Assembly: GCA_937967455.1 (NCBI GenBank)
Contig: CALCJK010000011.1
Coordinates: forward strand, 62,001-126,000
DNA: 64,000 bases
Direction of reading: 5' to 3'
DNA from: an uncultured bacterium
Lineage (GTDB): Bacteria > Bacteroidota > Ignavibacteria > UBA10030 > BY39
Shown here: piece after piece, positions 1 to 64,000 of the stretch
Layout: every line of letters begins with the position of its first letter
Position numbering within the stretch: position 1 is the first letter of the stretch
Translations under genes and position numbers: made by a program
The notes under the pieces: model-generated
What the model was told of the DNA's origin: nothing
The model's input: the letters and a program-made list of their open reading frames with translations, nothing else
The model's database searches: none

Positions 1-1
1 C

Positions 2-913
2 TTCGCTTATTTAATGATGTTAATCTGGCCTATGATCGCTTTTGGTTGGGTGACAAATATCTTGCAGCAAGGTGCTGCATCTATGAAGAGAATTTCAAAA
101 ATATTGGATATTGTTCCAGAAATACGAAATTCGGAAAATTTAGATCTTTCAATAAAAGACATTAACGGAGAAATTGAATTCCAGAATGTAAACTTCAAAT
201 ATAAAGATTCTCAAAATCCCATTCTGAAAAATATAAATTTAAAAATTCCAGCAGGTAAAACACTCGCAATTGTTGGTTACACTGGTTCTGGAAAATCAAC
301 TTTGGTAAGTTTAATACCAAGATTGTATGATGTGACGGAAGGTAAAATATTGATTGATGGTAAAGATATTAGAGTTATTCCAATTGAGATTTTGAGAAAA
401 AATATAGGTTTCGTACCTCAGGAAACTTTTTTATTTTCAGAAACAATAGCAAATAATATCGCCTATGGTGTGGATGAAATAGATAATGAAGAAATAATTT
501 ATTCCGCCGATGCAGCACAATTATCAAAGGATTTGGATGAATTCCCGAAAGGTTTTGAAACGATTATAGGCGAAAGAGGTATTACACTTTCTGGTGGACA
601 AAAGCAAAGAGTTAGCATTGCAAGAGCTATTATTCGTAATCCTAAAATTTTAATTCTTGATGATGCATTATCTTCAGTAGACACATATACAGAAGAAGCT
701 ATACTTCAAAAGTTAAGAGCTATTATGAAAAATCGTACATCAATTATTATAAGTCACAGAATTTCAACAGTAAAAGACGCAGATACAATCATAGTATTAC
801 ATGACGGACAGATTGTTGAGCAGGGAACTCACGAAGAGTTGTTAGAATATGGTAAAATATATAAAGACCTTTATAACAAGCAATTACTTGAAGAAGAATT
901 AGAGAAATTATAA
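2..913 (+). CDS. ABC transporter, ATP-binding/permease protein (5' truncated by window edge)
   Basis: Frame is open to the window edge; Walker A GYTGSGKST, signature LSGGQKQR, Walker B ILILDDALSS; end of a membrane domain at the N-terminus. Confidence 0.93.
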   Translation, partial: FAYLMMLIWPMIAFGWVTNILQQGAASMKRISKILDIVPEIRNSENLDLSIKDINGEIEFQNVNFKYKDSQNPILKNINLKIPAGKTLAIVGYTGSGKSTLVSLIPRLYDVTEGKILIDGKDIRVIPIEILRKNIGFVPQETFLFSETIANNIAYGVDEIDNEEIIYSADAAQLSKDLDEFPKGFETIIGERGITLSGGQKQRVSIARAIIRNPKILILDDALSSVDTYTEEAILQKLRAIMKNRTSIIISHRISTVKDADTIIVLHDGQIVEQGTHEELLEYGKIYKDLYNKQLLEEELEKL

Positions 914-914
914 T

Positions 915-2696
915 ATGTACGAAGAAGAAATACTTGGTAAGGCATATGATTCGCGTTTGATGAAAAGATTGCTTAAGTATCTTAAGCCATATAAGTGGTA
1001 TGTTTTACTTGGGATTTTGTTGAGTTTATTAATGTCGGGATTAGAAGCTATTAGGCCTTACTTTACTAAGATCGCTGTCGATATAAATATTGCTAACAAG
1101 GATAAATATGGTTTGCTGACTACAACGGTGCTTTTCTTTTTAGTTTTGATAATTCGGGGAATAGTTCAGTATTTTAATGCATATTTAACTCAATGGATTG
1201 GTCAGCGCACAATTTTTGATCTAAGAATGGAAATTTTTGAGCATCTACAGAGATCTAATATCAGATTTTTTGATAAAAATCCTATAGGTAGATTGATTAC
1301 GCGTGTTACAAATGATGTTGAAGTCCTGAATGAAATGTTCTCTTCTGGTATTGTTATGGTTTTCACAGATATATTTACAATTATCGGAATTTTAGTCTTT
1401 ATGTTTTATATGAATTGGGAACTTGCGCTTGTATCTTTAAGTGTTTTACCAATTTTGTTTTATGCAACATTTCTATTTAGAAAGAAAGCAAGGGAAAGTT
1501 ATAGAGAGGTTCGACTTCAAGTCGCACGTATAAATACATTCATGCAAGAACATGTTTCAGGTATGTTGATAGATCAACTCTTTAATCGTGAAAAAAAATC
1601 TTATGAAGAATTTTCTAGAATTAATGCTGCACATCGTGATGCAAATATTAAATCTATTTTCTACTATGCGGTTTTTTATCCAGCTGTTGAGTTGATAGGT
1701 GCAATAGCTATCGGTTTAATTATATGGTATGCTGGAATTGAAGCCCTGAATAAAGAAATAACAATTGGTACGGTAATGGCATTTTTTCAGTTTAATGAAA
1801 TGTTCTGGAGGCCAATACGCGACCTCTCTGAAAAATACAACATTATGCAAACTGCAATGGCTTCGTCTGAAAGAATTTTTAAACTTTTGGATGATAAAAC
1901 TACTCTCCCGATGCAAATTAATGCAGTTCAATTAAAAGAAGTAAAGGGAGAAATTGTTTTTGAAAATGTATGGTTCTCATACGATTCTGTAGAAAATGAC
2001 GATGAATGGGTATTGAAAAATGTTTCCTTCAAAATAAATCCAGGTGAAACAGCAGCTATAGTAGGCCATACAGGTGCAGGTAAAACCACAATTATTAATC
2101 TGTTAACAAGATTTTATGAGCTGAATAAGGGAAGAATTCTAATTGATGGTTATGATATTAGGGAATTAGATCCTTATCAATTGCGAAAACATATAGGATT
2201 GGTACATCAGGATGTGTTTTTGTTCTCAGGTGATATACGTTCCAACATAAATCTTGGGAACGAATCAATCAAAATGGATCGTATCAAAGCAGCATCCAGA
2301 GTGGTGGGTTTAAATAAATTTATAGAAAGTTTGCCAAACCGTTATCATGAGGAAGTCAAAGAAAGAGGGGCTACACTTTCTGTTGGACAGAAGCAATTAA
2401 TCTCATTTGCACGAGCTCTGGCACACAACCCCAAAATATTAATACTTGACGAAGCTACTTCAAGTGTTGATACTGAGTCGGAAATTTTAATACAAAAAGC
2501 AATACAAAAGCTCTTAAAAGGCAGAACCTCCATTGTAATTGCACATCGACTTTCCACCATACAAAGAGCAAATAAGATTATAGTATTACATAAAGGTGAA
2601 GTAAGGGAAATCGGGACTCATCAAGAATTACTAAATTTAGGTGGCATTTACTATAAACTTTATCAATTGCAGTATAAAGAACAGGAAATAATGTGA
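915..2696 (+). CDS. ABC transporter, permease/ATP-binding fusion (MsbA/MdlB-like), likely heterodimer partner of the upstream gene
   Basis: Exporter-type TM domain, Walker A GHTGAGKTT, degenerate signature LSVGQKQ, Walker B ILILDEATSS; 1 bp after the upstream stop. Confidence 0.93.
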   Translation: MYEEEILGKAYDSRLMKRLLKYLKPYKWYVLLGILLSLLMSGLEAIRPYFTKIAVDINIANKDKYGLLTTTVLFFLVLIIRGIVQYFNAYLTQWIGQRTIFDLRMEIFEHLQRSNIRFFDKNPIGRLITRVTNDVEVLNEMFSSGIVMVFTDIFTIIGILVFMFYMNWELALVSLSVLPILFYATFLFRKKARESYREVRLQVARINTFMQEHVSGMLIDQLFNREKKSYEEFSRINAAHRDANIKSIFYYAVFYPAVELIGAIAIGLIIWYAGIEALNKEITIGTVMAFFQFNEMFWRPIRDLSEKYNIMQTAMASSERIFKLLDDKTTLPMQINAVQLKEVKGEIVFENVWFSYDSVENDDEWVLKNVSFKINPGETAAIVGHTGAGKTTIINLLTRFYELNKGRILIDGYDIRELDPYQLRKHIGLVHQDVFLFSGDIRSNINLGNESIKMDRIKAASRVVGLNKFIESLPNRYHEEVKERGATLSVGQKQLISFARALAHNPKILILDEATSSVDTESEILIQKAIQKLLKGRTSIVIAHRLSTIQRANKIIVLHKGEVREIGTHQELLNLGGIYYKLYQLQYKEQEIM

Positions 2697-2797
2697 GTTT
2701 CTTTTTTTAAAAATATTCAAATGTTTCACGAAAAATAGTTTTTAATGTTACATTATTTAACAATAGGAGTATATATCCAAGTATCAAAATTTTTTAT

Positions 2798-2829
2798 TTT
2801 GCTTTTCTTTTCAAAATAAGTTAAATTTC
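2798..2829 (+). promoter_or_regulatory. Candidate Bacteroidota-type promoter upstream of uppS (TTTG-N20-TAAATTTC)
   Basis: TTTG at 2798-2801, 20-nt spacer, TAAATTTC at 2822-2829; 7 of 8 match to the TAnnTTTG element. Confidence 0.4.
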
Positions 2830-2867
2830 AATGAATATTTAAGAAAAAAATACATTAAGTTGTTAAA

Positions 2868-3659
2868 TTGGTTAAAAAAACTAGGAAAAATATTGATATA
2901 GATGAAAAAAAGCAGGCAGCTTTAAAGAAGTCGGGCGAGATACCAACGCATATTGCAATTATTATGGATGGTAATGGTAGATGGGCACGACGTCACGGAT
3001 TACCAAGAATTGCTGGTCATCGTGAAGGTGTGGAATCGGTTAGGGATATTGTTGAAGCCTGTGGGCAGCTTGGCATAAAATATCTGACTTTATATGCGTT
3101 CTCGACGGAAAATTGGAAACGACCACAAGATGAAGTATCAATGCTAATGCGACTTTTAATGAAAGCTCTTCGTGATGAAGCTGATAAACTTAATCGCAAT
3201 AATGTGTGTCTAAAAGCGATTGGTGATATCTCAAAACTACCAAATCCTGTGCAGAATGAATTACTTGATGCAATCGTAAAAACACAAAATAATACTGGAC
3301 TAAATCTATTGCTTGCACTTTCGTATAGTGGCAGGTGGGATATAACACAAGCAGTAAAAAAAATTTTTTATGATTGCCAAGTAGGGAACTTGAATATAGA
3401 TTCGATTAACGAAGATATTATTAGTAAATATTTATCTACTCAAGGAATTCCCGATCCTGACCTTTTAATTCGCACAAGTGGCGAGTTTAGAGTTAGTAAT
3501 TTTTTATTGTGGCAATTAGCATACACGGAAATTTATATAAGCAAATTAAATTGGCCTGATTTTAGAAGAGATGAACTTTACAAAGCCATTGCTGATTATC
3601 AAAAAAGAGAACGTCGATTTGGAATGGTAAGTAATCAATTAAAGCAAAAGAAAACTTAA
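2868..3659 (+). CDS. uppS: Isoprenyl transferase / undecaprenyl diphosphate synthase (TTG start)
   Basis: HIAIIMDGNGRWA...R..GHREG, LTLYAFSTENW, LLIRTSGEFRVSNFLLWQLAYTEIY motifs. Confidence 0.95.
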   Translation: MVKKTRKNIDIDEKKQAALKKSGEIPTHIAIIMDGNGRWARRHGLPRIAGHREGVESVRDIVEACGQLGIKYLTLYAFSTENWKRPQDEVSMLMRLLMKALRDEADKLNRNNVCLKAIGDISKLPNPVQNELLDAIVKTQNNTGLNLLLALSYSGRWDITQAVKKIFYDCQVGNLNIDSINEDIISKYLSTQGIPDPDLLIRTSGEFRVSNFLLWQLAYTEIYISKLNWPDFRRDELYKAIADYQKRERRFGMVSNQLKQKKT

Positions 3660-3662
3660 ATT

Positions 3663-6026
3663 ATGCGAATAATAGAGATTTTTATAATAACATTATTAAT
3701 CACTTTAAGTTTGTCTTTTGCACAAAAACAAAAAATTGAAACATTTAAAATTCTTGGTATATATGTAGAAGGTAATGTTACAGCAGATAGAGAAGCCATA
3801 ATTTCAAACTCTGGACTTAGGGTAAATGGTGAGCTTGTTATTCCAAGCGATCAGATCCGACAGGCAATTCAAAGATTGTGGGCTTTAAGAATTTTTGACG
3901 ATATCCAAATATCAATTGAAAGACAGGTCTCAGATGGTATATATCTATTAATTAAAGTCAAAGAGCATCCACGTCTGGAACGCATTGAATACTCAGGTTA
4001 TGACGAACTTGATGAAGATGATTTTAATAAGAAAATTACTTTTACAAAAGGTCAGATTCTGTCGCCACAAGATATCAATAAAATCGTGAGGAAAATCAAA
4101 GACCTTTATACTGAAAAAAGTATGTTGCTTGCTGAGATTACGCCTGAAATCATAGTGGAAGATTCAACAACACCAAATCGTGTGGTACTCCGATTGAAAA
4201 TCGACGAAGGTAAAGTTATAAAAGTAAAACAAATTCAAATTTATGGTAATAAAGATTTTAAAGCAAGTAAAATAAAGGGTCAAATGGATGATACTAAAGA
4301 AAAAGTTTGGTGGATGTTCTGGAGATCAGCAAAATTTGACAAAGCTAAATACGAAGCTGATAAAGAAAAAATTATAAAATTTTATAGAAAAAACGGTTAC
4401 CTCGATGCTGAAATAATTTCCGACTCGTTTTATTATGATGAATCAAAAAAATATATGACTATAAATTTAAATATAACTGAAGGTAAACAGTATAAAATAA
4501 GAAATATAGTATGGGAAGGTAACACAATTTATCCAGCATCAGTATTAACACAGAGATTGGGATTTAATAAAGGAGATATATATGATGTAGAAAAGTTTGA
4601 GAAAAATTTAAGACAAAATGAAGATCAAACAGACGTTGCATCACTATATATGGATAATGGTTATCTAACATTTAATCTTGACAAGTCTGAGACAAGAATT
4701 GAACCAGATAGTGTGGATATTGCGATTCGGATATTTGAGCGTAATCAGTTTAGAATTGCACGTGTAGATATCAAAGGTAATACAAAAACTCAGGAAAAAG
4801 TAATTCGTCGTGAGCTGTTTACAAGACCTGGTGATATTTTTAGTCGTGCTGCAATTATGAGAAGTGCCCGCCAGTTACTTCAGTTAAATTATTTTAACCC
4901 TGAAAAAATTAAACCCGACTTTAAACTTGTTGATGATAAAAATGTTGATTTAGTTTACGAAGTCGAAGAAAAATCGAGCGATAATGTGAATGCTTCGGTT
5001 GGCTATAGTGGTGCATTTGGAGTAACAGGTGCACTCGGTTTTACTATCAACAATTTTGATATATCATCCCCATTAACAGGTGGTGCTGGTCAAATACTAA
5101 ATTTTGAATGGCAGTTCGGTGAAGGTGCTAGATTTAGAACCTTTACACTCGGTTTTACAGAACCCTGGTTATTTGACAAACCAACATCGCTTGGTATAAC
5201 ATTATTTGATACACGACAAATTTATATCTTTGACTTAAGACAAACTGGTGCTTCCTTGCGACTGGGTAAAAGATTTAAATATCCTGATGATTATTTTAGA
5301 GGAGACTGGATAGCTCGAGTACAATTATACAATACTATTAGTGGTGGTGGGTTATATCCAGAGGGTAAAACAAATCAGTATAGCATTACACAGATAATAT
5401 CGCGTAATAGTACGGACAATCCGATTTTCCCTGCAATCGGTTCAAGCTTTGCACTTTCAACCGAAATTTCAGGAGGCCCGTTTTTACCAGGCAATGTGGA
5501 TTATCATAAATGGATTTTTTCAGGTGACTGGTACACACCATTAGAAAATTCGATGAAACTTATACTCTATACGGGTGCACAGGTAGCATTCCTTGATGGC
5601 TTTAAAAAGGATTCAAAAATTCCTCCTATTGAATATTTCTTTATGGGTGGTACAGGATTGGGTTTTGTATCAACAACGCCACTGCGCGGTTATGATGATA
5701 GAAGTATAGGACCACAAAATGTTTATGGAGAAGTTAAAGGCGGTAAGGCAATGGCAAAATATACAGCAGAATTGAGATTCTCAGTCACTATGAATCCAAT
5801 ACCGATATATTTACTTGCTTTTGCAGAAGCAGGAAATGTTTATGAGAATTTGAACACAATTAACTTTTTAAATTTAAAAAGAAGTTTTGGATTTGGTGCC
5901 AGAATTATGATTCAACCTATAGGAATGGTCGGTTTTGACTATGGTTATGGTGCTGACGATGTTCTCCCTAAAGATGGCAAACCAGATGGATGGCGTTTCC
6001 ATTTCCAATTCGGTCGCGGTTTTTAA
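3663..6026 (+). CDS. bamA: Outer membrane protein assembly factor BamA (POTRA repeats plus beta-barrel)
   Basis: Signal peptide, multiple POTRA-like repeats, C-terminal barrel ending in WRFHFQFGRGF; followed by skp and lpxD genes. Confidence 0.93.
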   Translation: MRIIEIFIITLLITLSLSFAQKQKIETFKILGIYVEGNVTADREAIISNSGLRVNGELVIPSDQIRQAIQRLWALRIFDDIQISIERQVSDGIYLLIKVKEHPRLERIEYSGYDELDEDDFNKKITFTKGQILSPQDINKIVRKIKDLYTEKSMLLAEITPEIIVEDSTTPNRVVLRLKIDEGKVIKVKQIQIYGNKDFKASKIKGQMDDTKEKVWWMFWRSAKFDKAKYEADKEKIIKFYRKNGYLDAEIISDSFYYDESKKYMTINLNITEGKQYKIRNIVWEGNTIYPASVLTQRLGFNKGDIYDVEKFEKNLRQNEDQTDVASLYMDNGYLTFNLDKSETRIEPDSVDIAIRIFERNQFRIARVDIKGNTKTQEKVIRRELFTRPGDIFSRAAIMRSARQLLQLNYFNPEKIKPDFKLVDDKNVDLVYEVEEKSSDNVNASVGYSGAFGVTGALGFTINNFDISSPLTGGAGQILNFEWQFGEGARFRTFTLGFTEPWLFDKPTSLGITLFDTRQIYIFDLRQTGASLRLGKRFKYPDDYFRGDWIARVQLYNTISGGGLYPEGKTNQYSITQIISRNSTDNPIFPAIGSSFALSTEISGGPFLPGNVDYHKWIFSGDWYTPLENSMKLILYTGAQVAFLDGFKKDSKIPPIEYFFMGGTGLGFVSTTPLRGYDDRSIGPQNVYGEVKGGKAMAKYTAELRFSVTMNPIPIYLLAFAEAGNVYENLNTINFLNLKRSFGFGARIMIQPIGMVGFDYGYGADDVLPKDGKPDGWRFHFQFGRGF

Positions 6027-6057
6027 ATAATCAATAATAAAAAATAATGAGGTAAAA

Positions 6058-6603
6058 GTGAATAACTTAAAATCAATAATCAAAATATCATTAGTATTTT
6101 TAATTTTATTATGTTTATCTGTTAATCTTACAAAAGCACAAACATTAAAAATTGGTTATGTTAATTCTGCAAAAATTTTGCAGGAATATCCTGAAGCTCA
6201 GGAAGCACAGAAAAAATTAGATAATATGGGAAAAGCCTGGCAGAGCGAACTTGAAAAAATGAGCAAAGAACTGCAGAAAAAATATGAAGATTACCAAAAA
6301 CAACAAGGTATGATGACCGAACAGAAAAAGCTTGCTGCTCAACAGGAACTTGTTGAAATGGAACAAAAAGTTTATCAGTATCGCAACGATAAATTTGGTT
6401 CCGATGGTGAACTTGCTCAAGAAACAGAAAAATTATTACAACCAATTAAAGACAAAATACTAAAAGTTATACAGCAAATTGCCAAGGAAGAAAAACTTAC
6501 ATTTGTATTTGATAAGAACGAAACTATAATGGTAATGTTGTATGGTGATCCAGCGTACGATTATACATACAAAGTTTTGGATAGATTAAAAAGAAGTAAA
6601 TAA
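6058..6603 (+). CDS. OmpH/Skp family periplasmic chaperone (GTG start)
   Basis: Signal peptide; IGYVNSAKILQEYPEAQEAQKKLD followed by a coiled-coil region; bam/lpx context. Confidence 0.88.
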   Translation: MNNLKSIIKISLVFLILLCLSVNLTKAQTLKIGYVNSAKILQEYPEAQEAQKKLDNMGKAWQSELEKMSKELQKKYEDYQKQQGMMTEQKKLAAQQELVEMEQKVYQYRNDKFGSDGELAQETEKLLQPIKDKILKVIQQIAKEEKLTFVFDKNETIMVMLYGDPAYDYTYKVLDRLKRSK

Positions 6604-6618
6604 AATGAAGGGTAAAAT

Positions 6619-7146
6619 ATGAAGTATCTAAAGTTTGGAATATTATTAATTATTCTTGCTGTATATTTTAACAACTTACAAGCACAGGTAAAAATAGGAT
6701 GGATTAATTCTCAAGTAATAATGGATAAATTACCTGAAGCTCAGGAAGCACAACGCCAATTGGATAATTTGGTAACAGAATGGCAAAATGAGCTCGCCAA
6801 AATGCAGAACGAATGGCAAAAGAAATTTGAGGAGTACGATAAACGCAAACTTATTCTGACTGAACAAGGTCGCGCAGATGCTGAACGCCAGTTGCAGGAA
6901 CTCGACAAGAAAATTGTTGAATACAGAAACAGAAAATTTGGACAAAATGGTGAACTCTTCCAAAAACAAAATGAGCTTATGAAACCTGTTCAAGATAAAA
7001 TTTTTAAAGCTATTCAAGACGTAGCAAAAGAAGAAGGTTATGATTATGTGTTTGATAAAAGTGGTGATATTCTTCTTATGTATACTAATGAGAAGTATGA
7101 TTTGACTAATGTTGTTCTGGAAAAAGTTAAAACATTTAAACGCTAA
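6619..7146 (+). CDS. OmpH/Skp family periplasmic chaperone, second paralogue
   Basis: Aligns by eye to the preceding ORF (IGWINSQVIMDKLPEAQEAQRQLDNL...). Confidence 0.88.
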   Translation: MKYLKFGILLIILAVYFNNLQAQVKIGWINSQVIMDKLPEAQEAQRQLDNLVTEWQNELAKMQNEWQKKFEEYDKRKLILTEQGRADAERQLQELDKKIVEYRNRKFGQNGELFQKQNELMKPVQDKIFKAIQDVAKEEGYDYVFDKSGDILLMYTNEKYDLTNVVLEKVKTFKR

Positions 7147-7148
7147 AT

Positions 7149-8213
7149 ATGAAACTAAGCCAGATAATCAAACTTCTTAACGCAGAGGCAGATTTAAGAT
7201 CTGATATTGAGATAAAACATTTAGCAAAAATTGAAGAAGCATCTGAAGGAGATATTACTTTTTTATCCAATCCTAAATATAATAAATTTTTAGTTACAAC
7301 AAATGCATCTGCTATACTTGTGGCTAAAAATGTTGAGTATAAGGAACTTAAAGATAGAAAATCTCCAATTGTGCTTGTCAGAGTAGAAAATCCATATATT
7401 GCATTTTTAAAATTAATAGAATTCTTTTACCCTAATCCTGCACCACTTAGGAAGGGGATCCACGACACTGCTGTAATTTCACCTGATGCAAAGATTGGAA
7501 AAAATGTCGCAATAGGTGCAAATGTTTTTATCGGTAATAGATGTATAATTGGTGACAATACTGAAATTTGGCATAATGCTGTTTTGCATGATGACGTTAT
7601 TATAGGAAGTAACACTGTTATTTATTCCAATGTTTCGATAAGGGAACAGTGCAAAATAGGTAATAATGTGATAATACATTCTGGAACTGTAATAGGAAGC
7701 GATGGTTTTGGATTTGCACCCCTGCCAGATGGCAGATATGAAAAGATTCCTCAAAGAGGTATAGTTGTAATTGAAGATGATGTTGAAATTGGCTCAAATT
7801 GTAGTATTGATAGAGCAACACTTGGTGAAACAAGAATTTGTCGTGGAGCAAAGCTTGATAATCTAATACAAATTGCTCACAATGTTGTTGTTGGTGAAAA
7901 CACAGTTATAGCAGCTCAAACAGGAATTTCAGGTAGCACAAGAATTGGAAAAAATTGTGTATTAGCTGGACAGGTTGGATTAGTTGGTCATATAGTTATT
8001 GCCGATCGCACTACAATAGCTGCACAATCGGGTATCTCAAAATCTATTATTGAGGAAGGCAAAACATATTTTGGATATCCAGCTACAGAAATTTCAGAAA
8101 TGCGTAGAATTGTTGCTGCCAAGCGTCAGCTCCCCAAATTACTTCTCGAAGTTGAAGAACTAAAGAGGAAAATTAAAACTATAGAAGATAATTTGAAAAA
8201 GGATAACAAATGA
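7149..8213 (+). CDS. lpxD: UDP-3-O-acylglucosamine N-acyltransferase
   Basis: Left-handed beta-helix hexapeptide repeats; IGSDGFGFAPLPDGRYEKIPQRG and LDNLIQIAHNVVVG motifs. Confidence 0.95.
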   Translation: MKLSQIIKLLNAEADLRSDIEIKHLAKIEEASEGDITFLSNPKYNKFLVTTNASAILVAKNVEYKELKDRKSPIVLVRVENPYIAFLKLIEFFYPNPAPLRKGIHDTAVISPDAKIGKNVAIGANVFIGNRCIIGDNTEIWHNAVLHDDVIIGSNTVIYSNVSIREQCKIGNNVIIHSGTVIGSDGFGFAPLPDGRYEKIPQRGIVVIEDDVEIGSNCSIDRATLGETRICRGAKLDNLIQIAHNVVVGENTVIAAQTGISGSTRIGKNCVLAGQVGLVGHIVIADRTTIAAQSGISKSIIEEGKTYFGYPATEISEMRRIVAAKRQLPKLLLEVEELKRKIKTIEDNLKKDNK

Positions 8214-9664
8214 TTGCTCATCAAAGAACAATAAATAAACCAGTTTCAATAACGGGCCTTGGTTTACATACTGGTGTAGAAACTACACTAACATTTAAGC
8301 CTGCACCTGAAGATTATGGAATCAGATTTAAAAGAGTGGATTTAGGTGGAAGTCCTGAAATCCCAGCAATTGTTGATCTTGTAGTTGATGTATCACGAGG
8401 CACAACACTTTCTTTAGGAGAAGCAAAAGTTTATACAGTTGAACATGTACTTGCAGCTATTGTTGGTTTACAAATCGACAATATAATTATAGAATTGGAT
8501 AACATTGAGCCTCCAATTTGTGATGGTAGTGCGCGTCCATTTGTCGATGCACTGCTTGAAGCAGGTTTACATTCTCAAACAGCTATGAAGGATTATCTTA
8601 TTATTGACCAAACTATTCAATATAGAGATGAGAAAAAGGGTGTAGATATTGTGGCTCTACCAACAGATGATTATCGGATCACTGTTATGATAGATTATCA
8701 GAATCAAGCGCTTGGGAGTCAGCATACTGGATTATTTAATTTAGAAAAAGAATTCGTTGAAGAATTTTCTTCAGCAAGAACATTTTGTTTTTTACACGAG
8801 GTCGAACTACTCCACTCTCAAGGATTAATAAAAGGTGGGAATTTAGATAATGCAATTGTAATCGTAGACAGAGAAATGAATGATGAAGAAGTTAAGAGGA
8901 TTGCACAAAAATTGGGAATAAGTCAATCGGTAATTTTAGGTAAAACTGGAGCTTTAAATAATAAGCTACTTCGTTATAAAAATGAACCAGCCCGTCACAA
9001 ACTTCTAGATTTAATGGGTGATTTAGCTTTAATTGGTGTGCCGTTTAAAGCACAAATTCTTGCTGCTCGTCCAGGTCATTCAAGCAACATTGAATTTGCT
9101 AAACTTGTTAGGAAAATGTATTTGCAGAAAAAACTGGTGAAAAGATTTCAGCATGAAAAAAAAGAGGGTGTTGTTTTTGATATTAATGCAATAAAGAGAA
9201 TTTTGCCTCATCGTTATCCTTTCTTGTTGATTGATAAAATTATAGATTTTAAGATGGACGAAAGTATCATTGGTGTAAAGAATGTAACAGTGAACGAGCC
9301 CTTTTTTGAAGGACATTTTCCAGGGCAGCCAGTAATGCCCGGCGTTTTGATTATAGAAGCAATGGCTCAAACTGGTGGAATATTATTGTTAAATGGTGTT
9401 GAAAATCCAGGTGACAAATTAGTATATTTTATGACAATTAATAATGCTAAGTTCAGAAAACCAGTTGTTCCAGGAGATCAGTTGATTTTTGAATTAAAAC
9501 TAAAAAGTCGTAGAAACAAAATTGCAGTAATGTCTGGTAAAGCTTTTGTGGACGGTAATCTAGTTGCAGAAGCAGAAATGTCAGCAGCGATAGTCAATCG
9601 CAACGAATCAAACCAAATAGAAAATAACTTTGAAAAACCAAAAGAACAATATACAATAAAATAA
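8210..9664 (+). CDS. lpxC/fabZ: Bifunctional UDP-3-O-acyl-GlcNAc deacetylase / 3-hydroxyacyl-ACP dehydratase (LpxC-FabZ fusion)
   Basis: N-terminal LpxC (TGLGLHTG, VEHVLAA, RHKLLDLMGDLALIG); C-terminal FabZ (LPHRYPFLLIDKI, GHFPGQPVMPGVLIIEAMAQTGG). Confidence 0.95.
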   Translation: MIAHQRTINKPVSITGLGLHTGVETTLTFKPAPEDYGIRFKRVDLGGSPEIPAIVDLVVDVSRGTTLSLGEAKVYTVEHVLAAIVGLQIDNIIIELDNIEPPICDGSARPFVDALLEAGLHSQTAMKDYLIIDQTIQYRDEKKGVDIVALPTDDYRITVMIDYQNQALGSQHTGLFNLEKEFVEEFSSARTFCFLHEVELLHSQGLIKGGNLDNAIVIVDREMNDEEVKRIAQKLGISQSVILGKTGALNNKLLRYKNEPARHKLLDLMGDLALIGVPFKAQILAARPGHSSNIEFAKLVRKMYLQKKLVKRFQHEKKEGVVFDINAIKRILPHRYPFLLIDKIIDFKMDESIIGVKNVTVNEPFFEGHFPGQPVMPGVLIIEAMAQTGGILLLNGVENPGDKLVYFMTINNAKFRKPVVPGDQLIFELKLKSRRNKIAVMSGKAFVDGNLVAEAEMSAAIVNRNESNQIENNFEKPKEQYTIK

Positions 9665-9665
9665 T

Positions 9666-10451
9666 ATGTCTGTAAACATTCATTCAAGTGCTGTAGTCAG
9701 TTCAAAAGCAAAAATTTCAGAAAATGTTACAATTGGACCTTTTAGTATTGTCGAGGACGATGTAGTTATAGGAGAAGGAACACAGATTGGTTCAAGTGTT
9801 CTTTTAGCAAATGGAACAAGAATTGGTAAAAATTGTAAAATATCCCACGGTGCCGTTCTCGGAACACTTCCTCAAGATATAAAATTTGGTGGTGAAATAA
9901 CAACACTTGAAGTTGGCGATAATACAACTATTAGAGAGTATGCAACTTTAAATCGTGGAACTAAAGCTCATATGAAAACGGTCGTTGGAAGTAATTGCTT
10001 TTTAATGGCTTATATCCATGTTGCTCATGATTGTATAATAGGAAACAATGTAATAATTGCTAATGCAGTCAATATGGCTGGTCATGTTGAAATTGAAGAT
10101 AATGTTGTTGTTGGTGGCCTAACAGCAATTCATCAATTTGTGAGGATTGGAAAACATGCAATGGTTGGTGGTGGACTTAGAGCTTCCAAAGATGTACCTC
10201 CCTATATTCTTGCTGGGAAAGATCCAATGTCTTTTGAAGGTACAAATATTGTCGGTTTAAAACGCAGAAACTTTTCCTCAGAAACAATCTTGAATATAGA
10301 AAATGCTTATCGAATTATTTATGAATCAGGCTTGAATGTTTCTCAAGCAGTAAACAAGATTAAAAAAGAATTACCATTAACTCCTGAAATAATGGATATT
10401 TTAAACTTTATTGCTAAAAGTAAAAGAGGAATAATTGGGCGAAGTAGATGA
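9666..10451 (+). CDS. lpxA: Acyl-ACP--UDP-N-acetylglucosamine O-acyltransferase
   Basis: Hexapeptide repeats; HVAHDCIIGNNVIIANAVNMAGHVEIED and GLKRRNFS motifs. Confidence 0.95.
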   Translation: MSVNIHSSAVVSSKAKISENVTIGPFSIVEDDVVIGEGTQIGSSVLLANGTRIGKNCKISHGAVLGTLPQDIKFGGEITTLEVGDNTTIREYATLNRGTKAHMKTVVGSNCFLMAYIHVAHDCIIGNNVIIANAVNMAGHVEIEDNVVVGGLTAIHQFVRIGKHAMVGGGLRASKDVPPYILAGKDPMSFEGTNIVGLKRRNFSSETILNIENAYRIIYESGLNVSQAVNKIKKELPLTPEIMDILNFIAKSKRGIIGRSR

Positions 10452-11215
10452 ATTGGAGATTTTTAAATACTGGTTTTAGATCTGGAAAATTTAATATGGA
10501 GTATGATGAGTTTCTGGCAACACGATTAGTTGGCGGTCATGGAAGTCCTTGCGTAAGAGTTTATGGTTGGAGTCCTCCAGCTATTTCAATAGGATATAAT
10601 CAAAATTTAGATGATATTGATATAAAAAGGTGTGAATCAGCAGGTATTGATGTAGTACGTAGACCTACAGGCGGTAGAGCTATTTTACATTGGAATGAGT
10701 TAACATACAGTGTTATTATGTTCTCAGAAAAAATGTCTGTTAGCCAAATATACGAAAAAATTAGCAGGGCAATTGTTGAGGGTTTAAATCTATTAGGTGT
10801 TGAAGTGCAATTGGAAAAATCCCAACCAAATTTTCAAAAGTTTTATAAAACTACAGCTTCTATCCCTTGTTTCTCAAGTAGTGCAAGATATGAAATCCAG
10901 CATAATGGTAGAAAACTTGTTGGAAGTGCTCAACGGCGTTATACACTAAATGAAAAAGAAGTTGTTCTGCAACATGGCTCAATTTTGATTGGTCCTGAAC
11001 ACAAATCTCTAATAGATTTTTTAAATGAAAAAAATACAAACCTGCTCAATATAATGAAAAAAAATCTCGATGAACATACCACTGATTTAAAGCAAATTTT
11101 AAATCGCGAAGTAAGTTTTGAAGAAGTTGCTGAGGCAATAAAAATTGGCTTTGAAAAAAACTGGAGTTTAAATTTTTTGGATCCAGAAAAACAGATAACA
11201 AGAACATTAACTTGA
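10448..11215 (+). CDS. Lipoate--protein ligase A family (BPL/LplA/LipB fold)
   Basis: NMEYDEFLA, RRPTGGRAILHWNELTYSV, CFSSSARYEIQHNGRKLVGSAQRR motifs. Confidence 0.85.
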   Translation: MNWRFLNTGFRSGKFNMEYDEFLATRLVGGHGSPCVRVYGWSPPAISIGYNQNLDDIDIKRCESAGIDVVRRPTGGRAILHWNELTYSVIMFSEKMSVSQIYEKISRAIVEGLNLLGVEVQLEKSQPNFQKFYKTTASIPCFSSSARYEIQHNGRKLVGSAQRRYTLNEKEVVLQHGSILIGPEHKSLIDFLNEKNTNLLNIMKKNLDEHTTDLKQILNREVSFEEVAEAIKIGFEKNWSLNFLDPEKQITRTLT

Positions 11216-11216
11216 T

Positions 11217-12029
11217 ATGAGAATAAATTATACAGGGAAAATAACGACAAAGATCGTTCAAAGAATGAAAATAGATGGTGAGAGAATCTCTGCACTTACA
11301 GCTTACGATTATATTATTGCGAATATGCTTGATGAGATTGGAATTGATATTATACTTGTTGGTGATTCTCTCGGGAATGTATTTCAAGGACAGGAAACAA
11401 CCATACCCGTCACAGTCGATGAAATTATTTATCATACAAAGGCAGTTCGTCGTGCTGTGAAGAGAGCACTTCTTGTAGTTGATATGCCTTTTCTTTCTTA
11501 TCAAATTAGTATTGAAGATGCGATTCGAAATTGTGGTAGGGTTTTAAAAGAAACAGGTGCAGAGGCTGTTAAAATTGAAGGTGGTAAACAAATTTTGCCC
11601 ACAATTAAACGACTAGTTGAAGTTGGGATTCCAGTTATGGGACATTTAGGTTTAACACCACAGTCAATCCATAAATTTGGTAGTTATGAAGTGAGAGGAA
11701 AAGTAAAAGCTGAAGCTATCAGTATTTTGAACGATGCTAAGTTGTTAGAAAGAGCTGGTGTTTTTTCTATTGTACTTGAAAAAATACCTGCTGCGTTAGC
11801 AAAAAAGGTTACTCAATCAATTTCTATCCCTACAATTGGTATAGGCGCAGGACCATATTGCGATGGGCAAATTCTTGTTGTGTATGATATGCTTGGAATG
11901 TTTGAAGATTTTAAACCTAAATTTGTCCGAGAATATGCTCAGCTTTCAAAAATTATGAAAAATGCTTTTAAAAATTATTTAAAAGATGTGAAATTAGGAA
12001 ATTTCCCGTCTAAAGAAGAGAGCTTCTAA
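11217..12029 (+). CDS. panB: 3-methyl-2-oxobutanoate hydroxymethyltransferase
   Basis: ALTAYDYIIANMLDEIGIDIILVGDSLGNVFQG, AVKIEGG, GIGAGPYCDGQILVVYDMLG motifs. Confidence 0.96.
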   Translation: MRINYTGKITTKIVQRMKIDGERISALTAYDYIIANMLDEIGIDIILVGDSLGNVFQGQETTIPVTVDEIIYHTKAVRRAVKRALLVVDMPFLSYQISIEDAIRNCGRVLKETGAEAVKIEGGKQILPTIKRLVEVGIPVMGHLGLTPQSIHKFGSYEVRGKVKAEAISILNDAKLLERAGVFSIVLEKIPAALAKKVTQSISIPTIGIGAGPYCDGQILVVYDMLGMFEDFKPKFVREYAQLSKIMKNAFKNYLKDVKLGNFPSKEESF

Positions 12030-12036
12030 GAAGTTT

Positions 12037-12810
12037 ATGAAAAAGAAAAAATATTCAATCTTGATATCGAATGATGACGGTATTGATGCACCTGGTTTAT
12101 ATGCTTTAGTTAGTGAAATTAAAAAAATTGGGGACGTATATGTAGCAGCGCCTGATAAGCAACAGAGTGCAGTTGGGCATGCAATTACAATGAACTATCC
12201 TTTAAGAGCACAGAAGTTTTATAAAAATGGAAAATTCTTTGGTTATGCAATCGATGGAACTCCTGCAGATGCTGTAAAATTAGCTGTTGGTTCATTATTA
12301 AAGGAAAAACCGGATCTTTTAATTTCTGGGATCAATCACGGTGCCAATACTGCTGTTAGTATTATTTATTCAGGTACAGTTTCAGCTGCCACAGAAGGAA
12401 CTTTCCTTGGCATTCCTTCAATAGCGGTTTCGCTAACAACTTACGGTAAACCAGATTTTAGATACGCTGCAAAGTTTACAAAAAAAATAGCTCAGATTGT
12501 TTTGAAAAAAGGTATACCGTTGGGTACGTTATTAAATGTTAACGTGCCTCCAATTCCTGAAAAAGAAATCAAGGGAGTAAGAATCACTCGCCAGAGCAAA
12601 GCCAGGTGGAACGATTGGTTCGAAGCGCGTAAAGATCCAAATAATAAAGAATATTACTGGCTCACGGGCCGTCTTGTAGATGAAGAAAAATCTGATGATA
12701 CAGATCTATGGGCTGTCGAACATAATTATGTATCTATAACACCAATTCAATATGATTTAACAGATTATAAGCTCATTCCAGAATTAAAGAAATGGAAAAT
12801 TGATTGCTAA
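12037..12810 (+). CDS. surE: 5'/3'-nucleotidase SurE
   Basis: ILISNDDGIDAPG, VAAPDKQQSAVGHAIT, SGINHGANTAVSIIYSGTVSAATEG motifs. Confidence 0.96.
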   Translation: MKKKKYSILISNDDGIDAPGLYALVSEIKKIGDVYVAAPDKQQSAVGHAITMNYPLRAQKFYKNGKFFGYAIDGTPADAVKLAVGSLLKEKPDLLISGINHGANTAVSIIYSGTVSAATEGTFLGIPSIAVSLTTYGKPDFRYAAKFTKKIAQIVLKKGIPLGTLLNVNVPPIPEKEIKGVRITRQSKARWNDWFEARKDPNNKEYYWLTGRLVDEEKSDDTDLWAVEHNYVSITPIQYDLTDYKLIPELKKWKIDC

Positions 12811-12821
12811 AATAAGCCATT

Positions 12822-12854
12822 TTTGACTTACATTAATACTTCAACTTATTTTTT
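12822..12854 (+). promoter_or_regulatory. Candidate Bacteroidota-type promoter (TTTG-N21-TATTTTTT)
   Basis: TTTG at 12822-12825 and TATTTTTT at 12847-12854 in the intergenic gap before the 1223-aa ORF. Confidence 0.25.
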
Positions 12855-12943
12855 TTGATCTAAATTTACAACTTTTATTTTTGGATATTAATTCTTATAT
12901 TACCTCACGAATATCAGATCCCTCATAAAATTTTAATCAGAAT

Positions 12944-15900
12944 ATGAAAAATATCTATAGAATTACCCGTAAAGAGCTAAAATTAAATATATCAGGATTC
13001 GAATATAAGGATCTATACATTCCTGATAAACTTGAACAATTAACAAATATTTTTTATAAAGAGGTAGAATCAAAGGATCCTAATTTATATCAAAATTTTA
13101 TAAAATATAAAAACAATTCTCATTCATTCTCACCTATCCAAATTTCAAATGTTTTAGTATCAATGGCATCACACCTGAGTGATTTTATTGGTAAATTGTT
13201 TGGAGTAACGAATGAACTTAACTCGCTTAAAAGTTATATTGAAGAAGATATAATATATTTAAAAAAAGAATTTATCCAACGAAGGGCACTCAAAAAATGG
13301 GGAGAACAGAATTTATCAAATTATAAATTTCAGGATATCGATAGTTTCCTAATTGAACTTAAATCAAAAGTGTTTAACGACCTCAATTACGAAGATGAGG
13401 AAAAATTATTTGCTCAAATTGTTTTGAAAATTATTGAAGTGGAAAATAACTATAAGGCTAAGATAACAACACCTGAAAAAGTAATTCCTGAAGATATACA
13501 GAAATATGTTAAAAAATTATCTTCCCTTTTCAATAGTGGATATGATCCAAATAATTCTGAAGATGTTGTTAGATTAGCAAAAAATTTGCTTGAAAAGTTG
13601 GAACAATGGTGTGCTTTTGTATATTTTGACAAATATTTAAATAAAAGAATTAAAAATTGGTCTTCATTTCGCCTACCGGAAAACATTGATTATAATCATT
13701 TAGTAAGTTATGAAAAAGTTACTGATAACAATTTGGAAATAATGCATGGGATTGAATACCGGAGGAGGGATGGTTTTGATTTAACCGATCCAAGATTTAG
13801 CAAAAGAGATGTTGCGGTAGAAGTCGATTATTGTATTTTTTGTCATGAGAGAAATAAAGATTCCTGTTCAAAAGGTTTGTTTGAAAAAAGTGGTGAAGTT
13901 AAATTAAATCCTCTTGGAATTGAATTGAGAGGTTGTCCGCTTGATGAAAAGATTTCAGAAGCACATTACTTGAAAAGAAATGGAAATTCTCTTGCAGCAC
14001 TGGCTCTTATAATGATTGATAACCCAATGGTTCCTGGGACCGGACACAGGATTTGTAACGATTGTATGAAATCCTGTATTTACCAAAAGCAAACACCGGT
14101 TAATATACCGCAGATTGAAACTGGAATTTTAACTGATGTTCTAAATATTCCCTGGGGATTTGAAATCTATAGTTTGTTAACTCGCTGGAATCCTGTTAAT
14201 ATATACCAACCTTATGCCAAACCATACAATGGTCATAAAATTTTAGTTGTTGGTATGGGACCTGCCGGCTACACACTTGCACATTATCTTTTGAATGAAG
14301 GTTTTGGTGTAGTTGGCATTGATGGCTTGAAAATAGAACCATTACCTGAAGAGTTGACAGGAAACGAATACAATCCGCCTATTCCAATATATGATATTAA
14401 CGAGCTCAGAAGTCCACTTGATGATAGAATAATGGCAGGATTTGGAGGTGTATCTGAATATGGCATTACTGTGAGGTGGGATAAAAACTTTCTTACAATA
14501 ATTTATCTTAATCTGTTACGAAGAAAAAACTTTAAAATTTTTGGAGGTGTAAGGTTTGGTGGAACTCTAAATATTGAAGATGCATGGGCATTAGGATTTG
14601 ACCATATTGCAATTGCCACAGGTGCGGGTAAACCCACGATTTTAAATATGAAAAACAATCTAATACGAGGCATCCGTAAGGCAAGTGATTTTCTTATGGG
14701 ACTTCAATTAACAGGTGCAGCAAAAAAGTCGAGCTTGGCAAATTTACAGATTGAACTCCCTGCAATTGTTATTGGTGGTGGTCTTACAGCTATCGATGCT
14801 GCAACTGAATTAATGGCATATTATCCATATCAGGTTGAAAAAATCTATGAGCGTTATGAAAAACTAATTGAAAAATTTGGTGAAGAGGAAATTTTCAGTC
14901 TATTCGATGAGGAGGAAAGGCAGATATTTAGAAAATTTTTAGAACATGGCAAAGAAGTTAAATATGAGAGAAATAGAGCCCAAGCAAGCAAGGAAAAACC
15001 GAATTTTATAAATCTTGTAAAAAAATGGGGAGGAGTTAAAGTTTGTTATCGAAAGGGCTTAACAGACTCACCAGCTTATCGATTGAATCATGAAGAAATA
15101 ATAAAAGCTTTCGAAGAAGGTATAGAGTTTATTGAAAAATTAAATCCGGTAGAAGCTGTTCCAGATGATTTTGGTGCAGTTAAGGAAGTAATTTTTGAAA
15201 AACAGACAGAAGAAAATGGTAAATGGCGAGGTACAGGTGAATATGTTACGATACCTGCTCGTTCTGTACTTGTTGCAGCTGGAACAAGTCCAAATATTAT
15301 CTATGAAAGAGAATTTCCAAATACATTTAAGCTTGATAAATGGAAGCAATTTTTCCAAACTCACCAATTAACTTTAGATGGTGAGGCTGCACTATTACCT
15401 GTTGAAGATTCTGAGAAAGCATTCTTTACTTCATATAGAGAAGGAAATAAATTTATAACTTATTATGGGGATAATCATCCAGCTTATGCAGGGAATGTTG
15501 TGAAAGCAATGGCTTCAGCGAGGAATGGATATCCTTATATATTAAAGTTGTTTGAAAAAAAATTACAATCTCTTGATAAGAATCAACAAGAAAAGAGAGA
15601 TCAAGAATGGTTAGATTTTACCAGGATGCTTGAAGATCAATTATCCCCGCAAGTTGTAAGTGTTAACCGTTTGACTTCAAATATAGTTGAAGTTATTGTT
15701 AGAGCACCACTTCAGGCAAAGAAATTTAAGCCAGGACAATTTTATCGTGTTCAGAATTATGAATCGAATTCTATATGGGTAAATGATACACAGCTCACAA
15801 TGGAGGGATTAGCTTTAACAGGTGCATGGACAGATCCTGAAAAAGGACTTCTGAGTGTTATTGTCCTTGAAATGGGAGCATCCTCAAGATTATGTGCCGC

Positions 15901-16615
15901 ATTAAAACCTGGCCAAAAGGTTGTTGTTATGGGACCAACCGGTACACCAACCGAGATTCCAAAAAATGAAAATGTTTTACTTGCAGGTGGTGGATTAGGT
16001 AATGCAGTTCTTTTCTCAATTGCAAAAGCACTTCGTGAGAATGGAAATAAAGTTATTTACTTTGCTGGTTACAAGCGGGGTGAGGATTTGTTTAAACGAG
16101 AAGAGATTGAAGCTTCCACAGACCAAATAATTTGGAGTACTGATGCTGGTGCTGAAATAAAACCTAATCGCCCTCAGGATGCACACTTTAGAGGAAATAT
16201 TGTTCAAGCAATGAAAGCCTACGCTGAAGGTAAATTAACAGAGGTTTTAATTCCACTACCTGCAGTTAATAGAATCATTGCGATTGGCTCAGATAGAATG
16301 ATGGCTGCAGTGAAGGAAGCTCGCCATACTGTTTTAGCTCCATATTTTTCAAATCATATTGCAATTGGTAGTATTAACGCTCCAATGCAATGTATGATGA
16401 AAGAAGTTTGTGCACAATGTTTAATACGCCATATTGATCCAGTGACAGGAGAAGAAAGTAAACCAGTCTTCACCTGTTTTAATCAGGATCAACATCTAGA
16501 TGAAGTCGATTTCAATAATCTAAATTCAAGATTGAAATCAAACAGTGTATTAGAGAAAATATCAAATAAGTACTTAGACTATTTGTTAACATTACAACCA
16601 ATAGAAATGGTATAA
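12944..16615 (+). CDS. Multidomain Fe-S/FAD/NAD(P)-dependent oxidoreductase: uncharacterised N-terminus, GltD-like core, PyrK-like ferredoxin reductase C-terminus
   Basis: CIFCHERNKDSC...GCPLD and GHRICNDCMKSC cysteine clusters; FAD loop ILVVGMGPAGYTLAHYLL; second nucleotide-binding loop AIVIGGGLTAIDAATEL; C-terminal FKPGQFYRVQ, LLAGGGLGNA and MQCMMKEVCAQC. Confidence 0.8.
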   Translation: MKNIYRITRKELKLNISGFEYKDLYIPDKLEQLTNIFYKEVESKDPNLYQNFIKYKNNSHSFSPIQISNVLVSMASHLSDFIGKLFGVTNELNSLKSYIEEDIIYLKKEFIQRRALKKWGEQNLSNYKFQDIDSFLIELKSKVFNDLNYEDEEKLFAQIVLKIIEVENNYKAKITTPEKVIPEDIQKYVKKLSSLFNSGYDPNNSEDVVRLAKNLLEKLEQWCAFVYFDKYLNKRIKNWSSFRLPENIDYNHLVSYEKVTDNNLEIMHGIEYRRRDGFDLTDPRFSKRDVAVEVDYCIFCHERNKDSCSKGLFEKSGEVKLNPLGIELRGCPLDEKISEAHYLKRNGNSLAALALIMIDNPMVPGTGHRICNDCMKSCIYQKQTPVNIPQIETGILTDVLNIPWGFEIYSLLTRWNPVNIYQPYAKPYNGHKILVVGMGPAGYTLAHYLLNEGFGVVGIDGLKIEPLPEELTGNEYNPPIPIYDINELRSPLDDRIMAGFGGVSEYGITVRWDKNFLTIIYLNLLRRKNFKIFGGVRFGGTLNIEDAWALGFDHIAIATGAGKPTILNMKNNLIRGIRKASDFLMGLQLTGAAKKSSLANLQIELPAIVIGGGLTAIDAATELMAYYPYQVEKIYERYEKLIEKFGEEEIFSLFDEEERQIFRKFLEHGKEVKYERNRAQASKEKPNFINLVKKWGGVKVCYRKGLTDSPAYRLNHEEIIKAFEEGIEFIEKLNPVEAVPDDFGAVKEVIFEKQTEENGKWRGTGEYVTIPARSVLVAAGTSPNIIYEREFPNTFKLDKWKQFFQTHQLTLDGEAALLPVEDSEKAFFTSYREGNKFITYYGDNHPAYAGNVVKAMASARNGYPYILKLFEKKLQSLDKNQQEKRDQEWLDFTRMLEDQLSPQVVSVNRLTSNIVEVIVRAPLQAKKFKPGQFYRVQNYESNSIWVNDTQLTMEGLALTGAWTDPEKGLLSVIVLEMGASSRLCAALKPGQKVVVMGPTGTPTEIPKNENVLLAGGGLGNAVLFSIAKALRENGNKVIYFAGYKRGEDLFKREEIEASTDQIIWSTDAGAEIKPNRPQDAHFRGNIVQAMKAYAEGKLTEVLIPLPAVNRIIAIGSDRMMAAVKEARHTVLAPYFSNHIAIGSINAPMQCMMKEVCAQCLIRHIDPVTGEESKPVFTCFNQDQHLDEVDFNNLNSRLKSNSVLEKISNKYLDYLLTLQPIEMV

Positions 16616-16635
16616 ACTCAAACAGGAAATAAAAT

Positions 16636-17283
16636 ATGAAGCTTAATAAGCTCATCAAATCAATTATACCAAAACATGATTTTTTTTTCCAGATGTTTGA
16701 AGAAGATATTAATAATCTTGTTTATGGTAGCAGAACTTTACTTCAAGGATTTAATTTTCCATTAACTGAGGAAGCAAAGAACAAACTTTTATTATTAGAA
16801 GATATCGAACATCAAGGAGATATAATTTCTCACAAACTTTTCAATGAACTAAGTAAGTCTTTCATAGCACCATTTGATAGGGAAGATATACACAAGCTGA
16901 TCGAGTCAATTGATAATGTACTTGACAATATTCAAGGAATCTCGAAAAGGATAATACTATATGAAATAAATTCGTTTCCAGGCTCAGGGTATAAATTAAT
17001 TGAAATTCTGAATGAGTCTATATTAGAATTAGGTAAAGCTATCCCCCTTTTAAGAGATATGGAAAATAAGGAGAAGATAATAGAATCATTGGTACATATA
17101 AATACATATGAGAATAAAGCCGATGATATTTTTGAATATGCGGTTGCAGAATTGTTCAGGAACTGTAAAGATCCAATTGAATTAATTAAGCTTAAAGAAA
17201 TACTTGAAGGATTGGAGGCGGCAACCGACCGGTGTGAGGATGCAGCAAATGCTATCGAGAGTATCATCATAAAAAATACTTAG
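16636..17283 (+). CDS. DUF47 / PhoU-like phosphate transport regulator
   Basis: Helical PhoU-like protein (FFFQMFEEDINNL, EDIEHQGDIISHKL, APFDREDIHKLIESIDNVLDNI) followed directly by a Pit transporter. Confidence 0.88.
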   Translation: MKLNKLIKSIIPKHDFFFQMFEEDINNLVYGSRTLLQGFNFPLTEEAKNKLLLLEDIEHQGDIISHKLFNELSKSFIAPFDREDIHKLIESIDNVLDNIQGISKRIILYEINSFPGSGYKLIEILNESILELGKAIPLLRDMENKEKIIESLVHINTYENKADDIFEYAVAELFRNCKDPIELIKLKEILEGLEAATDRCEDAANAIESIIIKNT

Positions 17284-17290
17284 AGAAATT

Positions 17291-18301
17291 ATGTTTGAAT
17301 TTACAATTTTTATTATTATTATTGCTTTGGTTTTCGATTTTTTAAATGGAATGAATGATGCTGCAAATTCAATTGCTACAATTGTCTCAACTCGTGTATT
17401 AAGTCCAAGATTGGCAGTAATATGGGCTGCATTTTTTAATTTTGCTGCTGCTTTTTTCTTTGGTGTAGAAGTTGCTACAACTATCGGCAAAGGCATTGTT
17501 GATCCTTCAGTTGTAAATCCTGAACTGATACTTGCAGCACTTATTGGGGCTATTGTTTGGACACACCTCTGTACTTACTATGGGTTGCCTATAAGTGTTT
17601 CGCACTCATTAATTGGCGGACTTGCTGGATCAGCTGTTAGTAAAGTTGGATTTCCCGCTCTCATTCCTTCAGGTTTAATTAAAGTTGGTATATTTATTAT
17701 TCTCTCACCATTGATTGGTTTGATTCTTGGATTTACTTTTATGGTGTTTGTTTTATGGTTAGTAAAAAATTCATCATCTTTAAAAGTTGATAAAGTTTTT
17801 AGGGTTGGACAATTGGTATCCTCTGCAGCTTTTAGTCTAGGTCATGGAACTAATGATGCTCAGAAAACTATGGGTATTATTGCAATTTTATTGTACTCTG
17901 GTGGATTTTTGGGTAATGAGTTTTATGTACCATTCTGGGTGGTAATAATTGCACATACAACTATCGCGTTGGGCACTTTGTATGGTGGGTGGAAAGTTAT
18001 TAGAACAATGGGAATGCGTCTTACTTATCTTCAACCAGCAGGTGGTTTTTGTGCTGAAACTGCTGGTGCTGTTGTCTTATTCGGTACAGCACTTGCTGGT
18101 ATTCCAGTTAGCACTACTCATACAGTTGCTGGTGGCATAATGGGCGTGGGGTCTACAAAGGGCTTACAAGCTGTCCGATGGAATGTCGCTAATAAAATAA
18201 TATGGGCATGGATATTAACAATTCCAATGTCAGGCTTGGTTGGTTATGTCATCTTTGCAATAATTGATTTTATTTTTATTTTTTTTAATATTACTTTTTA
18301 A
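17291..18301 (+). CDS. pit: Inorganic phosphate transporter, PiT family
   Basis: Duplicated signatures FDFLNGMNDAANSIAT and FSLGHGTNDAQKTMGII; multiple TM segments. Confidence 0.95.
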   Translation: MFEFTIFIIIIALVFDFLNGMNDAANSIATIVSTRVLSPRLAVIWAAFFNFAAAFFFGVEVATTIGKGIVDPSVVNPELILAALIGAIVWTHLCTYYGLPISVSHSLIGGLAGSAVSKVGFPALIPSGLIKVGIFIILSPLIGLILGFTFMVFVLWLVKNSSSLKVDKVFRVGQLVSSAAFSLGHGTNDAQKTMGIIAILLYSGGFLGNEFYVPFWVVIIAHTTIALGTLYGGWKVIRTMGMRLTYLQPAGGFCAETAGAVVLFGTALAGIPVSTTHTVAGGIMGVGSTKGLQAVRWNVANKIIWAWILTIPMSGLVGYVIFAIIDFIFIFFNITF

Positions 18302-18306
18302 TAAAA

Positions 18307-19368
18307 ATGGATAAAAAAACAACTCTAAAAGACATTTTAAAAAGTCACACTCAGGTTGGTAAGCTTTATAAAGAACTTCAAGATAAATGGATACAATGCT
18401 TTGCGTGTGGACATTATTGTAAAATTAAACCGGGAAGAGATGGTATCTGTAAAGTTAGATTTAATGAAAATGGTATACTTAAAGTTCCCTATGGTTATGT
18501 AAATGGATTACAAATCGATCCAATAGAAAAAAAACCTTTTTTTCATGTGCTGCCAGGTTCAGCAGCTTTGAGCTTTGGGATGGTTGGTTGCGATTATCAT
18601 TGTAGTTTTTGTCAGAATTGGCTTTCCTCACAAGCTTTACGCGATCCTCATTCAACTGTACATATTGAAGTTATTTCACCAGAAGACCTTGTAATGATTG
18701 CTCAATCTAATGATGTGAAGATTATCACCAGCACCTATAATGAACCTTTAATAACCAGTGAATGGGCTGTCGAAATTTTTAAAATAGCAAAAAGGTATAA
18801 ATTTGTTACATCCTATGTCTCTAATGGAAATGGGAATCCCGAGGTTCTGGAATTCCTGAAACCTCACCTGGATCTATTTAAAATAGATCTTAAAGGATTC
18901 GATGATAAACGGTATCGCGAGTTAGGAGGAGTATTACAAAATGTTCTGGATACAATCAGTTTAGCGTATAGAATGGGATTTTGGATCGAAGTTGTAACTC
19001 TTGTAATACCACAGTTCAATGATTCAGATGAAGAGCTTAAAAAAATTGCAGAGTTTTTATGCTCAATTTCTCCAGATATACCATGGCATGTTACAGCTTT
19101 CCATCCAGATTATAAAATGCTGGATAGAGAAGCTACATCACGAAGTACATTATTAAAGGCATTACGCATTGGGAGGGATGTTGGATTAAAATTCGTTTAT
19201 GCAGGTAACTTGCCAGGCAGGGTTGATGGTGGGGAAAATACTTACTGTCCACAATGTAATGAACTTTTGATTGAGAGGGTTGGCTTTAGAATATTAAAAA
19301 ACAACCTCGTAAATGGAAAGTGTTGGAGGTGTGAGAATGAAATACCAGGTTTCTGGAAAATCCCTTAA
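18307..19368 (+). CDS. amrS: AmmeMemoRadiSam system radical SAM enzyme
   Basis: CFACGHYCKIKPGRDGICKVR, radical SAM motif GCDYHCSFCQNW, TYNEPLI, HVTAFHPDYKM, C-terminal CPQC...CWRC zinc-ribbon-like cysteines. Confidence 0.9.
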   Translation: MDKKTTLKDILKSHTQVGKLYKELQDKWIQCFACGHYCKIKPGRDGICKVRFNENGILKVPYGYVNGLQIDPIEKKPFFHVLPGSAALSFGMVGCDYHCSFCQNWLSSQALRDPHSTVHIEVISPEDLVMIAQSNDVKIITSTYNEPLITSEWAVEIFKIAKRYKFVTSYVSNGNGNPEVLEFLKPHLDLFKIDLKGFDDKRYRELGGVLQNVLDTISLAYRMGFWIEVVTLVIPQFNDSDEELKKIAEFLCSISPDIPWHVTAFHPDYKMLDREATSRSTLLKALRIGRDVGLKFVYAGNLPGRVDGGENTYCPQCNELLIERVGFRILKNNLVNGKCWRCENEIPGFWKIP

Positions 19369-19372
19369 AATG

Positions 19373-19404
19373 TTTGTTTTTTAGCAAAAATCTCCGTAAC
19401 TTTA
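19373..19404 (+). promoter_or_regulatory. Candidate Bacteroidota-type promoter upstream of glmS (TTTG-N20-TAACTTTA)
   Basis: TTTG at 19373-19376, 20-nt spacer, TAACTTTA at 19397-19404. Confidence 0.38.
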
Positions 19405-19432
19405 CAAAAATAAATTCAAAAAAGGTAATTTT

Positions 19433-21268
19433 ATGTGTGGAATAGTCGGATATGTTGGTCAAAAGAATTCCATCCCTATACTTGTGGAGGGGTTAAAAAG
19501 GCTAGAATATAGAGGTTATGATTCAGCCGGGATTGCAACAATTTCAGAATCAGGTATTCAAGTCTATAAAAAAGCTGGAAAAGTATCCGAACTTGAGAAA
19601 TATATTAAAAATAATGAGTTATTTTCACAATTGGGCATTGGACATACCCGTTGGGCTACACATGGTGAACCTACAGATGTAAATGCACATCCACATTACG
19701 ATTGTACAGAAACAATTTCTGTAATCCATAATGGAATTATCGAAAATTACCAAACGCTTAAGAAGAAATTAGAAGCAGATGGACATATTTTTAGAACTGA
19801 AACAGATACCGAAACCATTCCGCACCTGATTGAAGAAATGCTTAAACACTGCAATGATATTTTTACTGCAGTTCGGTTGGCATTAAATGAGGTTGAAGGT
19901 ACTTATGGTATAGCTGTTATTTCAAAAAAGGAACCAGATAAAATTATTGTAGCCAGGAAAGGTAGCCCTATAGTTATTGGTATCGGGGAGAATGAGAATT
20001 TTGTAGCATCAGATCCAGCTGCTCTCATTCAGTATACACGCCAGGTTATTTATCTATCAGATGGTGAGGTTGCCTGTATCACAAAAGATAATGTTATAAC
20101 AAAAACAATTTATGATGAAGAAATTAAAAAGCAAATAGAAGAAATAACATTTGATCTTGAACACATTGAAAAAGGTGGTTTTGATCATTTCATGTTGAAA
20201 GAAATTCATGAACAACCTGAAACCTTAAGAAATGCAATTCGTGGAAGAATTTTAATAGAAGAAGGAACTGCTAAACTCGGTGGACTCAGCCATGTTATTG
20301 ATCTTATAATGAATGCACGCAGATTTATTGTTACTGCTTGTGGGACTTCTTGGCATGCAGGTTTGGTTGGTAAATATATGCTCGAACAATATGCAAAAGT
20401 TCCTGTAGATGTAGAATATGCATCAGAATTCCGTTATCGCGAACCTGTCCTTTTTAATGATGATGTTGTGTTTTTAATTAGTCAAAGTGGTGAAACAGCA
20501 GATACTCTTGCAGCACTTAGAAAAGCTAAAAGTATTGGCGCACATCCATTAGGCATTGTTAACGTAGTTGGAAGTACAATTGCTCGTGAAAGTGAAGCTG
20601 GTGTTTATATCCACGCTGGACCAGAAATTGGGGTTGCATCCACTAAAGCATTTACCTCACAACTTGCGGTTTTAAGCTTAATTACTCTGATGATAGCTCG
20701 TAAAAAGGGAGTAATGAATGTTTCTGAAGGAAGACAGGTAGTAAGGGAACTTTATAAATTGCCAGAAAAAGTTCAAAGTATTTTGAATAATACACTTCAA
20801 ATAAAAAATATTTCCGATATTTTCTACAATCATAAAAATTTCCTTTACCTTGGTAGGGGATACAATTTTCCAGTTGCTTTGGAAGGTGCATTGAAACTCA
20901 AAGAAATCTCGTATATACACGCAGAAGGTTATCCTGCTGCTGAAATGAAACATGGGCCAATTGCCTTAATAGATAATGAAATGCCAGTTGTAGTTATAGC
21001 TACGAAAGATAGTACATATGAAAAAATATTAAGTAATATACAGGAAGTTAAAGCTCGAAAAGGTAGAATAATAGCAATTGTAAATGAAGATGATAACACT
21101 ATTGATAAAATGGCTGAATATGTGATTAGAATTCCACATACACTTGACTTTTTGATGCCTATTATATCAATTATCCCTCTTCAGTTATTAGCTTATTACA
21201 TTGCAGTCAAAAGAGGCTGTGATGTAGACCAACCCCGGAATTTAGCAAAAAGTGTTACAGTAGAATAA
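19433..21268 (+). CDS. glmS: Glutamine--fructose-6-phosphate aminotransferase (isomerizing)
   Basis: MCGIVGYVG N-terminal nucleophile, GHTRWATHGEP, ISQSGETADT, C-terminal QPRNLAKSVTVE. Confidence 0.98.
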   Translation: MCGIVGYVGQKNSIPILVEGLKRLEYRGYDSAGIATISESGIQVYKKAGKVSELEKYIKNNELFSQLGIGHTRWATHGEPTDVNAHPHYDCTETISVIHNGIIENYQTLKKKLEADGHIFRTETDTETIPHLIEEMLKHCNDIFTAVRLALNEVEGTYGIAVISKKEPDKIIVARKGSPIVIGIGENENFVASDPAALIQYTRQVIYLSDGEVACITKDNVITKTIYDEEIKKQIEEITFDLEHIEKGGFDHFMLKEIHEQPETLRNAIRGRILIEEGTAKLGGLSHVIDLIMNARRFIVTACGTSWHAGLVGKYMLEQYAKVPVDVEYASEFRYREPVLFNDDVVFLISQSGETADTLAALRKAKSIGAHPLGIVNVVGSTIARESEAGVYIHAGPEIGVASTKAFTSQLAVLSLITLMIARKKGVMNVSEGRQVVRELYKLPEKVQSILNNTLQIKNISDIFYNHKNFLYLGRGYNFPVALEGALKLKEISYIHAEGYPAAEMKHGPIALIDNEMPVVVIATKDSTYEKILSNIQEVKARKGRIIAIVNEDDNTIDKMAEYVIRIPHTLDFLMPIISIIPLQLLAYYIAVKRGCDVDQPRNLAKSVTVE

Positions 21269-21294
21269 AAAAACAAAAACAAAAATGGAGATCT

Positions 21295-22620
21295 ATGAAT
21301 AAGTTAAAAGTTATAATTATGGGCGCTGCAGGGCGCGATTTTCATAACTTTAATACTGTCTTTAAAGATAATGAATTATATGAAGTAGTAGCTTTTACAG
21401 CTACTCAGATTCCAAATATTGATGACAGAAAATATCCAGCTGAACTGGCTGGTAAACTATATCCTAATGGTATACCAATCTACTCTGAAGATGAATTAGT
21501 GGATCTGATCAGAGAACATAAAATTGATCAAGTCGTTTTCTCATATTCAGATGTATCATTTAATTATGTAATGGAACGAGCCTCAATTGCTATGGCCAAT
21601 GGTGCCGATTTTATGGTTTTGGGAACTCGCCATACAATGTTGAGAAGCAAACTACCTGTAATTGCAGTTGTTGCTGTTAGAACAGGTGCTGGAAAAAGTC
21701 AAACATCCAGAAAGGTATGCCGACTCTTAAGAGATATGGGAAAAAGAGTTGTGGCTGTACGCCACCCAATGCCCTATGGCGATCTTGTAAAACAAAAAGT
21801 TCAAAGATATGCAAGTATAGAAGATATGAAGCATTACAACTGCACAATCGAAGAAATGGAAGAATATGAACCACATATTGCAAGTGGAACTATTATTTAT
21901 GCTGGTGTGGATTATGAAGCAATTCTCCGAAAAGCAGAACAAGAAGCCGATGTAATTGTATGGGACGGTGGTAATAATGATATGCCTTTTTATAAGCCAA
22001 ATCTGACTATTACGGTTGCTGATCCTCATCGTCCTGGTCATGAACTTACCTATTATCCTGGAGAAACAAACTTACGTATGGCTGATGTGGTTGTAATCAA
22101 TAAGGTTGAAACAGCACTTCCTGAAAATGTTACCACAGTACGCGATAATGTTCGCAAAATTAATCCAAATGCCATTCTCGTTGAAGCTGCTTCACCAATA
22201 ATGGTAGATGACGAATCTGTGATACTGGATAAAAAAGTGCTTGTAATTGAAGATGGTCCAACATTAACCCACGGAGAGATGACTTATGGTGCAGGTGTTC
22301 TAGCTGCAAAAAAGTTTGGTGCAGCTGAAATTATTGATCCAAGACCTTATGCTGTGAATTCTATCGAAGAAACATTTAAAAAATATCCACAAACTGGTAC
22401 TTTATTACCTGCAATGGGGTATGGTGAAGATCAGTTGAAAGATTTAGAAGCTACAATTGATCGTACACCTTGCGATTCAGTGATAATTGGAACACCAATA
22501 GATCTCAGACGTGTAATAAAAATTAATAAACCTTCAACCCGGGTTAGGTACGAACTTGACGAAATAACACAACCCGATCTAAAAGAAATATTAAACAATT
22601 TCTTTAAAAAATATAGGTGA
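21295..22620 (+). CDS. Cyclic 2,3-diphosphoglycerate synthetase-like P-loop protein
   Basis: MGAAGRDFHNFN N-terminus, P-loop VRTGAGKSQTSRK, WDGGNNDMPFYKPNLTITVADPHRPGHE; clustered with OTC and carbamate kinase. Confidence 0.82.
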   Translation: MNKLKVIIMGAAGRDFHNFNTVFKDNELYEVVAFTATQIPNIDDRKYPAELAGKLYPNGIPIYSEDELVDLIREHKIDQVVFSYSDVSFNYVMERASIAMANGADFMVLGTRHTMLRSKLPVIAVVAVRTGAGKSQTSRKVCRLLRDMGKRVVAVRHPMPYGDLVKQKVQRYASIEDMKHYNCTIEEMEEYEPHIASGTIIYAGVDYEAILRKAEQEADVIVWDGGNNDMPFYKPNLTITVADPHRPGHELTYYPGETNLRMADVVVINKVETALPENVTTVRDNVRKINPNAILVEAASPIMVDDESVILDKKVLVIEDGPTLTHGEMTYGAGVLAAKKFGAAEIIDPRPYAVNSIEETFKKYPQTGTLLPAMGYGEDQLKDLEATIDRTPCDSVIIGTPIDLRRVIKINKPSTRVRYELDEITQPDLKEILNNFFKKYR

Positions 22621-22628
22621 GAAATATT

Positions 22629-23564
22629 ATGAGAAAAAATAAATTGTTTGGAAGAGATTTCATTTCTGTTATAGATTTTTCAACTGAAGAAATCTGGAGA
22701 ATTTTCAAACTTGCTAAATCGATGAAAGCCAACCCTAAAAAATATAAAAACAATTTAGATGGTAAGATAATGGCATTGATCTTTGAAAAACCATCATTGC
22801 GTACTCGAGTTACATTTGATGTTGGTATAAAACAATTAGGTGGTGATTCAGTTTATCTTTCACCACTTGAGATTAATCTTGGTAAAAGAGAATCGGTTTA
22901 CGATGTTGCGAAAAATTTAGAAAGAATGGTAAATGGAATTATGGTTAGAACTTTTGGACATGATGTTGCGACAGGACTTGCTGATGCAGCATCTATTCCT
23001 GTTATTAATGGATTAACTGATCTTGAACACCCATGTCAGGCGTTAGCCGACTTTTTTACAATTTGGGAATTTCATAAGGATTTAACAAAAGTTAAATTGG
23101 CATTTGTTGGCGATGGAAATAACGTTGCACACTCCTTAATGTTAACAGCTGCGCGACTTGGTGCAAGAATTAATATTGCATCACCAGAAGCTTACACACC
23201 TAAAAAAGAAATAGTAGAAAAGGCAAAAATAGTAGCAAAAAAAACAGGAGCAATTGTTCATATAACAAATGATCCGGTAGAAGCAGTCAAAGGTGCTGAT
23301 GCTGTATACACAGATGTTTGGGCAAGTATGGGGCAGGAAAAAGAAGTAGAACAAAGAAAAAAGATATTTTTCCCCTATCAGGTTAATTCAAAGTTAATGA
23401 GTAGTGCAAAAAAGAACGCTTTATTTATGCACTGTCTTCCAGCTCATAGAGGAGAAGAAGTAACAGATGAAGTAATCGACAGTAAAAATTCCGTTGTGTT
23501 TCAGGAAGCCGAAAATAGATTGCATGTTCAGAAAGCAATTATGCATGAATTGTTGAGGGATTGA
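22629..23564 (+). CDS. argF: Ornithine carbamoyltransferase
   Basis: EKPSLRTRVTFDVG, HPCQALADFFTI, VWASMGQEKE, HCLPAHRGEEVTDEVID motifs; start chosen at internal ATG 22629 (ORF track starts at 22617). Confidence 0.94.
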   Translation: MRKNKLFGRDFISVIDFSTEEIWRIFKLAKSMKANPKKYKNNLDGKIMALIFEKPSLRTRVTFDVGIKQLGGDSVYLSPLEINLGKRESVYDVAKNLERMVNGIMVRTFGHDVATGLADAASIPVINGLTDLEHPCQALADFFTIWEFHKDLTKVKLAFVGDGNNVAHSLMLTAARLGARINIASPEAYTPKKEIVEKAKIVAKKTGAIVHITNDPVEAVKGADAVYTDVWASMGQEKEVEQRKKIFFPYQVNSKLMSSAKKNALFMHCLPAHRGEEVTDEVIDSKNSVVFQEAENRLHVQKAIMHELLRD

Positions 23565-24502
23565 TGAAAAAAGTTGCTGTTGTTGCAATCGGTGGAAATT
23601 CACTTATCCGTTCTGGACAAAGAGGAACTATAGAAGAACAATTTGAAAATGTACTCAAAACTGCTGAACAAATCGTAAAATTGTACCAAACCGGGTACGA
23701 TTTAATAATTACACACGGCAATGGTCCTCAGGTTGGTGCTCAATTATTGCGTTCAGAACTTGCCAGTTCACAGGTATATACCGAACCTCTTGATGTCTGC
23801 GTTGCAGATACACAAGGTTCTATGGGATATATGATTCAGCACGGTATACAAAATGTACTTGTACAATATAATATTTCTGTAGGTGTAGCTACAATCATAA
23901 CTCAGGTTATTGTTGATAAAAATGATCCAGGTTTTGAAAATCCAAATAAACCAATTGGACCTTTTTATTCAAAGGAAGAAGCTGAAAAGAGAACTCGAGA
24001 ACTTGGTTGGAAAATGGTTGAAGACGCATCACGAGGATATCGTAGAGTTGTTCCTTCACCTATTCCACTTGAGATAGTTGAATTGGATTTTATAAAATCC
24101 TGCATTGAAAAAGATTTAATTGTAATATCAGTTGGTGGTGGCGGAATTCCAGTAATTAAGGAAAATTCAAAACTAAAAGGTGTTGAAGCTGTTATTGATA
24201 AGGATCGTGCATCAAGCTTATTAGCATCAAAACTAAATGCAGACTTATTTATAATATCCACTGATGCTGAGTTTGTATGTTTGAATTACAAAAAATCGAA
24301 TCAGATAAATTTAAAAAATGTTACACTTGATAATATCAAGAAATATTATGAACAGGGACACTTTCCTCCAGGCAATATGGGTCCAAAGATTGAAGCTGCT
24401 ATCAGTTTTTTAAATAATGGTGGGAAGGAAGTGATTATAACATCACCGGAAAATATTGTAGCTGCAGTAAAAGGTGTAACAGGTACACACATCACTTGTT
24501 AG
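23564..24502 (+). CDS. arcC: Carbamate kinase
   Basis: VAVVAIGGNSLI, THGNGPQVGAQLLR, RRVVPSPIP, GGGGIPVI, PPGNMGPKIEAA motifs; TGATG overlap with the OTC gene. Confidence 0.95.
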   Translation: MKKVAVVAIGGNSLIRSGQRGTIEEQFENVLKTAEQIVKLYQTGYDLIITHGNGPQVGAQLLRSELASSQVYTEPLDVCVADTQGSMGYMIQHGIQNVLVQYNISVGVATIITQVIVDKNDPGFENPNKPIGPFYSKEEAEKRTRELGWKMVEDASRGYRRVVPSPIPLEIVELDFIKSCIEKDLIVISVGGGGIPVIKENSKLKGVEAVIDKDRASSLLASKLNADLFIISTDAEFVCLNYKKSNQINLKNVTLDNIKKYYEQGHFPPGNMGPKIEAAISFLNNGGKEVIITSPENIVAAVKGVTGTHITC

Positions 24503-24514
24503 AAAGGAAAATCT

Positions 24515-25441
24515 ATGCTAAAACACATAATTGAGTCACAACAGTTCACTGTACCTTTTATAATTGAATTATTTGAATCTGCAAAAAGAATGGAAAAAAT
24601 ATTCCATCGTGGTGGTACGCAGGATTACAGTAATAAAATTATGGCATCATTGTTTTATGAACCTTCAACTCGCACAAGATTTTCTTTTGAAACTGCGATG
24701 TATCGACTTGGAGGGAAAGTTATATCAACAGAAAATGCTAAGGAATTTTCTTCTGCAATTTCTGGTGAGAGCATCGAGGATACAATAAAGGTATTAAATA
24801 ATTTTGTAGATATAGTAGTGATACGTCATAATGAAATTGGTGGTGCAAAAAGAGCCGCTGAAGTATCAACAATTCCAATAATAAATGCTGGAGATGGTAA
24901 AGGGGGGCAACACCCAACTCAAGCCTTAACTGATTTGTATACAATCTACAGAGAAATTAAAACTATAGACGGTTTAAATATAGCACTTGTAGGCGATCTC
25001 GCACATGGTAGAACAATACGTTCACTGGCATACCTCTTAAGCAAATTTGAAAGAGTAAAGATATTCTTTGTCGCCCCCGATCCTTTACAAATTCATCAAG
25101 ATATATGTGATCACCTTGAAGAAAATGACACCTGGTACTGCAAAGAAAATAATTTACTCAAAATTATTAACCAGGTTGATGTTGTATATCAGACAAGAAT
25201 CGATAAAGAAAAACTAAATGTTTCGGATGCTGAATTTAACCAATTAATGCAAGCATTCTTCATTGATCGTAACGTATTAAATCAATTGAAACAGAATGCA
25301 ATTGTTATGCATCCACTTCCAAGATTGAATGAAATTTCAGCGGAAGTAGATTCTGATCCAAGAGCTGCATATTTTCGACAAGCGCAAAATGGAATATTTA
25401 TCAGGATGGCACTCTTAGCTTATCTAATGGATAAATATTGA
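24515..25441 (+). CDS. pyrB: Aspartate carbamoyltransferase catalytic subunit
   Basis: YEPSTRTRFSFETAMYRLGG, HPTQALTDLYTI, MHPLPRLNEISAEVDSDPRAAYFRQA motifs. Confidence 0.95.
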   Translation: MLKHIIESQQFTVPFIIELFESAKRMEKIFHRGGTQDYSNKIMASLFYEPSTRTRFSFETAMYRLGGKVISTENAKEFSSAISGESIEDTIKVLNNFVDIVVIRHNEIGGAKRAAEVSTIPIINAGDGKGGQHPTQALTDLYTIYREIKTIDGLNIALVGDLAHGRTIRSLAYLLSKFERVKIFFVAPDPLQIHQDICDHLEENDTWYCKENNLLKIINQVDVVYQTRIDKEKLNVSDAEFNQLMQAFFIDRNVLNQLKQNAIVMHPLPRLNEISAEVDSDPRAAYFRQAQNGIFIRMALLAYLMDKY

Positions 25442-25446
25442 TTGTT

Positions 25447-25477
25447 TTTGATTTTTCAATTAAAACTTGTATTTTTT
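25447..25477 (+). promoter_or_regulatory. Candidate Bacteroidota-type promoter (TTTG-N19-TATTTTTT)
   Basis: TTTG 25447-25450, 19-nt spacer, TATTTTTT 25470-25477, upstream of the SDR gene. Confidence 0.28.
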
Positions 25478-25503
25478 CATATAAATGAAAGGTAAATTAA
25501 TAT

Positions 25504-26346
25504 ATGCGTCCACAAAAAAAACATATTCAATACTGGGCTTTGATACTTGGTGCTTCAAGTGGCTTTGGTGGTGCTACAGCTGTGGAACTTGCAAAAAATG
25601 GATATAATATTTTTGGAATTCATCTTGACAGACAAATAACAATGCCTCAGGTACATCATATAATAAGAGAAATAGAGAAAACTGGTCATAAAGCAATATT
25701 TTTTAATATAAATGCTGCAGATGCTATCAAAAGGCAAGAAACATTAGATGAAATACAAGAACGTTTATCAACAAATGACGAAGGTTTGGTTAGAATATTG
25801 GTGCATTCTCTTGCCTTTGGGACTTTAAAACCTTTCGTTGCGAAATCATTAAATGATGCTATTACACAGGCACAAATGGAAATGACAATCGATGTAATGG
25901 CTAATAGTTTAGTGTACTGGACTCAGGGTCTAGTTGCACGAAATCTTTTTGCAGAAGGAGGTAGAATATTTGCACTTACGAGTGCAGGTTCAAAAACTGT
26001 AATTCCTTACTATGGTGCAGTATCAGCTGCAAAAGCAGCACTTGAATCACATATTCGTCAGTTAGCTTTCGAGTTAGGACCAATGAATATAACTGCAAAT
26101 GCCATAATGGCTGGGGTAACTGATACACCAGCGCTTCAAAAGATTCCTGGATCACAGAAAATGCTTGAACTGGCACGATTGAAAAATCCAAGAGGTAGAA
26201 TTACTCTGCCTCAAGACGTTGCAAATGCAATTGTTTTGTTGTCTAGAGAAGAAAGTAATTGGATAAGTGGAAATGTAATTGGTGTGGATGGTGCTGAAAG
26301 TATTGTAAGTTTTATATCTGAAAAGGGTTTATCACCCATTAAATAA
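25504..26346 (+). CDS. SDR-superfamily protein, FabI/FabL-like enoyl-ACP reductase
   Basis: LGASSGFGGATA cofactor motif; catalytic region YYGAVSAAKAALE has Tyr-x6-Lys spacing (ENR type) and lacks the classical YxxxK. Confidence 0.75.
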   Translation: MRPQKKHIQYWALILGASSGFGGATAVELAKNGYNIFGIHLDRQITMPQVHHIIREIEKTGHKAIFFNINAADAIKRQETLDEIQERLSTNDEGLVRILVHSLAFGTLKPFVAKSLNDAITQAQMEMTIDVMANSLVYWTQGLVARNLFAEGGRIFALTSAGSKTVIPYYGAVSAAKAALESHIRQLAFELGPMNITANAIMAGVTDTPALQKIPGSQKMLELARLKNPRGRITLPQDVANAIVLLSREESNWISGNVIGVDGAESIVSFISEKGLSPIK

Positions 26347-26367
26347 AAAATAGGAGTATTTGATATA

Positions 26368-27510
26368 ATGTTCGAATTCAGTTTTACAGAAGAGCAGCAA
26401 ATGTTGAGACAAATGGTAAGGGAATTTACAAATAACGAAATAAAACCAATTGCTGCAAAAATTGATCAGGAAGAAAAAATTCCTCCAGAATTAATAAAAA
26501 AAATTGCCGATTTAGGATTGCTTGGGGCTGCTTTCCCAGTTGAATATGGAGGTGGTGGATTTGGTGAAGTTGGTTATTGTATTATTCAAGAAGAGATTAG
26601 TCGCGGGTGTTTATCAACGGCAACTTTTATTGGGGCACATCAATCAATTGGAGCAAATGCAATTTATATTGGAGGTAGCGAAGAATTAAAGCGAAAATAT
26701 CTCCCAGCTCTTAGCGAAGGTAAAATGATAGCAGCATTCGCGCTAACTGAATCAAAAGCTGGATCAGATTCATTTAATGTGCGGACAACAGCACGTCTGG
26801 AGAACGATCACTGGATAATTAACGGTGAAAAAATGTGGATCACAAATGGTGGTATTGCTGATGTAATATCAGTTTTTGCAAGAACAGAAAGAGGGATTAC
26901 TGCTTTTGCTGTTGAAACTAAAACTCCAGGTTTTCATGCACATCCACCGGAAAAGAAAATGGGAATTAAGGGAAGTATCACAAATGCTCTCACATTCGAG
27001 AATGTTAGAGTTCCCAAGGAAAATATTATTGGCCAAGAAGGAAGAGGATTTTTAATAGCTATGAAGACGCTTGATGCTGGTCGACTTGGCCTCGGTGCGG
27101 CTTGTTTGGGTGCAGCAAAAGAATTGCTTGAGCTTTCAACAAAGTATGCTAAAGAAAGAGTTCAATTTGATCAACCAATATCCAATTTCCAGGCAGTTCA
27201 ATTTATGTTAGCTGAAATGGCAACCTTGATTTATACTATGGAATCAGTTGTGTATAGAACTGCTACAGATTATGATTTGGGTAAAAATATTAGCAAACAA
27301 TCGGCTATGGTGAAATTGTTTTGTTCAGAAGCTCTTGATAAAATTGTAGATTACGCTGTTCAAATTCATGGGGGCATGGGTTACTCAAGAGAAATGCCAA
27401 TAGAGAGATATTATAGAGATTCAAGAATTAATAGAATATTTGAAGGAACTAATGAAATTCAAAAAGGTATTATAGCAAGAGATGTAATAAAAAAACTTGG
27501 GGTAATGTAA
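26368..27510 (+). CDS. Acyl-CoA dehydrogenase
   Basis: AFALTESKAGSDSFNVRTTA, WITNGG, YAKERVQFDQPISNFQAVQFMLAEMA, QIHGGMGYSREMPIERYYRDSRINRIFEGTNEIQ motifs. Confidence 0.96.
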   Translation: MFEFSFTEEQQMLRQMVREFTNNEIKPIAAKIDQEEKIPPELIKKIADLGLLGAAFPVEYGGGGFGEVGYCIIQEEISRGCLSTATFIGAHQSIGANAIYIGGSEELKRKYLPALSEGKMIAAFALTESKAGSDSFNVRTTARLENDHWIINGEKMWITNGGIADVISVFARTERGITAFAVETKTPGFHAHPPEKKMGIKGSITNALTFENVRVPKENIIGQEGRGFLIAMKTLDAGRLGLGAACLGAAKELLELSTKYAKERVQFDQPISNFQAVQFMLAEMATLIYTMESVVYRTATDYDLGKNISKQSAMVKLFCSEALDKIVDYAVQIHGGMGYSREMPIERYYRDSRINRIFEGTNEIQKGIIARDVIKKLGVM

Positions 27511-27524
27511 AAGGAGAAATTTTT

Positions 27525-28625
27525 ATGCCATCAAAACCATCCAAAACCAAACAACCGCAAATTAAGTCATCGCAACTTGAGGCATATATTGAAAAGTTAA
27601 ATTCATTTTCTACAGATAATTATTGGGATTTGGGAAAATTTTTAGTTGAGAAGTTTTTACCAGCAGCATTAAAGGAGGGTATATTCGGTGAACAGGCACT
27701 TAAAATGTTAGCTTCAATACCCGGTTGTAAGTTTCCATATTCAATGCTCAAGCAATGTCAACAGTTTTACACCTATTATCCAGATGTTGAAGAAAGACCA
27801 TTACCGGAAATATTTTATTTTGATCTTGCAACTAGAGTCGACGATGCATCAAAGCGGCGCGATTATGAGAAAATGGCAATACAATATAAGTGGACTATTT
27901 CTGATTTGAGGAAAAAAATTAACGATGACGAATTAGCACGCAGACAGGATGAAAAAACAAAGTACGGTTTTGACTTGAAGGAAAAAAACTTTTGGTCATT
28001 TGAAGCTCCTGATCCAAGATTTGGGAAACCAGGATATAAAGGTAGAATACCCGGGCAAATTGTTGCAAACTTACTTTTTTACTATACAAACTCAGGTGCT
28101 TATATTGTAGATCCATTTGCTGGTAGTGGAACCTTAGGTGATGTATGCGACATTTTGCCTGTATTCCAGGATCGAAAGTATAAGATGTATGATATAAATC
28201 CAGTTGATTCAAGAATTTTATATAATAATATTCTTCAGACTGGAATACCCGAGCAAACTTCAAGTGTTGACTTTGTATTTTTAGATCCACCAGCAGAGTT
28301 TTTTCCACAGCTTACGGATTCTTCTTTTTCAGTTTCAGCTGCGAAAGCAGAGACCATGTTAAAGTTGAAAGGGATAATTCGTGAGTGTGCAAGAATATTA
28401 AAATTAGGAGGACGTACGGCAATAATTGTTGAACCAACAATTGTTGGTTTAGAAATTATTGATTTTCCGGGAGAAATAACTAATCAGTTCAAAGAATACA
28501 GTTTTAAACTTATTGGCAAAATTTATTTACCTAAAAGAGTTGATTCGTCAAAAGTTGGAAAAATGTTTGGGGATAAAGCACTTTTATCGGATGTAAAAGA
28601 GATTTTAGTTTTTGAAAAAACATAA
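27525..28625 (+). CDS. SAM-dependent DNA methyltransferase-like protein with DUF1016_N-like N-terminal region
   Basis: Motif I VDPFAGSGTLGDVC precedes motif IV-like VFLDPPAEFF; N-terminal FYTYYPDVE...FDLATRVDDASKRRDYEKMAIQYKWTISDLRKKI resembles DUF1016_N. Confidence 0.65.
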   Translation: MPSKPSKTKQPQIKSSQLEAYIEKLNSFSTDNYWDLGKFLVEKFLPAALKEGIFGEQALKMLASIPGCKFPYSMLKQCQQFYTYYPDVEERPLPEIFYFDLATRVDDASKRRDYEKMAIQYKWTISDLRKKINDDELARRQDEKTKYGFDLKEKNFWSFEAPDPRFGKPGYKGRIPGQIVANLLFYYTNSGAYIVDPFAGSGTLGDVCDILPVFQDRKYKMYDINPVDSRILYNNILQTGIPEQTSSVDFVFLDPPAEFFPQLTDSSFSVSAAKAETMLKLKGIIRECARILKLGGRTAIIVEPTIVGLEIIDFPGEITNQFKEYSFKLIGKIYLPKRVDSSKVGKMFGDKALLSDVKEILVFEKT

Positions 28626-28656
28626 TTGCCTTTCTCTATAATTTTTTGTAAATTTG
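28626..28656 (+). promoter_or_regulatory. Candidate Bacteroidota-type promoter of tRNA-Phe (TTG-N20-TAAATTTG)
   Basis: TTG at 28626-28628, 20-nt spacer, perfect TAnnTTTG (TAAATTTG) at 28649-28656, 14 nt before the tRNA. Confidence 0.5.
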
Positions 28657-28670
28657 TTATGATAAAAAAA

Positions 28671-28743
28671 GGACAGGTAGCTCAGTCGGTAGAGCAACGG
28701 CCTGAAAAGCCGTGTGTCGCCAGTTCGATTCTGGCCCTGTCCA
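28671..28743 (+). tRNA. tRNA-Phe (anticodon GAA)
   Basis: Cloverleaf folds by eye: acceptor GGACAGG/CCTGTCC, D-arm GCTC..GAGC, anticodon stem ACGGC-CTGAAAA-GCCGT, T-arm GCCAG-TTCGATT-CTGGC; CCA not encoded. Confidence 0.96.
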
Positions 28744-28847
28744 CAAAAAAATAAAGATAACCTCCAATTTAAATTTCAAATAAAAACCTTCAAATTTTAC
28801 CTATTTTTAGAACTTTTAGAAAAAAGTAAAAAATTTGTTTAATAATA

Positions 28848-28878
28848 TTGACTTTTTCCCTTTTTTTATTTATTTTTT
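28848..28878 (+). promoter_or_regulatory. Candidate promoter of the pectin locus (TTG-N20-TATTTTTT)
   Basis: TTG 28848-28850, 20-nt spacer, TATTTTTT 28871-28878; just upstream of repeated candidate operator motifs. Confidence 0.32.
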
Positions 28879-28885
28879 ATTGTAC

Positions 28886-28920
28886 TTAAACGATAAAGTT
28901 AATGATGCCTTTAACGATAA
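28886..28920. promoter_or_regulatory. Candidate regulator-binding direct repeats TTAAACGATAA / TTTAACGATAA
   Basis: Two 11-mers differing at one position (28886-28896 and 28910-28920), 24 bp apart, directly after a candidate promoter. Confidence 0.3.
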
Positions 28921-30563
28921 TGATAAAATTATTAAACAAAATTTGTTTATACCTTAACACGCAAATTTCTATTTGCGTAATCATATTTATCTTTTTTTTC
29001 TTCAATTTTATTTCCTGTCAAACAAAACTTCATTACTTAATTCAAGATGAAATACAACCGGTAAATGCACCTTTTGACATTAAGGAATTTAAAAGACCTA
29101 CTTTCAAACAAAATTATTTTGATATAAGAAATTATGGCGCTGTAGAAGGTGGAAAAATTAAATGTACAGAAGCAATTCGCGAAGCTATTCATCAAGCTTC
29201 TTTAGAGGGTGGTGGTTATATCATCATACCTGAGGGGAAATGGTTAACAGGTGCTATTCACCTTGATAATAATATCAATTTGTATCTTGATAAAAATGCT
29301 GAATTAATTTTTAGTCAGGAGCCTGAAGATTATTTACCAGTAGTTTTTGCAAGACATGAGGATGTTGAATGTTATAAATATTCCTCTTTCATTTATGCGA
29401 ATAATAAAGAGAATATTGCTATAACTGGTGCTGGAACTTTGAATGGACAGGGCAATTACTGGTGGGATTATAAAACTAAAAGGCGAGATAGTGAAATTTT
29501 ACTGTATGAAATGGGAAAAAATAATGTTCCTGTTGAAGAGAGAATTTTTGATGGAACCAATGACAGGGAACTAAGACCTGCATTCTTTCAACCAATGAAC
29601 TGTAAAAATGTACTTGTTGAGGGTGTAACGTTTTTATATGGTGCTTTCTGGACAATAACACCTACCTATTGCGACAATGTAATTATTAGAAAAATAAAAA
29701 TAATTACTTATGGAGATTTAGGAGATACTCCCAACGGTGATGGTGTTAACCCTTCATCTTCAACAAATGTTTTGATCGAAGATTGTGAATTTAGTACTGG
29801 TGATGATTGTATAGCCATTAAAGCCGGCCGTGATAACGATGGCTTACGGGTTAATAAACCCTGTGAGAATATCGTAATCAGAAATTGTAAAGGATTAATT
29901 GGACATGGTGGGATAGTTATAGGAAGTGAAACCTCTGGTGGAATACGTAATGTATTTGCAGAAAACTGTCAGTTTTATGGAACTGATAGAGTTGTTAGAA
30001 TAAAAACGACAAGAGGTAGAGGAGGCATAGTTGAAAATATGTGGTTTAAAAATCTTTCAGGAGATGATATTCAGAAAGAAGCTTTAAGAATTAATATGAG
30101 ATATAATCCACAGGGACCACTCGTAGAAAGATTACCAGCTCAACCTGTTACTGAATCTACACCAATAATTAGAAATATTCATTTTGAAAATATAAAAATC
30201 ACAAACAGCAAAAGTTATTCAATAGAACTACTTGGTTTACCGGAAATGTTAATGGATAACATTTCATTTAAAGATCTATCCATACATTCGATTAAAGGAA
30301 TAAATTTATCTGATGTTAATCGGATAAGTTTTAATAATATTATAATTAATTCAGAAAAGGAACCGGTTGTTGAAATTCTTGATGGAAAAAATATAGAATT
30401 TGAAAAAGTTGAATTCACAACCAAACACAAAAATTTGTTTAATATAAGGGGTCAAAATTCTCAAAATATTATTTTCAAAAAATCCCAAATTGGAGATATA
30501 AAAGAAACCTTTTTATTTAATGAAGGTGCTTCACATAAATCTATTATCATAGAAGATTATTGA
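28920..30563 (+). CDS. Glycoside hydrolase family 28 (polygalacturonase-like), probable lipoprotein
   Basis: Lipobox-like FNFISC; GH28 active-site elements NGDGVNPSSS, GDDCIAIKAG, GHGGIVIGSE, RIKTTRGRGG. ORF opens at 28902; ATG 28920 is preferred because it precedes the signal peptide. Confidence 0.9.
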   Translation: MIKLLNKICLYLNTQISICVIIFIFFFFNFISCQTKLHYLIQDEIQPVNAPFDIKEFKRPTFKQNYFDIRNYGAVEGGKIKCTEAIREAIHQASLEGGGYIIIPEGKWLTGAIHLDNNINLYLDKNAELIFSQEPEDYLPVVFARHEDVECYKYSSFIYANNKENIAITGAGTLNGQGNYWWDYKTKRRDSEILLYEMGKNNVPVEERIFDGTNDRELRPAFFQPMNCKNVLVEGVTFLYGAFWTITPTYCDNVIIRKIKIITYGDLGDTPNGDGVNPSSSTNVLIEDCEFSTGDDCIAIKAGRDNDGLRVNKPCENIVIRNCKGLIGHGGIVIGSETSGGIRNVFAENCQFYGTDRVVRIKTTRGRGGIVENMWFKNLSGDDIQKEALRINMRYNPQGPLVERLPAQPVTESTPIIRNIHFENIKITNSKSYSIELLGLPEMLMDNISFKDLSIHSIKGINLSDVNRISFNNIIINSEKEPVVEILDGKNIEFEKVEFTTKHKNLFNIRGQNSQNIIFKKSQIGDIKETFLFNEGASHKSIIIEDY

Positions 30564-30633
30564 TCTTTAAAAAACAAACACCTGGTTTCAATTTAGGTTA
30601 TACTTTAGTTAAATTAATCAAAAGAGGTAAATT

Positions 30634-33582
30634 ATGTTCAACCGGATGGGATTCGGTAATTCAGAAAATGAATACCGAAAGTTCAATCTTAATTTAATCA
30701 GTTTAACTAAATGGGGGTTAAAAGTTCTTTCAATATTACTGTTAATTCAAAATCTATGGGCTCAAAATGTAGGAAAAATATCTGGTGTTGTTAAAGATGC
30801 CGAAACAGGTGAACAGCTTATAGGTTGTAATATAATTATAGTGGGGACTTCCTTGGGTGCCTCAACTGATATAGAAGGTTCATATTTTATTTTGAATATT
30901 CCTCCTGGTAAATATGATGTTCAAGCATCGATGGTCGGTTACCAAACTGTAGTGCAGCGAGGTGCTATTGTTAATTCTGGAAAGACTACAACTTTAGATT
31001 TTAAATTGAGATCTGAGGCTTTAGTTCAAAAAGAGGTTGTTGTCGAAGCTGTTAGACCAGATGTAGAGAAAGAAAAAACCTCAACAAGCGTTATTATTCG
31101 TTCTGAAGATGTTCAAGCTATTGCTGGTATAAGAGATGTTGGTGATGTGTTAGGTTTAGCAGCAGACGTTATAGATGGACATTTTAGAGGTGGTCGAGTT
31201 GGTGAAGAGTATTATGTACTTCAAGGAATGGGGATTGTAAATCCACTTAACAATACAAGCGCATTCTTACCTATTATGAGTGCGGTTGAAGAGGTTGAGG
31301 TAATTACCAGTGGTTTTGGAGCACAATATGGAAATGCTCAATCAGGTATTGTTAATATTTCAATGAAAGAAGGCAAACCTGATAAATGGCGTACTACTGT
31401 TGAATCAAGAGTGAGAGTGCCAGGTAGAAAGCATTTTGGCCCGAGTGTATTTGACCCAGCTGCAAATCCGTATTTAGCATTATTATTAGATGAAGCTACC
31501 TGGTTGCAGGGAGACCCTCAAACCAATACTCCTTATTATACTTCTATGGGCTCTGGTTTGAAAGATAGATTTCGAGGAGATACTTTGGTTCAATTGCAAG
31601 TTGCAAGAACTTTGTGGCAACTACAAACAAAAAGAGATTTATATAGAAAGTACGGGAATATAATTGATTATTCTTTAGAAGCCGCAACTGGTGGGCCAAT
31701 TGACGAAAATATGCGAATGTTTCTTGCTCTCCGATCAAATACAAATTGGCCAATGTTCCCCACTGAACAACCAAATCTTCAACAACAGATAATGGGAAAT
31801 ATCGCAACCGAATTGTTCAAAGGTGCTTCATTAAGAGTAAGTGGCGGTTATTCTCAGGAATATTCTAATGTGTTCCCTGGATCTAATAGTCTGGGCTATT
31901 ATAATTGGTTGTGGGATAGAGTATTATCAATCAATTATCAAAAGACTACAAATGCTCAATTTGGTATGCGTTTTACACATACTTTGAGTACTAAAACTTT
32001 TTATGAGCTTAAATTCAGTTCATTAATCACTAAAAGAAGATTGGGTTCAACTCCTTCACCTGAGTCGATACCAGATTCTTTAATTGTTAATTCACAGAAT
32101 AAACAAATTGATTGGGACAAAATAATACCGCAAGTTGTTAAATCACCTGACGAATTTTATTATATGAGAGGTGCGGGTTTATTTAGAAATGAATTAACTC
32201 GCACCTTATCATTTGACGGATCCATATCTAGTCAAATTACTAAATCTCACCTCTTGAATGCAGGTATACAATTTAACACCTATTTAATAGATGTTTCTAA
32301 TAATTTAAATATCCGTGATGGCTCAGGTGGACCCGTGGAGTATTATAAAATTAAACCTCTTGAATTTGCAGCATATGCCCAGGATAAAATGGAATTTGAA
32401 GGATTAATTGCAAATGTTGGTTTACGACTTGATATATGGAGTTCACAAGCTAATTATTATTTAGATCAATTTGCTCCATTTAGAGTAATTGATTCTCTGG
32501 GTAATCCCATTAACGATCCTGTAGCTGCGCCTCAGAAAAAAGCTCCCGCATTAGCCCGCTTCCAGCCAAGAATTGGAATTTCTTTCCCGGTTTCAATCAC
32601 AACTGTGTTCCACTTAAATTACGGGTCGTTTATGCAAAGACCTTCGTTCCAATATATTGTTTCAACAAGAGTTAAACAAGCAAGGCTTGCACCAATAAGG
32701 TTGGGAAATCCAAAACTAGAACCTGAAACAACTAATAGCTATGATGTTGGTGTAATGCAGGGCTTAGGTGAGGGTTTCACACTCGATATAAGCGGATATT
32801 ATAAAGATGTCAAAAATCTTGTAGAAATGGCTACATTCACTTCGGATATGTCGTATGAAACTTATTTTAACAGAGATTATGCTGACATTAGAGGTTTTAG
32901 AGTTTCACTATCAAAAAGACGGGGCAACCTCATTGGCTCATTAAATTATCAATTCAGTTATGCAACAGGTAAAAGTGCAACAACAGAGAATGCTCCACCA
33001 GCTTTCATAAAAGATCCAGGTACAGGAGAAATTCAGGAGAAATTGGATAAAGTACCAGTAAGAGATATTATATTGAATTTTGATAGAACTCATAATTTAA
33101 TATTAAACCTTGCATATATTACAAAGAAAGAATGGGGACCTAAAATTTCCAAATTTTATCCACTCGAAAACTTAACTTTATCTCTAAATTCTTTCTTCAG
33201 AAGTGGAAGACCATATACATCATCTAAAAATCCGAAACTAATAAATGCAGCTCGTACTCCTAATGAATATAATGTAGATCTCAAGTTCATAAAACGAGTT
33301 AATAATTTGTTTGGGATGAATGTCAATTTCTATTTTGAAATATTTAATTTGTTTAACAATAAGATCTTGAATTACGATTATATTTTCTCAGTCCCCAATG
33401 CAGGTGCTACTAATAATAGAATCAAAGCATATGAAGAGTATCCTATTGATGATCCAAATTATGGTATCTTATATTGGCAGGATACTAATACACCATCTAA
33501 AGCTTTTGCTGTGGATCAGTCATTCCTAATTTACGATAATCAACCAAGGTCTTACTATTTCGGAATTATTATTGAATTTTAA
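30634..33582 (+). CDS. TonB-dependent receptor with N-terminal carboxypeptidase-regulatory-like domain
   Basis: GKISGVVKDAETGEQLIGCNIIIVGTSLGASTDIEGSYFILNIPPGKYDVQASMVGYQ, plug-domain region, barrel ending SYYFGIIIEF. Confidence 0.92.
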   Translation: MFNRMGFGNSENEYRKFNLNLISLTKWGLKVLSILLLIQNLWAQNVGKISGVVKDAETGEQLIGCNIIIVGTSLGASTDIEGSYFILNIPPGKYDVQASMVGYQTVVQRGAIVNSGKTTTLDFKLRSEALVQKEVVVEAVRPDVEKEKTSTSVIIRSEDVQAIAGIRDVGDVLGLAADVIDGHFRGGRVGEEYYVLQGMGIVNPLNNTSAFLPIMSAVEEVEVITSGFGAQYGNAQSGIVNISMKEGKPDKWRTTVESRVRVPGRKHFGPSVFDPAANPYLALLLDEATWLQGDPQTNTPYYTSMGSGLKDRFRGDTLVQLQVARTLWQLQTKRDLYRKYGNIIDYSLEAATGGPIDENMRMFLALRSNTNWPMFPTEQPNLQQQIMGNIATELFKGASLRVSGGYSQEYSNVFPGSNSLGYYNWLWDRVLSINYQKTTNAQFGMRFTHTLSTKTFYELKFSSLITKRRLGSTPSPESIPDSLIVNSQNKQIDWDKIIPQVVKSPDEFYYMRGAGLFRNELTRTLSFDGSISSQITKSHLLNAGIQFNTYLIDVSNNLNIRDGSGGPVEYYKIKPLEFAAYAQDKMEFEGLIANVGLRLDIWSSQANYYLDQFAPFRVIDSLGNPINDPVAAPQKKAPALARFQPRIGISFPVSITTVFHLNYGSFMQRPSFQYIVSTRVKQARLAPIRLGNPKLEPETTNSYDVGVMQGLGEGFTLDISGYYKDVKNLVEMATFTSDMSYETYFNRDYADIRGFRVSLSKRRGNLIGSLNYQFSYATGKSATTENAPPAFIKDPGTGEIQEKLDKVPVRDIILNFDRTHNLILNLAYITKKEWGPKISKFYPLENLTLSLNSFFRSGRPYTSSKNPKLINAARTPNEYNVDLKFIKRVNNLFGMNVNFYFEIFNLFNNKILNYDYIFSVPNAGATNNRIKAYEEYPIDDPNYGILYWQDTNTPSKAFAVDQSFLIYDNQPRSYYFGIIIEF

Positions 33583-33602
33583 AAAAGGAATGGATTATCA
33601 AA

Positions 33603-35789
33603 ATGAAATATCTTAAAGTCGCAATTGTTTTATTAATCGCAATTAATTCGCTATATGCACAACAGCGAGATTTCCGTATACATAAGAGAGGTATGTTGCA
33701 TCAAACTGTATTCAACACTGGGGAAGTTGGTCGAGCTTTTGATAATGGTACTGGTGGAGTTTTAATTGGATATCCATCTATGGAATGGCCACCAAATTCG
33801 TATACGATTATTGATAGAAAGACATATGCAGGGCAACATAATTCTTTTGGAGGCGGAATTCACATTGCTGGAACCGTTGGGGATGTTCGACAATATATAT
33901 ACTGTGGTGCTGTTACCGATGCAAATGGCAGAGCTACTCAGGTCGAAGGAGTTTATAGTTATCCAATTTCTATTGAAAGAATTGAAAATTATCCTTTGAA
34001 GGAAGATGGCACCATTAATCCGGATTATAATCCTGATGAAGCTGAAGAAAAGATTATAGCCAGATGGGGAACGCCACTCGGCGTAACCGTAACTCGAACA
34101 AGTCGCGCGTGGAGTTTCCCTGGTTATAATAGCTTTATAATTTATGAGTATGAATTGATCAATACTGGTACTGACACAGTTAAAGATGTTTTTGTTTCTT
34201 GGGTGTATGGGTTTATAACCTCAATGTTTGGATATGAGAGAAAATTTAATCGCTGGGCTGAAGCTGATACAAGATCGCAAGATCAATTTGCGAGGTTTGA
34301 TTTTAAAAGATATTTAACATATAATCATGATAGGGATGGTAAACCTGACTCAGTTTTTTTTGCAATTTGGTCACAACCAGGAGATCGTGGAAGCTTAAAT
34401 TCTCCACAAGCAGCGGGATTACTAATGCTTTATTATGATTATGACCACCTTGCAACACTCGGGAATACAGGTGTTTATGTGAGTCGATCTGATTCAATTG
34501 TAGTATGGGATGAGAATAATAAAATGAAACAACCCTGGTTAAATAGATATGAAAACAGCAATCTCTATCCAACGAAGCTTCAAACATGGTTAGATCCATT
34601 GAGCAGAAAGAGTAGTGTATTTAAATCTAAAACCGACTCAACATATTTTTATACAGATAATTATCATTGGATTGGGCGTGCCAAACCATCGCAGACACTT
34701 GGTTGGAGCCAACCAGCAGTCCATGGAATGGGTTATGGACCGTATATTTTACCACCAAATGAACCAGTTCGATTTGCAGTTGCTGAAGTTGTCGGTTATG
34801 GTCCAGGTGTAGCAAGTGATAGCGTTTATCAGGATCTTGGTGGTGGAATACGTGGAGAGCCCGAACCATACCTTCATCCAATCCCGAGTTGGTATTCAAA
34901 ATTAACTTATCAGTATGTAGGAAATCCTCCTTTTATTGGAAGCGATTATTTACAAAATTATCCACTCCCGTGGTATGTTACTCCTGGTGTAGTATCTATT
35001 AGAGATGTTGCTGATAGAGCTATTGAAATGTTTACAGGCAGACCCCTGATTAAATATGATACTATACAGTATGATCCAAAAAATTCCACTCCAGATGGTA
35101 AAGGTGTTTATAATACTGTCAAAATTCCATTTCCCGCACCTAATATAGTAATTGAAAATACTCAAGCTGGTGTGAATAAAATTATCTGGAAACCGGATGT
35201 AGAAGAATTTAATTCTTCCAGATTAAAAGCTCCATTAAGTCATTATCTGGTAATGAAATCAACTCATCCATTAGGTCCATGGGAAATAATTGATAGTGTT
35301 GGAATACGAGATTCAAGATATTTTTATGATTCAGTATATGTTGTGTTTGATGAAAAAAGTGAGGTCGGAAATTATTACTATTATGCAATATATTCAGTTG
35401 ATACGCTGGGCGAAAAGAGTGGAATGACAAACTTAACTCAGCATCAAACCAGATCACCAGCAGTTAAAAACCTTGGAGACCCAATAGGAAAAGTCTATGC
35501 AATTCCTAATCCTCTGATAGTTTCTAATGAAAAAGGAGGATTTGATCCTAGAGGAGAAATTACAGATAGAATCCAATTTTATGGGCTAACTAAACGATGT
35601 ACTATCAGGATATTTTCTTATAGTGGCCAGTTAATTCAAACAATAAAACATGATGAAGATTCTAATTATCAATCTTGGTTCCAAATATCAATTAATAATC
35701 AGATAATTGCTTCTGGTGTTTATTTCTTTGTTGTTGAAGATGAAGAGACTGGTTCAAGAGCGTATGGTAAATTTGTAATCATACACTAA
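33603..35789 (+). CDS. Large exported protein of unknown function, C-terminus resembling a T9SS sorting domain
   Basis: Signal peptide MKYLKVAIVLLIAINSLYAQ; C-terminal VYAIPNPL...CTIRIFSYSGQLIQTI...ASGVYFFVVEDEE...GKFVIIH. Confidence 0.75.
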   Translation: MKYLKVAIVLLIAINSLYAQQRDFRIHKRGMLHQTVFNTGEVGRAFDNGTGGVLIGYPSMEWPPNSYTIIDRKTYAGQHNSFGGGIHIAGTVGDVRQYIYCGAVTDANGRATQVEGVYSYPISIERIENYPLKEDGTINPDYNPDEAEEKIIARWGTPLGVTVTRTSRAWSFPGYNSFIIYEYELINTGTDTVKDVFVSWVYGFITSMFGYERKFNRWAEADTRSQDQFARFDFKRYLTYNHDRDGKPDSVFFAIWSQPGDRGSLNSPQAAGLLMLYYDYDHLATLGNTGVYVSRSDSIVVWDENNKMKQPWLNRYENSNLYPTKLQTWLDPLSRKSSVFKSKTDSTYFYTDNYHWIGRAKPSQTLGWSQPAVHGMGYGPYILPPNEPVRFAVAEVVGYGPGVASDSVYQDLGGGIRGEPEPYLHPIPSWYSKLTYQYVGNPPFIGSDYLQNYPLPWYVTPGVVSIRDVADRAIEMFTGRPLIKYDTIQYDPKNSTPDGKGVYNTVKIPFPAPNIVIENTQAGVNKIIWKPDVEEFNSSRLKAPLSHYLVMKSTHPLGPWEIIDSVGIRDSRYFYDSVYVVFDEKSEVGNYYYYAIYSVDTLGEKSGMTNLTQHQTRSPAVKNLGDPIGKVYAIPNPLIVSNEKGGFDPRGEITDRIQFYGLTKRCTIRIFSYSGQLIQTIKHDEDSNYQSWFQISINNQIIASGVYFFVVEDEETGSRAYGKFVIIH

Positions 35790-35803
35790 TAAAGGAATCA
35801 ATT

Positions 35804-36829
35804 ATGATTAGAAAAATATTTTTCTTTGTTTTGTTTTCACTACTAATTTTTAATTGCAACATATTTTCACAAAAGGTAGGAAGTACAGCGATGCAATTTT
35901 TAAAAGTAATGCCTTCTGCACGTGCAACTGCAATAGGTGATGCATATACCGTTCTTGCTTCAGGTGCTGATGCGGTTTTTTGGAACCCAGGAGGTATCGC
36001 AAAAATTGAAAAAATGGAATTTTCAACTACCTATATTAATTGGATCTTTGATACTAAACAGGGTGCATTTTCCTTCGCAACACCAATTATGGATTTTGGT
36101 GCTGTCGGACTTCAAATACAATATGTGGACTTTGGAGAATTTATCGAAACTTCAAATTTAGACCCTTATATTAAAAACCTTGATGGTCCTGGCATTACCG
36201 GAAGAACATTTAGACCTTTCAGTTATTTAATTGGGCTATCTTACTCAAAATTTTTAACTGATAGATTTTCTACTGGAATAGGAATTAAGTATGTTCACGA
36301 ATCACTTTATAATGGTCAAGAGGTAATTGCATTGGTTCGAACAGGTGGTTATGAAAAAGTAAAAACCTGGGCTAATGGGTTAATATTTGATTTTGGAATG
36401 TATTATAATACTGGATTCCATTCTGTTCAAATCGCCACGGCAGTACAGAATTTTGGTGCAAATGTAAAATATGCAAAAGAATCTAATCCTGTCCCGTTGC
36501 TCTTCAGATTTGGTATTGCAGCTAATGTAATTGGTTCAGATGCTCTGATATTAACTGAGGAAAATAATCGTTTAAGTATAGAATTTGATTTGTTTCAACC
36601 AAACGATTATGCTCAACAAGCTCATTTAGGCATGGAGTATGAATTCAGTGGTATTTTTGCAATTCGAACAGGATACAAAATTAATTACGATTACGAAGGA
36701 GTTACCCTGGGCGCAGGTTTAAAACATAATATTGCTGGACTTAACCTAATGATTGATTATAGTTATGGCTCAATTGGAAAATACTTAGGTAGTGTACATC
36801 GATTTAGTTTAGGAGCCCAACTTCAATGA
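35804..36829 (+). CDS. PorV/PorQ family outer-membrane protein
   Basis: Signal peptide; GSTAMQFLKVMPSARATAIGDAYTVLASGADAVFWNPGGIA; barrel-like C-terminus. Confidence 0.85.
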   Translation: MIRKIFFFVLFSLLIFNCNIFSQKVGSTAMQFLKVMPSARATAIGDAYTVLASGADAVFWNPGGIAKIEKMEFSTTYINWIFDTKQGAFSFATPIMDFGAVGLQIQYVDFGEFIETSNLDPYIKNLDGPGITGRTFRPFSYLIGLSYSKFLTDRFSTGIGIKYVHESLYNGQEVIALVRTGGYEKVKTWANGLIFDFGMYYNTGFHSVQIATAVQNFGANVKYAKESNPVPLLFRFGIAANVIGSDALILTEENNRLSIEFDLFQPNDYAQQAHLGMEYEFSGIFAIRTGYKINYDYEGVTLGAGLKHNIAGLNLMIDYSYGSIGKYLGSVHRFSLGAQLQ

Positions 36830-36840
36830 GGAATAATATC

Positions 36841-38316
36841 ATGAAAAAAATTAAAATTTTACAACTAACTTTACTAATTTTTAATTTTATATCTTATCCG
36901 CAAGGTTATGATAATCCTCTGAATATTCAAGGTATTAATCATACTAACAGTTTATCTGCATCATTAAGTGCAGTTGGAGATGTTTCAATCTTAGTAGATG
37001 ATGATGCCGGTATGTTATTTACGAATCCTGCTACTTTAAAATCAATTAAAGATTTACAATTTTCCGTTGGTGGTTTACAATATTATTCAAAAACCAGTCA
37101 GGTTCAACACTATACCCCATTGAAGTATTATTCAAATTTTAGTTTACTAATGGAAGGTTTAACTGACCTGATAAGTGATCCAGATACATCGCTTTCAGCT
37201 TCCAATCCTGGTGATACAGTTCAGCGTCCTTTTGATGCTATTAAACCTAACTGGTCAAAGTCAAAAAATTCGTTTATACCGGTTCACTTTATTGCAGCAT
37301 ATCCTATTTTATTATTTGATAAAAAATTTGTTGTAGCTGGTGGTGTTGTAAATTATATTGATTTGAACCATTACTATCAAAACAATAATGTTTTATCACC
37401 ACCTATCGGATCTGAAAGGCCGATACCTGTTCCATTGCCTCCTAACAATCCAGATTCGACATTTAAAACTTTATGGTCACAGTATATACGATCACGTGAA
37501 GGTTCGATCAGGGGCTATGGATTATCGCTAACAAATGTGTTATCTGAGAAAATTTCAATAGGAGTTAGCGGAATGTATCTTAATGGGACAAGCGATGATT
37601 TTGAATACAGATTAGGAAGAGGTAGGTTGGTGTTTTATTATAATTATTTCAGATTGGATTCAACAAATTTTAATAGAAGAGAAACAAGATCAGGTACATC
37701 TCAATTTAGAGGATATGAACTAACTCTGAGTGGTATTTATACAGGAAAGAACATCAATTTTAGCGTTACCATTAAACCGCCCAATACTATTATAAGAGAT
37801 TTTGATACAAATATTTTAACTCAGAGTCCTGATACATCTTATGAAGTCAGTTACAATGGTAATGATGAAATAAAGGTTCCATGGCGGGGTGCTGTGGCGA
37901 TGTCAATCAATTTATTGCAAAACTTGAAGTTGGGATTAGAATACGAGTATCGACCTTATGAGAATATGAAATATAAAAACCCTGAAGGTAAGGAAACAAA
38001 CCCCTGGATATCTGCATCAATATTTAAAGTTGGCATCTTGTATAATCCAATATACTGGCTTACGCTCCGAGCAGGTGTAAGAGGAGAATCAGAAATTTTT
38101 GAACCTGAAGGCAATCCACTAATTGGTGAACCTGTGCGCTATTCGATCTATTCAGCAGGGTTCGGTATTACATATGCTAATTTAATCTTTAATTTTACTT
38201 ATCAGTACTTCTTAATGAAATATCAAGATATGTGGCAAACTAATGTAAATTTTAATAAAGAGTTTAGAAATAGCTTAAAATTTGATTTAAAAATAAATTT
38301 TAATTTAAACGAATAG
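36841..38316 (+). CDS. OmpP1/FadL-like outer-membrane protein
   Basis: Signal peptide; SAVGDVSILVDDDAGMLFTNPATLKSIKDLQFSVGG; alternating barrel strands. Start chosen at internal ATG 36841. Confidence 0.7.
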   Translation: MKKIKILQLTLLIFNFISYPQGYDNPLNIQGINHTNSLSASLSAVGDVSILVDDDAGMLFTNPATLKSIKDLQFSVGGLQYYSKTSQVQHYTPLKYYSNFSLLMEGLTDLISDPDTSLSASNPGDTVQRPFDAIKPNWSKSKNSFIPVHFIAAYPILLFDKKFVVAGGVVNYIDLNHYYQNNNVLSPPIGSERPIPVPLPPNNPDSTFKTLWSQYIRSREGSIRGYGLSLTNVLSEKISIGVSGMYLNGTSDDFEYRLGRGRLVFYYNYFRLDSTNFNRRETRSGTSQFRGYELTLSGIYTGKNINFSVTIKPPNTIIRDFDTNILTQSPDTSYEVSYNGNDEIKVPWRGAVAMSINLLQNLKLGLEYEYRPYENMKYKNPEGKETNPWISASIFKVGILYNPIYWLTLRAGVRGESEIFEPEGNPLIGEPVRYSIYSAGFGITYANLIFNFTYQYFLMKYQDMWQTNVNFNKEFRNSLKFDLKINFNLNE

Positions 38317-38321
38317 GAGAT

Positions 38322-39923
38322 TTGATTATGAAAAAATTTTACAAAATTAGTTTAACAATCTTTTTAATCATTGTAACGACGACTTTATTATTCTCCCAGT
38401 CATTAGGTGATTACCGTTCTAATGGAAGTGGTAACTGGAGCAACACTGGTATCTGGCAAAGATACAATGGCACGACCTGGGTTAGCGCTTCAACTCCACC
38501 AACAGGTTCAGAAACTATTACAATACGTAGTGGTGATTCTATTTATATCAATGCGGTTGTTAACCTAACAGGTATTCTTAAAAATGAGGGTAAACTTGGT
38601 GGTACTAGCAGCTTAACAGTAAAATCGGGTGGTGTATACTCACATGATCAAAATAATGGATCGATTCCAGTTTGTACCTGGGAAGATGGATCTACTTGCC
38701 AGGTAACTGGTTATATAAGTGGTAGTAAGCCTAACAATTCAAATCAAAATTTTTATAATTTTATTTGGGATTGTTCTGGTCAGACATCAAATGTGGATGT
38801 TGCCTGGTATTACAATACAATAAATGGTGATATTACTATTAAAAATACTGGAACAGCTCGTCTTCAAATGACAAGTCCTGGAGCAGGTACACCAAATACA
38901 ATAGAAATTAAAGGTAACATCTATGTGTTGGGTGGTCAATTTTCTTCGAATGGTTCAAGCAGCCCAGCAGAAATTACTGTAAATACTTATGGAAATATTA
39001 TTGTTTTGGGAGATCCAGGTAATCTTGCAAGTGTCAATTTCTCGATAAGTAGAGGCTCAGGTCCAAATGTTACTTGGAATTTGTTTGGCGATTCACTTGT
39101 CATTGAAAATGCAACAACTCAAAATTCAGGCGGAGCAAAGTGCAAATTTGTTTTCTCTAAAGCTGGTGATCAATTTTTAAGAATTCAAAATGTAGCTTAT
39201 AGTACTTCAAGTGCTGCTATAAGTTTTGATGTTGCATCTGGTTCAATTCTTCATCTTGGTAGCACGCAGCTTACAGGATCATCTACAAGTAATACTGGTA
39301 GTTTTCGTGTATTGAGTGGTGCAACTATTTATTCTACACATCCAGGGGGAATTAATGGCAATATACAATGTACAGGTGAGACCGGTGGTGGTAATTACTT
39401 TGCAACTGATGCTAGTTATGGCTTCAATGGTACAGAAAATCAGGTTACGGGAATGATGATGCCTGATGTAGTTGAAAATTTGATTATTGATAATCCAACT
39501 ATCGTCGCACTTTCAAAACCCACAACAATTAATGGAGTTTTAAGATTAAAAGCTGGTGTGTTTGATAATACAATACCTTTCACTTTGGGACCAAACGGCT
39601 CAATTTCTTATGAAGGTGGTAGTTTGTTAGTTTCTGTTGATGAAAATTTAGATATACCCAATTCTTTTTATGTTTATCAAAATTATCCCAATCCATTTAA
39701 TCCTGTAACAAAGATTAAATTCCAGTTACCAAATGAATCTTATGTATCAGTAAAAATATTTGATCTGTTGGGTAAAGAAATTTCTACACTATTTGAAGGT
39801 AAAAGACCTGCTGGTTTCCATGAAATATCTTTTGATGGTTCAAATTTAAGTTCAGGAATTTATTCTTACAAAATTCAAACTGAAAAGAATATTGTTGTAA
39901 AGCAAATGATTTTACTTAAATGA
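38322..39923 (+). CDS. G8-like domain protein with T9SS type A sorting domain
   Basis: Signal peptide; SGNWSNTGIWQRYNG...SGDSIYINA resembles G8; C-terminal NYPNPFNPVTKIKFQLP...VKIFDLLGKEI...SSGIYSYKI...KQMILLK. Confidence 0.82.
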   Translation: MIMKKFYKISLTIFLIIVTTTLLFSQSLGDYRSNGSGNWSNTGIWQRYNGTTWVSASTPPTGSETITIRSGDSIYINAVVNLTGILKNEGKLGGTSSLTVKSGGVYSHDQNNGSIPVCTWEDGSTCQVTGYISGSKPNNSNQNFYNFIWDCSGQTSNVDVAWYYNTINGDITIKNTGTARLQMTSPGAGTPNTIEIKGNIYVLGGQFSSNGSSSPAEITVNTYGNIIVLGDPGNLASVNFSISRGSGPNVTWNLFGDSLVIENATTQNSGGAKCKFVFSKAGDQFLRIQNVAYSTSSAAISFDVASGSILHLGSTQLTGSSTSNTGSFRVLSGATIYSTHPGGINGNIQCTGETGGGNYFATDASYGFNGTENQVTGMMMPDVVENLIIDNPTIVALSKPTTINGVLRLKAGVFDNTIPFTLGPNGSISYEGGSLLVSVDENLDIPNSFYVYQNYPNPFNPVTKIKFQLPNESYVSVKIFDLLGKEISTLFEGKRPAGFHEISFDGSNLSSGIYSYKIQTEKNIVVKQMILLK

Positions 39924-39977
39924 GATTTATAAATTCTAAAATATCCAACTTGAGTACTAACGATTTCATAAATCCTC

Positions 39978-40041
39978 AGTGCTCCGATGACTTCTCTAAT
40001 AGACCCTCCTTTGGTTACTTGCTTGTTTTTATCGGAGCACT
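39978..40041 (+). terminator. Long-loop hairpin followed by T-rich tract (terminator or attenuator candidate)
   Basis: Perfect 11-bp inverted repeat AGTGCTCCGAT (39978-39988) / ATCGGAGCACT (40031-40041), 42-nt loop, then TTTATTTTA. Confidence 0.5.
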
Positions 40042-40060
40042 TTTATTTTAAGTTAAAGAG

Positions 40061-41257
40061 ATGAAGCTTTATATTAAAATATTGCAGGTGTTTATAATGA
40101 TTTCTGTTGGCTGTGCCCAGCAAATTACGAAATTTTCAGACACTCTACCCTGGTCGGTTAGAATTGCCAATTCATTTATTATGCGGCATCCTGATTTCGC
40201 AGCATACGATTCACTGCATCCGAATATGAAGTGGAATTATGAACAGGGGTTTATTTTATATGCATTATATCAAACTTATCTACAAACTAAGGATAAGAAA
40301 TACTTAAATTTCATAATTGGAAATCTTGATAAGTATATAAAAGATAATGGTGAGATTGCAACATATAATTTAGAGGAATATAATATTGATAATATTTTAC
40401 CTGGAAGAGTTGTTCTAGAACTTTACCAGCTTACTGGACAGAATAAATACAGGCTTGCTGCTGATAAACTCAGAACACAATTAAGACAACATCCTAGAAC
40501 AAATGAAGGTGGATTTTGGCATAAAAAAATATATCCCTACCAAATGTGGTTGGATGGGCTTTATATGGCACAACCGTTTAGTGCAAAATATGCTCTGATG
40601 TTTGATGAAACTGAAATGTTTGAAGATATTGCAAATCAATTTTTATTTATCGCAAGACATACTTTTGATGAGAAAACCGGTCTATATTACCATGGATGGG
40701 ATGAGAGCCGACAACAGTTATGGGCAAATTCGGAAACTGGCTGTTCACCAAACTTTTGGTCAAGGTCAATAGGCTGGTTTATGATGGCATTAATTGATGT
40801 GTTGGATTATTTTCCTGAAACTTATAAAAAGCGGTCAGAACTTGTTAAGATTTTTTCTGATCTTTCAGAATCAATACTAAATTACAGAGATGAAAAATCT
40901 GGTTTATGGTATCAGGTGACAGACCAAATATCTAAGGAAGGTAATTATCTTGAAGCTTCAAGTTCCTGTATGTTTGGGTATTCATTTGCAAAAGGAGCAA
41001 ACAAAGGTTATTTAGATAAGAAATTTTTTAATATAGCGGAAGATGTGTTTAATTGTGTTATAAAAGAATTTGTTAGAATAGATGATAATGGATTTGTAGA
41101 TTTATATGGTACATGTAAAAGTGCTGGTTTGGGTGGTAAGCCTTATAGAGATGGAAGTTTTGAATATTACATTAGCGAGCCTATACGTATAAATGATATG
41201 AAGGGCATTGGAGCGCTAATATTGTTTTCTCTGGAGATTGAGAAAAATAAAAATTAA
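40061..41257 (+). CDS. Glycoside hydrolase family 105 (unsaturated rhamnogalacturonyl hydrolase), probable lipoprotein
   Basis: Lipobox-like MISVGC; (alpha/alpha)6 features WLDGLYMAQPF, WANSETGCSPNFWSRSIGWFMMALIDVLDYFP, SSSCMFGYSFAKG. Confidence 0.88.
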   Translation: MKLYIKILQVFIMISVGCAQQITKFSDTLPWSVRIANSFIMRHPDFAAYDSLHPNMKWNYEQGFILYALYQTYLQTKDKKYLNFIIGNLDKYIKDNGEIATYNLEEYNIDNILPGRVVLELYQLTGQNKYRLAADKLRTQLRQHPRTNEGGFWHKKIYPYQMWLDGLYMAQPFSAKYALMFDETEMFEDIANQFLFIARHTFDEKTGLYYHGWDESRQQLWANSETGCSPNFWSRSIGWFMMALIDVLDYFPETYKKRSELVKIFSDLSESILNYRDEKSGLWYQVTDQISKEGNYLEASSSCMFGYSFAKGANKGYLDKKFFNIAEDVFNCVIKEFVRIDDNGFVDLYGTCKSAGLGGKPYRDGSFEYYISEPIRINDMKGIGALILFSLEIEKNKN

Positions 41258-41273
41258 GATAGGAATATTTTCT

Positions 41274-42374
41274 ATGAAAAGAAGAAATAGGATAACACTT
41301 GAAGATATTGCAAAAAAGTTGGGTGTATCACGCGTAACTGTATCAAAGGTTTTACGTGGACATACTGACATTTCTGCTGAAATGACACAGAAGGTTAAAA
41401 AAGTTGTGGCTGAGATGGGTTATACTCCTAATATCTTTGCGCGTAGTTTATCAGCAAGAAGATCTAATATGATTGGTCTGATTGTGCCAAAAATCGCACA
41501 TTATTTTTTTAGTGCTGTTATTGAAGCAGTTTATGAAGCTGCATTACAAAGAAAATATGAAACAATATTAACTGTTTCTCAGGAAAATCCTGATATTGAA
41601 TGGAAACATCTTCAGGCTTTAGCAGCAATGCGTGTTGATGGTATTATTATATCTGTTACTCAGAAAACTGATGATATTGAAAGATTTAAGTGGATAAGAA
41701 AAATGGGTATCCCACTGGTCTTTGTGGATAGAAAACCTGAAAAACCTATCTCAGGATTTGGGAGCGTTGTAACCGACGATCATAATGGTGCATTTCAGGC
41801 AGTTGAACATGCTATTAAAATAGGTTATCGAAAATTAGGCCTAATTGGTGGAAATAAGAAAATTAATATTGGAAGAAATAGAATCAGTGGTTTTGAAGAT
41901 GCATTGAAAGAATACCGTATATCGATAAACAAAAATTGGATTATTACTGGTGGTTACGGAAAAGATGATGGTTACAACGGTTTTAAGCAATTGTATGAGA
42001 GTGGATCTGTACCAGAGTTTATTCTGGCAATTACTTATCCTGTTGCACTGGGTATACTTGAAGCGGCGAAAGATTTCGGAGTTCGAGTTCCAGAGGATGT
42101 AGATCTGATTTGCTTTGGAGATAGTGATGTTGGAAGATTTTTATCTCCAGCATTAAGTGCTGTTCGTCAACCCACTCGTGAACTCGGAATTAGAGCAGTC
42201 GATATTTTATTTGAAGATATTGAAGAAAAAGCAATCACAAGAGAACATCATGTAATTTTACCAGCTCAACTTGTGATTCGAGAAACATGTACAGTGAAAA
42301 GAGCAAAGGGTATAGAAAATTTAAAAGCAAAAGATGTTAAAGAGCTTGAAGATACAAAATTAATTACAAAATAA
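41274..42374 (+). CDS. LacI family transcriptional regulator
   Basis: ITLEDIAKKLGVSRVTVSKVLRGHTDIS HTH; MIGLIVPKI periplasmic-binding fold. Start chosen at internal ATG 41274. Confidence 0.95.
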   Translation: MKRRNRITLEDIAKKLGVSRVTVSKVLRGHTDISAEMTQKVKKVVAEMGYTPNIFARSLSARRSNMIGLIVPKIAHYFFSAVIEAVYEAALQRKYETILTVSQENPDIEWKHLQALAAMRVDGIIISVTQKTDDIERFKWIRKMGIPLVFVDRKPEKPISGFGSVVTDDHNGAFQAVEHAIKIGYRKLGLIGGNKKINIGRNRISGFEDALKEYRISINKNWIITGGYGKDDGYNGFKQLYESGSVPEFILAITYPVALGILEAAKDFGVRVPEDVDLICFGDSDVGRFLSPALSAVRQPTRELGIRAVDILFEDIEEKAITREHHVILPAQLVIRETCTVKRAKGIENLKAKDVKELEDTKLITK

Positions 42375-42390
42375 TTAAAGGAGTAAAACT

Positions 42391-45300
42391 ATGAAAAATT
42401 TAATTTTTATTATCTTGTTTACCTTTTTGGTTACTCAAATTGCTTTCTCGCAGGGCGTTTTTAATAGTAACCAATCTGGTAACTGGAATGTTACTAGTAC
42501 CTGGACTTTAGTTTCTGGTAGCGATAGTGATGGTATACCTGATTCAGATGATGATGCTACAATTCTTAATGGTCATACTGTTTCATTAGTGGCATCTGCA
42601 AGTATTAAAAATTTAACAATTAATAATGGTGGTTCGTTAATAGGTCCAAATACTGGGACTACAATATATTATCTAAGGATATATGGAACAAGCTTGGTTA
42701 ACAATGGTACATTAGGTGGTTCACCTGCGGGAACAAGATTAGGTTTAGAACCCGCAAACTCAGGTGGTACAGTAACAATTTCTGGTTCAGGCATTTGTGA
42801 ATTGTCTCAAATTAGACCTTATACTGGTGTATCAGGTATGAATATTGTAATTGACCAGGATATGTATATAAACAGATCATGGAGTCGGGGACTTGGGTTA
42901 ACTGCTTATAGGGACAATTATAAGAGTAATACTCTTACAATTAATGCAGGTAAAACTGTAACTCTTGATTCGACGGCTGATTTTCATTTAGGATCGACTA
43001 GTTCTGCAGTAAAAGGAGCTAATATAACATACGATATCAATGGAACATTGATAACAAACCCAGGCGAGAGGTTTATCTTAATACCTTTTGATTCTTCTAC
43101 ACACACTTTAACAGTAAATGTAAATGGAACTCTTGATTTAAGTGGTAAGGTTTTTGGTTACCGTGTAACTCAATCAGAAGTTGGTTCTGTGTTAATAAAT
43201 GTTAATACAGGTGGAGTTGTAAAAGTTACCGGTACTCCTACTACGGCTGAACTTGATCTGAGAGATGTAATTGTTACTTTAAATGGTACAGGATACATTG
43301 ATGTAGCCGATTGGAATCTACAATATAATCCTACTAATTATATTAGAACATTAGGTAGCGGTGGATTAAAACGGACAGTTGGGACTACAAATGTTATATT
43401 TCCTGTTGGAACACCAACTTCTTATAATCCTGTCACTTTTAATAACTCAGGAACAATTGATAAATTTTTAGTCAAAGTTAAATCAACTTTTGATAATCCA
43501 CTTGTAGATCCAAATAAAGTTGTTAACAGGCAATGGTCAATAGCTGAAGATACACCAGGTGGAAGTAGTGGTACACTTTCACTCCAATGGAATTCAGCAG
43601 AAGAGGCTTCAGGTTTTAACCGTAATGTTGATTTGATTATATCCAGGTATACAGGAACTAACTGGGAATCAAAGGGTGCTGCATTGAGTGGTTCAGATCC
43701 TTATATTGCAACAGCGACAAATTTTACAACTTTTTCTGACTTCATAGTCGAAAGTCGACCAACAAGCAGTTTTCACCTTAGCACAAGTTCAATAATTTTT
43801 GGTAATGTTGAAATTGGTACGTCTAAGAAAGAAAGCGTTTATGTAAAAAATATTGGTACATCAAGTCTAAATATATCTTCTGTTACTTCTGATAATGATC
43901 GTTTTACAGTTGAACCAACAAATGCAACAGTTCCTGTTGGTGATAGTGTTAAATTTAGAGTTACATTTTTCCCTAATTCCCTTGGCGAGCAAAATGGTAC
44001 AATTACATTTGTACACGACGGTGGTGAATCACCGCATTTACTTTCAGTATCAGGGACAGGTGTAGTTGCAGCACCATTATTCAGTGCAAGTCCAGATAAT
44101 TTAGACTTTGGCACAATTGCAGTTGGACGTTCAAAAACAGATAGTTTGAAGGTGAAGAACCTCGGCGGTTCAAACTTAATAATTGATTCAATAAAATCAT
44201 TTAGCGCAGATTTTTCAGTTTTACCATCTACACCAGTTTCTATTTTACCCGGCGACTCGCTAATATTTTATGTTAATTTCAGCCCAACATCACAAGGTAC
44301 GCAATCGGGAAATTTAAGTTTTTATAATAATTCACCAACATCACCCAATACCGTTGGATTAATAGGTTCTGCTTTAACAATATATACCAGGTTGAGTAAC
44401 GGAACCGGTGGTGGTAACTGGTCAAGCACATCTACCTGGCAGGGTGGAGAGTTACCTTCAGTGGTTGATAGTGTAGTTATATTAGGTTCTGATTCTGTTT
44501 ACCTATTGTCAGATGTTACTATAGGTGGTCTTTACATTTATCCGAATGCTAAATTAGGACTTGAGGACACTTTGAAAATAACTTCTGGAACAGTTTATGG
44601 AAAAATTAGAACTGGTGGTACAGCAAGCGCAATTATTCCTAGCAGCAATCTTAAATTTATGAATGGATCAATATATGTCCATGGTTTAAGTTCTGGAAGT
44701 ATTCCTGTTTCTGTTTGGGAAGATGGTTCAACCTGTGAGGTAACTGGATATACATCGGGATCTAAACCCGCAAATCTGAATCAAAATTTCTATAATTTTA
44801 ATTGGAAATGTCCTGCCCAATCTGCAACTGTAGATCTTAGCTGGTTCAATAATACAATCAGAGGTAATGTTACAATTGTCAATCCACCTGGAATTAGAAC
44901 TCAAATGACCTCACCAGGTGCTGGTTCTCCAAATACTATTACCATTTTGGGTAATATATATGTTCAATCTGGACATTTTACTTCAAACGGTTCGTCTAGC
45001 TCAGCTAATATTACAGTAAATACTTATGGTGATATTATTGTCACAGGTGATCCAAGTAATGTTGCAAATACTAATTTCTCGATAAGCAGAGGAAGTGGAC
45101 CTATTGTTAACTGGAATTTATTCGGAGATTTAATAATTTCCGATGCAACTACACAAAATTCATCAAATACTGCAGGTGGTGCAATATTTTATTTTTCAAA
45201 ATCTGGTACACAGAACCTAACATTTAATAATGTTATAGTTACAGGCCCGGTTAATTTTACAGTTACAAGTGGTTCAACAGTTGATCTTGGAACTAGTGTA

Positions 45301-47223
45301 ATAGCTGGTTCCGGTAGTTTCATTGTAAATTCAAATAGTGGTATAATTACAAGTCATCCTTCTGGAATAAATGGAAACATAACCTGTACTGGCACAGGAA
45401 CCGGAGCAACACCTGGCGGAAATTCATTTAGTACAGAAGCAAATTATACTTTTAACGGAACTTCTGATCAAGTCACTGGTTCATATTTACCTTCTTCAGT
45501 TAATAATTTGATAATTGATAATCCTGCAAATGTCACGTTAACATCAAATGTAATTATCAATGGAACCTTATCAGTTTTAAATGGTGATTTACTCACAGTT
45601 GATAAGTCAGTTACTTTAGGTCCTGATGGCATACTTGCAGAAACCGATGGGAACACAGTTATCGGAAAAGTAATCACTACAAGAAATGTTGTTCAAGGTG
45701 TTAATAATACCTTTGGTGGAATTGGTATTGAAATTAATGCTTCAGGTGGGTCACTAGGTTCTACATATGTTGAAAGGATTACAGGTGTTCCTCAAACTGG
45801 AAATGGAAAATATTCAATCTTGCGCTACTTCAATATTAATCCAACTATAAATACTGGTTTAAATGCAACATTTGTGTTCAAATATGACAATTCAGAATTA
45901 AATGGGCAAAATGCTAATACACTCCAATTGTTTAAATCAGTTGATGATGGATTAACATGGATGAACATGAATGGTACACCAAATTCAGCGGAGAACAAAA
46001 TTACACTAAATGGTGTAGGTAGTTTTTCAAGATGGACTGCTGCAGATGAAAATAACATAATAGGTGAAGTTCCGTTTACATTTAGTGTTAATTCTGGTTG
46101 GAATATGGTTTCTGTTCCGATAAAAGTTGAAGATTATCGTAAGATTGTTTTATTCCCGAACTCAATATCTAATGCATTTGCTTTTGACAATGGCTATATC
46201 CAAAAAGATATATTAGAAAATGGAAAGGGTTACTGGTTAAAATTCCCAACCGGTGGTGATGCTGCAATATTTGGCACTATGATATTCTATGACAGCGTTG
46301 ATGTAAATGCAGGGTGGAATATGATAGGTTCGATTTCTGTCCCAATCAGTAAAAATGATGTTGTACCTAGTATCGGTGTTAATATTATTTCACATTTTTA
46401 TGGTTATCAGGCTGGTTACATTCCTGTGGATAGTTTGAATCCGGGCAAAGCTTACTGGGTAAAAGTTAATGCACCAGGGAGATTGTATTTCACTACATCT
46501 GGATTTTCAAAATCAATTGGAGCTACTCGAGATTTTGAAGAACTTAACTCAATAACATTTACTGATGCTGCTGGAAATTCTCAGACGTTATATTTTGGGA
46601 ATAATGCGTTAAGTAAATTACCGAGCGAGTTTTTTGAACTACCTCCTTCAACTCCTGATGGAATATTTGATGTAAGATTTACTTCCCAAAGAATTGCGGA
46701 GTTACATCCAGAAGCAATTACAAATATGCATATCTATCCAATCACTCTTGCATCAGCTGTTAATCCTATTACTGTTACTTGGCAGATTAAGAACAAAGGA
46801 GAATACGGATATTCGTTATTTGATGGAAGCAAGGATGTCCCGTTAAAAAATTCTGGTAGCGTTAAAATTAATGTTATTAATGATGGTAAATTAATTTTAA
46901 AATTACATCCTGCAAACATTATTCCAAAGGAGTACTTACTTGGGAAAAATTATCCTAATCCATTCAATCCATCAACTTCATTCAATGTAGAGATTCCAGT
47001 TGAATCTAATATTTCTGTAAAAGTTTATAACCTTCTCGGACAGCAAGTTGCGGATTTAGCATCTGGAATTTATGAAGCTGGTACCTATACTTTTACCTGG
47101 AATGGGTTATCAGATACAAAAGAGCAATTAAGTAGTGGTATATACTTTTATAAGATGGAAGCAAAATCACTAAAAGATAGCAGAAGTTTCACATCTGTTC
47201 AAAAAATGATTTTAATGAAATAA
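42391..47223 (+). CDS. Giant surface protein: two G8-like regions, two choice-of-anchor D/ASH-type repeats, duplicated module, T9SS sorting domain
   Basis: SGNWNVTSTW and GGGNWSSTSTW; paired IIFGNVEIGTSKKESVYVKNIGTSSL / LDFGTIAVGRSKTDSLKVKNLGGSNL; C-terminal NYPNPFNPSTSFNVEIP...SSGIYFYKMEA...QKMILMK. Confidence 0.85.
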   Translation: MKNLIFIILFTFLVTQIAFSQGVFNSNQSGNWNVTSTWTLVSGSDSDGIPDSDDDATILNGHTVSLVASASIKNLTINNGGSLIGPNTGTTIYYLRIYGTSLVNNGTLGGSPAGTRLGLEPANSGGTVTISGSGICELSQIRPYTGVSGMNIVIDQDMYINRSWSRGLGLTAYRDNYKSNTLTINAGKTVTLDSTADFHLGSTSSAVKGANITYDINGTLITNPGERFILIPFDSSTHTLTVNVNGTLDLSGKVFGYRVTQSEVGSVLINVNTGGVVKVTGTPTTAELDLRDVIVTLNGTGYIDVADWNLQYNPTNYIRTLGSGGLKRTVGTTNVIFPVGTPTSYNPVTFNNSGTIDKFLVKVKSTFDNPLVDPNKVVNRQWSIAEDTPGGSSGTLSLQWNSAEEASGFNRNVDLIISRYTGTNWESKGAALSGSDPYIATATNFTTFSDFIVESRPTSSFHLSTSSIIFGNVEIGTSKKESVYVKNIGTSSLNISSVTSDNDRFTVEPTNATVPVGDSVKFRVTFFPNSLGEQNGTITFVHDGGESPHLLSVSGTGVVAAPLFSASPDNLDFGTIAVGRSKTDSLKVKNLGGSNLIIDSIKSFSADFSVLPSTPVSILPGDSLIFYVNFSPTSQGTQSGNLSFYNNSPTSPNTVGLIGSALTIYTRLSNGTGGGNWSSTSTWQGGELPSVVDSVVILGSDSVYLLSDVTIGGLYIYPNAKLGLEDTLKITSGTVYGKIRTGGTASAIIPSSNLKFMNGSIYVHGLSSGSIPVSVWEDGSTCEVTGYTSGSKPANLNQNFYNFNWKCPAQSATVDLSWFNNTIRGNVTIVNPPGIRTQMTSPGAGSPNTITILGNIYVQSGHFTSNGSSSSANITVNTYGDIIVTGDPSNVANTNFSISRGSGPIVNWNLFGDLIISDATTQNSSNTAGGAIFYFSKSGTQNLTFNNVIVTGPVNFTVTSGSTVDLGTSVIAGSGSFIVNSNSGIITSHPSGINGNITCTGTGTGATPGGNSFSTEANYTFNGTSDQVTGSYLPSSVNNLIIDNPANVTLTSNVIINGTLSVLNGDLLTVDKSVTLGPDGILAETDGNTVIGKVITTRNVVQGVNNTFGGIGIEINASGGSLGSTYVERITGVPQTGNGKYSILRYFNINPTINTGLNATFVFKYDNSELNGQNANTLQLFKSVDDGLTWMNMNGTPNSAENKITLNGVGSFSRWTAADENNIIGEVPFTFSVNSGWNMVSVPIKVEDYRKIVLFPNSISNAFAFDNGYIQKDILENGKGYWLKFPTGGDAAIFGTMIFYDSVDVNAGWNMIGSISVPISKNDVVPSIGVNIISHFYGYQAGYIPVDSLNPGKAYWVKVNAPGRLYFTTSGFSKSIGATRDFEELNSITFTDAAGNSQTLYFGNNALSKLPSEFFELPPSTPDGIFDVRFTSQRIAELHPEAITNMHIYPITLASAVNPITVTWQIKNKGEYGYSLFDGSKDVPLKNSGSVKINVINDGKLILKLHPANIIPKEYLLGKNYPNPFNPSTSFNVEIPVESNISVKVYNLLGQQVADLASGIYEAGTYTFTWNGLSDTKEQLSSGIYFYKMEAKSLKDSRSFTSVQKMILMK

Positions 47224-47249
47224 GTTTTAAGAAAGGTCGGGACACTGAA

Positions 47250-50200
47250 ATGTTTAAGAAAAATCTAATTTTTATAATAATAATTCTAACAATATTTAAT
47301 TTTGCATTTAGTCAGACGCAATTAACAGAAAATTGGGATTCTGGAAACACAATTCCTACTAGTAGTACACAAGCACCGAGTGTCCCGACTGATTATAATA
47401 CAAGTTCTGGGGTATGGACTTTAATGCGTTCATACAGACACGGTACAACTAATTATTCACCTCCTTATGCTTTGCGGTTGTTGAAAGGTACAGATACAGC
47501 ATATGCGATTACCCCAGTGCTCAATACTGTTGGGACTATCTCATTTTATGGATATGCGACAAGTGCAAAACCAATATTTATTTTCAAATCAACGAATGGT
47601 GGCACAAACTGGATCTTTGTTGATTCTGTACTTACTGGGAGTGGAGCTTTCGCTTATTGCTCAGTTACATTAAATGATCCTGCTAACAATATTAAACTAA
47701 AAATTCAGAACGGTACAGGAAATGTAAACGATATAAATGTCGATAATGTTGTTATAACTTCTTACACTACAGGAGCTCAAATTGATGTATCAACAAATTC
47801 ACTTACAAGTTTTGGTAACCTCGTTTATGGAAATACATCAGCTTCACAATCATATTCACTGTCGGGTACTGGTTTAACAAATGATTTAATTGTAACTGCA
47901 CCTTCAAACTTCCAAATAAGTTTAGACAATACTAATTTTTCAAGTACTATTAATCTTATTCCGGTAGATGGGAATGTTGCGAGTACAACAATTTACATTA
48001 ACTTTTCGCCCAACTCACCTGTTGGAACCATTACGAATGATATTCAACATACAAGTACTGGTGCAGCAACAAAATATGTTAGTGTTACTGGTACTGCTCT
48101 TGATATTGAACCAACAATTCAATCAAATATCACATTCGGGACTGTTACAGATACTTCGATTTTTGTAAATTTTTCAGGTGGTAATGGTAATAGAAGAATT
48201 CTTGTTGTGAGATCTGGAAATCCAGTCACTTTTTCTCCAATGGATGGTAATGCTATTTTTGGTGTGAATTCCAATTTTAACCTGGCAACAGATCAGGGCT
48301 CTGGAAATAAAGTAGTTTATGATGGTACAGGAAATAATGTCAATGTTATAGGCTTAACACAAAATACAATATATCATTTTGCTGTTTATGAGTATAATGC
48401 TGGCACTAACAATTCACAAAATTATTTAATAGTTTCACCTGGAACAGGTTCTCAAACAACTCAAGCAGTTCCAACACTCACAGTAACTCCTTTATCACTA
48501 TCATTTGGAAATGTTCTGATTGGTACAACTTCTATTGAGAAAACATATCAAATATCAGGAACAACATTAAACCCAACTACAGGTTCAATCAGTGTAACTG
48601 CACCAACTGGTTTTGAAGTTTCATTGTCGAGTGGTTCTGGATTTTCTTCTAATCTTAATATCCCATACATAGATGGAACACTTAACAATACAACAGTTTA
48701 TGTTAGATTCAAACCAACAGTTGTTCAAGTTTATTCTGGAGAAATAATTAATAGTGGAGGTAGTGCCAGTGCAAAAAATGTTGAAGTGGTAGGAAATGGC
48801 GTTGGACCATCAGTAGACAATGAATTTCAGGCTGAGGATGCTCTTTTGGTTAGTTCTTATATTATGTCCGACTATTCAGGGTATACCGGAACTGGTTATG
48901 TAGATCTTGGGGATAAAACAGGTGCATCAATAGAGATCGTGTTTAATCGAGAATCGGCAGCGACTGATACTGTTTCAGTGCGATATGCAAACGGTGCAAG
49001 TACCAGAAGTTTGACCATCTATTTAAATGATATTAACATGGGAACTTTATCATTTACTACAACAGGTAGTTGGACTACCTGGAATGTGGTGAAAAAAGTT
49101 TTAAGTTTAAATTCCGGAATTAATCGTTTAAAATTTGAATTAACAACAAATGCAGTAGGTCCAAATATAGACAAAATAAATATCAGTGGTCAGTTAGCGA
49201 CACCAATGTATAAGCTAACACTGCTTACAAGTGGTAATGGAAGTGTTTCTGCTAATCCTTCAGCTACTTATTATGAAGCTGGTACAATGGTGACTTTAAC
49301 TGCTATACCAAATTCTGGTTATAATTTTTATCGCTGGGGAGGTACAAATGAAAGTTTTCAAAATCCCATAAACATTATAATGGACTCACATAAAACTCAA
49401 ATTGGTATAATTTCACCACAGGATGGATTTGTGACCCCATTCCCGTATGAATCATCTCCTCGAGGATTTGCATCAGTTCCTGCACTCGGTTATTCACAAG
49501 GTACTACCGGTGGCAAAGGACCACATAAAGTTTATGTGACAAGCTCAACTCAATTTGCTGAATTAATGCTTAGAAGAGTTGATGTCGGTAAAGTTCTTAA
49601 TCTTCCTCCTCTTACTGTTTATATTGTTGGAACATTAGTGCCTGGATCAGGAGTAGCTGATAAAATCGATATAAAAGATGCTTACGATATCTCAATAATT
49701 GGAGTTGGTTCGGATGCAGGACTTAACGGATTGGGATTAAATGTAGTTCGCTCGAAAAATATTATTATTAGAAATCTTAAAATTACTAACGCTCCTATAG
49801 ATGGCATAACAATTGAAGCTGATGACTCAGAAGGAACTGGCAATCATATTTGGGTTGACCATTGTTCAATTTCAAATTGTTACGATGGTGCACTTGATGT
49901 TACACATGCAGCAGCTTATGTCACACTATCATGGAATCACTTTTATAAACACGATAAAACAAGTTTAGTTGGCGGTTCAGATAACCAGCCTTCAGATGTA
50001 GCATTCAAAGTTACATATCACCATAATTATTTTGATAGTACTGGTCAAAGACATCCACGTGTCAGGTTTGGTAAAGTGCATGTTTTAAATAACTATTATA
50101 GAAAAAATGTTTTATATGGTGTTTCATCAAATTGTGAAGCCGATGTACTTGTTGAAGGAAATTATTTTTATAATGTTCCAATTCCATACGAAAGTTTAAG

Positions 50201-51530
50201 AGTCGGAACTAACTATCCCGGAGATTTAGTTGCAAGAAATAATATATTAGCCGGAACAACAGGTCCTGGGTCAACTCGCGGAACCGCTTTTGAAGCATCT
50301 ACTTTCTATAACTATACAATCGATCCACCAGAAAATATACCGCAAATAGTTTCAACTTACGCAGGTAGTGGCAAATATGACTTTAGCTACGAATTTACAT
50401 CATCTACAAAGTATATTTTAAATGTTACAGCTTTAAATGGTTATGTGATTAAAAATCCAGACCAAACTGAATACGACAGTGGTGCAGTTGTCCAATTAAC
50501 TGCAATTCCAAATACTGGCTATCACTTCGTAGACTGGAGTGGTGATTTAACAGGTATCACTAATCCAACTGTCATTGAAATGAACAGTAATAAAAATGTT
50601 ACTGCAAATTTTGCTATTAATCAATATCTTATAATTGCATCGGCAGGGCCAAATGGTTCAATTTCTCCGTCAGGTAATATATATGTCAATTATGGAGATA
50701 GTGTCACTTTCACCTTCACACCATCAATAGGTTATCATATCGACAGTGTTTTTGTTGATAATGTTTATGTCGGCAATCCATCATATTACAAATTCGAAAA
50801 TGTAACCGGTAATCATGCAATTTTTGTTAAATTCGCTATCAACAAATATACAATAATTGCTACAGCTGGTAGCAATGGTAGCATTGTTCCTGAAGGGACT
50901 ATAATTGTGAATTATGGTTCGGACCAGATGTTTACTTTTTTACCAGATCAAAATTATCAGGTGGATAGTGTTTTCGTGGATGGAGCCTATATTGGATCAC
51001 CTGTTAGTTATACATTCCAAAATGTGACGAGTGATCACACAATTTTCGTGAAATTCAAAGCTTCAGAATCTGGAGTTAGCTTTAATGTCGAGCGTGGCTG
51101 GAATATGATTTCTCTACCCGTCATCGTTTCGAATAATCGAAAAGAAATCCTCTTCCCAGGTTCAATTTCAAGTGCTTATCTTTTCGATAATGGTTACCAA
51201 AGTAGTGACACATTGAATAATGGAGTTGGTTACTGGCTAAAATTTCCTTCCAATGCTGCTATAGATATAGCAGGTCAGTATATTACTTCTGCACAAATAC
51301 CAGTTAAAGCTGGATGGAATTTAATTGGCACTATATCAGTTCCAGTTTCTGTATCCAGTATTCAAATTACAAATCCATCAAGTTTTATTTCTAATTTTTA
51401 TGGTTATGAGAATGGATATTTTGTTGCTGATACATTATATCCAGGGAAAGCATACTGGATTAAGGTGAGTGAAGATGGTTTGATTCTGATGGGTGAAAAC
51501 TTGAAATCTAAAACAATGCAAATAAAGTAG
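47250..51530 (+). CDS. Multimodular pectate lyase family 1 with CBM6/35-like and Listeria-type B-repeat-like modules
   Basis: PL1 motifs IWVDHCSISNCYDGALDVT, LVGGSDNQ, YHHNYFDSTGQRHPRVRFGKVHVLNNYY; FQAEDALLVSS CBM-like; several GxVxxxP...GxxVxLTAxPxxGYxFxxW repeats. Confidence 0.88.
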   Translation: MFKKNLIFIIIILTIFNFAFSQTQLTENWDSGNTIPTSSTQAPSVPTDYNTSSGVWTLMRSYRHGTTNYSPPYALRLLKGTDTAYAITPVLNTVGTISFYGYATSAKPIFIFKSTNGGTNWIFVDSVLTGSGAFAYCSVTLNDPANNIKLKIQNGTGNVNDINVDNVVITSYTTGAQIDVSTNSLTSFGNLVYGNTSASQSYSLSGTGLTNDLIVTAPSNFQISLDNTNFSSTINLIPVDGNVASTTIYINFSPNSPVGTITNDIQHTSTGAATKYVSVTGTALDIEPTIQSNITFGTVTDTSIFVNFSGGNGNRRILVVRSGNPVTFSPMDGNAIFGVNSNFNLATDQGSGNKVVYDGTGNNVNVIGLTQNTIYHFAVYEYNAGTNNSQNYLIVSPGTGSQTTQAVPTLTVTPLSLSFGNVLIGTTSIEKTYQISGTTLNPTTGSISVTAPTGFEVSLSSGSGFSSNLNIPYIDGTLNNTTVYVRFKPTVVQVYSGEIINSGGSASAKNVEVVGNGVGPSVDNEFQAEDALLVSSYIMSDYSGYTGTGYVDLGDKTGASIEIVFNRESAATDTVSVRYANGASTRSLTIYLNDINMGTLSFTTTGSWTTWNVVKKVLSLNSGINRLKFELTTNAVGPNIDKINISGQLATPMYKLTLLTSGNGSVSANPSATYYEAGTMVTLTAIPNSGYNFYRWGGTNESFQNPINIIMDSHKTQIGIISPQDGFVTPFPYESSPRGFASVPALGYSQGTTGGKGPHKVYVTSSTQFAELMLRRVDVGKVLNLPPLTVYIVGTLVPGSGVADKIDIKDAYDISIIGVGSDAGLNGLGLNVVRSKNIIIRNLKITNAPIDGITIEADDSEGTGNHIWVDHCSISNCYDGALDVTHAAAYVTLSWNHFYKHDKTSLVGGSDNQPSDVAFKVTYHHNYFDSTGQRHPRVRFGKVHVLNNYYRKNVLYGVSSNCEADVLVEGNYFYNVPIPYESLRVGTNYPGDLVARNNILAGTTGPGSTRGTAFEASTFYNYTIDPPENIPQIVSTYAGSGKYDFSYEFTSSTKYILNVTALNGYVIKNPDQTEYDSGAVVQLTAIPNTGYHFVDWSGDLTGITNPTVIEMNSNKNVTANFAINQYLIIASAGPNGSISPSGNIYVNYGDSVTFTFTPSIGYHIDSVFVDNVYVGNPSYYKFENVTGNHAIFVKFAINKYTIIATAGSNGSIVPEGTIIVNYGSDQMFTFLPDQNYQVDSVFVDGAYIGSPVSYTFQNVTSDHTIFVKFKASESGVSFNVERGWNMISLPVIVSNNRKEILFPGSISSAYLFDNGYQSSDTLNNGVGYWLKFPSNAAIDIAGQYITSAQIPVKAGWNLIGTISVPVSVSSIQITNPSSFISNFYGYENGYFVADTLYPGKAYWIKVSEDGLILMGENLKSKTMQIK

Positions 51531-51541
51531 GATTAATCTCA

Positions 51542-53071
51542 ATGGCGAAATATAAGTTATTAATTTTGTTAATTTTAATGGTTCGGTCGTTTATATTTTC
51601 TCAAATATATGTTTCCGTGGATGGTGCAGATACTAATTCAGGAACATTTGAATTTCCATTCAAGACAATTACCAAAGCTGTCTCAGTAGCTAACCCTGGT
51701 GATACAATTTATATTAGAGGTGGTGTACATCAGTACAATACCACAATTACAATATCAAAAATTGGAACAAGCTTTAATAAATATTATATGTTTGCTTATC
51801 CTGGTGAAAGGCCAATAATTGACTTTTCATCAATGGTTACATCTGATGCTAATCGTGGTATAAGTTTAAGAGGTAATTACTGGCACATATATGGACTTGA
51901 CATCAAAGGTGCAGGCGATAACGGAATGCACATAAGAGGTAATTATAATATAGTAGAAAATTGTGCATTTTATGAAAACAGAGATACAGGCTTGCAACTA
52001 AGTAACGGTGCATCAAATAATCAAATTATTAATTGCGATTCTTATCATAATATTGATCCAGGTGAAGGTAATGCTGATGGCTTTGCCCCCAAAATGGATA
52101 TTGGAACAGGAAATTATTTTTATGGGTGTAGAGCATGGCAAAATTCCGACGATGGTTATGATGGTTATCTTAGGGGAGCAAACAATGTTACAACTACTTA
52201 CGAAAATTGCTGGGCTTTTAAGAATGGTTATCGAGCCGATGGCTCAATAAGTTTAGGTAATGGTAATGGTTTCAAGATGGGCGGAAGTGATGATAAAACA
52301 CTAATGCATAATGTGATAATGAAAAATTGCTTGGCATTTGATAACCGTGTTAAAGGTTTCGATCAGAACAATAATAAAGGTTCGATGATACTTTACAATT
52401 GTACAGCTTATCGTAATGGACAGAATTATGGTATGGGGGGAATAGTGTACACTGATAGTGGAAAGGTTATGACACTGATTAATTGTGCTGTGTTAGGTGG
52501 TGTTGGTTCAATCTGGAGTGGGGCAATTCAGCAAACAAATAGCTGGATGCCACCATTCTCTGTAACTTCAGCTGATTTTGTAAGCATAGATACAGCTGGT
52601 GTTCGAGGACCGAGAAATCCAGATGGAAGTTTACCTGAACTTCCATTTATGCGTCTAGCGTATGGAAGTCAGTTGATAGATGCTGGAACTGATGTAGGAC
52701 TTCCATATTTTGGAACTGCACCCGATATCGGTGCTTACGAATCGAATTATACTAATAGCATTGTAAATGATTATAATGAACCAATTAATTTTAAATTATA
52801 CCAAAATTATCCTAATCCTTTCAATCCAAAAACGACTATTGAGTTTTCATTACCAGAAAATGCAATAGTAAGCTTGAGTGTTTATAATATCCTTGGTCAG
52901 GAAGTTGTGAAACTTACAGATAGAGAATTATTCACGGCTGGTAGAAATGAAATAGTTTTTGATGCTTCAAATTTAATATCTGGTGTGTATTTCTATCGCA
53001 TCATCGTAGAGAGTGCAGAAAAATCAACAAAAAAATTTGAACAGGTCAAAAAAATGTTACTGATAAAATAA
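51542..53071 (+). CDS. Polysaccharide lyase family 9-like pectate lyase with T9SS sorting domain
   Basis: YVSVDGADTNSGTFEFPFKTITKAVSVANPGDTIYIRGG, GNADGFAPKMDIGTGNYFYGCRAWQNSDDGYDGYL; C-terminal NYPNPFNPKTTIEFSLP...ISGVYFYRI...KKMLLIK. Confidence 0.88.
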   Translation: MAKYKLLILLILMVRSFIFSQIYVSVDGADTNSGTFEFPFKTITKAVSVANPGDTIYIRGGVHQYNTTITISKIGTSFNKYYMFAYPGERPIIDFSSMVTSDANRGISLRGNYWHIYGLDIKGAGDNGMHIRGNYNIVENCAFYENRDTGLQLSNGASNNQIINCDSYHNIDPGEGNADGFAPKMDIGTGNYFYGCRAWQNSDDGYDGYLRGANNVTTTYENCWAFKNGYRADGSISLGNGNGFKMGGSDDKTLMHNVIMKNCLAFDNRVKGFDQNNNKGSMILYNCTAYRNGQNYGMGGIVYTDSGKVMTLINCAVLGGVGSIWSGAIQQTNSWMPPFSVTSADFVSIDTAGVRGPRNPDGSLPELPFMRLAYGSQLIDAGTDVGLPYFGTAPDIGAYESNYTNSIVNDYNEPINFKLYQNYPNPFNPKTTIEFSLPENAIVSLSVYNILGQEVVKLTDRELFTAGRNEIVFDASNLISGVYFYRIIVESAEKSTKKFEQVKKMLLIK

Positions 53072-53084
53072 GCATATAAATTTT

Positions 53085-54767
53085 ATGATTGAATATCTTA
53101 AAAAAATATTAATCCTGCTTTTCTTTTGTAGGTTAGTATTTACTCAAGAAAGCTTGATAAAATCTGAAATTGCTGAATATTTAAAAAATTTACCGATTGA
53201 ATCACCACGTATAACATTACCAGTATTTCCGCCTAATATAGTTAACATTAAGGATTTTGGTGCAATTGGTGATGGAAAATTTTTAAACACTATAGCAATT
53301 AAATCTGCAATTGAACACTGTGTAAGGTTAGGTGGTGGAACTGTGTTAATCCCTGCTGGAGTTTGGTTAACAGGTCCAATTAAACTTGAAAGCAATATTA
53401 ATCTAAAGCTCGAGCGCGGCGCTTTTATTCAGTTTAGTAAGAATATTGGTGATTATCCAATCATAGAAAGATTAGATGATAAATCCAAAAAATTTATCAT
53501 GGCTTCACCAATTTATGCAGCAAATGCTGAGAATATTGCAATAACAGGTGAGGGTATTATTGACGGTGCAGGTGAAGTATGGAGATATGTGAAAAAAGAG
53601 AAGCAAACTGAACAGCAATGGCGAGACCTTGTATATTCTGGAGGAGTTGTTTCAGCTGATGGAAAACAATGGTGGCCATCTAAAGAAGCAATGGAAGCTG
53701 AACAATATATTGATGAACTCGAAAAGAGCGGAAAAAAATTAACAAGAAAAGATGTTGAAAAAACTAAAGAATATTTTCGCCCAGATTTCGTTCGTTTATC
53801 AAGATCAGAAAGAATCCTAATAGATGGAGTTACTTTTCTGAACTCACCACGCTTTCATTTACATTTTGTCCAATCTGAGAATATTGTCGTGCGTAATGTA
53901 AAAGTTTACTCACCCTGGTGGGGGCAAAATACCGATGGAATTGACCTAAGTGCTTGTCGTGATGTGCTTGTTTATAAATCAACAGTAGATGTTGGAGATG
54001 ATGGGATTTGTATAAAACCTTCAAAAATATACGATGAACAAACTCCGGGTCCGGCCTGTGAACGAATTTTAATAACTGATAATGTAGTGTATCATGCTCA
54101 TGGCGGTTTTGTTATCGGTAGCGAAGGAGTTGGTGGAGCTAAAAATATTTATGTTAAAGATAATACATTTATTGGTACTGATGTAGGGATACGGTTTAAG
54201 TGTGCGCGAGACCGCGGTGGACTTATAGAAAACATATTTATTGAAAAAATTACTATGAGAGACATTAAGGAACAGGCAATTTTATTTGATATGTTTTATA
54301 ATTCTGGTAACCCCGAGACTGTCCTGAAAAATTCTAATTTACTCAACAAAAATGAACCAATTACTACATTAACTCCTGTATACCAGAATATATTCATAAA
54401 AAATATTACCTGTTTAGATGCAAATCGTTCGATTTTAATTAATGGATTAAGTGAATTACCTATAAAAAATGTAGTAATCGAAAATTCCTATATATCATCT
54501 AAAATTGGGGCGTCAATTACAAATGCTGATAGTGTAAGAATATTAAATTCAGAATTTAAATTTAAGACAGGCCCTGCTTTCACTATCTCACAATCTAAAA
54601 ATCTTTTTTTTAATGGAATAACTTTTAATCCTGTAAATGAAAAATTTTTTCACATTAAGGGTGATAAAACGAAAAATATTATACTCGAAAATGTAAACTT
54701 TTCTAATCCAGATAAACAAATTCTTATTAGCGATAAAGCAAATAAAAATGCTATCATACATAAATAA
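53085..54767 (+). CDS. Glycoside hydrolase family 28 (exo-polygalacturonase-like)
   Basis: Signal peptide; NTDGIDLSACRDV, GDDGICIKPS, AHGGFVIGSE, RFKCARDRGG motifs. Confidence 0.92.
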   Translation: MIEYLKKILILLFFCRLVFTQESLIKSEIAEYLKNLPIESPRITLPVFPPNIVNIKDFGAIGDGKFLNTIAIKSAIEHCVRLGGGTVLIPAGVWLTGPIKLESNINLKLERGAFIQFSKNIGDYPIIERLDDKSKKFIMASPIYAANAENIAITGEGIIDGAGEVWRYVKKEKQTEQQWRDLVYSGGVVSADGKQWWPSKEAMEAEQYIDELEKSGKKLTRKDVEKTKEYFRPDFVRLSRSERILIDGVTFLNSPRFHLHFVQSENIVVRNVKVYSPWWGQNTDGIDLSACRDVLVYKSTVDVGDDGICIKPSKIYDEQTPGPACERILITDNVVYHAHGGFVIGSEGVGGAKNIYVKDNTFIGTDVGIRFKCARDRGGLIENIFIEKITMRDIKEQAILFDMFYNSGNPETVLKNSNLLNKNEPITTLTPVYQNIFIKNITCLDANRSILINGLSELPIKNVVIENSYISSKIGASITNADSVRILNSEFKFKTGPAFTISQSKNLFFNGITFNPVNEKFFHIKGDKTKNIILENVNFSNPDKQILISDKANKNAIIHK

Positions 54768-56016
54768 AATATTTCTGTTTTTATTTTTTAATTTATCTCT
54801 TGGATATTGTACTGAACGAGCAGATATTATTGTTGCACAAGATGGAAGTGGTCATTTTACATCAATTCAAGCAGCACTCGATTCTGTTCCAGACTCTCCC
54901 GATAGATATTGGATTATTTTAATTAAAAATGGTGGATATAGAGAGAAATTGTTTATAACAAAGAGTAAGGTTTGTCTTGTTGGGGAAGACCGTGAAAAAA
55001 CTATAGTAATTTATCCGGAGTTAAGAAAAAATTGGCGTGCAAATAATCCTGACGATTGGGGTGCTGCAGTAATTAATATCGGAAATGAAGTTACAGACAT
55101 TGTACTTGCAAATCTTACAATTTATAATAACTATGGTTCATTGTACGAAGATCATGATCATCAATTTGCAATTCGTAGTGGTGGTAATTCCAATAGAATA
55201 ATTATTGTAAACTGCAATGTTTGGGCAGATGGTGGAGATACGGTTAGTCTATGGAATAGCAATTCGGGTATGTATTATCACGCAAATTGTGATTTTAAAG
55301 GTTGGGTCGATTATGTTTGCCCAAGAGCTTGGTGTTACATAACTGATAGTAAATTTTATGGCTTCAATAAAACAGCAAGCATCTGGCACGATGGCAAAGC
55401 CGATAGCACAATGAAATTTGTAATCCGAAATTCTGAATTTGATGGAGTTGATGGCTTCCCACTTGGTCGTTATCATCACGATGCGCATTTCTTTCTTGTT
55501 GATTGCAAATTCTCAAAAACGATGAAAGATCAGCCAATATATCCTGCTTCTGATTCGTCTAAATATAAATGGGGACAGAGAAAATATTTCTGGAATTGTC
55601 ATCGAGATGGTAATGATTATGCCTGGTATGCAAATAATTTAAATTCGGCCTATGAAGGAGCCGTTGAGGAAAAACAAATTACAGCATTATGGACATTTAA
55701 AGGTAAATGGGATCCAGAACGCACAATGCCAGCAGTTCTGCCATTTACAAGTATTCCTCATCCCAGAAATGGTGCTTATAGTGTATCTTCGGAAAATGTT
55801 GATACATTAAGATGGATTGGTGGTAGGAATGCTGTTTCATATAATATATATTTTTCTAATGATAACCCTCCAAAGTTTACAAAAAATCTAAAAGAGAATT
55901 TTTACATTCTCAATGATTTAAAACCAGCTCATTCATATTATTGGCGTGTAGATGTAGTAACAGAAAACGATACAATTATCGGAGATTTATGGACTTTCAC
56001 AACAAAATCAAACTAA
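54748..56016 (+). CDS. Divergent pectinesterase family protein (CE8-like) with C-terminal Fn3-like domain
   Basis: IIVAQDGSGHFTSIQAALDSVPD, GDTVSLWNSNSGMYYHANCDFKGWVDYVCP, LGRYHHDAHFFLVDC; C-terminal DTLRWIGGRNAVSYNIYFS...YYWRVDV. Confidence 0.78.
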   Translation: MLSYINKIFLFLFFNLSLGYCTERADIIVAQDGSGHFTSIQAALDSVPDSPDRYWIILIKNGGYREKLFITKSKVCLVGEDREKTIVIYPELRKNWRANNPDDWGAAVINIGNEVTDIVLANLTIYNNYGSLYEDHDHQFAIRSGGNSNRIIIVNCNVWADGGDTVSLWNSNSGMYYHANCDFKGWVDYVCPRAWCYITDSKFYGFNKTASIWHDGKADSTMKFVIRNSEFDGVDGFPLGRYHHDAHFFLVDCKFSKTMKDQPIYPASDSSKYKWGQRKYFWNCHRDGNDYAWYANNLNSAYEGAVEEKQITALWTFKGKWDPERTMPAVLPFTSIPHPRNGAYSVSSENVDTLRWIGGRNAVSYNIYFSNDNPPKFTKNLKENFYILNDLKPAHSYYWRVDVVTENDTIIGDLWTFTTKSN

Positions 56017-56023
56017 TAATTAT

Positions 56024-57253
56024 ATGTTAAAGGATTTGTTAAAATATTTTGTAATCTTAATGATTCTAATGTTAACTGGTTGTAATAAGAAGGATATAAA
56101 AGTTTACTTAAAGAATCCAATATCATTGGAGAGAATTGATGAACCAGTACAAATAAGTTTGGAAAAAATTGACAAAACAGGATTAGATTATTTTAATATT
56201 AGTGTTTATGATGGTGATTCAGAAATTCCATTCCAGATTGAGGATTTAGATATGAATAAGATTCCTGATCATATTACACTTGTATTAAATTTTAAATCTG
56301 AAGAAAAAAAGGAAATAAAAATTTATAATAAACCTACACAAAGCAGTTTTAAGAAACGAACTCAGGCAGAACTCTCCCGGAAATTTGATTATGAATTTAA
56401 AAATGGTAAATATTCAGGTGGATATTTTAAAAATATAGATTGGATTCGAGTTCCTGACGGTCACAAAGATCACGATGCGTTGTTTAGATATGAAGGTCCA
56501 GGCTGGGAATCAGAAAAAGTTGGTTACAGATTTTATTTAGACCAGCGAAATAGAATTGATATATTTGGAAAAAAAGTTAATGATTTAGTACTTCAGGAAA
56601 TAGGATTAAATGATTTGGAGGCTAAAGATGATTCGTATCATAATATGCAATGGTGGGGTATGGATATATTTAAAGTCGGTAACTCACTTGGTCTGGGATC
56701 TATTGCAATGCGTTATAATAATAAACTTTATACTGTCGAGGAGACTGATAGCGTATATTGTTATATCGAATCTAATGGAGTACTAAGATCTGGTGTAAAG
56801 ACAAAATATTTTGGTTGGCAGGTAGGAGAGAACAAATATTATCTTGAAAGTGATTTCTCAATCTTTGCTGGAAGTAGAATGACGAGAGTAAGTTTAATTA
56901 TTGATCCTGTTCCACCTAATATTTGTACAGGCCTGGCAAAAGCGGAAAATACAGAATATTTTGAGAGTGAAGATAAACTAAGTAAATGGCAGTATATTGC
57001 ACTTTATGGGAAACAATCCCTAGCTGGCGATGACCTTGGTATAGCAATAATTTTTCAAAGAGAGAATCTAATACAAAAATCTGAAGACGATCTGAATTAC
57101 GTAATTAATTTAAATACAAAAAATGGAAAATTGACTTATTATTTTCTTGCTGCATGGCAACAAGAAGTTGATGGAATAAAAAATATTGAGGAATTCAAAA
57201 ATTACTTGGAAAATATTTTGTTAGTTTTAAATAACCCTATAGAAATATTGTAA
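56024..57253 (+). CDS. DUF4861-like lipoprotein
   Basis: Lipobox LMLTGCNKK; RVPDGHKDHDALFRYEGPGWESEKVGYRFYLDQRNRIDIFGKK; pectin locus context. Confidence 0.75.
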   Translation: MLKDLLKYFVILMILMLTGCNKKDIKVYLKNPISLERIDEPVQISLEKIDKTGLDYFNISVYDGDSEIPFQIEDLDMNKIPDHITLVLNFKSEEKKEIKIYNKPTQSSFKKRTQAELSRKFDYEFKNGKYSGGYFKNIDWIRVPDGHKDHDALFRYEGPGWESEKVGYRFYLDQRNRIDIFGKKVNDLVLQEIGLNDLEAKDDSYHNMQWWGMDIFKVGNSLGLGSIAMRYNNKLYTVEETDSVYCYIESNGVLRSGVKTKYFGWQVGENKYYLESDFSIFAGSRMTRVSLIIDPVPPNICTGLAKAENTEYFESEDKLSKWQYIALYGKQSLAGDDLGIAIIFQRENLIQKSEDDLNYVINLNTKNGKLTYYFLAAWQQEVDGIKNIEEFKNYLENILLVLNNPIEIL

Positions 57254-57295
57254 ATGTTTATAAACAAAAACTCAAAAAATAATGAAGGAAAATTA

Positions 57296-58570
57296 ATGCA
57301 GGAAACCTTAAATGTAAAACCAAGGATTGGTCATTACAGATGGACAATCTGTGCTTTATTATTCTTTGCAACAACCATTAATTATATTGATCGACAGGTA
57401 CTGGGAATACTTGCTCCATTACTTGAAAAAGAAATCGGATGGAATGAAATAGAATATGGATACATCGTTACCGCATTTCAAGCAGCGTATGCATTGGGTA
57501 TGTTGTTAGTCGGTAGAATGATGGATTTACTCGGAACAAAGAGGGGCTACTCAATTTCGGTTTTTGTATGGAGTATTGCGGCGATGGCGCATGCTGCTGC
57601 TCGTTCAGCTTTAGGTTTTGGATTTGCAAGATTTTTTCTAGGATTAGGTGAATCTGGAAATTTTCCAGCTGCCATAAAAACTGTAGCAGAATGGTTTCCT
57701 AAAAAAGAACGTGCACTCGCAACTGGAATTTTTAATGCAGGATCAAATGTTGGTGCAATTATTGCTCCACTCGTAGTTCCATGGATAGCCATAACATATG
57801 GTTGGCAAGAAGCTTTCATTATCACAGGTGCGATTGGCTTTATTTGGATAATATCCTGGTGGATATTGTACGAGATTCCATCAAAACAAAAACGCCTTTC
57901 AAAAGCTGAGTATGATTATATTCATAGCGATCCTGTTGAACCAATGGAAAAAGTTCCATGGGCTAAATTGTTTACATATAAACAAACCTGGGCATTCGCT
58001 ATTGGAAAGTTTTTAACCGATCCTATATGGTGGTTTTACTTATATTGGGTTCCAAAGTTTTTACATCAAAACTATGGACTTTCATTAATGCAAATGGGTC
58101 CACCACTGGTTGTAATTTATATATCTGCTGATGTTGGTAGTGTTTTCGGTGGTTGGTTATCTTCATTTTTTATAAAGAGAGGTTGGTCAGTGAATAAGGG
58201 AAGAAAAATTGCAATGCTAATTTGTGCAATATCGGTTATTCCAATAGTTTTTGCTTCACAAGCTACTTCCGTTTGGATGGCAGTAGTTTTATTAAGTTTG
58301 GCTACTGCTGCACATCAGGGTTGGTCAGCTAATCTTTTTACAACAACATCAGATATGTTTCCACGACGCGCCGTTGGCTCCGTTGTGGGAATTGGTGGTA
58401 TGGCTGGTGCAATTGGTGGTATGTTTATAGCTACAGCAGCTGGTTTCATACTTGAATTAACTAAGAGTTATGTAGCTCTATTCATAATATGCGGTTCAGC
58501 ATATCTTTTAGCACTGGCAATTATTCAACTGTTAGCACCTAAACTTCAACAAATAGAATTAAAAGATTAG
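57296..58570 (+). CDS. MFS hexuronate transporter (ExuT-like)
   Basis: YRWTICALLFFATTINYIDRQVLGILAPLLEKEIGWNEIEYGYIVTAFQAAYALG; GRFFLGLGESGNFPAAIKTVAEWFPKKERALATGIFNAGSNVGA-type segment. Start at ATG 57296. Confidence 0.9.
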   Translation: MQETLNVKPRIGHYRWTICALLFFATTINYIDRQVLGILAPLLEKEIGWNEIEYGYIVTAFQAAYALGMLLVGRMMDLLGTKRGYSISVFVWSIAAMAHAAARSALGFGFARFFLGLGESGNFPAAIKTVAEWFPKKERALATGIFNAGSNVGAIIAPLVVPWIAITYGWQEAFIITGAIGFIWIISWWILYEIPSKQKRLSKAEYDYIHSDPVEPMEKVPWAKLFTYKQTWAFAIGKFLTDPIWWFYLYWVPKFLHQNYGLSLMQMGPPLVVIYISADVGSVFGGWLSSFFIKRGWSVNKGRKIAMLICAISVIPIVFASQATSVWMAVVLLSLATAAHQGWSANLFTTTSDMFPRRAVGSVVGIGGMAGAIGGMFIATAAGFILELTKSYVALFIICGSAYLLALAIIQLLAPKLQQIELKD

Positions 58571-58581
58571 GAGTGTTTATT

Positions 58582-59433
58582 ATGCCAAAAATTTCTTTTG
58601 ATGATTTGAAAGACAAAGTATGTGTTATTACTGGTGGTGCTGGTATAATCGGAAAAGCACTTTGCGAAGGTTTAGCTGCGGTTGGAGTAAAAATTGCTGT
58701 TTTAGATATTGACCTAAAACTGGCTACACAAACAGCGCAAACACTGGAGGATCAATTTAAATCAAGTGCAATTGGTTTGGAAGCTAATGTTTTAAGTGTA
58801 GAGTCTCTCCAAAACGCAAAAAAAATAATAAATAAAAATCTTGGTAAAATAAATTTTCTTATAAACTGTGCTGGTGGAAATTCTCCTAAAGCTACAACAA
58901 AGGTAGAGTTTATCGAAGAAAGTAACTTGAAAGATTTAAGTTCCACATTTTTTGGACTTGAATTGGATGGTTTTAAACAAGTTTTTGATTTGAATTTTTT
59001 AGGAACAGTGCTTCCAACAATGGTTTTTGCAACTGATATGATTGAGTCAAAATATGGCTCGATTCTGAATATATCATCAATGAACTCATTCAGACCTCTA
59101 ACAAAAATTCCTGCATATTCAGCGGCTAAAGCTTCGATAAATAATTTAACACAATGGTTGGCAGTACATTTTGCAAAAATGAATGTTAGAGTCAATGCTA
59201 TTGCTCCAGGATTTTTCCTGACTAATCAAAACAGATTTTTATTAATTGATGAGAGAAATGGTGCATTAACGCCCCGTGGCGAAAAAATTATTTCAGCAAC
59301 ACCAATGGCAATGTTCGGTGAACCAGAAGATTTACAAGGTGTCACATTATTTCTCCTATCAGAATTATCAAAGTTTATTACTGGTGTTGTGATTCCAGTT
59401 GATGGTGGTTTCAGCGCTTATTCTGGAGTTTAA
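58582..59433 (+). CDS. SDR family oxidoreductase, fructuronate reductase/mannonate oxidoreductase-like
   Basis: ITGGAGIIGKALCEGLA, NCAGGNSPKATT, classical YSAAKA (YxxxK), VIPVDGGFSAYSGV; follows the hexuronate transporter. Confidence 0.8.
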   Translation: MPKISFDDLKDKVCVITGGAGIIGKALCEGLAAVGVKIAVLDIDLKLATQTAQTLEDQFKSSAIGLEANVLSVESLQNAKKIINKNLGKINFLINCAGGNSPKATTKVEFIEESNLKDLSSTFFGLELDGFKQVFDLNFLGTVLPTMVFATDMIESKYGSILNISSMNSFRPLTKIPAYSAAKASINNLTQWLAVHFAKMNVRVNAIAPGFFLTNQNRFLLIDERNGALTPRGEKIISATPMAMFGEPEDLQGVTLFLLSELSKFITGVVIPVDGGFSAYSGV

Positions 59434-59502
59434 ATTATGCATTTTAACTTAAAAATATTAAAAAAAAATTAAAATAAAGAAAGGAAAAAAAGGAAATACT
59501 CT

Positions 59503-60957
59503 ATGGCAAAAAAAGCAGACATTGGGTTAATTGGTTTAGCAGTGATGGGCGAAAATCTCGTCCTTAATATGGAAAGTAAAGGATTTACAGTTGCTGTTTA
59601 CAACAGAACTGTGGAAAAAGTTGATAATTTCATCAAAGGAAGAGCAAAGGATAAGAATATCTTAGGCACATATTCATTACAGGAATTAGTAAATGTGCTT
59701 GAAAAACCAAGAAGGGTAATGTTAATGGTTAAAGCAGGTAAACCTGTCGACGACTTTATTGAGCTTCTTCTGCCATATCTTGAAAAAGGTGATATAATTA
59801 TTGATGGTGGTAATTCACACTTTCCAGATACAATTCGTCGCACAAAATATCTCGAAAGTAAAGGATTGCTATTTATCGGTACTGGTGTTTCTGGTGGTGA
59901 AGAAGGTGCATTACGAGGTCCTTCCATTATGCCTGGTGGATCACCAGATGCCTGGCAATATGTTAAACCAATTTTTCAGGCAATTGCAGCAAAAGTAGAT
60001 GATGGTACTCCATGCTGTGAGTGGGTTGGAAAAGATGGAGCTGGACATTTTGTAAAAATGGTGCATAACGGGATCGAGTACGGAGATATGCAATTAATAT
60101 CTGAAACTTATCAGATTATGCGCGAACTTCTGGGTATGAGTGCCGATGAAATGCATGAAGTGTTTAAGAAATGGAACAGCAAAGACCTCAATAGCTATCT
60201 CATAGAAATAACAGCTGATATTTTGGCTTTCAAAGATACAGATGGGAAACCACTTGTAGATAAAATACTTGATACTGCTGGTCAAAAAGGAACAGGTAAA
60301 TGGACAAGTGTTGAAGCACTTGATCTTGGTATACCTCTGACCTTGATTAGCGAGGCTGTATTTGCTCGATGTCTTTCAGCAATGAAAGATGAGCGTGTGG
60401 CTGCATCAAAAATTTTAACTGGTGCAAAAATTAAATTTGATGGTGACAAAGTTCAGTTTTTAAATGATCTGGAAAAAGCTTTATACGCATCAAAAATTGT
60501 ATCATATGCTCAGGGCTTTACACTTATGCGAGCTGCCTCTGAAGAATATAAATGGAATCTAAATTATGGTAACATTGCTCTGCTTTGGCGAAATGGATGT
60601 ATAATTAGATCAGTATTTTTAGGTAAAATTAAAGAAGCATTCGATAAAAATCCCAATTTGACTAATTTGATACTGGATCCGTTTTTCAAAGAAAAAATTG
60701 AAAATGCTCAGGAATCCTGGCGTCGCGTTATATCAACTGCGGTTTTAAATGGAATATGGATACCAGCATTTTCTACTGCACTGAATTATTTTGACGGATA
60801 CAGAGCTGAACACCTTCCAGCTAATTTACTTCAGGCTCAACGAGATTACTTCGGGGCACATCAATATGAAAGAATTGATCGTCCTCGAGGTGAATTTTTC
60901 CATACAAACTGGACTGGTAGAGGTGGCGAAACAGCATCAACTGCTTATACAGTATAA
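59503..60957 (+). CDS. gnd: Phosphogluconate dehydrogenase (decarboxylating)
   Basis: IGLIGLAVMGENLVLNMESKGFTVAVYNRT, DGGNSHFPDTIRRTKYL, GTGVSGGEEGALRGPSIMPGG, KMVHNGIEYGDMQLI, DYFGAHQYERIDRPRGEFFHTNW. Confidence 0.97.
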   Translation: MAKKADIGLIGLAVMGENLVLNMESKGFTVAVYNRTVEKVDNFIKGRAKDKNILGTYSLQELVNVLEKPRRVMLMVKAGKPVDDFIELLLPYLEKGDIIIDGGNSHFPDTIRRTKYLESKGLLFIGTGVSGGEEGALRGPSIMPGGSPDAWQYVKPIFQAIAAKVDDGTPCCEWVGKDGAGHFVKMVHNGIEYGDMQLISETYQIMRELLGMSADEMHEVFKKWNSKDLNSYLIEITADILAFKDTDGKPLVDKILDTAGQKGTGKWTSVEALDLGIPLTLISEAVFARCLSAMKDERVAASKILTGAKIKFDGDKVQFLNDLEKALYASKIVSYAQGFTLMRAASEEYKWNLNYGNIALLWRNGCIIRSVFLGKIKEAFDKNPNLTNLILDPFFKEKIENAQESWRRVISTAVLNGIWIPAFSTALNYFDGYRAEHLPANLLQAQRDYFGAHQYERIDRPRGEFFHTNWTGRGGETASTAYTV

Positions 60958-60976
60958 AAAAATATTTAATTGAAAT

Positions 60977-62131
60977 ATGAAAATAATCGCTGATAAAAAT
61001 ATTCACTTTGTAGATCAAGCATTTAAACAGTTTGGTGATGTAGAACTGATTCCAACGACCGAATTTAAAAATGATGTAATTAAAAATGCTGATGTGATTA
61101 TTGTCCGTTCTGAAGTAAAAGTTAATCAGAAGCTTCTTGATGGATCAAACGTAAAATTTGTTGGAACGTCTACAATTGGAACTGATCACATTGATCTAAA
61201 TTATCTTCAAAAGCAAAACATCGGTTTTGCAAATGCACCTGGAAGTAATTCAAATTCTGTTGCAGAATATGTGGTTGCAGCTCTACTTGAACTTCAGGAA
61301 AAATACGATATCGATTTAAATAAAAAATCAATTGGTGTGGTCGGTATTGGGAATTGCGGAAGCAAAGTTGTTAAGTATACAAAAGCGCTTGGTATGAATG
61401 TAGTTCAAAACGATCCACCTTTGAAAAGATTAACAGGTAATCCCAATTTTGTACCGCTTGATGAGTTAATGAACTGCGATATAATTACGCTTCATGTACC
61501 ATTAACATATGATGGAGAAGATAGAACATACCATTTATTTGATCGATCTCGAATATTTAAAATGAAGAGTGGTTCGATTTTGATAAATACATCCCGTGGA
61601 GCAGTTGTTGAAACAACTGCTCTTAAGGATGCACTTTCTTCTGGTCATTTGTTAACCGCAGTAATTGATGTTTGGGAAAACGAGCCTAATATCGATTCTG
61701 AACTTCTCGAAAAAGTATTTATTGGAACACCCCATATCGCTGGTTACTCACTCGATGGTAAAGTCAACGCTATAAAAATGGTTTACCAGGCAGCCTGTAA
61801 ATATTTTAATCAAAAAATAATTTGGGATCCATCTCCTGAGTTACAGAAAACAAAATGGCTAGGCAGATTGAAATCAGAAGTAGTCGTCGACATTAAAACT
61901 TCACTAAATCAAATTATCAAGAACAATTATGATATTCTCGAAGATCATGAGAAAATGGAAATGTTATGTAAGTTACCTAAATCACAACAGGGACTTTATT
62001 TCATGACTCTGAGAACTAACTATCCGATAAGGAGAGAATTTTTTAATACTAATGTTCGTATTCGTAAGGAGCAATCTGAATTAAAAAATATATTAGAAGC
62101 TTTGAATTTTAAAGTTGTTATGTTGGATTAA
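60977..62131 (+). CDS. 4-phosphoerythronate dehydrogenase (PdxB)-like 2-hydroxyacid dehydrogenase
   Basis: FVGTSTIGTDHIDLNYL, NSNSVAEYVVAALL, GVVGIGNCGSKVVKYTKALGM, INTSRGAVVET, GTPHIAGYSLDGKVNA. Confidence 0.85.
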   Translation: MKIIADKNIHFVDQAFKQFGDVELIPTTEFKNDVIKNADVIIVRSEVKVNQKLLDGSNVKFVGTSTIGTDHIDLNYLQKQNIGFANAPGSNSNSVAEYVVAALLELQEKYDIDLNKKSIGVVGIGNCGSKVVKYTKALGMNVVQNDPPLKRLTGNPNFVPLDELMNCDIITLHVPLTYDGEDRTYHLFDRSRIFKMKSGSILINTSRGAVVETTALKDALSSGHLLTAVIDVWENEPNIDSELLEKVFIGTPHIAGYSLDGKVNAIKMVYQAACKYFNQKIIWDPSPELQKTKWLGRLKSEVVVDIKTSLNQIIKNNYDILEDHEKMEMLCKLPKSQQGLYFMTLRTNYPIRREFFNTNVRIRKEQSELKNILEALNFKVVMLD

Positions 62132-62134
62132 AAT

Positions 62135-63403
62135 ATGTTGATAGGAAAAGAAATAGAGAATAATACTTTAAGCATTGAACAAATTTATTCAATATGTGAG
62201 GATGCATTTTCTCGGCTTGAATTAAAGAATAAATCTGTGCTTGTAATAATTCCAGATAACACGCGCCATGCTCCAATAGATTTGTTTTTTAAGCTAATTC
62301 ATGAATTAATCGGCAAAAAAGTTAAAACACTTGATTATTTAATTGCAAATGGTACACATCAACCAATGAATGATCAAGAAATCCAAAAATTTATTGGTGT
62401 AAGTGAAGTAGATTTTAAAACAAAATATTGTAATGTTAGAATTTTTAATCATGATCATAGAAGGGAAGAAGATCTGGTTCAGATTGGTAAATTGGATTCA
62501 AAAGAGATCGAAAAAATCACAAATGGTCTTTTAAAAGAAGAAATTATAGTTAAAATTAATAAAATGGTTCTTGGATATGATCAAATTATTATTGTCAGCC
62601 CAGTCGTTCCTCACGAAACAGTTGGATTTTCGGGTGGTAATAAGTATTTCTTCCCCGGTATTGGTGGATTGGATATAATTCAATCGTTCCATTGGCTTGG
62701 TGCTGTGATAACTAATCCTGTTATCAACGGTGTCAAGAATACGCCTGTACGAAAAGTTATCGACCGGGCAGCCCAATTCCTTCCTGTTCCAAGGTTATGT
62801 TTTGCTTTTGTTGTGGTCGATCATGGTCTTGCTTGTCTATATGCCGGAACTACAGAGCAAGCATGGGATAAAGCCGCGGATTGTTCAGCAAAACATCATG
62901 TTATTTATGTAAAAAAACCTTACAAAAAAATCTTGGGAATTGCATCTGATATATACACTGACTTATGGGTAGCAGGAAAAGTTATGTACAAACTTGAACC
63001 AATAGTTGCTGATGATGGCGAGTTAATTATCTATGCACCTCAAGTAAAAGATGTATCATTTGTACATGAAAAAGCTATTAGAGAAGTTGGCTATCATGTA
63101 AGAGATTATTTCTTAAAGCAATGGGATAAATTCTCAAAGTATTCAAAGTTAATTTTAGCACACTCCACTAATGTGAAAGGTATAGGTAAATTTGAAAATG
63201 GTATCGAAAAACCAAGAATAAAGGTTACACTTGCAACATCAATTCCAGAAGAAGTTTGCAGTCAAATTAATTTAGGTTATTTATCACCCAATTCATTAGA
63301 TATTGAGAAACTAAAAAGATCTCAAAATGAAGAATTTTTAGTCGTGCAAGATGCTGGTCAAATTTTATATCGTCTTGAAAATGATGTCTTTAAAATAAAT
63401 TAA
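62135..63403 (+). CDS. LarA-superfamily (nickel-dependent lactate racemase-like, DUF2088) protein
   Basis: IIPDNTRHAP, LIANGTHQPM, NHDHRR, VVPHETVGFSGGNKYFFPGIGG (His and Lys in the positions typical of NPN-binding LarA). Confidence 0.85.
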   Translation: MLIGKEIENNTLSIEQIYSICEDAFSRLELKNKSVLVIIPDNTRHAPIDLFFKLIHELIGKKVKTLDYLIANGTHQPMNDQEIQKFIGVSEVDFKTKYCNVRIFNHDHRREEDLVQIGKLDSKEIEKITNGLLKEEIIVKINKMVLGYDQIIIVSPVVPHETVGFSGGNKYFFPGIGGLDIIQSFHWLGAVITNPVINGVKNTPVRKVIDRAAQFLPVPRLCFAFVVVDHGLACLYAGTTEQAWDKAADCSAKHHVIYVKKPYKKILGIASDIYTDLWVAGKVMYKLEPIVADDGELIIYAPQVKDVSFVHEKAIREVGYHVRDYFLKQWDKFSKYSKLILAHSTNVKGIGKFENGIEKPRIKVTLATSIPEEVCSQINLGYLSPNSLDIEKLKRSQNEEFLVVQDAGQILYRLENDVFKIN

Positions 63404-63423
63404 AAATAAAACAAGGAGAATAA

Positions 63424-64000
63424 ATGCCAATAAAATTATTAAATAAGAATGATGTTGAATTTGATCTAATCGCTTTAGGTGAATGTATGATCAGGTTGAG
63501 TCCTCCCGGTCATCAACGAATTGAACTAACTCCATATTTTGAAGCATACGCAGGTGGTGGTGAATATAATGTAGCTTATGCTTTAGCAAGATATGGCTTG
63601 AGGACTTCATGGGTGTCGCGTTTGGTTGATAATCCATTGGGGCATTTTATAAAAAATCACGCTTTAACAAGTGGCATGGATATCAGCGAAATTATCTGGG
63701 TGCCATATGATGGTGCTGGAAGAGCCGATAGAATTGGACTTAATTTCACAGAGGTTGGAATTGGTGTGCGTCCAAGTGTAACACTCTATGATCGTGGGCA
63801 CACTGCAATATCTCATATTAAACCCGGTGAAGTTAACTGGAAAAAAATATTCAATGAACGTAAAGCTCGCTGGTTTCATACTGGAGGAATTTTTACTGCG
63901 CTCAGTGATTCATGCGCAGAAGTAACACTCGAAGCTGTAAAAGCCGCTCATGAAGCCGGAACAATAGTTAGTTATGATTTAAATTTCAGAAGCAAACTCT
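63424..64000 (+). CDS. 2-keto-3-deoxygluconate kinase-like PfkB-family sugar kinase (3' truncated by window edge)
   Basis: ATG at 63424 after an AAGGAG-like RBS; translation MPIKLLNKNDVEFDLIALGECMIRLSPPGHQRIELTPYFEAYAGGGEYNVAYALARYGL...WFHTGGIFTALS; open to the window end (absent from the ORF track because no stop is reached). Confidence 0.87.
   Translation, partial: MPIKLLNKNDVEFDLIALGECMIRLSPPGHQRIELTPYFEAYAGGGEYNVAYALARYGLRTSWVSRLVDNPLGHFIKNHALTSGMDISEIIWVPYDGAGRADRIGLNFTEVGIGVRPSVTLYDRGHTAISHIKPGEVNWKKIFNERKARWFHTGGIFTALSDSCAEVTLEAVKAAHEAGTIVSYDLNFRSKL

What the first reader, a model, noticed from the sequence alone, without database searches (positions are those of the whole stretch)
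30634..38316. SusD-less outer-membrane gene set (TBDT + 728-aa secreted protein + PorV/PorQ-like + FadL-like) in a pectin locus
Bacteroidota glycan loci usually pair a SusC-type TonB receptor with a SusD lipoprotein. Here the receptor (30634-33582) is followed by a 728-aa exported protein of unknown function with a T9SS-like C-terminus, then a PorV/PorQ-like barrel and a FadL-like barrel. I see no SusD-like ORF anywhere in the window. The four-gene block could be an alternative glycan-capture/uptake system, with the 728-aa protein acting as surface ligand-binding partner. The functional assignment is inference.
Basis: partly seen in the sequence, partly recalled or inferred. Interest (0 to 1): 0.72.

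Follow-up and report, generated by a model that had tools for sequence, protein, structure and literature searches.

The report
T9SS-linked, SusD-free polyuronate uptake cassette
Four neighbouring outer-membrane genes in a pectin-digestion locus turn out to be a strictly conserved cassette, found in more than fifty related bacterial loci, mostly beside genes for digesting pectin, alginate and similar acidic sugars, and they probably do the job of the classic SusC/SusD sugar-import pair with an unrelated surface protein exported by its own dedicated carrier.

Summary
TBDT (30634-33582), a 728-aa secreted protein (P728, 33603-35789), a PorV-family barrel and a FadL-fold barrel are packed head to tail in a pectin locus; the whole genome has no SusD. 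P728 matches no Pfam/NCBIfam family over cut-off. Hosts include Ignavibacteriota, KSB1, Calditrichota, Neomarinimicrobiota and other Bacteroidota. 45 of 68 loci carry polyuronate enzymes (pectin, PL17/alginate, PL6), against 0 of 12 more distant TBDT-P728-PorV loci, which lack the FadL gene. P728 models confidently as an N-terminal beta-rich part, an FN3-like domain and a T9SS-type C-terminal domain. That domain is a distinct class, and PorV genes follow it, not ordinary type-A tails. The cassette also sits, annotated but uninterpreted, in the published alginate locus of Rhodothermus marinus (PMC9530828). Best reading: a SusCD-like import system for polyuronates whose surface partner is T9SS-delivered by its own PorV carrier. 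Conservation is shown; binding, complex formation and transport are inferred.

The parts
30634..33582 (+). TonB-dependent receptor of the cassette (982 aa), with CarboxypepD_reg_2 N-terminal extension; not SusC-family by curated cut-off
   Evidence: TIGR04056 50 bits against cut-off 368; paralogues; conserved position
33603..35789 (+). P728: secreted 728-aa protein, proposed surface partner of the TBDT
   Evidence: (AF2 pLDDT 86.3, pTM 0.87)
33603..33659 (+). Sec-type signal peptide of P728 (residues 1-19, ...SLYA|QQ), no lipobox Cys
   Evidence: read from the sequence; helix 2-18 in the model
33660..35121 (+). P728 N-terminal beta-rich part, about residues 20-506; distant resemblance to the beta-sandwich domains of GH116/GH94-type sugar enzymes (domain boundary approximate)
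   Evidence: 5ost, 9ju0, 5nz7; E about 1e-5 to 1e-6, TMq 0.22-0.25
35145..35451 (+). P728 FN3-like domain, about residues 515-616 (boundary approximate)
   Evidence: secondary structure; many FN3 hits
35481..35786 (+). P728 C-terminal T9SS-type domain, about residues 627-728, of a class distinct from ordinary type-A tails
   Evidence: (PorZ 5m11)
35804..36829 (+). PorV/PorQ-family outer-membrane barrel, proposed dedicated T9SS carrier of P728
36826..38316 (+). FadL-fold outer-membrane barrel, nearest solved structures BamG and FadL
   Evidence: pLDDT 85.5; 9hiv_F E 7.9e-18; 3dwo E 1.0e-15
38322..39923 (+). T9SS type-A-tail protein (533 aa) that recurs directly behind the cassette in the pectin clade
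28902..30563 (+). GH28 galacturonidase/polygalacturonase directly upstream
   Evidence: 130 bits, cut-off 22.9
40061..41257 (+). GH88/105-type unsaturated uronyl hydrolase
   Evidence: 370.9 bits
41238..42374 (+). LacI-family regulator
47250..51530 (+). Pectate lyase (PL1) with CBM6
51542..53071 (+). Pel9A-like pectate lyase with T9SS tail
53085..54767 (+). Second GH28
54748..56016 (+). Pectinesterase

Best explanation
The four genes encode a SusCD-analogous outer-membrane import system for acidic (uronic-acid) oligosaccharides, here from pectin. P728 is made with a Sec signal, carried through the T9SS translocon by its C-terminal domain and handed to its own PorV-family carrier, encoded directly downstream. 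At the surface it sits on or next to the TBDT as ligand-capturing partner, in the place SusD takes in SusCD. The TBDT then pumps the oligouronide in with TonB energy. The FadL-fold barrel is an accessory of the polyuronate version, most likely a membrane scaffold or anchor for the complex (as BamG is for BamH) rather than a hydrophobic-compound channel. SHOWN: gene content, order and conservation, CTD class, PorV linkage, predicted folds, genomic link to polyuronate enzymes. INFERRED: binding, complex formation, carrier specificity, transported ligand, FadL role.
For: 53 of 54 copies with adequate flanks keep TBDT-P728-PorV-FadL in order. 45 of 68 of these loci carry polyuronate enzymes against 0 of 12 for the deeper, FadL-less relatives; nearby families are GH28, GH88, PL17 alginate lyase/heparinase, chondroitinase-B-like PL6, KDPG aldolase, KDG kinase, KdgF-type cupin and DEH-reductase-type SDR. 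All 11 pectin-labelled P728s fall in one 19-row clade (SH-aLRT 100) spanning several phyla; the substrate label changes 6 times on the tree against 14 or more in 300 shuffles. The four proteins' distance matrices correlate at 0.87-0.95. P728-type CTDs form a class of their own: paralogues not used for training score 47-80 bits with the P728 tail profile and 6-14 with the generic one. Of 94 PorV-family genes in these loci 81 follow a P728-family gene directly, while of 138 ordinary type-A-tail proteins one, the PorU-like gene beside the presumed core PorV, is followed by one. SprA, the T9SS translocon, is in 41 of 41 cassette genomes. The pattern TBDT-P728-like-PorV recurs at four further places in this genome. 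The same four genes stand in the R. marinus alginate PUL as tonB-hypA-hypB-hypC (PMC9530828). Cognate-carrier logic is demonstrated for type B CTDs and SprF-like shuttles encoded directly downstream (PMC12618676).
Against: No binding, expression or complex data. No co-folding of TBDT with P728 was possible. The N-terminal fold match is distant (TMq 0.25 or less) and does not show sugar binding. Type A CTDs are so far all reported to use one general PorV (PMC12618676), so a dedicated carrier is unproven. 23 of 68 loci show no recognised polyuronate enzyme, though 11 of those are under 13 kb. Loci were fetched by P728 similarity, so PorV genes elsewhere are under-sampled; in this genome 11 PorV-family genes exceed the cut-off and 6 of them lie in such modules. 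Correlated trees also reflect shared descent of an operon. SprA is common in these lineages, so 41 of 41 is necessary rather than discriminating.
Confidence: 0.6

Rival explanations
1. P728 is a cell-surface glycan-binding protein or adhesin that holds the bacterium or its lyases on the polymer; it is co-expressed with the TBDT but is not part of an uptake complex.
For: Many T9SS-exported beta-sandwich/FN3 proteins are adhesins or binding modules (established knowledge); the N-terminal part resembles sugar-enzyme sandwich domains without a catalytic barrel; a tandem P728 pair with one TBDT exists (L116).
Against: An adhesin would not be expected to track one TBDT family gene by gene in 53 of 54 copies and in FadL-less paralogous modules outside glycan loci. 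Other T9SS-tail proteins in the same loci vary in number and position.
Confidence: 0.2
2. The PorV-family and FadL-fold barrels are assembly factors or anchors, not a T9SS carrier: PorV acts like PorQ and FadL like BamG, jointly holding P728 and the TBDT at the surface.
For: The FadL-fold protein's nearest solved structures are BamG (9hiv_F, 9n2d_B), which anchors a surface lipoprotein with a carbohydrate-binding fold (PMC12611786); the PorV family includes PorQ, an attachment-complex part.
Against: PorV genes directly follow P728-type CTD genes in the way SprF-like carriers follow type B CTD genes; the deep clade keeps PorV but never the FadL gene.
Confidence: 0.3
3. The TBDT imports something other than the polysaccharide, such as a cofactor or a metal, and the unit merely travels with polyuronate genes.
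For: Deep-clade and paralogous modules sit by housekeeping genes (ribosomal genes at C1; clpX- and tig-like genes in L143), so the module type is not intrinsically for glycans; some NCBIfam hits of the TBDT are haem or B12 receptors, all below cut-off.
Against: The polyuronate association is specific to the FadL-bearing clade and follows substrate on the tree; the R. marinus copy lies inside a catabolic alginate PUL (PMC9530828).
Confidence: 0.1
4. P728 is an enzyme (lyase or hydrolase) of an undescribed family acting at the surface.
For: N-terminal resemblance to domains of GH116, GH94 and related enzymes; location among lyases.
Against: The matched part appears to be the non-catalytic sandwich domain; no (alpha/alpha)6 or (beta/alpha)8 domain is evident in the model's secondary structure; the few invariant residues are mostly G, P and aromatic; one partner family goes with pectin, alginate and PL6 loci.
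Confidence: 0.08

Closest known systems
SusC/SusD (RagA/RagB) glycan import of Bacteroidota
   Same: A TBDT with a carboxypeptidase-regulatory N-terminal extension encoded next to an obligate-looking surface partner inside a polysaccharide locus; likely the same division of labour.
   Different: The TBDT is far below the SusC/RagA cut-off (50 against 368 bits); the partner is a beta-rich T9SS-type protein, not a helical SusD lipoprotein; two extra barrels; SusD absent from this genome.
Rhodothermus marinus alginate PUL (tonB-hypA-hypB-hypC; PMC9530828)
   Same: The same four-gene order with matching gene products (TBDT, T9SS type A sorting domain protein, PorV/PorQ family, hypothetical), beside characterised alginate lyases; locus L181 of genome G012 is compatible with the printed hypA, hypB and hypC lengths (2,181, 1,056, 1,398 nt).
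   Different: Alginate instead of pectin; there listed as TonB receptor plus hypothetical genes and not recognised as a conserved system.
Type B CTD / SprF (PorP-like) cognate carrier pairs of F. johnsoniae (PMC12618676)
   Same: A CTD-bearing secreted protein with its own outer-membrane carrier gene directly downstream; several such pairs per genome.
   Different: Here the carrier is PorV-family and the tail is a type-A-like variant, for which only one general PorV has been reported; a TBDT is part of the unit.
BamG/BamH of the Bacteroidota BAM complex (PMC12611786)
   Same: The fourth gene's product shares the FadL fold and is closest to BamG.
   Different: 37 bits against a BamG cut-off of 250; linked to a TBDT operon, not to BAM.

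Membership tests
SusC/SusD import pair | SusD/RagB-family partner (PF07980) | tested here: not met
   No match in the genome; P728 hits no SusD model and models as beta-rich
SusC/SusD import pair | SusC/RagA-family TBDT (TIGR04056 over cut-off) | tested here: not met
   50 bits against 368.25
SusC/SusD import pair | TBDT paired with a conserved partner gene in a glycan locus | tested here: met
SusC/SusD import pair | Partner caps the TBDT and binds glycan | not testable with these tools
   No co-folding or binding assay available
TonB-dependent receptor | Plug plus 22-strand barrel homology | tested here: met
   Own Pfam hits only the CarboxypepD_reg domains, but about 29-45% identity to same-genome paralogues over plug and barrel stretches, two of which carry Plug and b-barrel over cut-off
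T9SS type A cargo | C-terminal Por_Secre_tail domain over cut-off | tested here: not met
   17.3 bits against 27 (Pfam); 17.8 against 23 (TIGR04183)
T9SS type A cargo | CTD fold/homology to solved T9SS CTDs | tested here: met
   PorZ 5m11: Foldseek E 3.1e-6; profile E 0.019 over the last 107 positions (weak)
T9SS type A cargo | T9SS machinery in the genome | tested here: met
   SprA over cut-off; PorU-type C25 protease next to a PorV gene
T9SS type A cargo | Secretion dependent on the CTD and PorV | not testable with these tools
   needs experiment
PorV/PorQ family | NF033709 over cut-off | tested here: met
   215.8 against 90 bits
Core T9SS PorV (equivalog NF033710) | Score over cut-off | tested here: not met
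   83.2 against 250 bits
FadL/OmpP1 family | FadL-type barrel fold | tested here: met
   Model matches FadL and BamG, TMt 0.62-0.70; Pfam Toluene_X below cut-off
BamG | NF053685 over cut-off | tested here: not met
   37.3 against 250 bits

The most novel reading that the evidence does not exclude
A general class of SusD-independent TonB import systems exists across the FCB group in which each receptor has a T9SS-exported surface partner with its own PorV-family carrier; the polyuronate branch added a FadL-fold barrel. This would couple T9SS carrier diversification to nutrient uptake and overturn the view that type A cargo uses one PorV.
Probability: 0.45. Interest if true: 0.85.

Novelty: new variant of a known kind. 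Interest (0 to 1): 0.72.

Why it matters
SusCD is treated as the hallmark of glycan uptake in Bacteroidota, and PUL searches commonly rely on it. A conserved SusD-free cassette would explain how Ignavibacteriota, KSB1, Calditrichota and relatives take up pectin and alginate fragments, would give a marker for finding such loci, and would tie several uncharacterised protein families to one testable function. The PorV linkage makes the question of carrier specificity for type-A-like CTDs directly testable, and a cultivated organism (R. marinus) has the cassette next to characterised alginate lyases and, elsewhere, a SusCD pair as internal control.

Tried and rejected
Rejected: 'SusD-like fold of P728' (beta-rich model, no SusD among the 50 listed matches). 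Rejected: 'pectin-specific' (alginate/PL17 and PL6 loci). Rejected: 'SusD-less by necessity of lineage' (SusD in 13 of 41 cassette genomes; 213 of 396 in the phylum sample). First PL6 counts were inflated by a T9SS tail in the query and were redone with the tail removed. hhalign of P728 against the 1018- to 1243-aa paralogue groups aligned only the C-terminal domain, so full-length homology is claimed only for the 713-aa group. Duplicate contigs (L177, L186, L188-L190, L206) were removed before counting. Literature searches for SusD-free systems or this cassette found only the R. marinus annotation; most subscription papers are not in the library.
Full report
THE SEQUENCE. The window is part of a 2.55-Mb, 99% complete genome. 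Its neighbours form a true pectin locus: GH28 twice, GH88, PL1 pectate lyase with CBM6, Pel9A-like lyase, pectinesterase, LacI regulator, MFS transporter, SDR and further genes. SusD is absent from the whole genome.

THE PROTEINS. The TBDT has a carboxypeptidase-regulatory extension but lies far under the SusC/RagA cut-off. P728 has no Pfam or NCBIfam family over cut-off and, as a profile of 46 homologues, matches only the PorZ C-terminal domain among solved proteins (E 0.019, weak). Its AlphaFold2 model is confident (pLDDT 86.3, pTM 0.87): signal peptide, a large beta-rich N-terminal part, an FN3-like domain and a C-terminal Ig-like domain. Foldseek relates the N-terminal part distantly to the sandwich domains of GH116, GH94 and dextran dextrinase, and the C-terminus to PorZ (which residues match which target is my reading from match lengths and secondary structure). 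The third protein is PorV/PorQ family (215.8 bits, cut-off 90) but far below the cut-off for core PorV; the presumed core PorV of this genome is at C10 next to a PorU-type C25 protease. The fourth models as a FadL-fold barrel (pLDDT 85.5), nearest to BamG and FadL.

CONSERVATION OF THE UNIT. Forty-eight named loci and further places in 396 phylum genomes, of which 49 had a match, were read. In the close clade (profile score over 600; 69 copies in 68 non-duplicate loci) 54 copies have enough flank to judge, and 53 have TBDT, P728, PorV and FadL in order on one strand. The exception, L116, is a tandem P728 pair at a contig end. Hosts by record title include Ignavibacteriota, KSB1, Calditrichota, Neomarinimicrobiota and Bacteroidota; the titles Caldisericaceae (L140) and Actinomycetota (L144) are probably mis-assigned MAGs. 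Twelve deeper relatives keep TBDT (11 of 12; the other is at a contig edge) and PorV (12 of 12) but never the FadL gene.

WHAT IT TRAVELS WITH. Of 68 close-clade loci 17 carry PL6-type, 14 PL17/alginate-type, 13 pectin-type and 1 sulfatase/GH88-type genes; 23 none, 11 of these being under 13 kb; the 12 deep-clade loci carry none. Pfam scans of 174 neighbours give the same picture. On the P728 tree the 11 pectin-labelled rows lie in one 19-row clade (SH-aLRT 100) drawn from several phyla, and the substrate label needs 6 changes against a shuffled mean of 18.8 and minimum of 14 (the shuffles ignore relatedness). So the cassette follows substrate at least as much as host.

THE CTD-PorV LINK. Within this genome there are two tail classes. 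Ordinary type A tails (YPNPFNP...) score about 118-144 bits with a generic profile (built from them) and 11-25 with a P728-tail profile; tails of the P728-like paralogues, which were not used for training, score 47-80 with the P728 profile and 6-14 with the generic one. In the fetched loci 81 of 94 PorV-family genes directly follow a P728-family gene, and of 138 ordinary-tail proteins only the PorU-like one is followed by a PorV gene. A less biased view is the 11 PorV-family genes over cut-off in this genome: 6 are in or beside TBDT/P728-like modules, one is next to PorU, and the others are elsewhere. The modules lie at C11 (this one), C33 (713-aa full-length homologue, hhalign E 1.7e-33), C9 and C1 (two; larger proteins sharing at least the C-terminal domain). 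Type B cargo of F. johnsoniae uses cognate carriers encoded directly downstream (PMC12618676), so a dedicated PorV for P728 is the natural inference; it has not been shown for type-A-like tails.

SusD. SusD is missing in 28 of 41 cassette genomes and sparse in the rest, missing in 13 of 15 sampled genomes of the same order outside the family, and present in 213 of 396 of the phylum sample. Yet R. marinus has SusC/SusD for xylan (PMC6987092) and Melioribacter roseus has SusCDE for starch (PMC3534657). The cassette is therefore better seen as a parallel system for acidic glycans than as a substitute in lineages without SusD.

PRIOR SIGHTING. The R. marinus alginate PUL (PMC9530828) lists kdgA, kdgK, tonB (2,805 nt), hypA (2,181, T9SS type A sorting domain), hypB (1,056, PorV/PorQ family), hypC (1,398, hypothetical), alyRm1, alyRm4 and so on. 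The four genes were drawn but not interpreted as a system there; no other paper in the library was found to describe them together.

MECHANISM. Most likely P728 is exported by T9SS through its own PorV carrier and serves as the TBDT's surface ligand-binding partner; the TBDT imports oligouronides; the FadL-fold barrel scaffolds the polyuronate version. Shown are conservation, predicted folds, tail class and genomic association. Inferred are binding, the complex, carrier specificity and ligand. The main alternatives are a surface adhesin or polymer-binding protein, and an anchoring role for both small barrels.

JUDGEMENT. A real, strongly conserved and, as far as the library shows, unrecognised system: a new variant of TonB-dependent glycan import. 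Interest 0.72.

Noticed in passing
G000:C1:90024-110830 (loci L026, L027): Two TBDT / large P728-tailed protein / PorV sets in a row plus a third P728-tailed protein and PorV gene, next to the rplQ-rpoA-rpsD-type ribosomal operon: a likely housekeeping use of the same module.
   Followed up: partly
G000:C33:18582-28708 (locus L030): A 713-aa full-length P728 homologue, a T9SS protein, a 594-aa possible lipoprotein, a TBDT and a PorV gene, conserved in relatives (L085, L090; partly L093).
   Followed up: partly
L116:7755-12184: Tandem P728 genes between one TBDT and one PorV gene.
   Followed up: no
window 38322-39923: The T9SS-tail protein directly behind the cassette recurs there in most pectin-clade loci (about 530-1030 bits); it may be a pectin-binding member of the unit.
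   Followed up: partly
L112, L114, L117, L119, L123-L126, L138, behind the FadL gene: A conserved ~260-aa lipoprotein-like gene (PLxVGNxWTY motif), often with a ~226-aa OMP_b-brl gene, follows the cassette in the PL6/sulfatase subclade; no Pfam for the first.
   Followed up: no
L141-L145 behind PorV: In deep-clade loci a large T9SS-tail protein and a ~310-aa TPR-like gene follow TBDT-P728-PorV.
   Followed up: no
L140, L144: Records titled Caldisericaceae and Actinomycetota carry the cassette or its deep relative, and SprA; probably misnamed or mis-binned MAGs.
   Followed up: no
window 27525-28625: DUF1016-N plus DNA-methylase-like match on a 366-aa ORF between an acyl-CoA dehydrogenase and the pectin locus; odd domain pairing, unexplained.
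   Followed up: no
G000:C1:50242-53631 (locus L217): A 508-aa CTD protein with a tail intermediate between the two classes, followed by two PorV-family genes.
   Followed up: no
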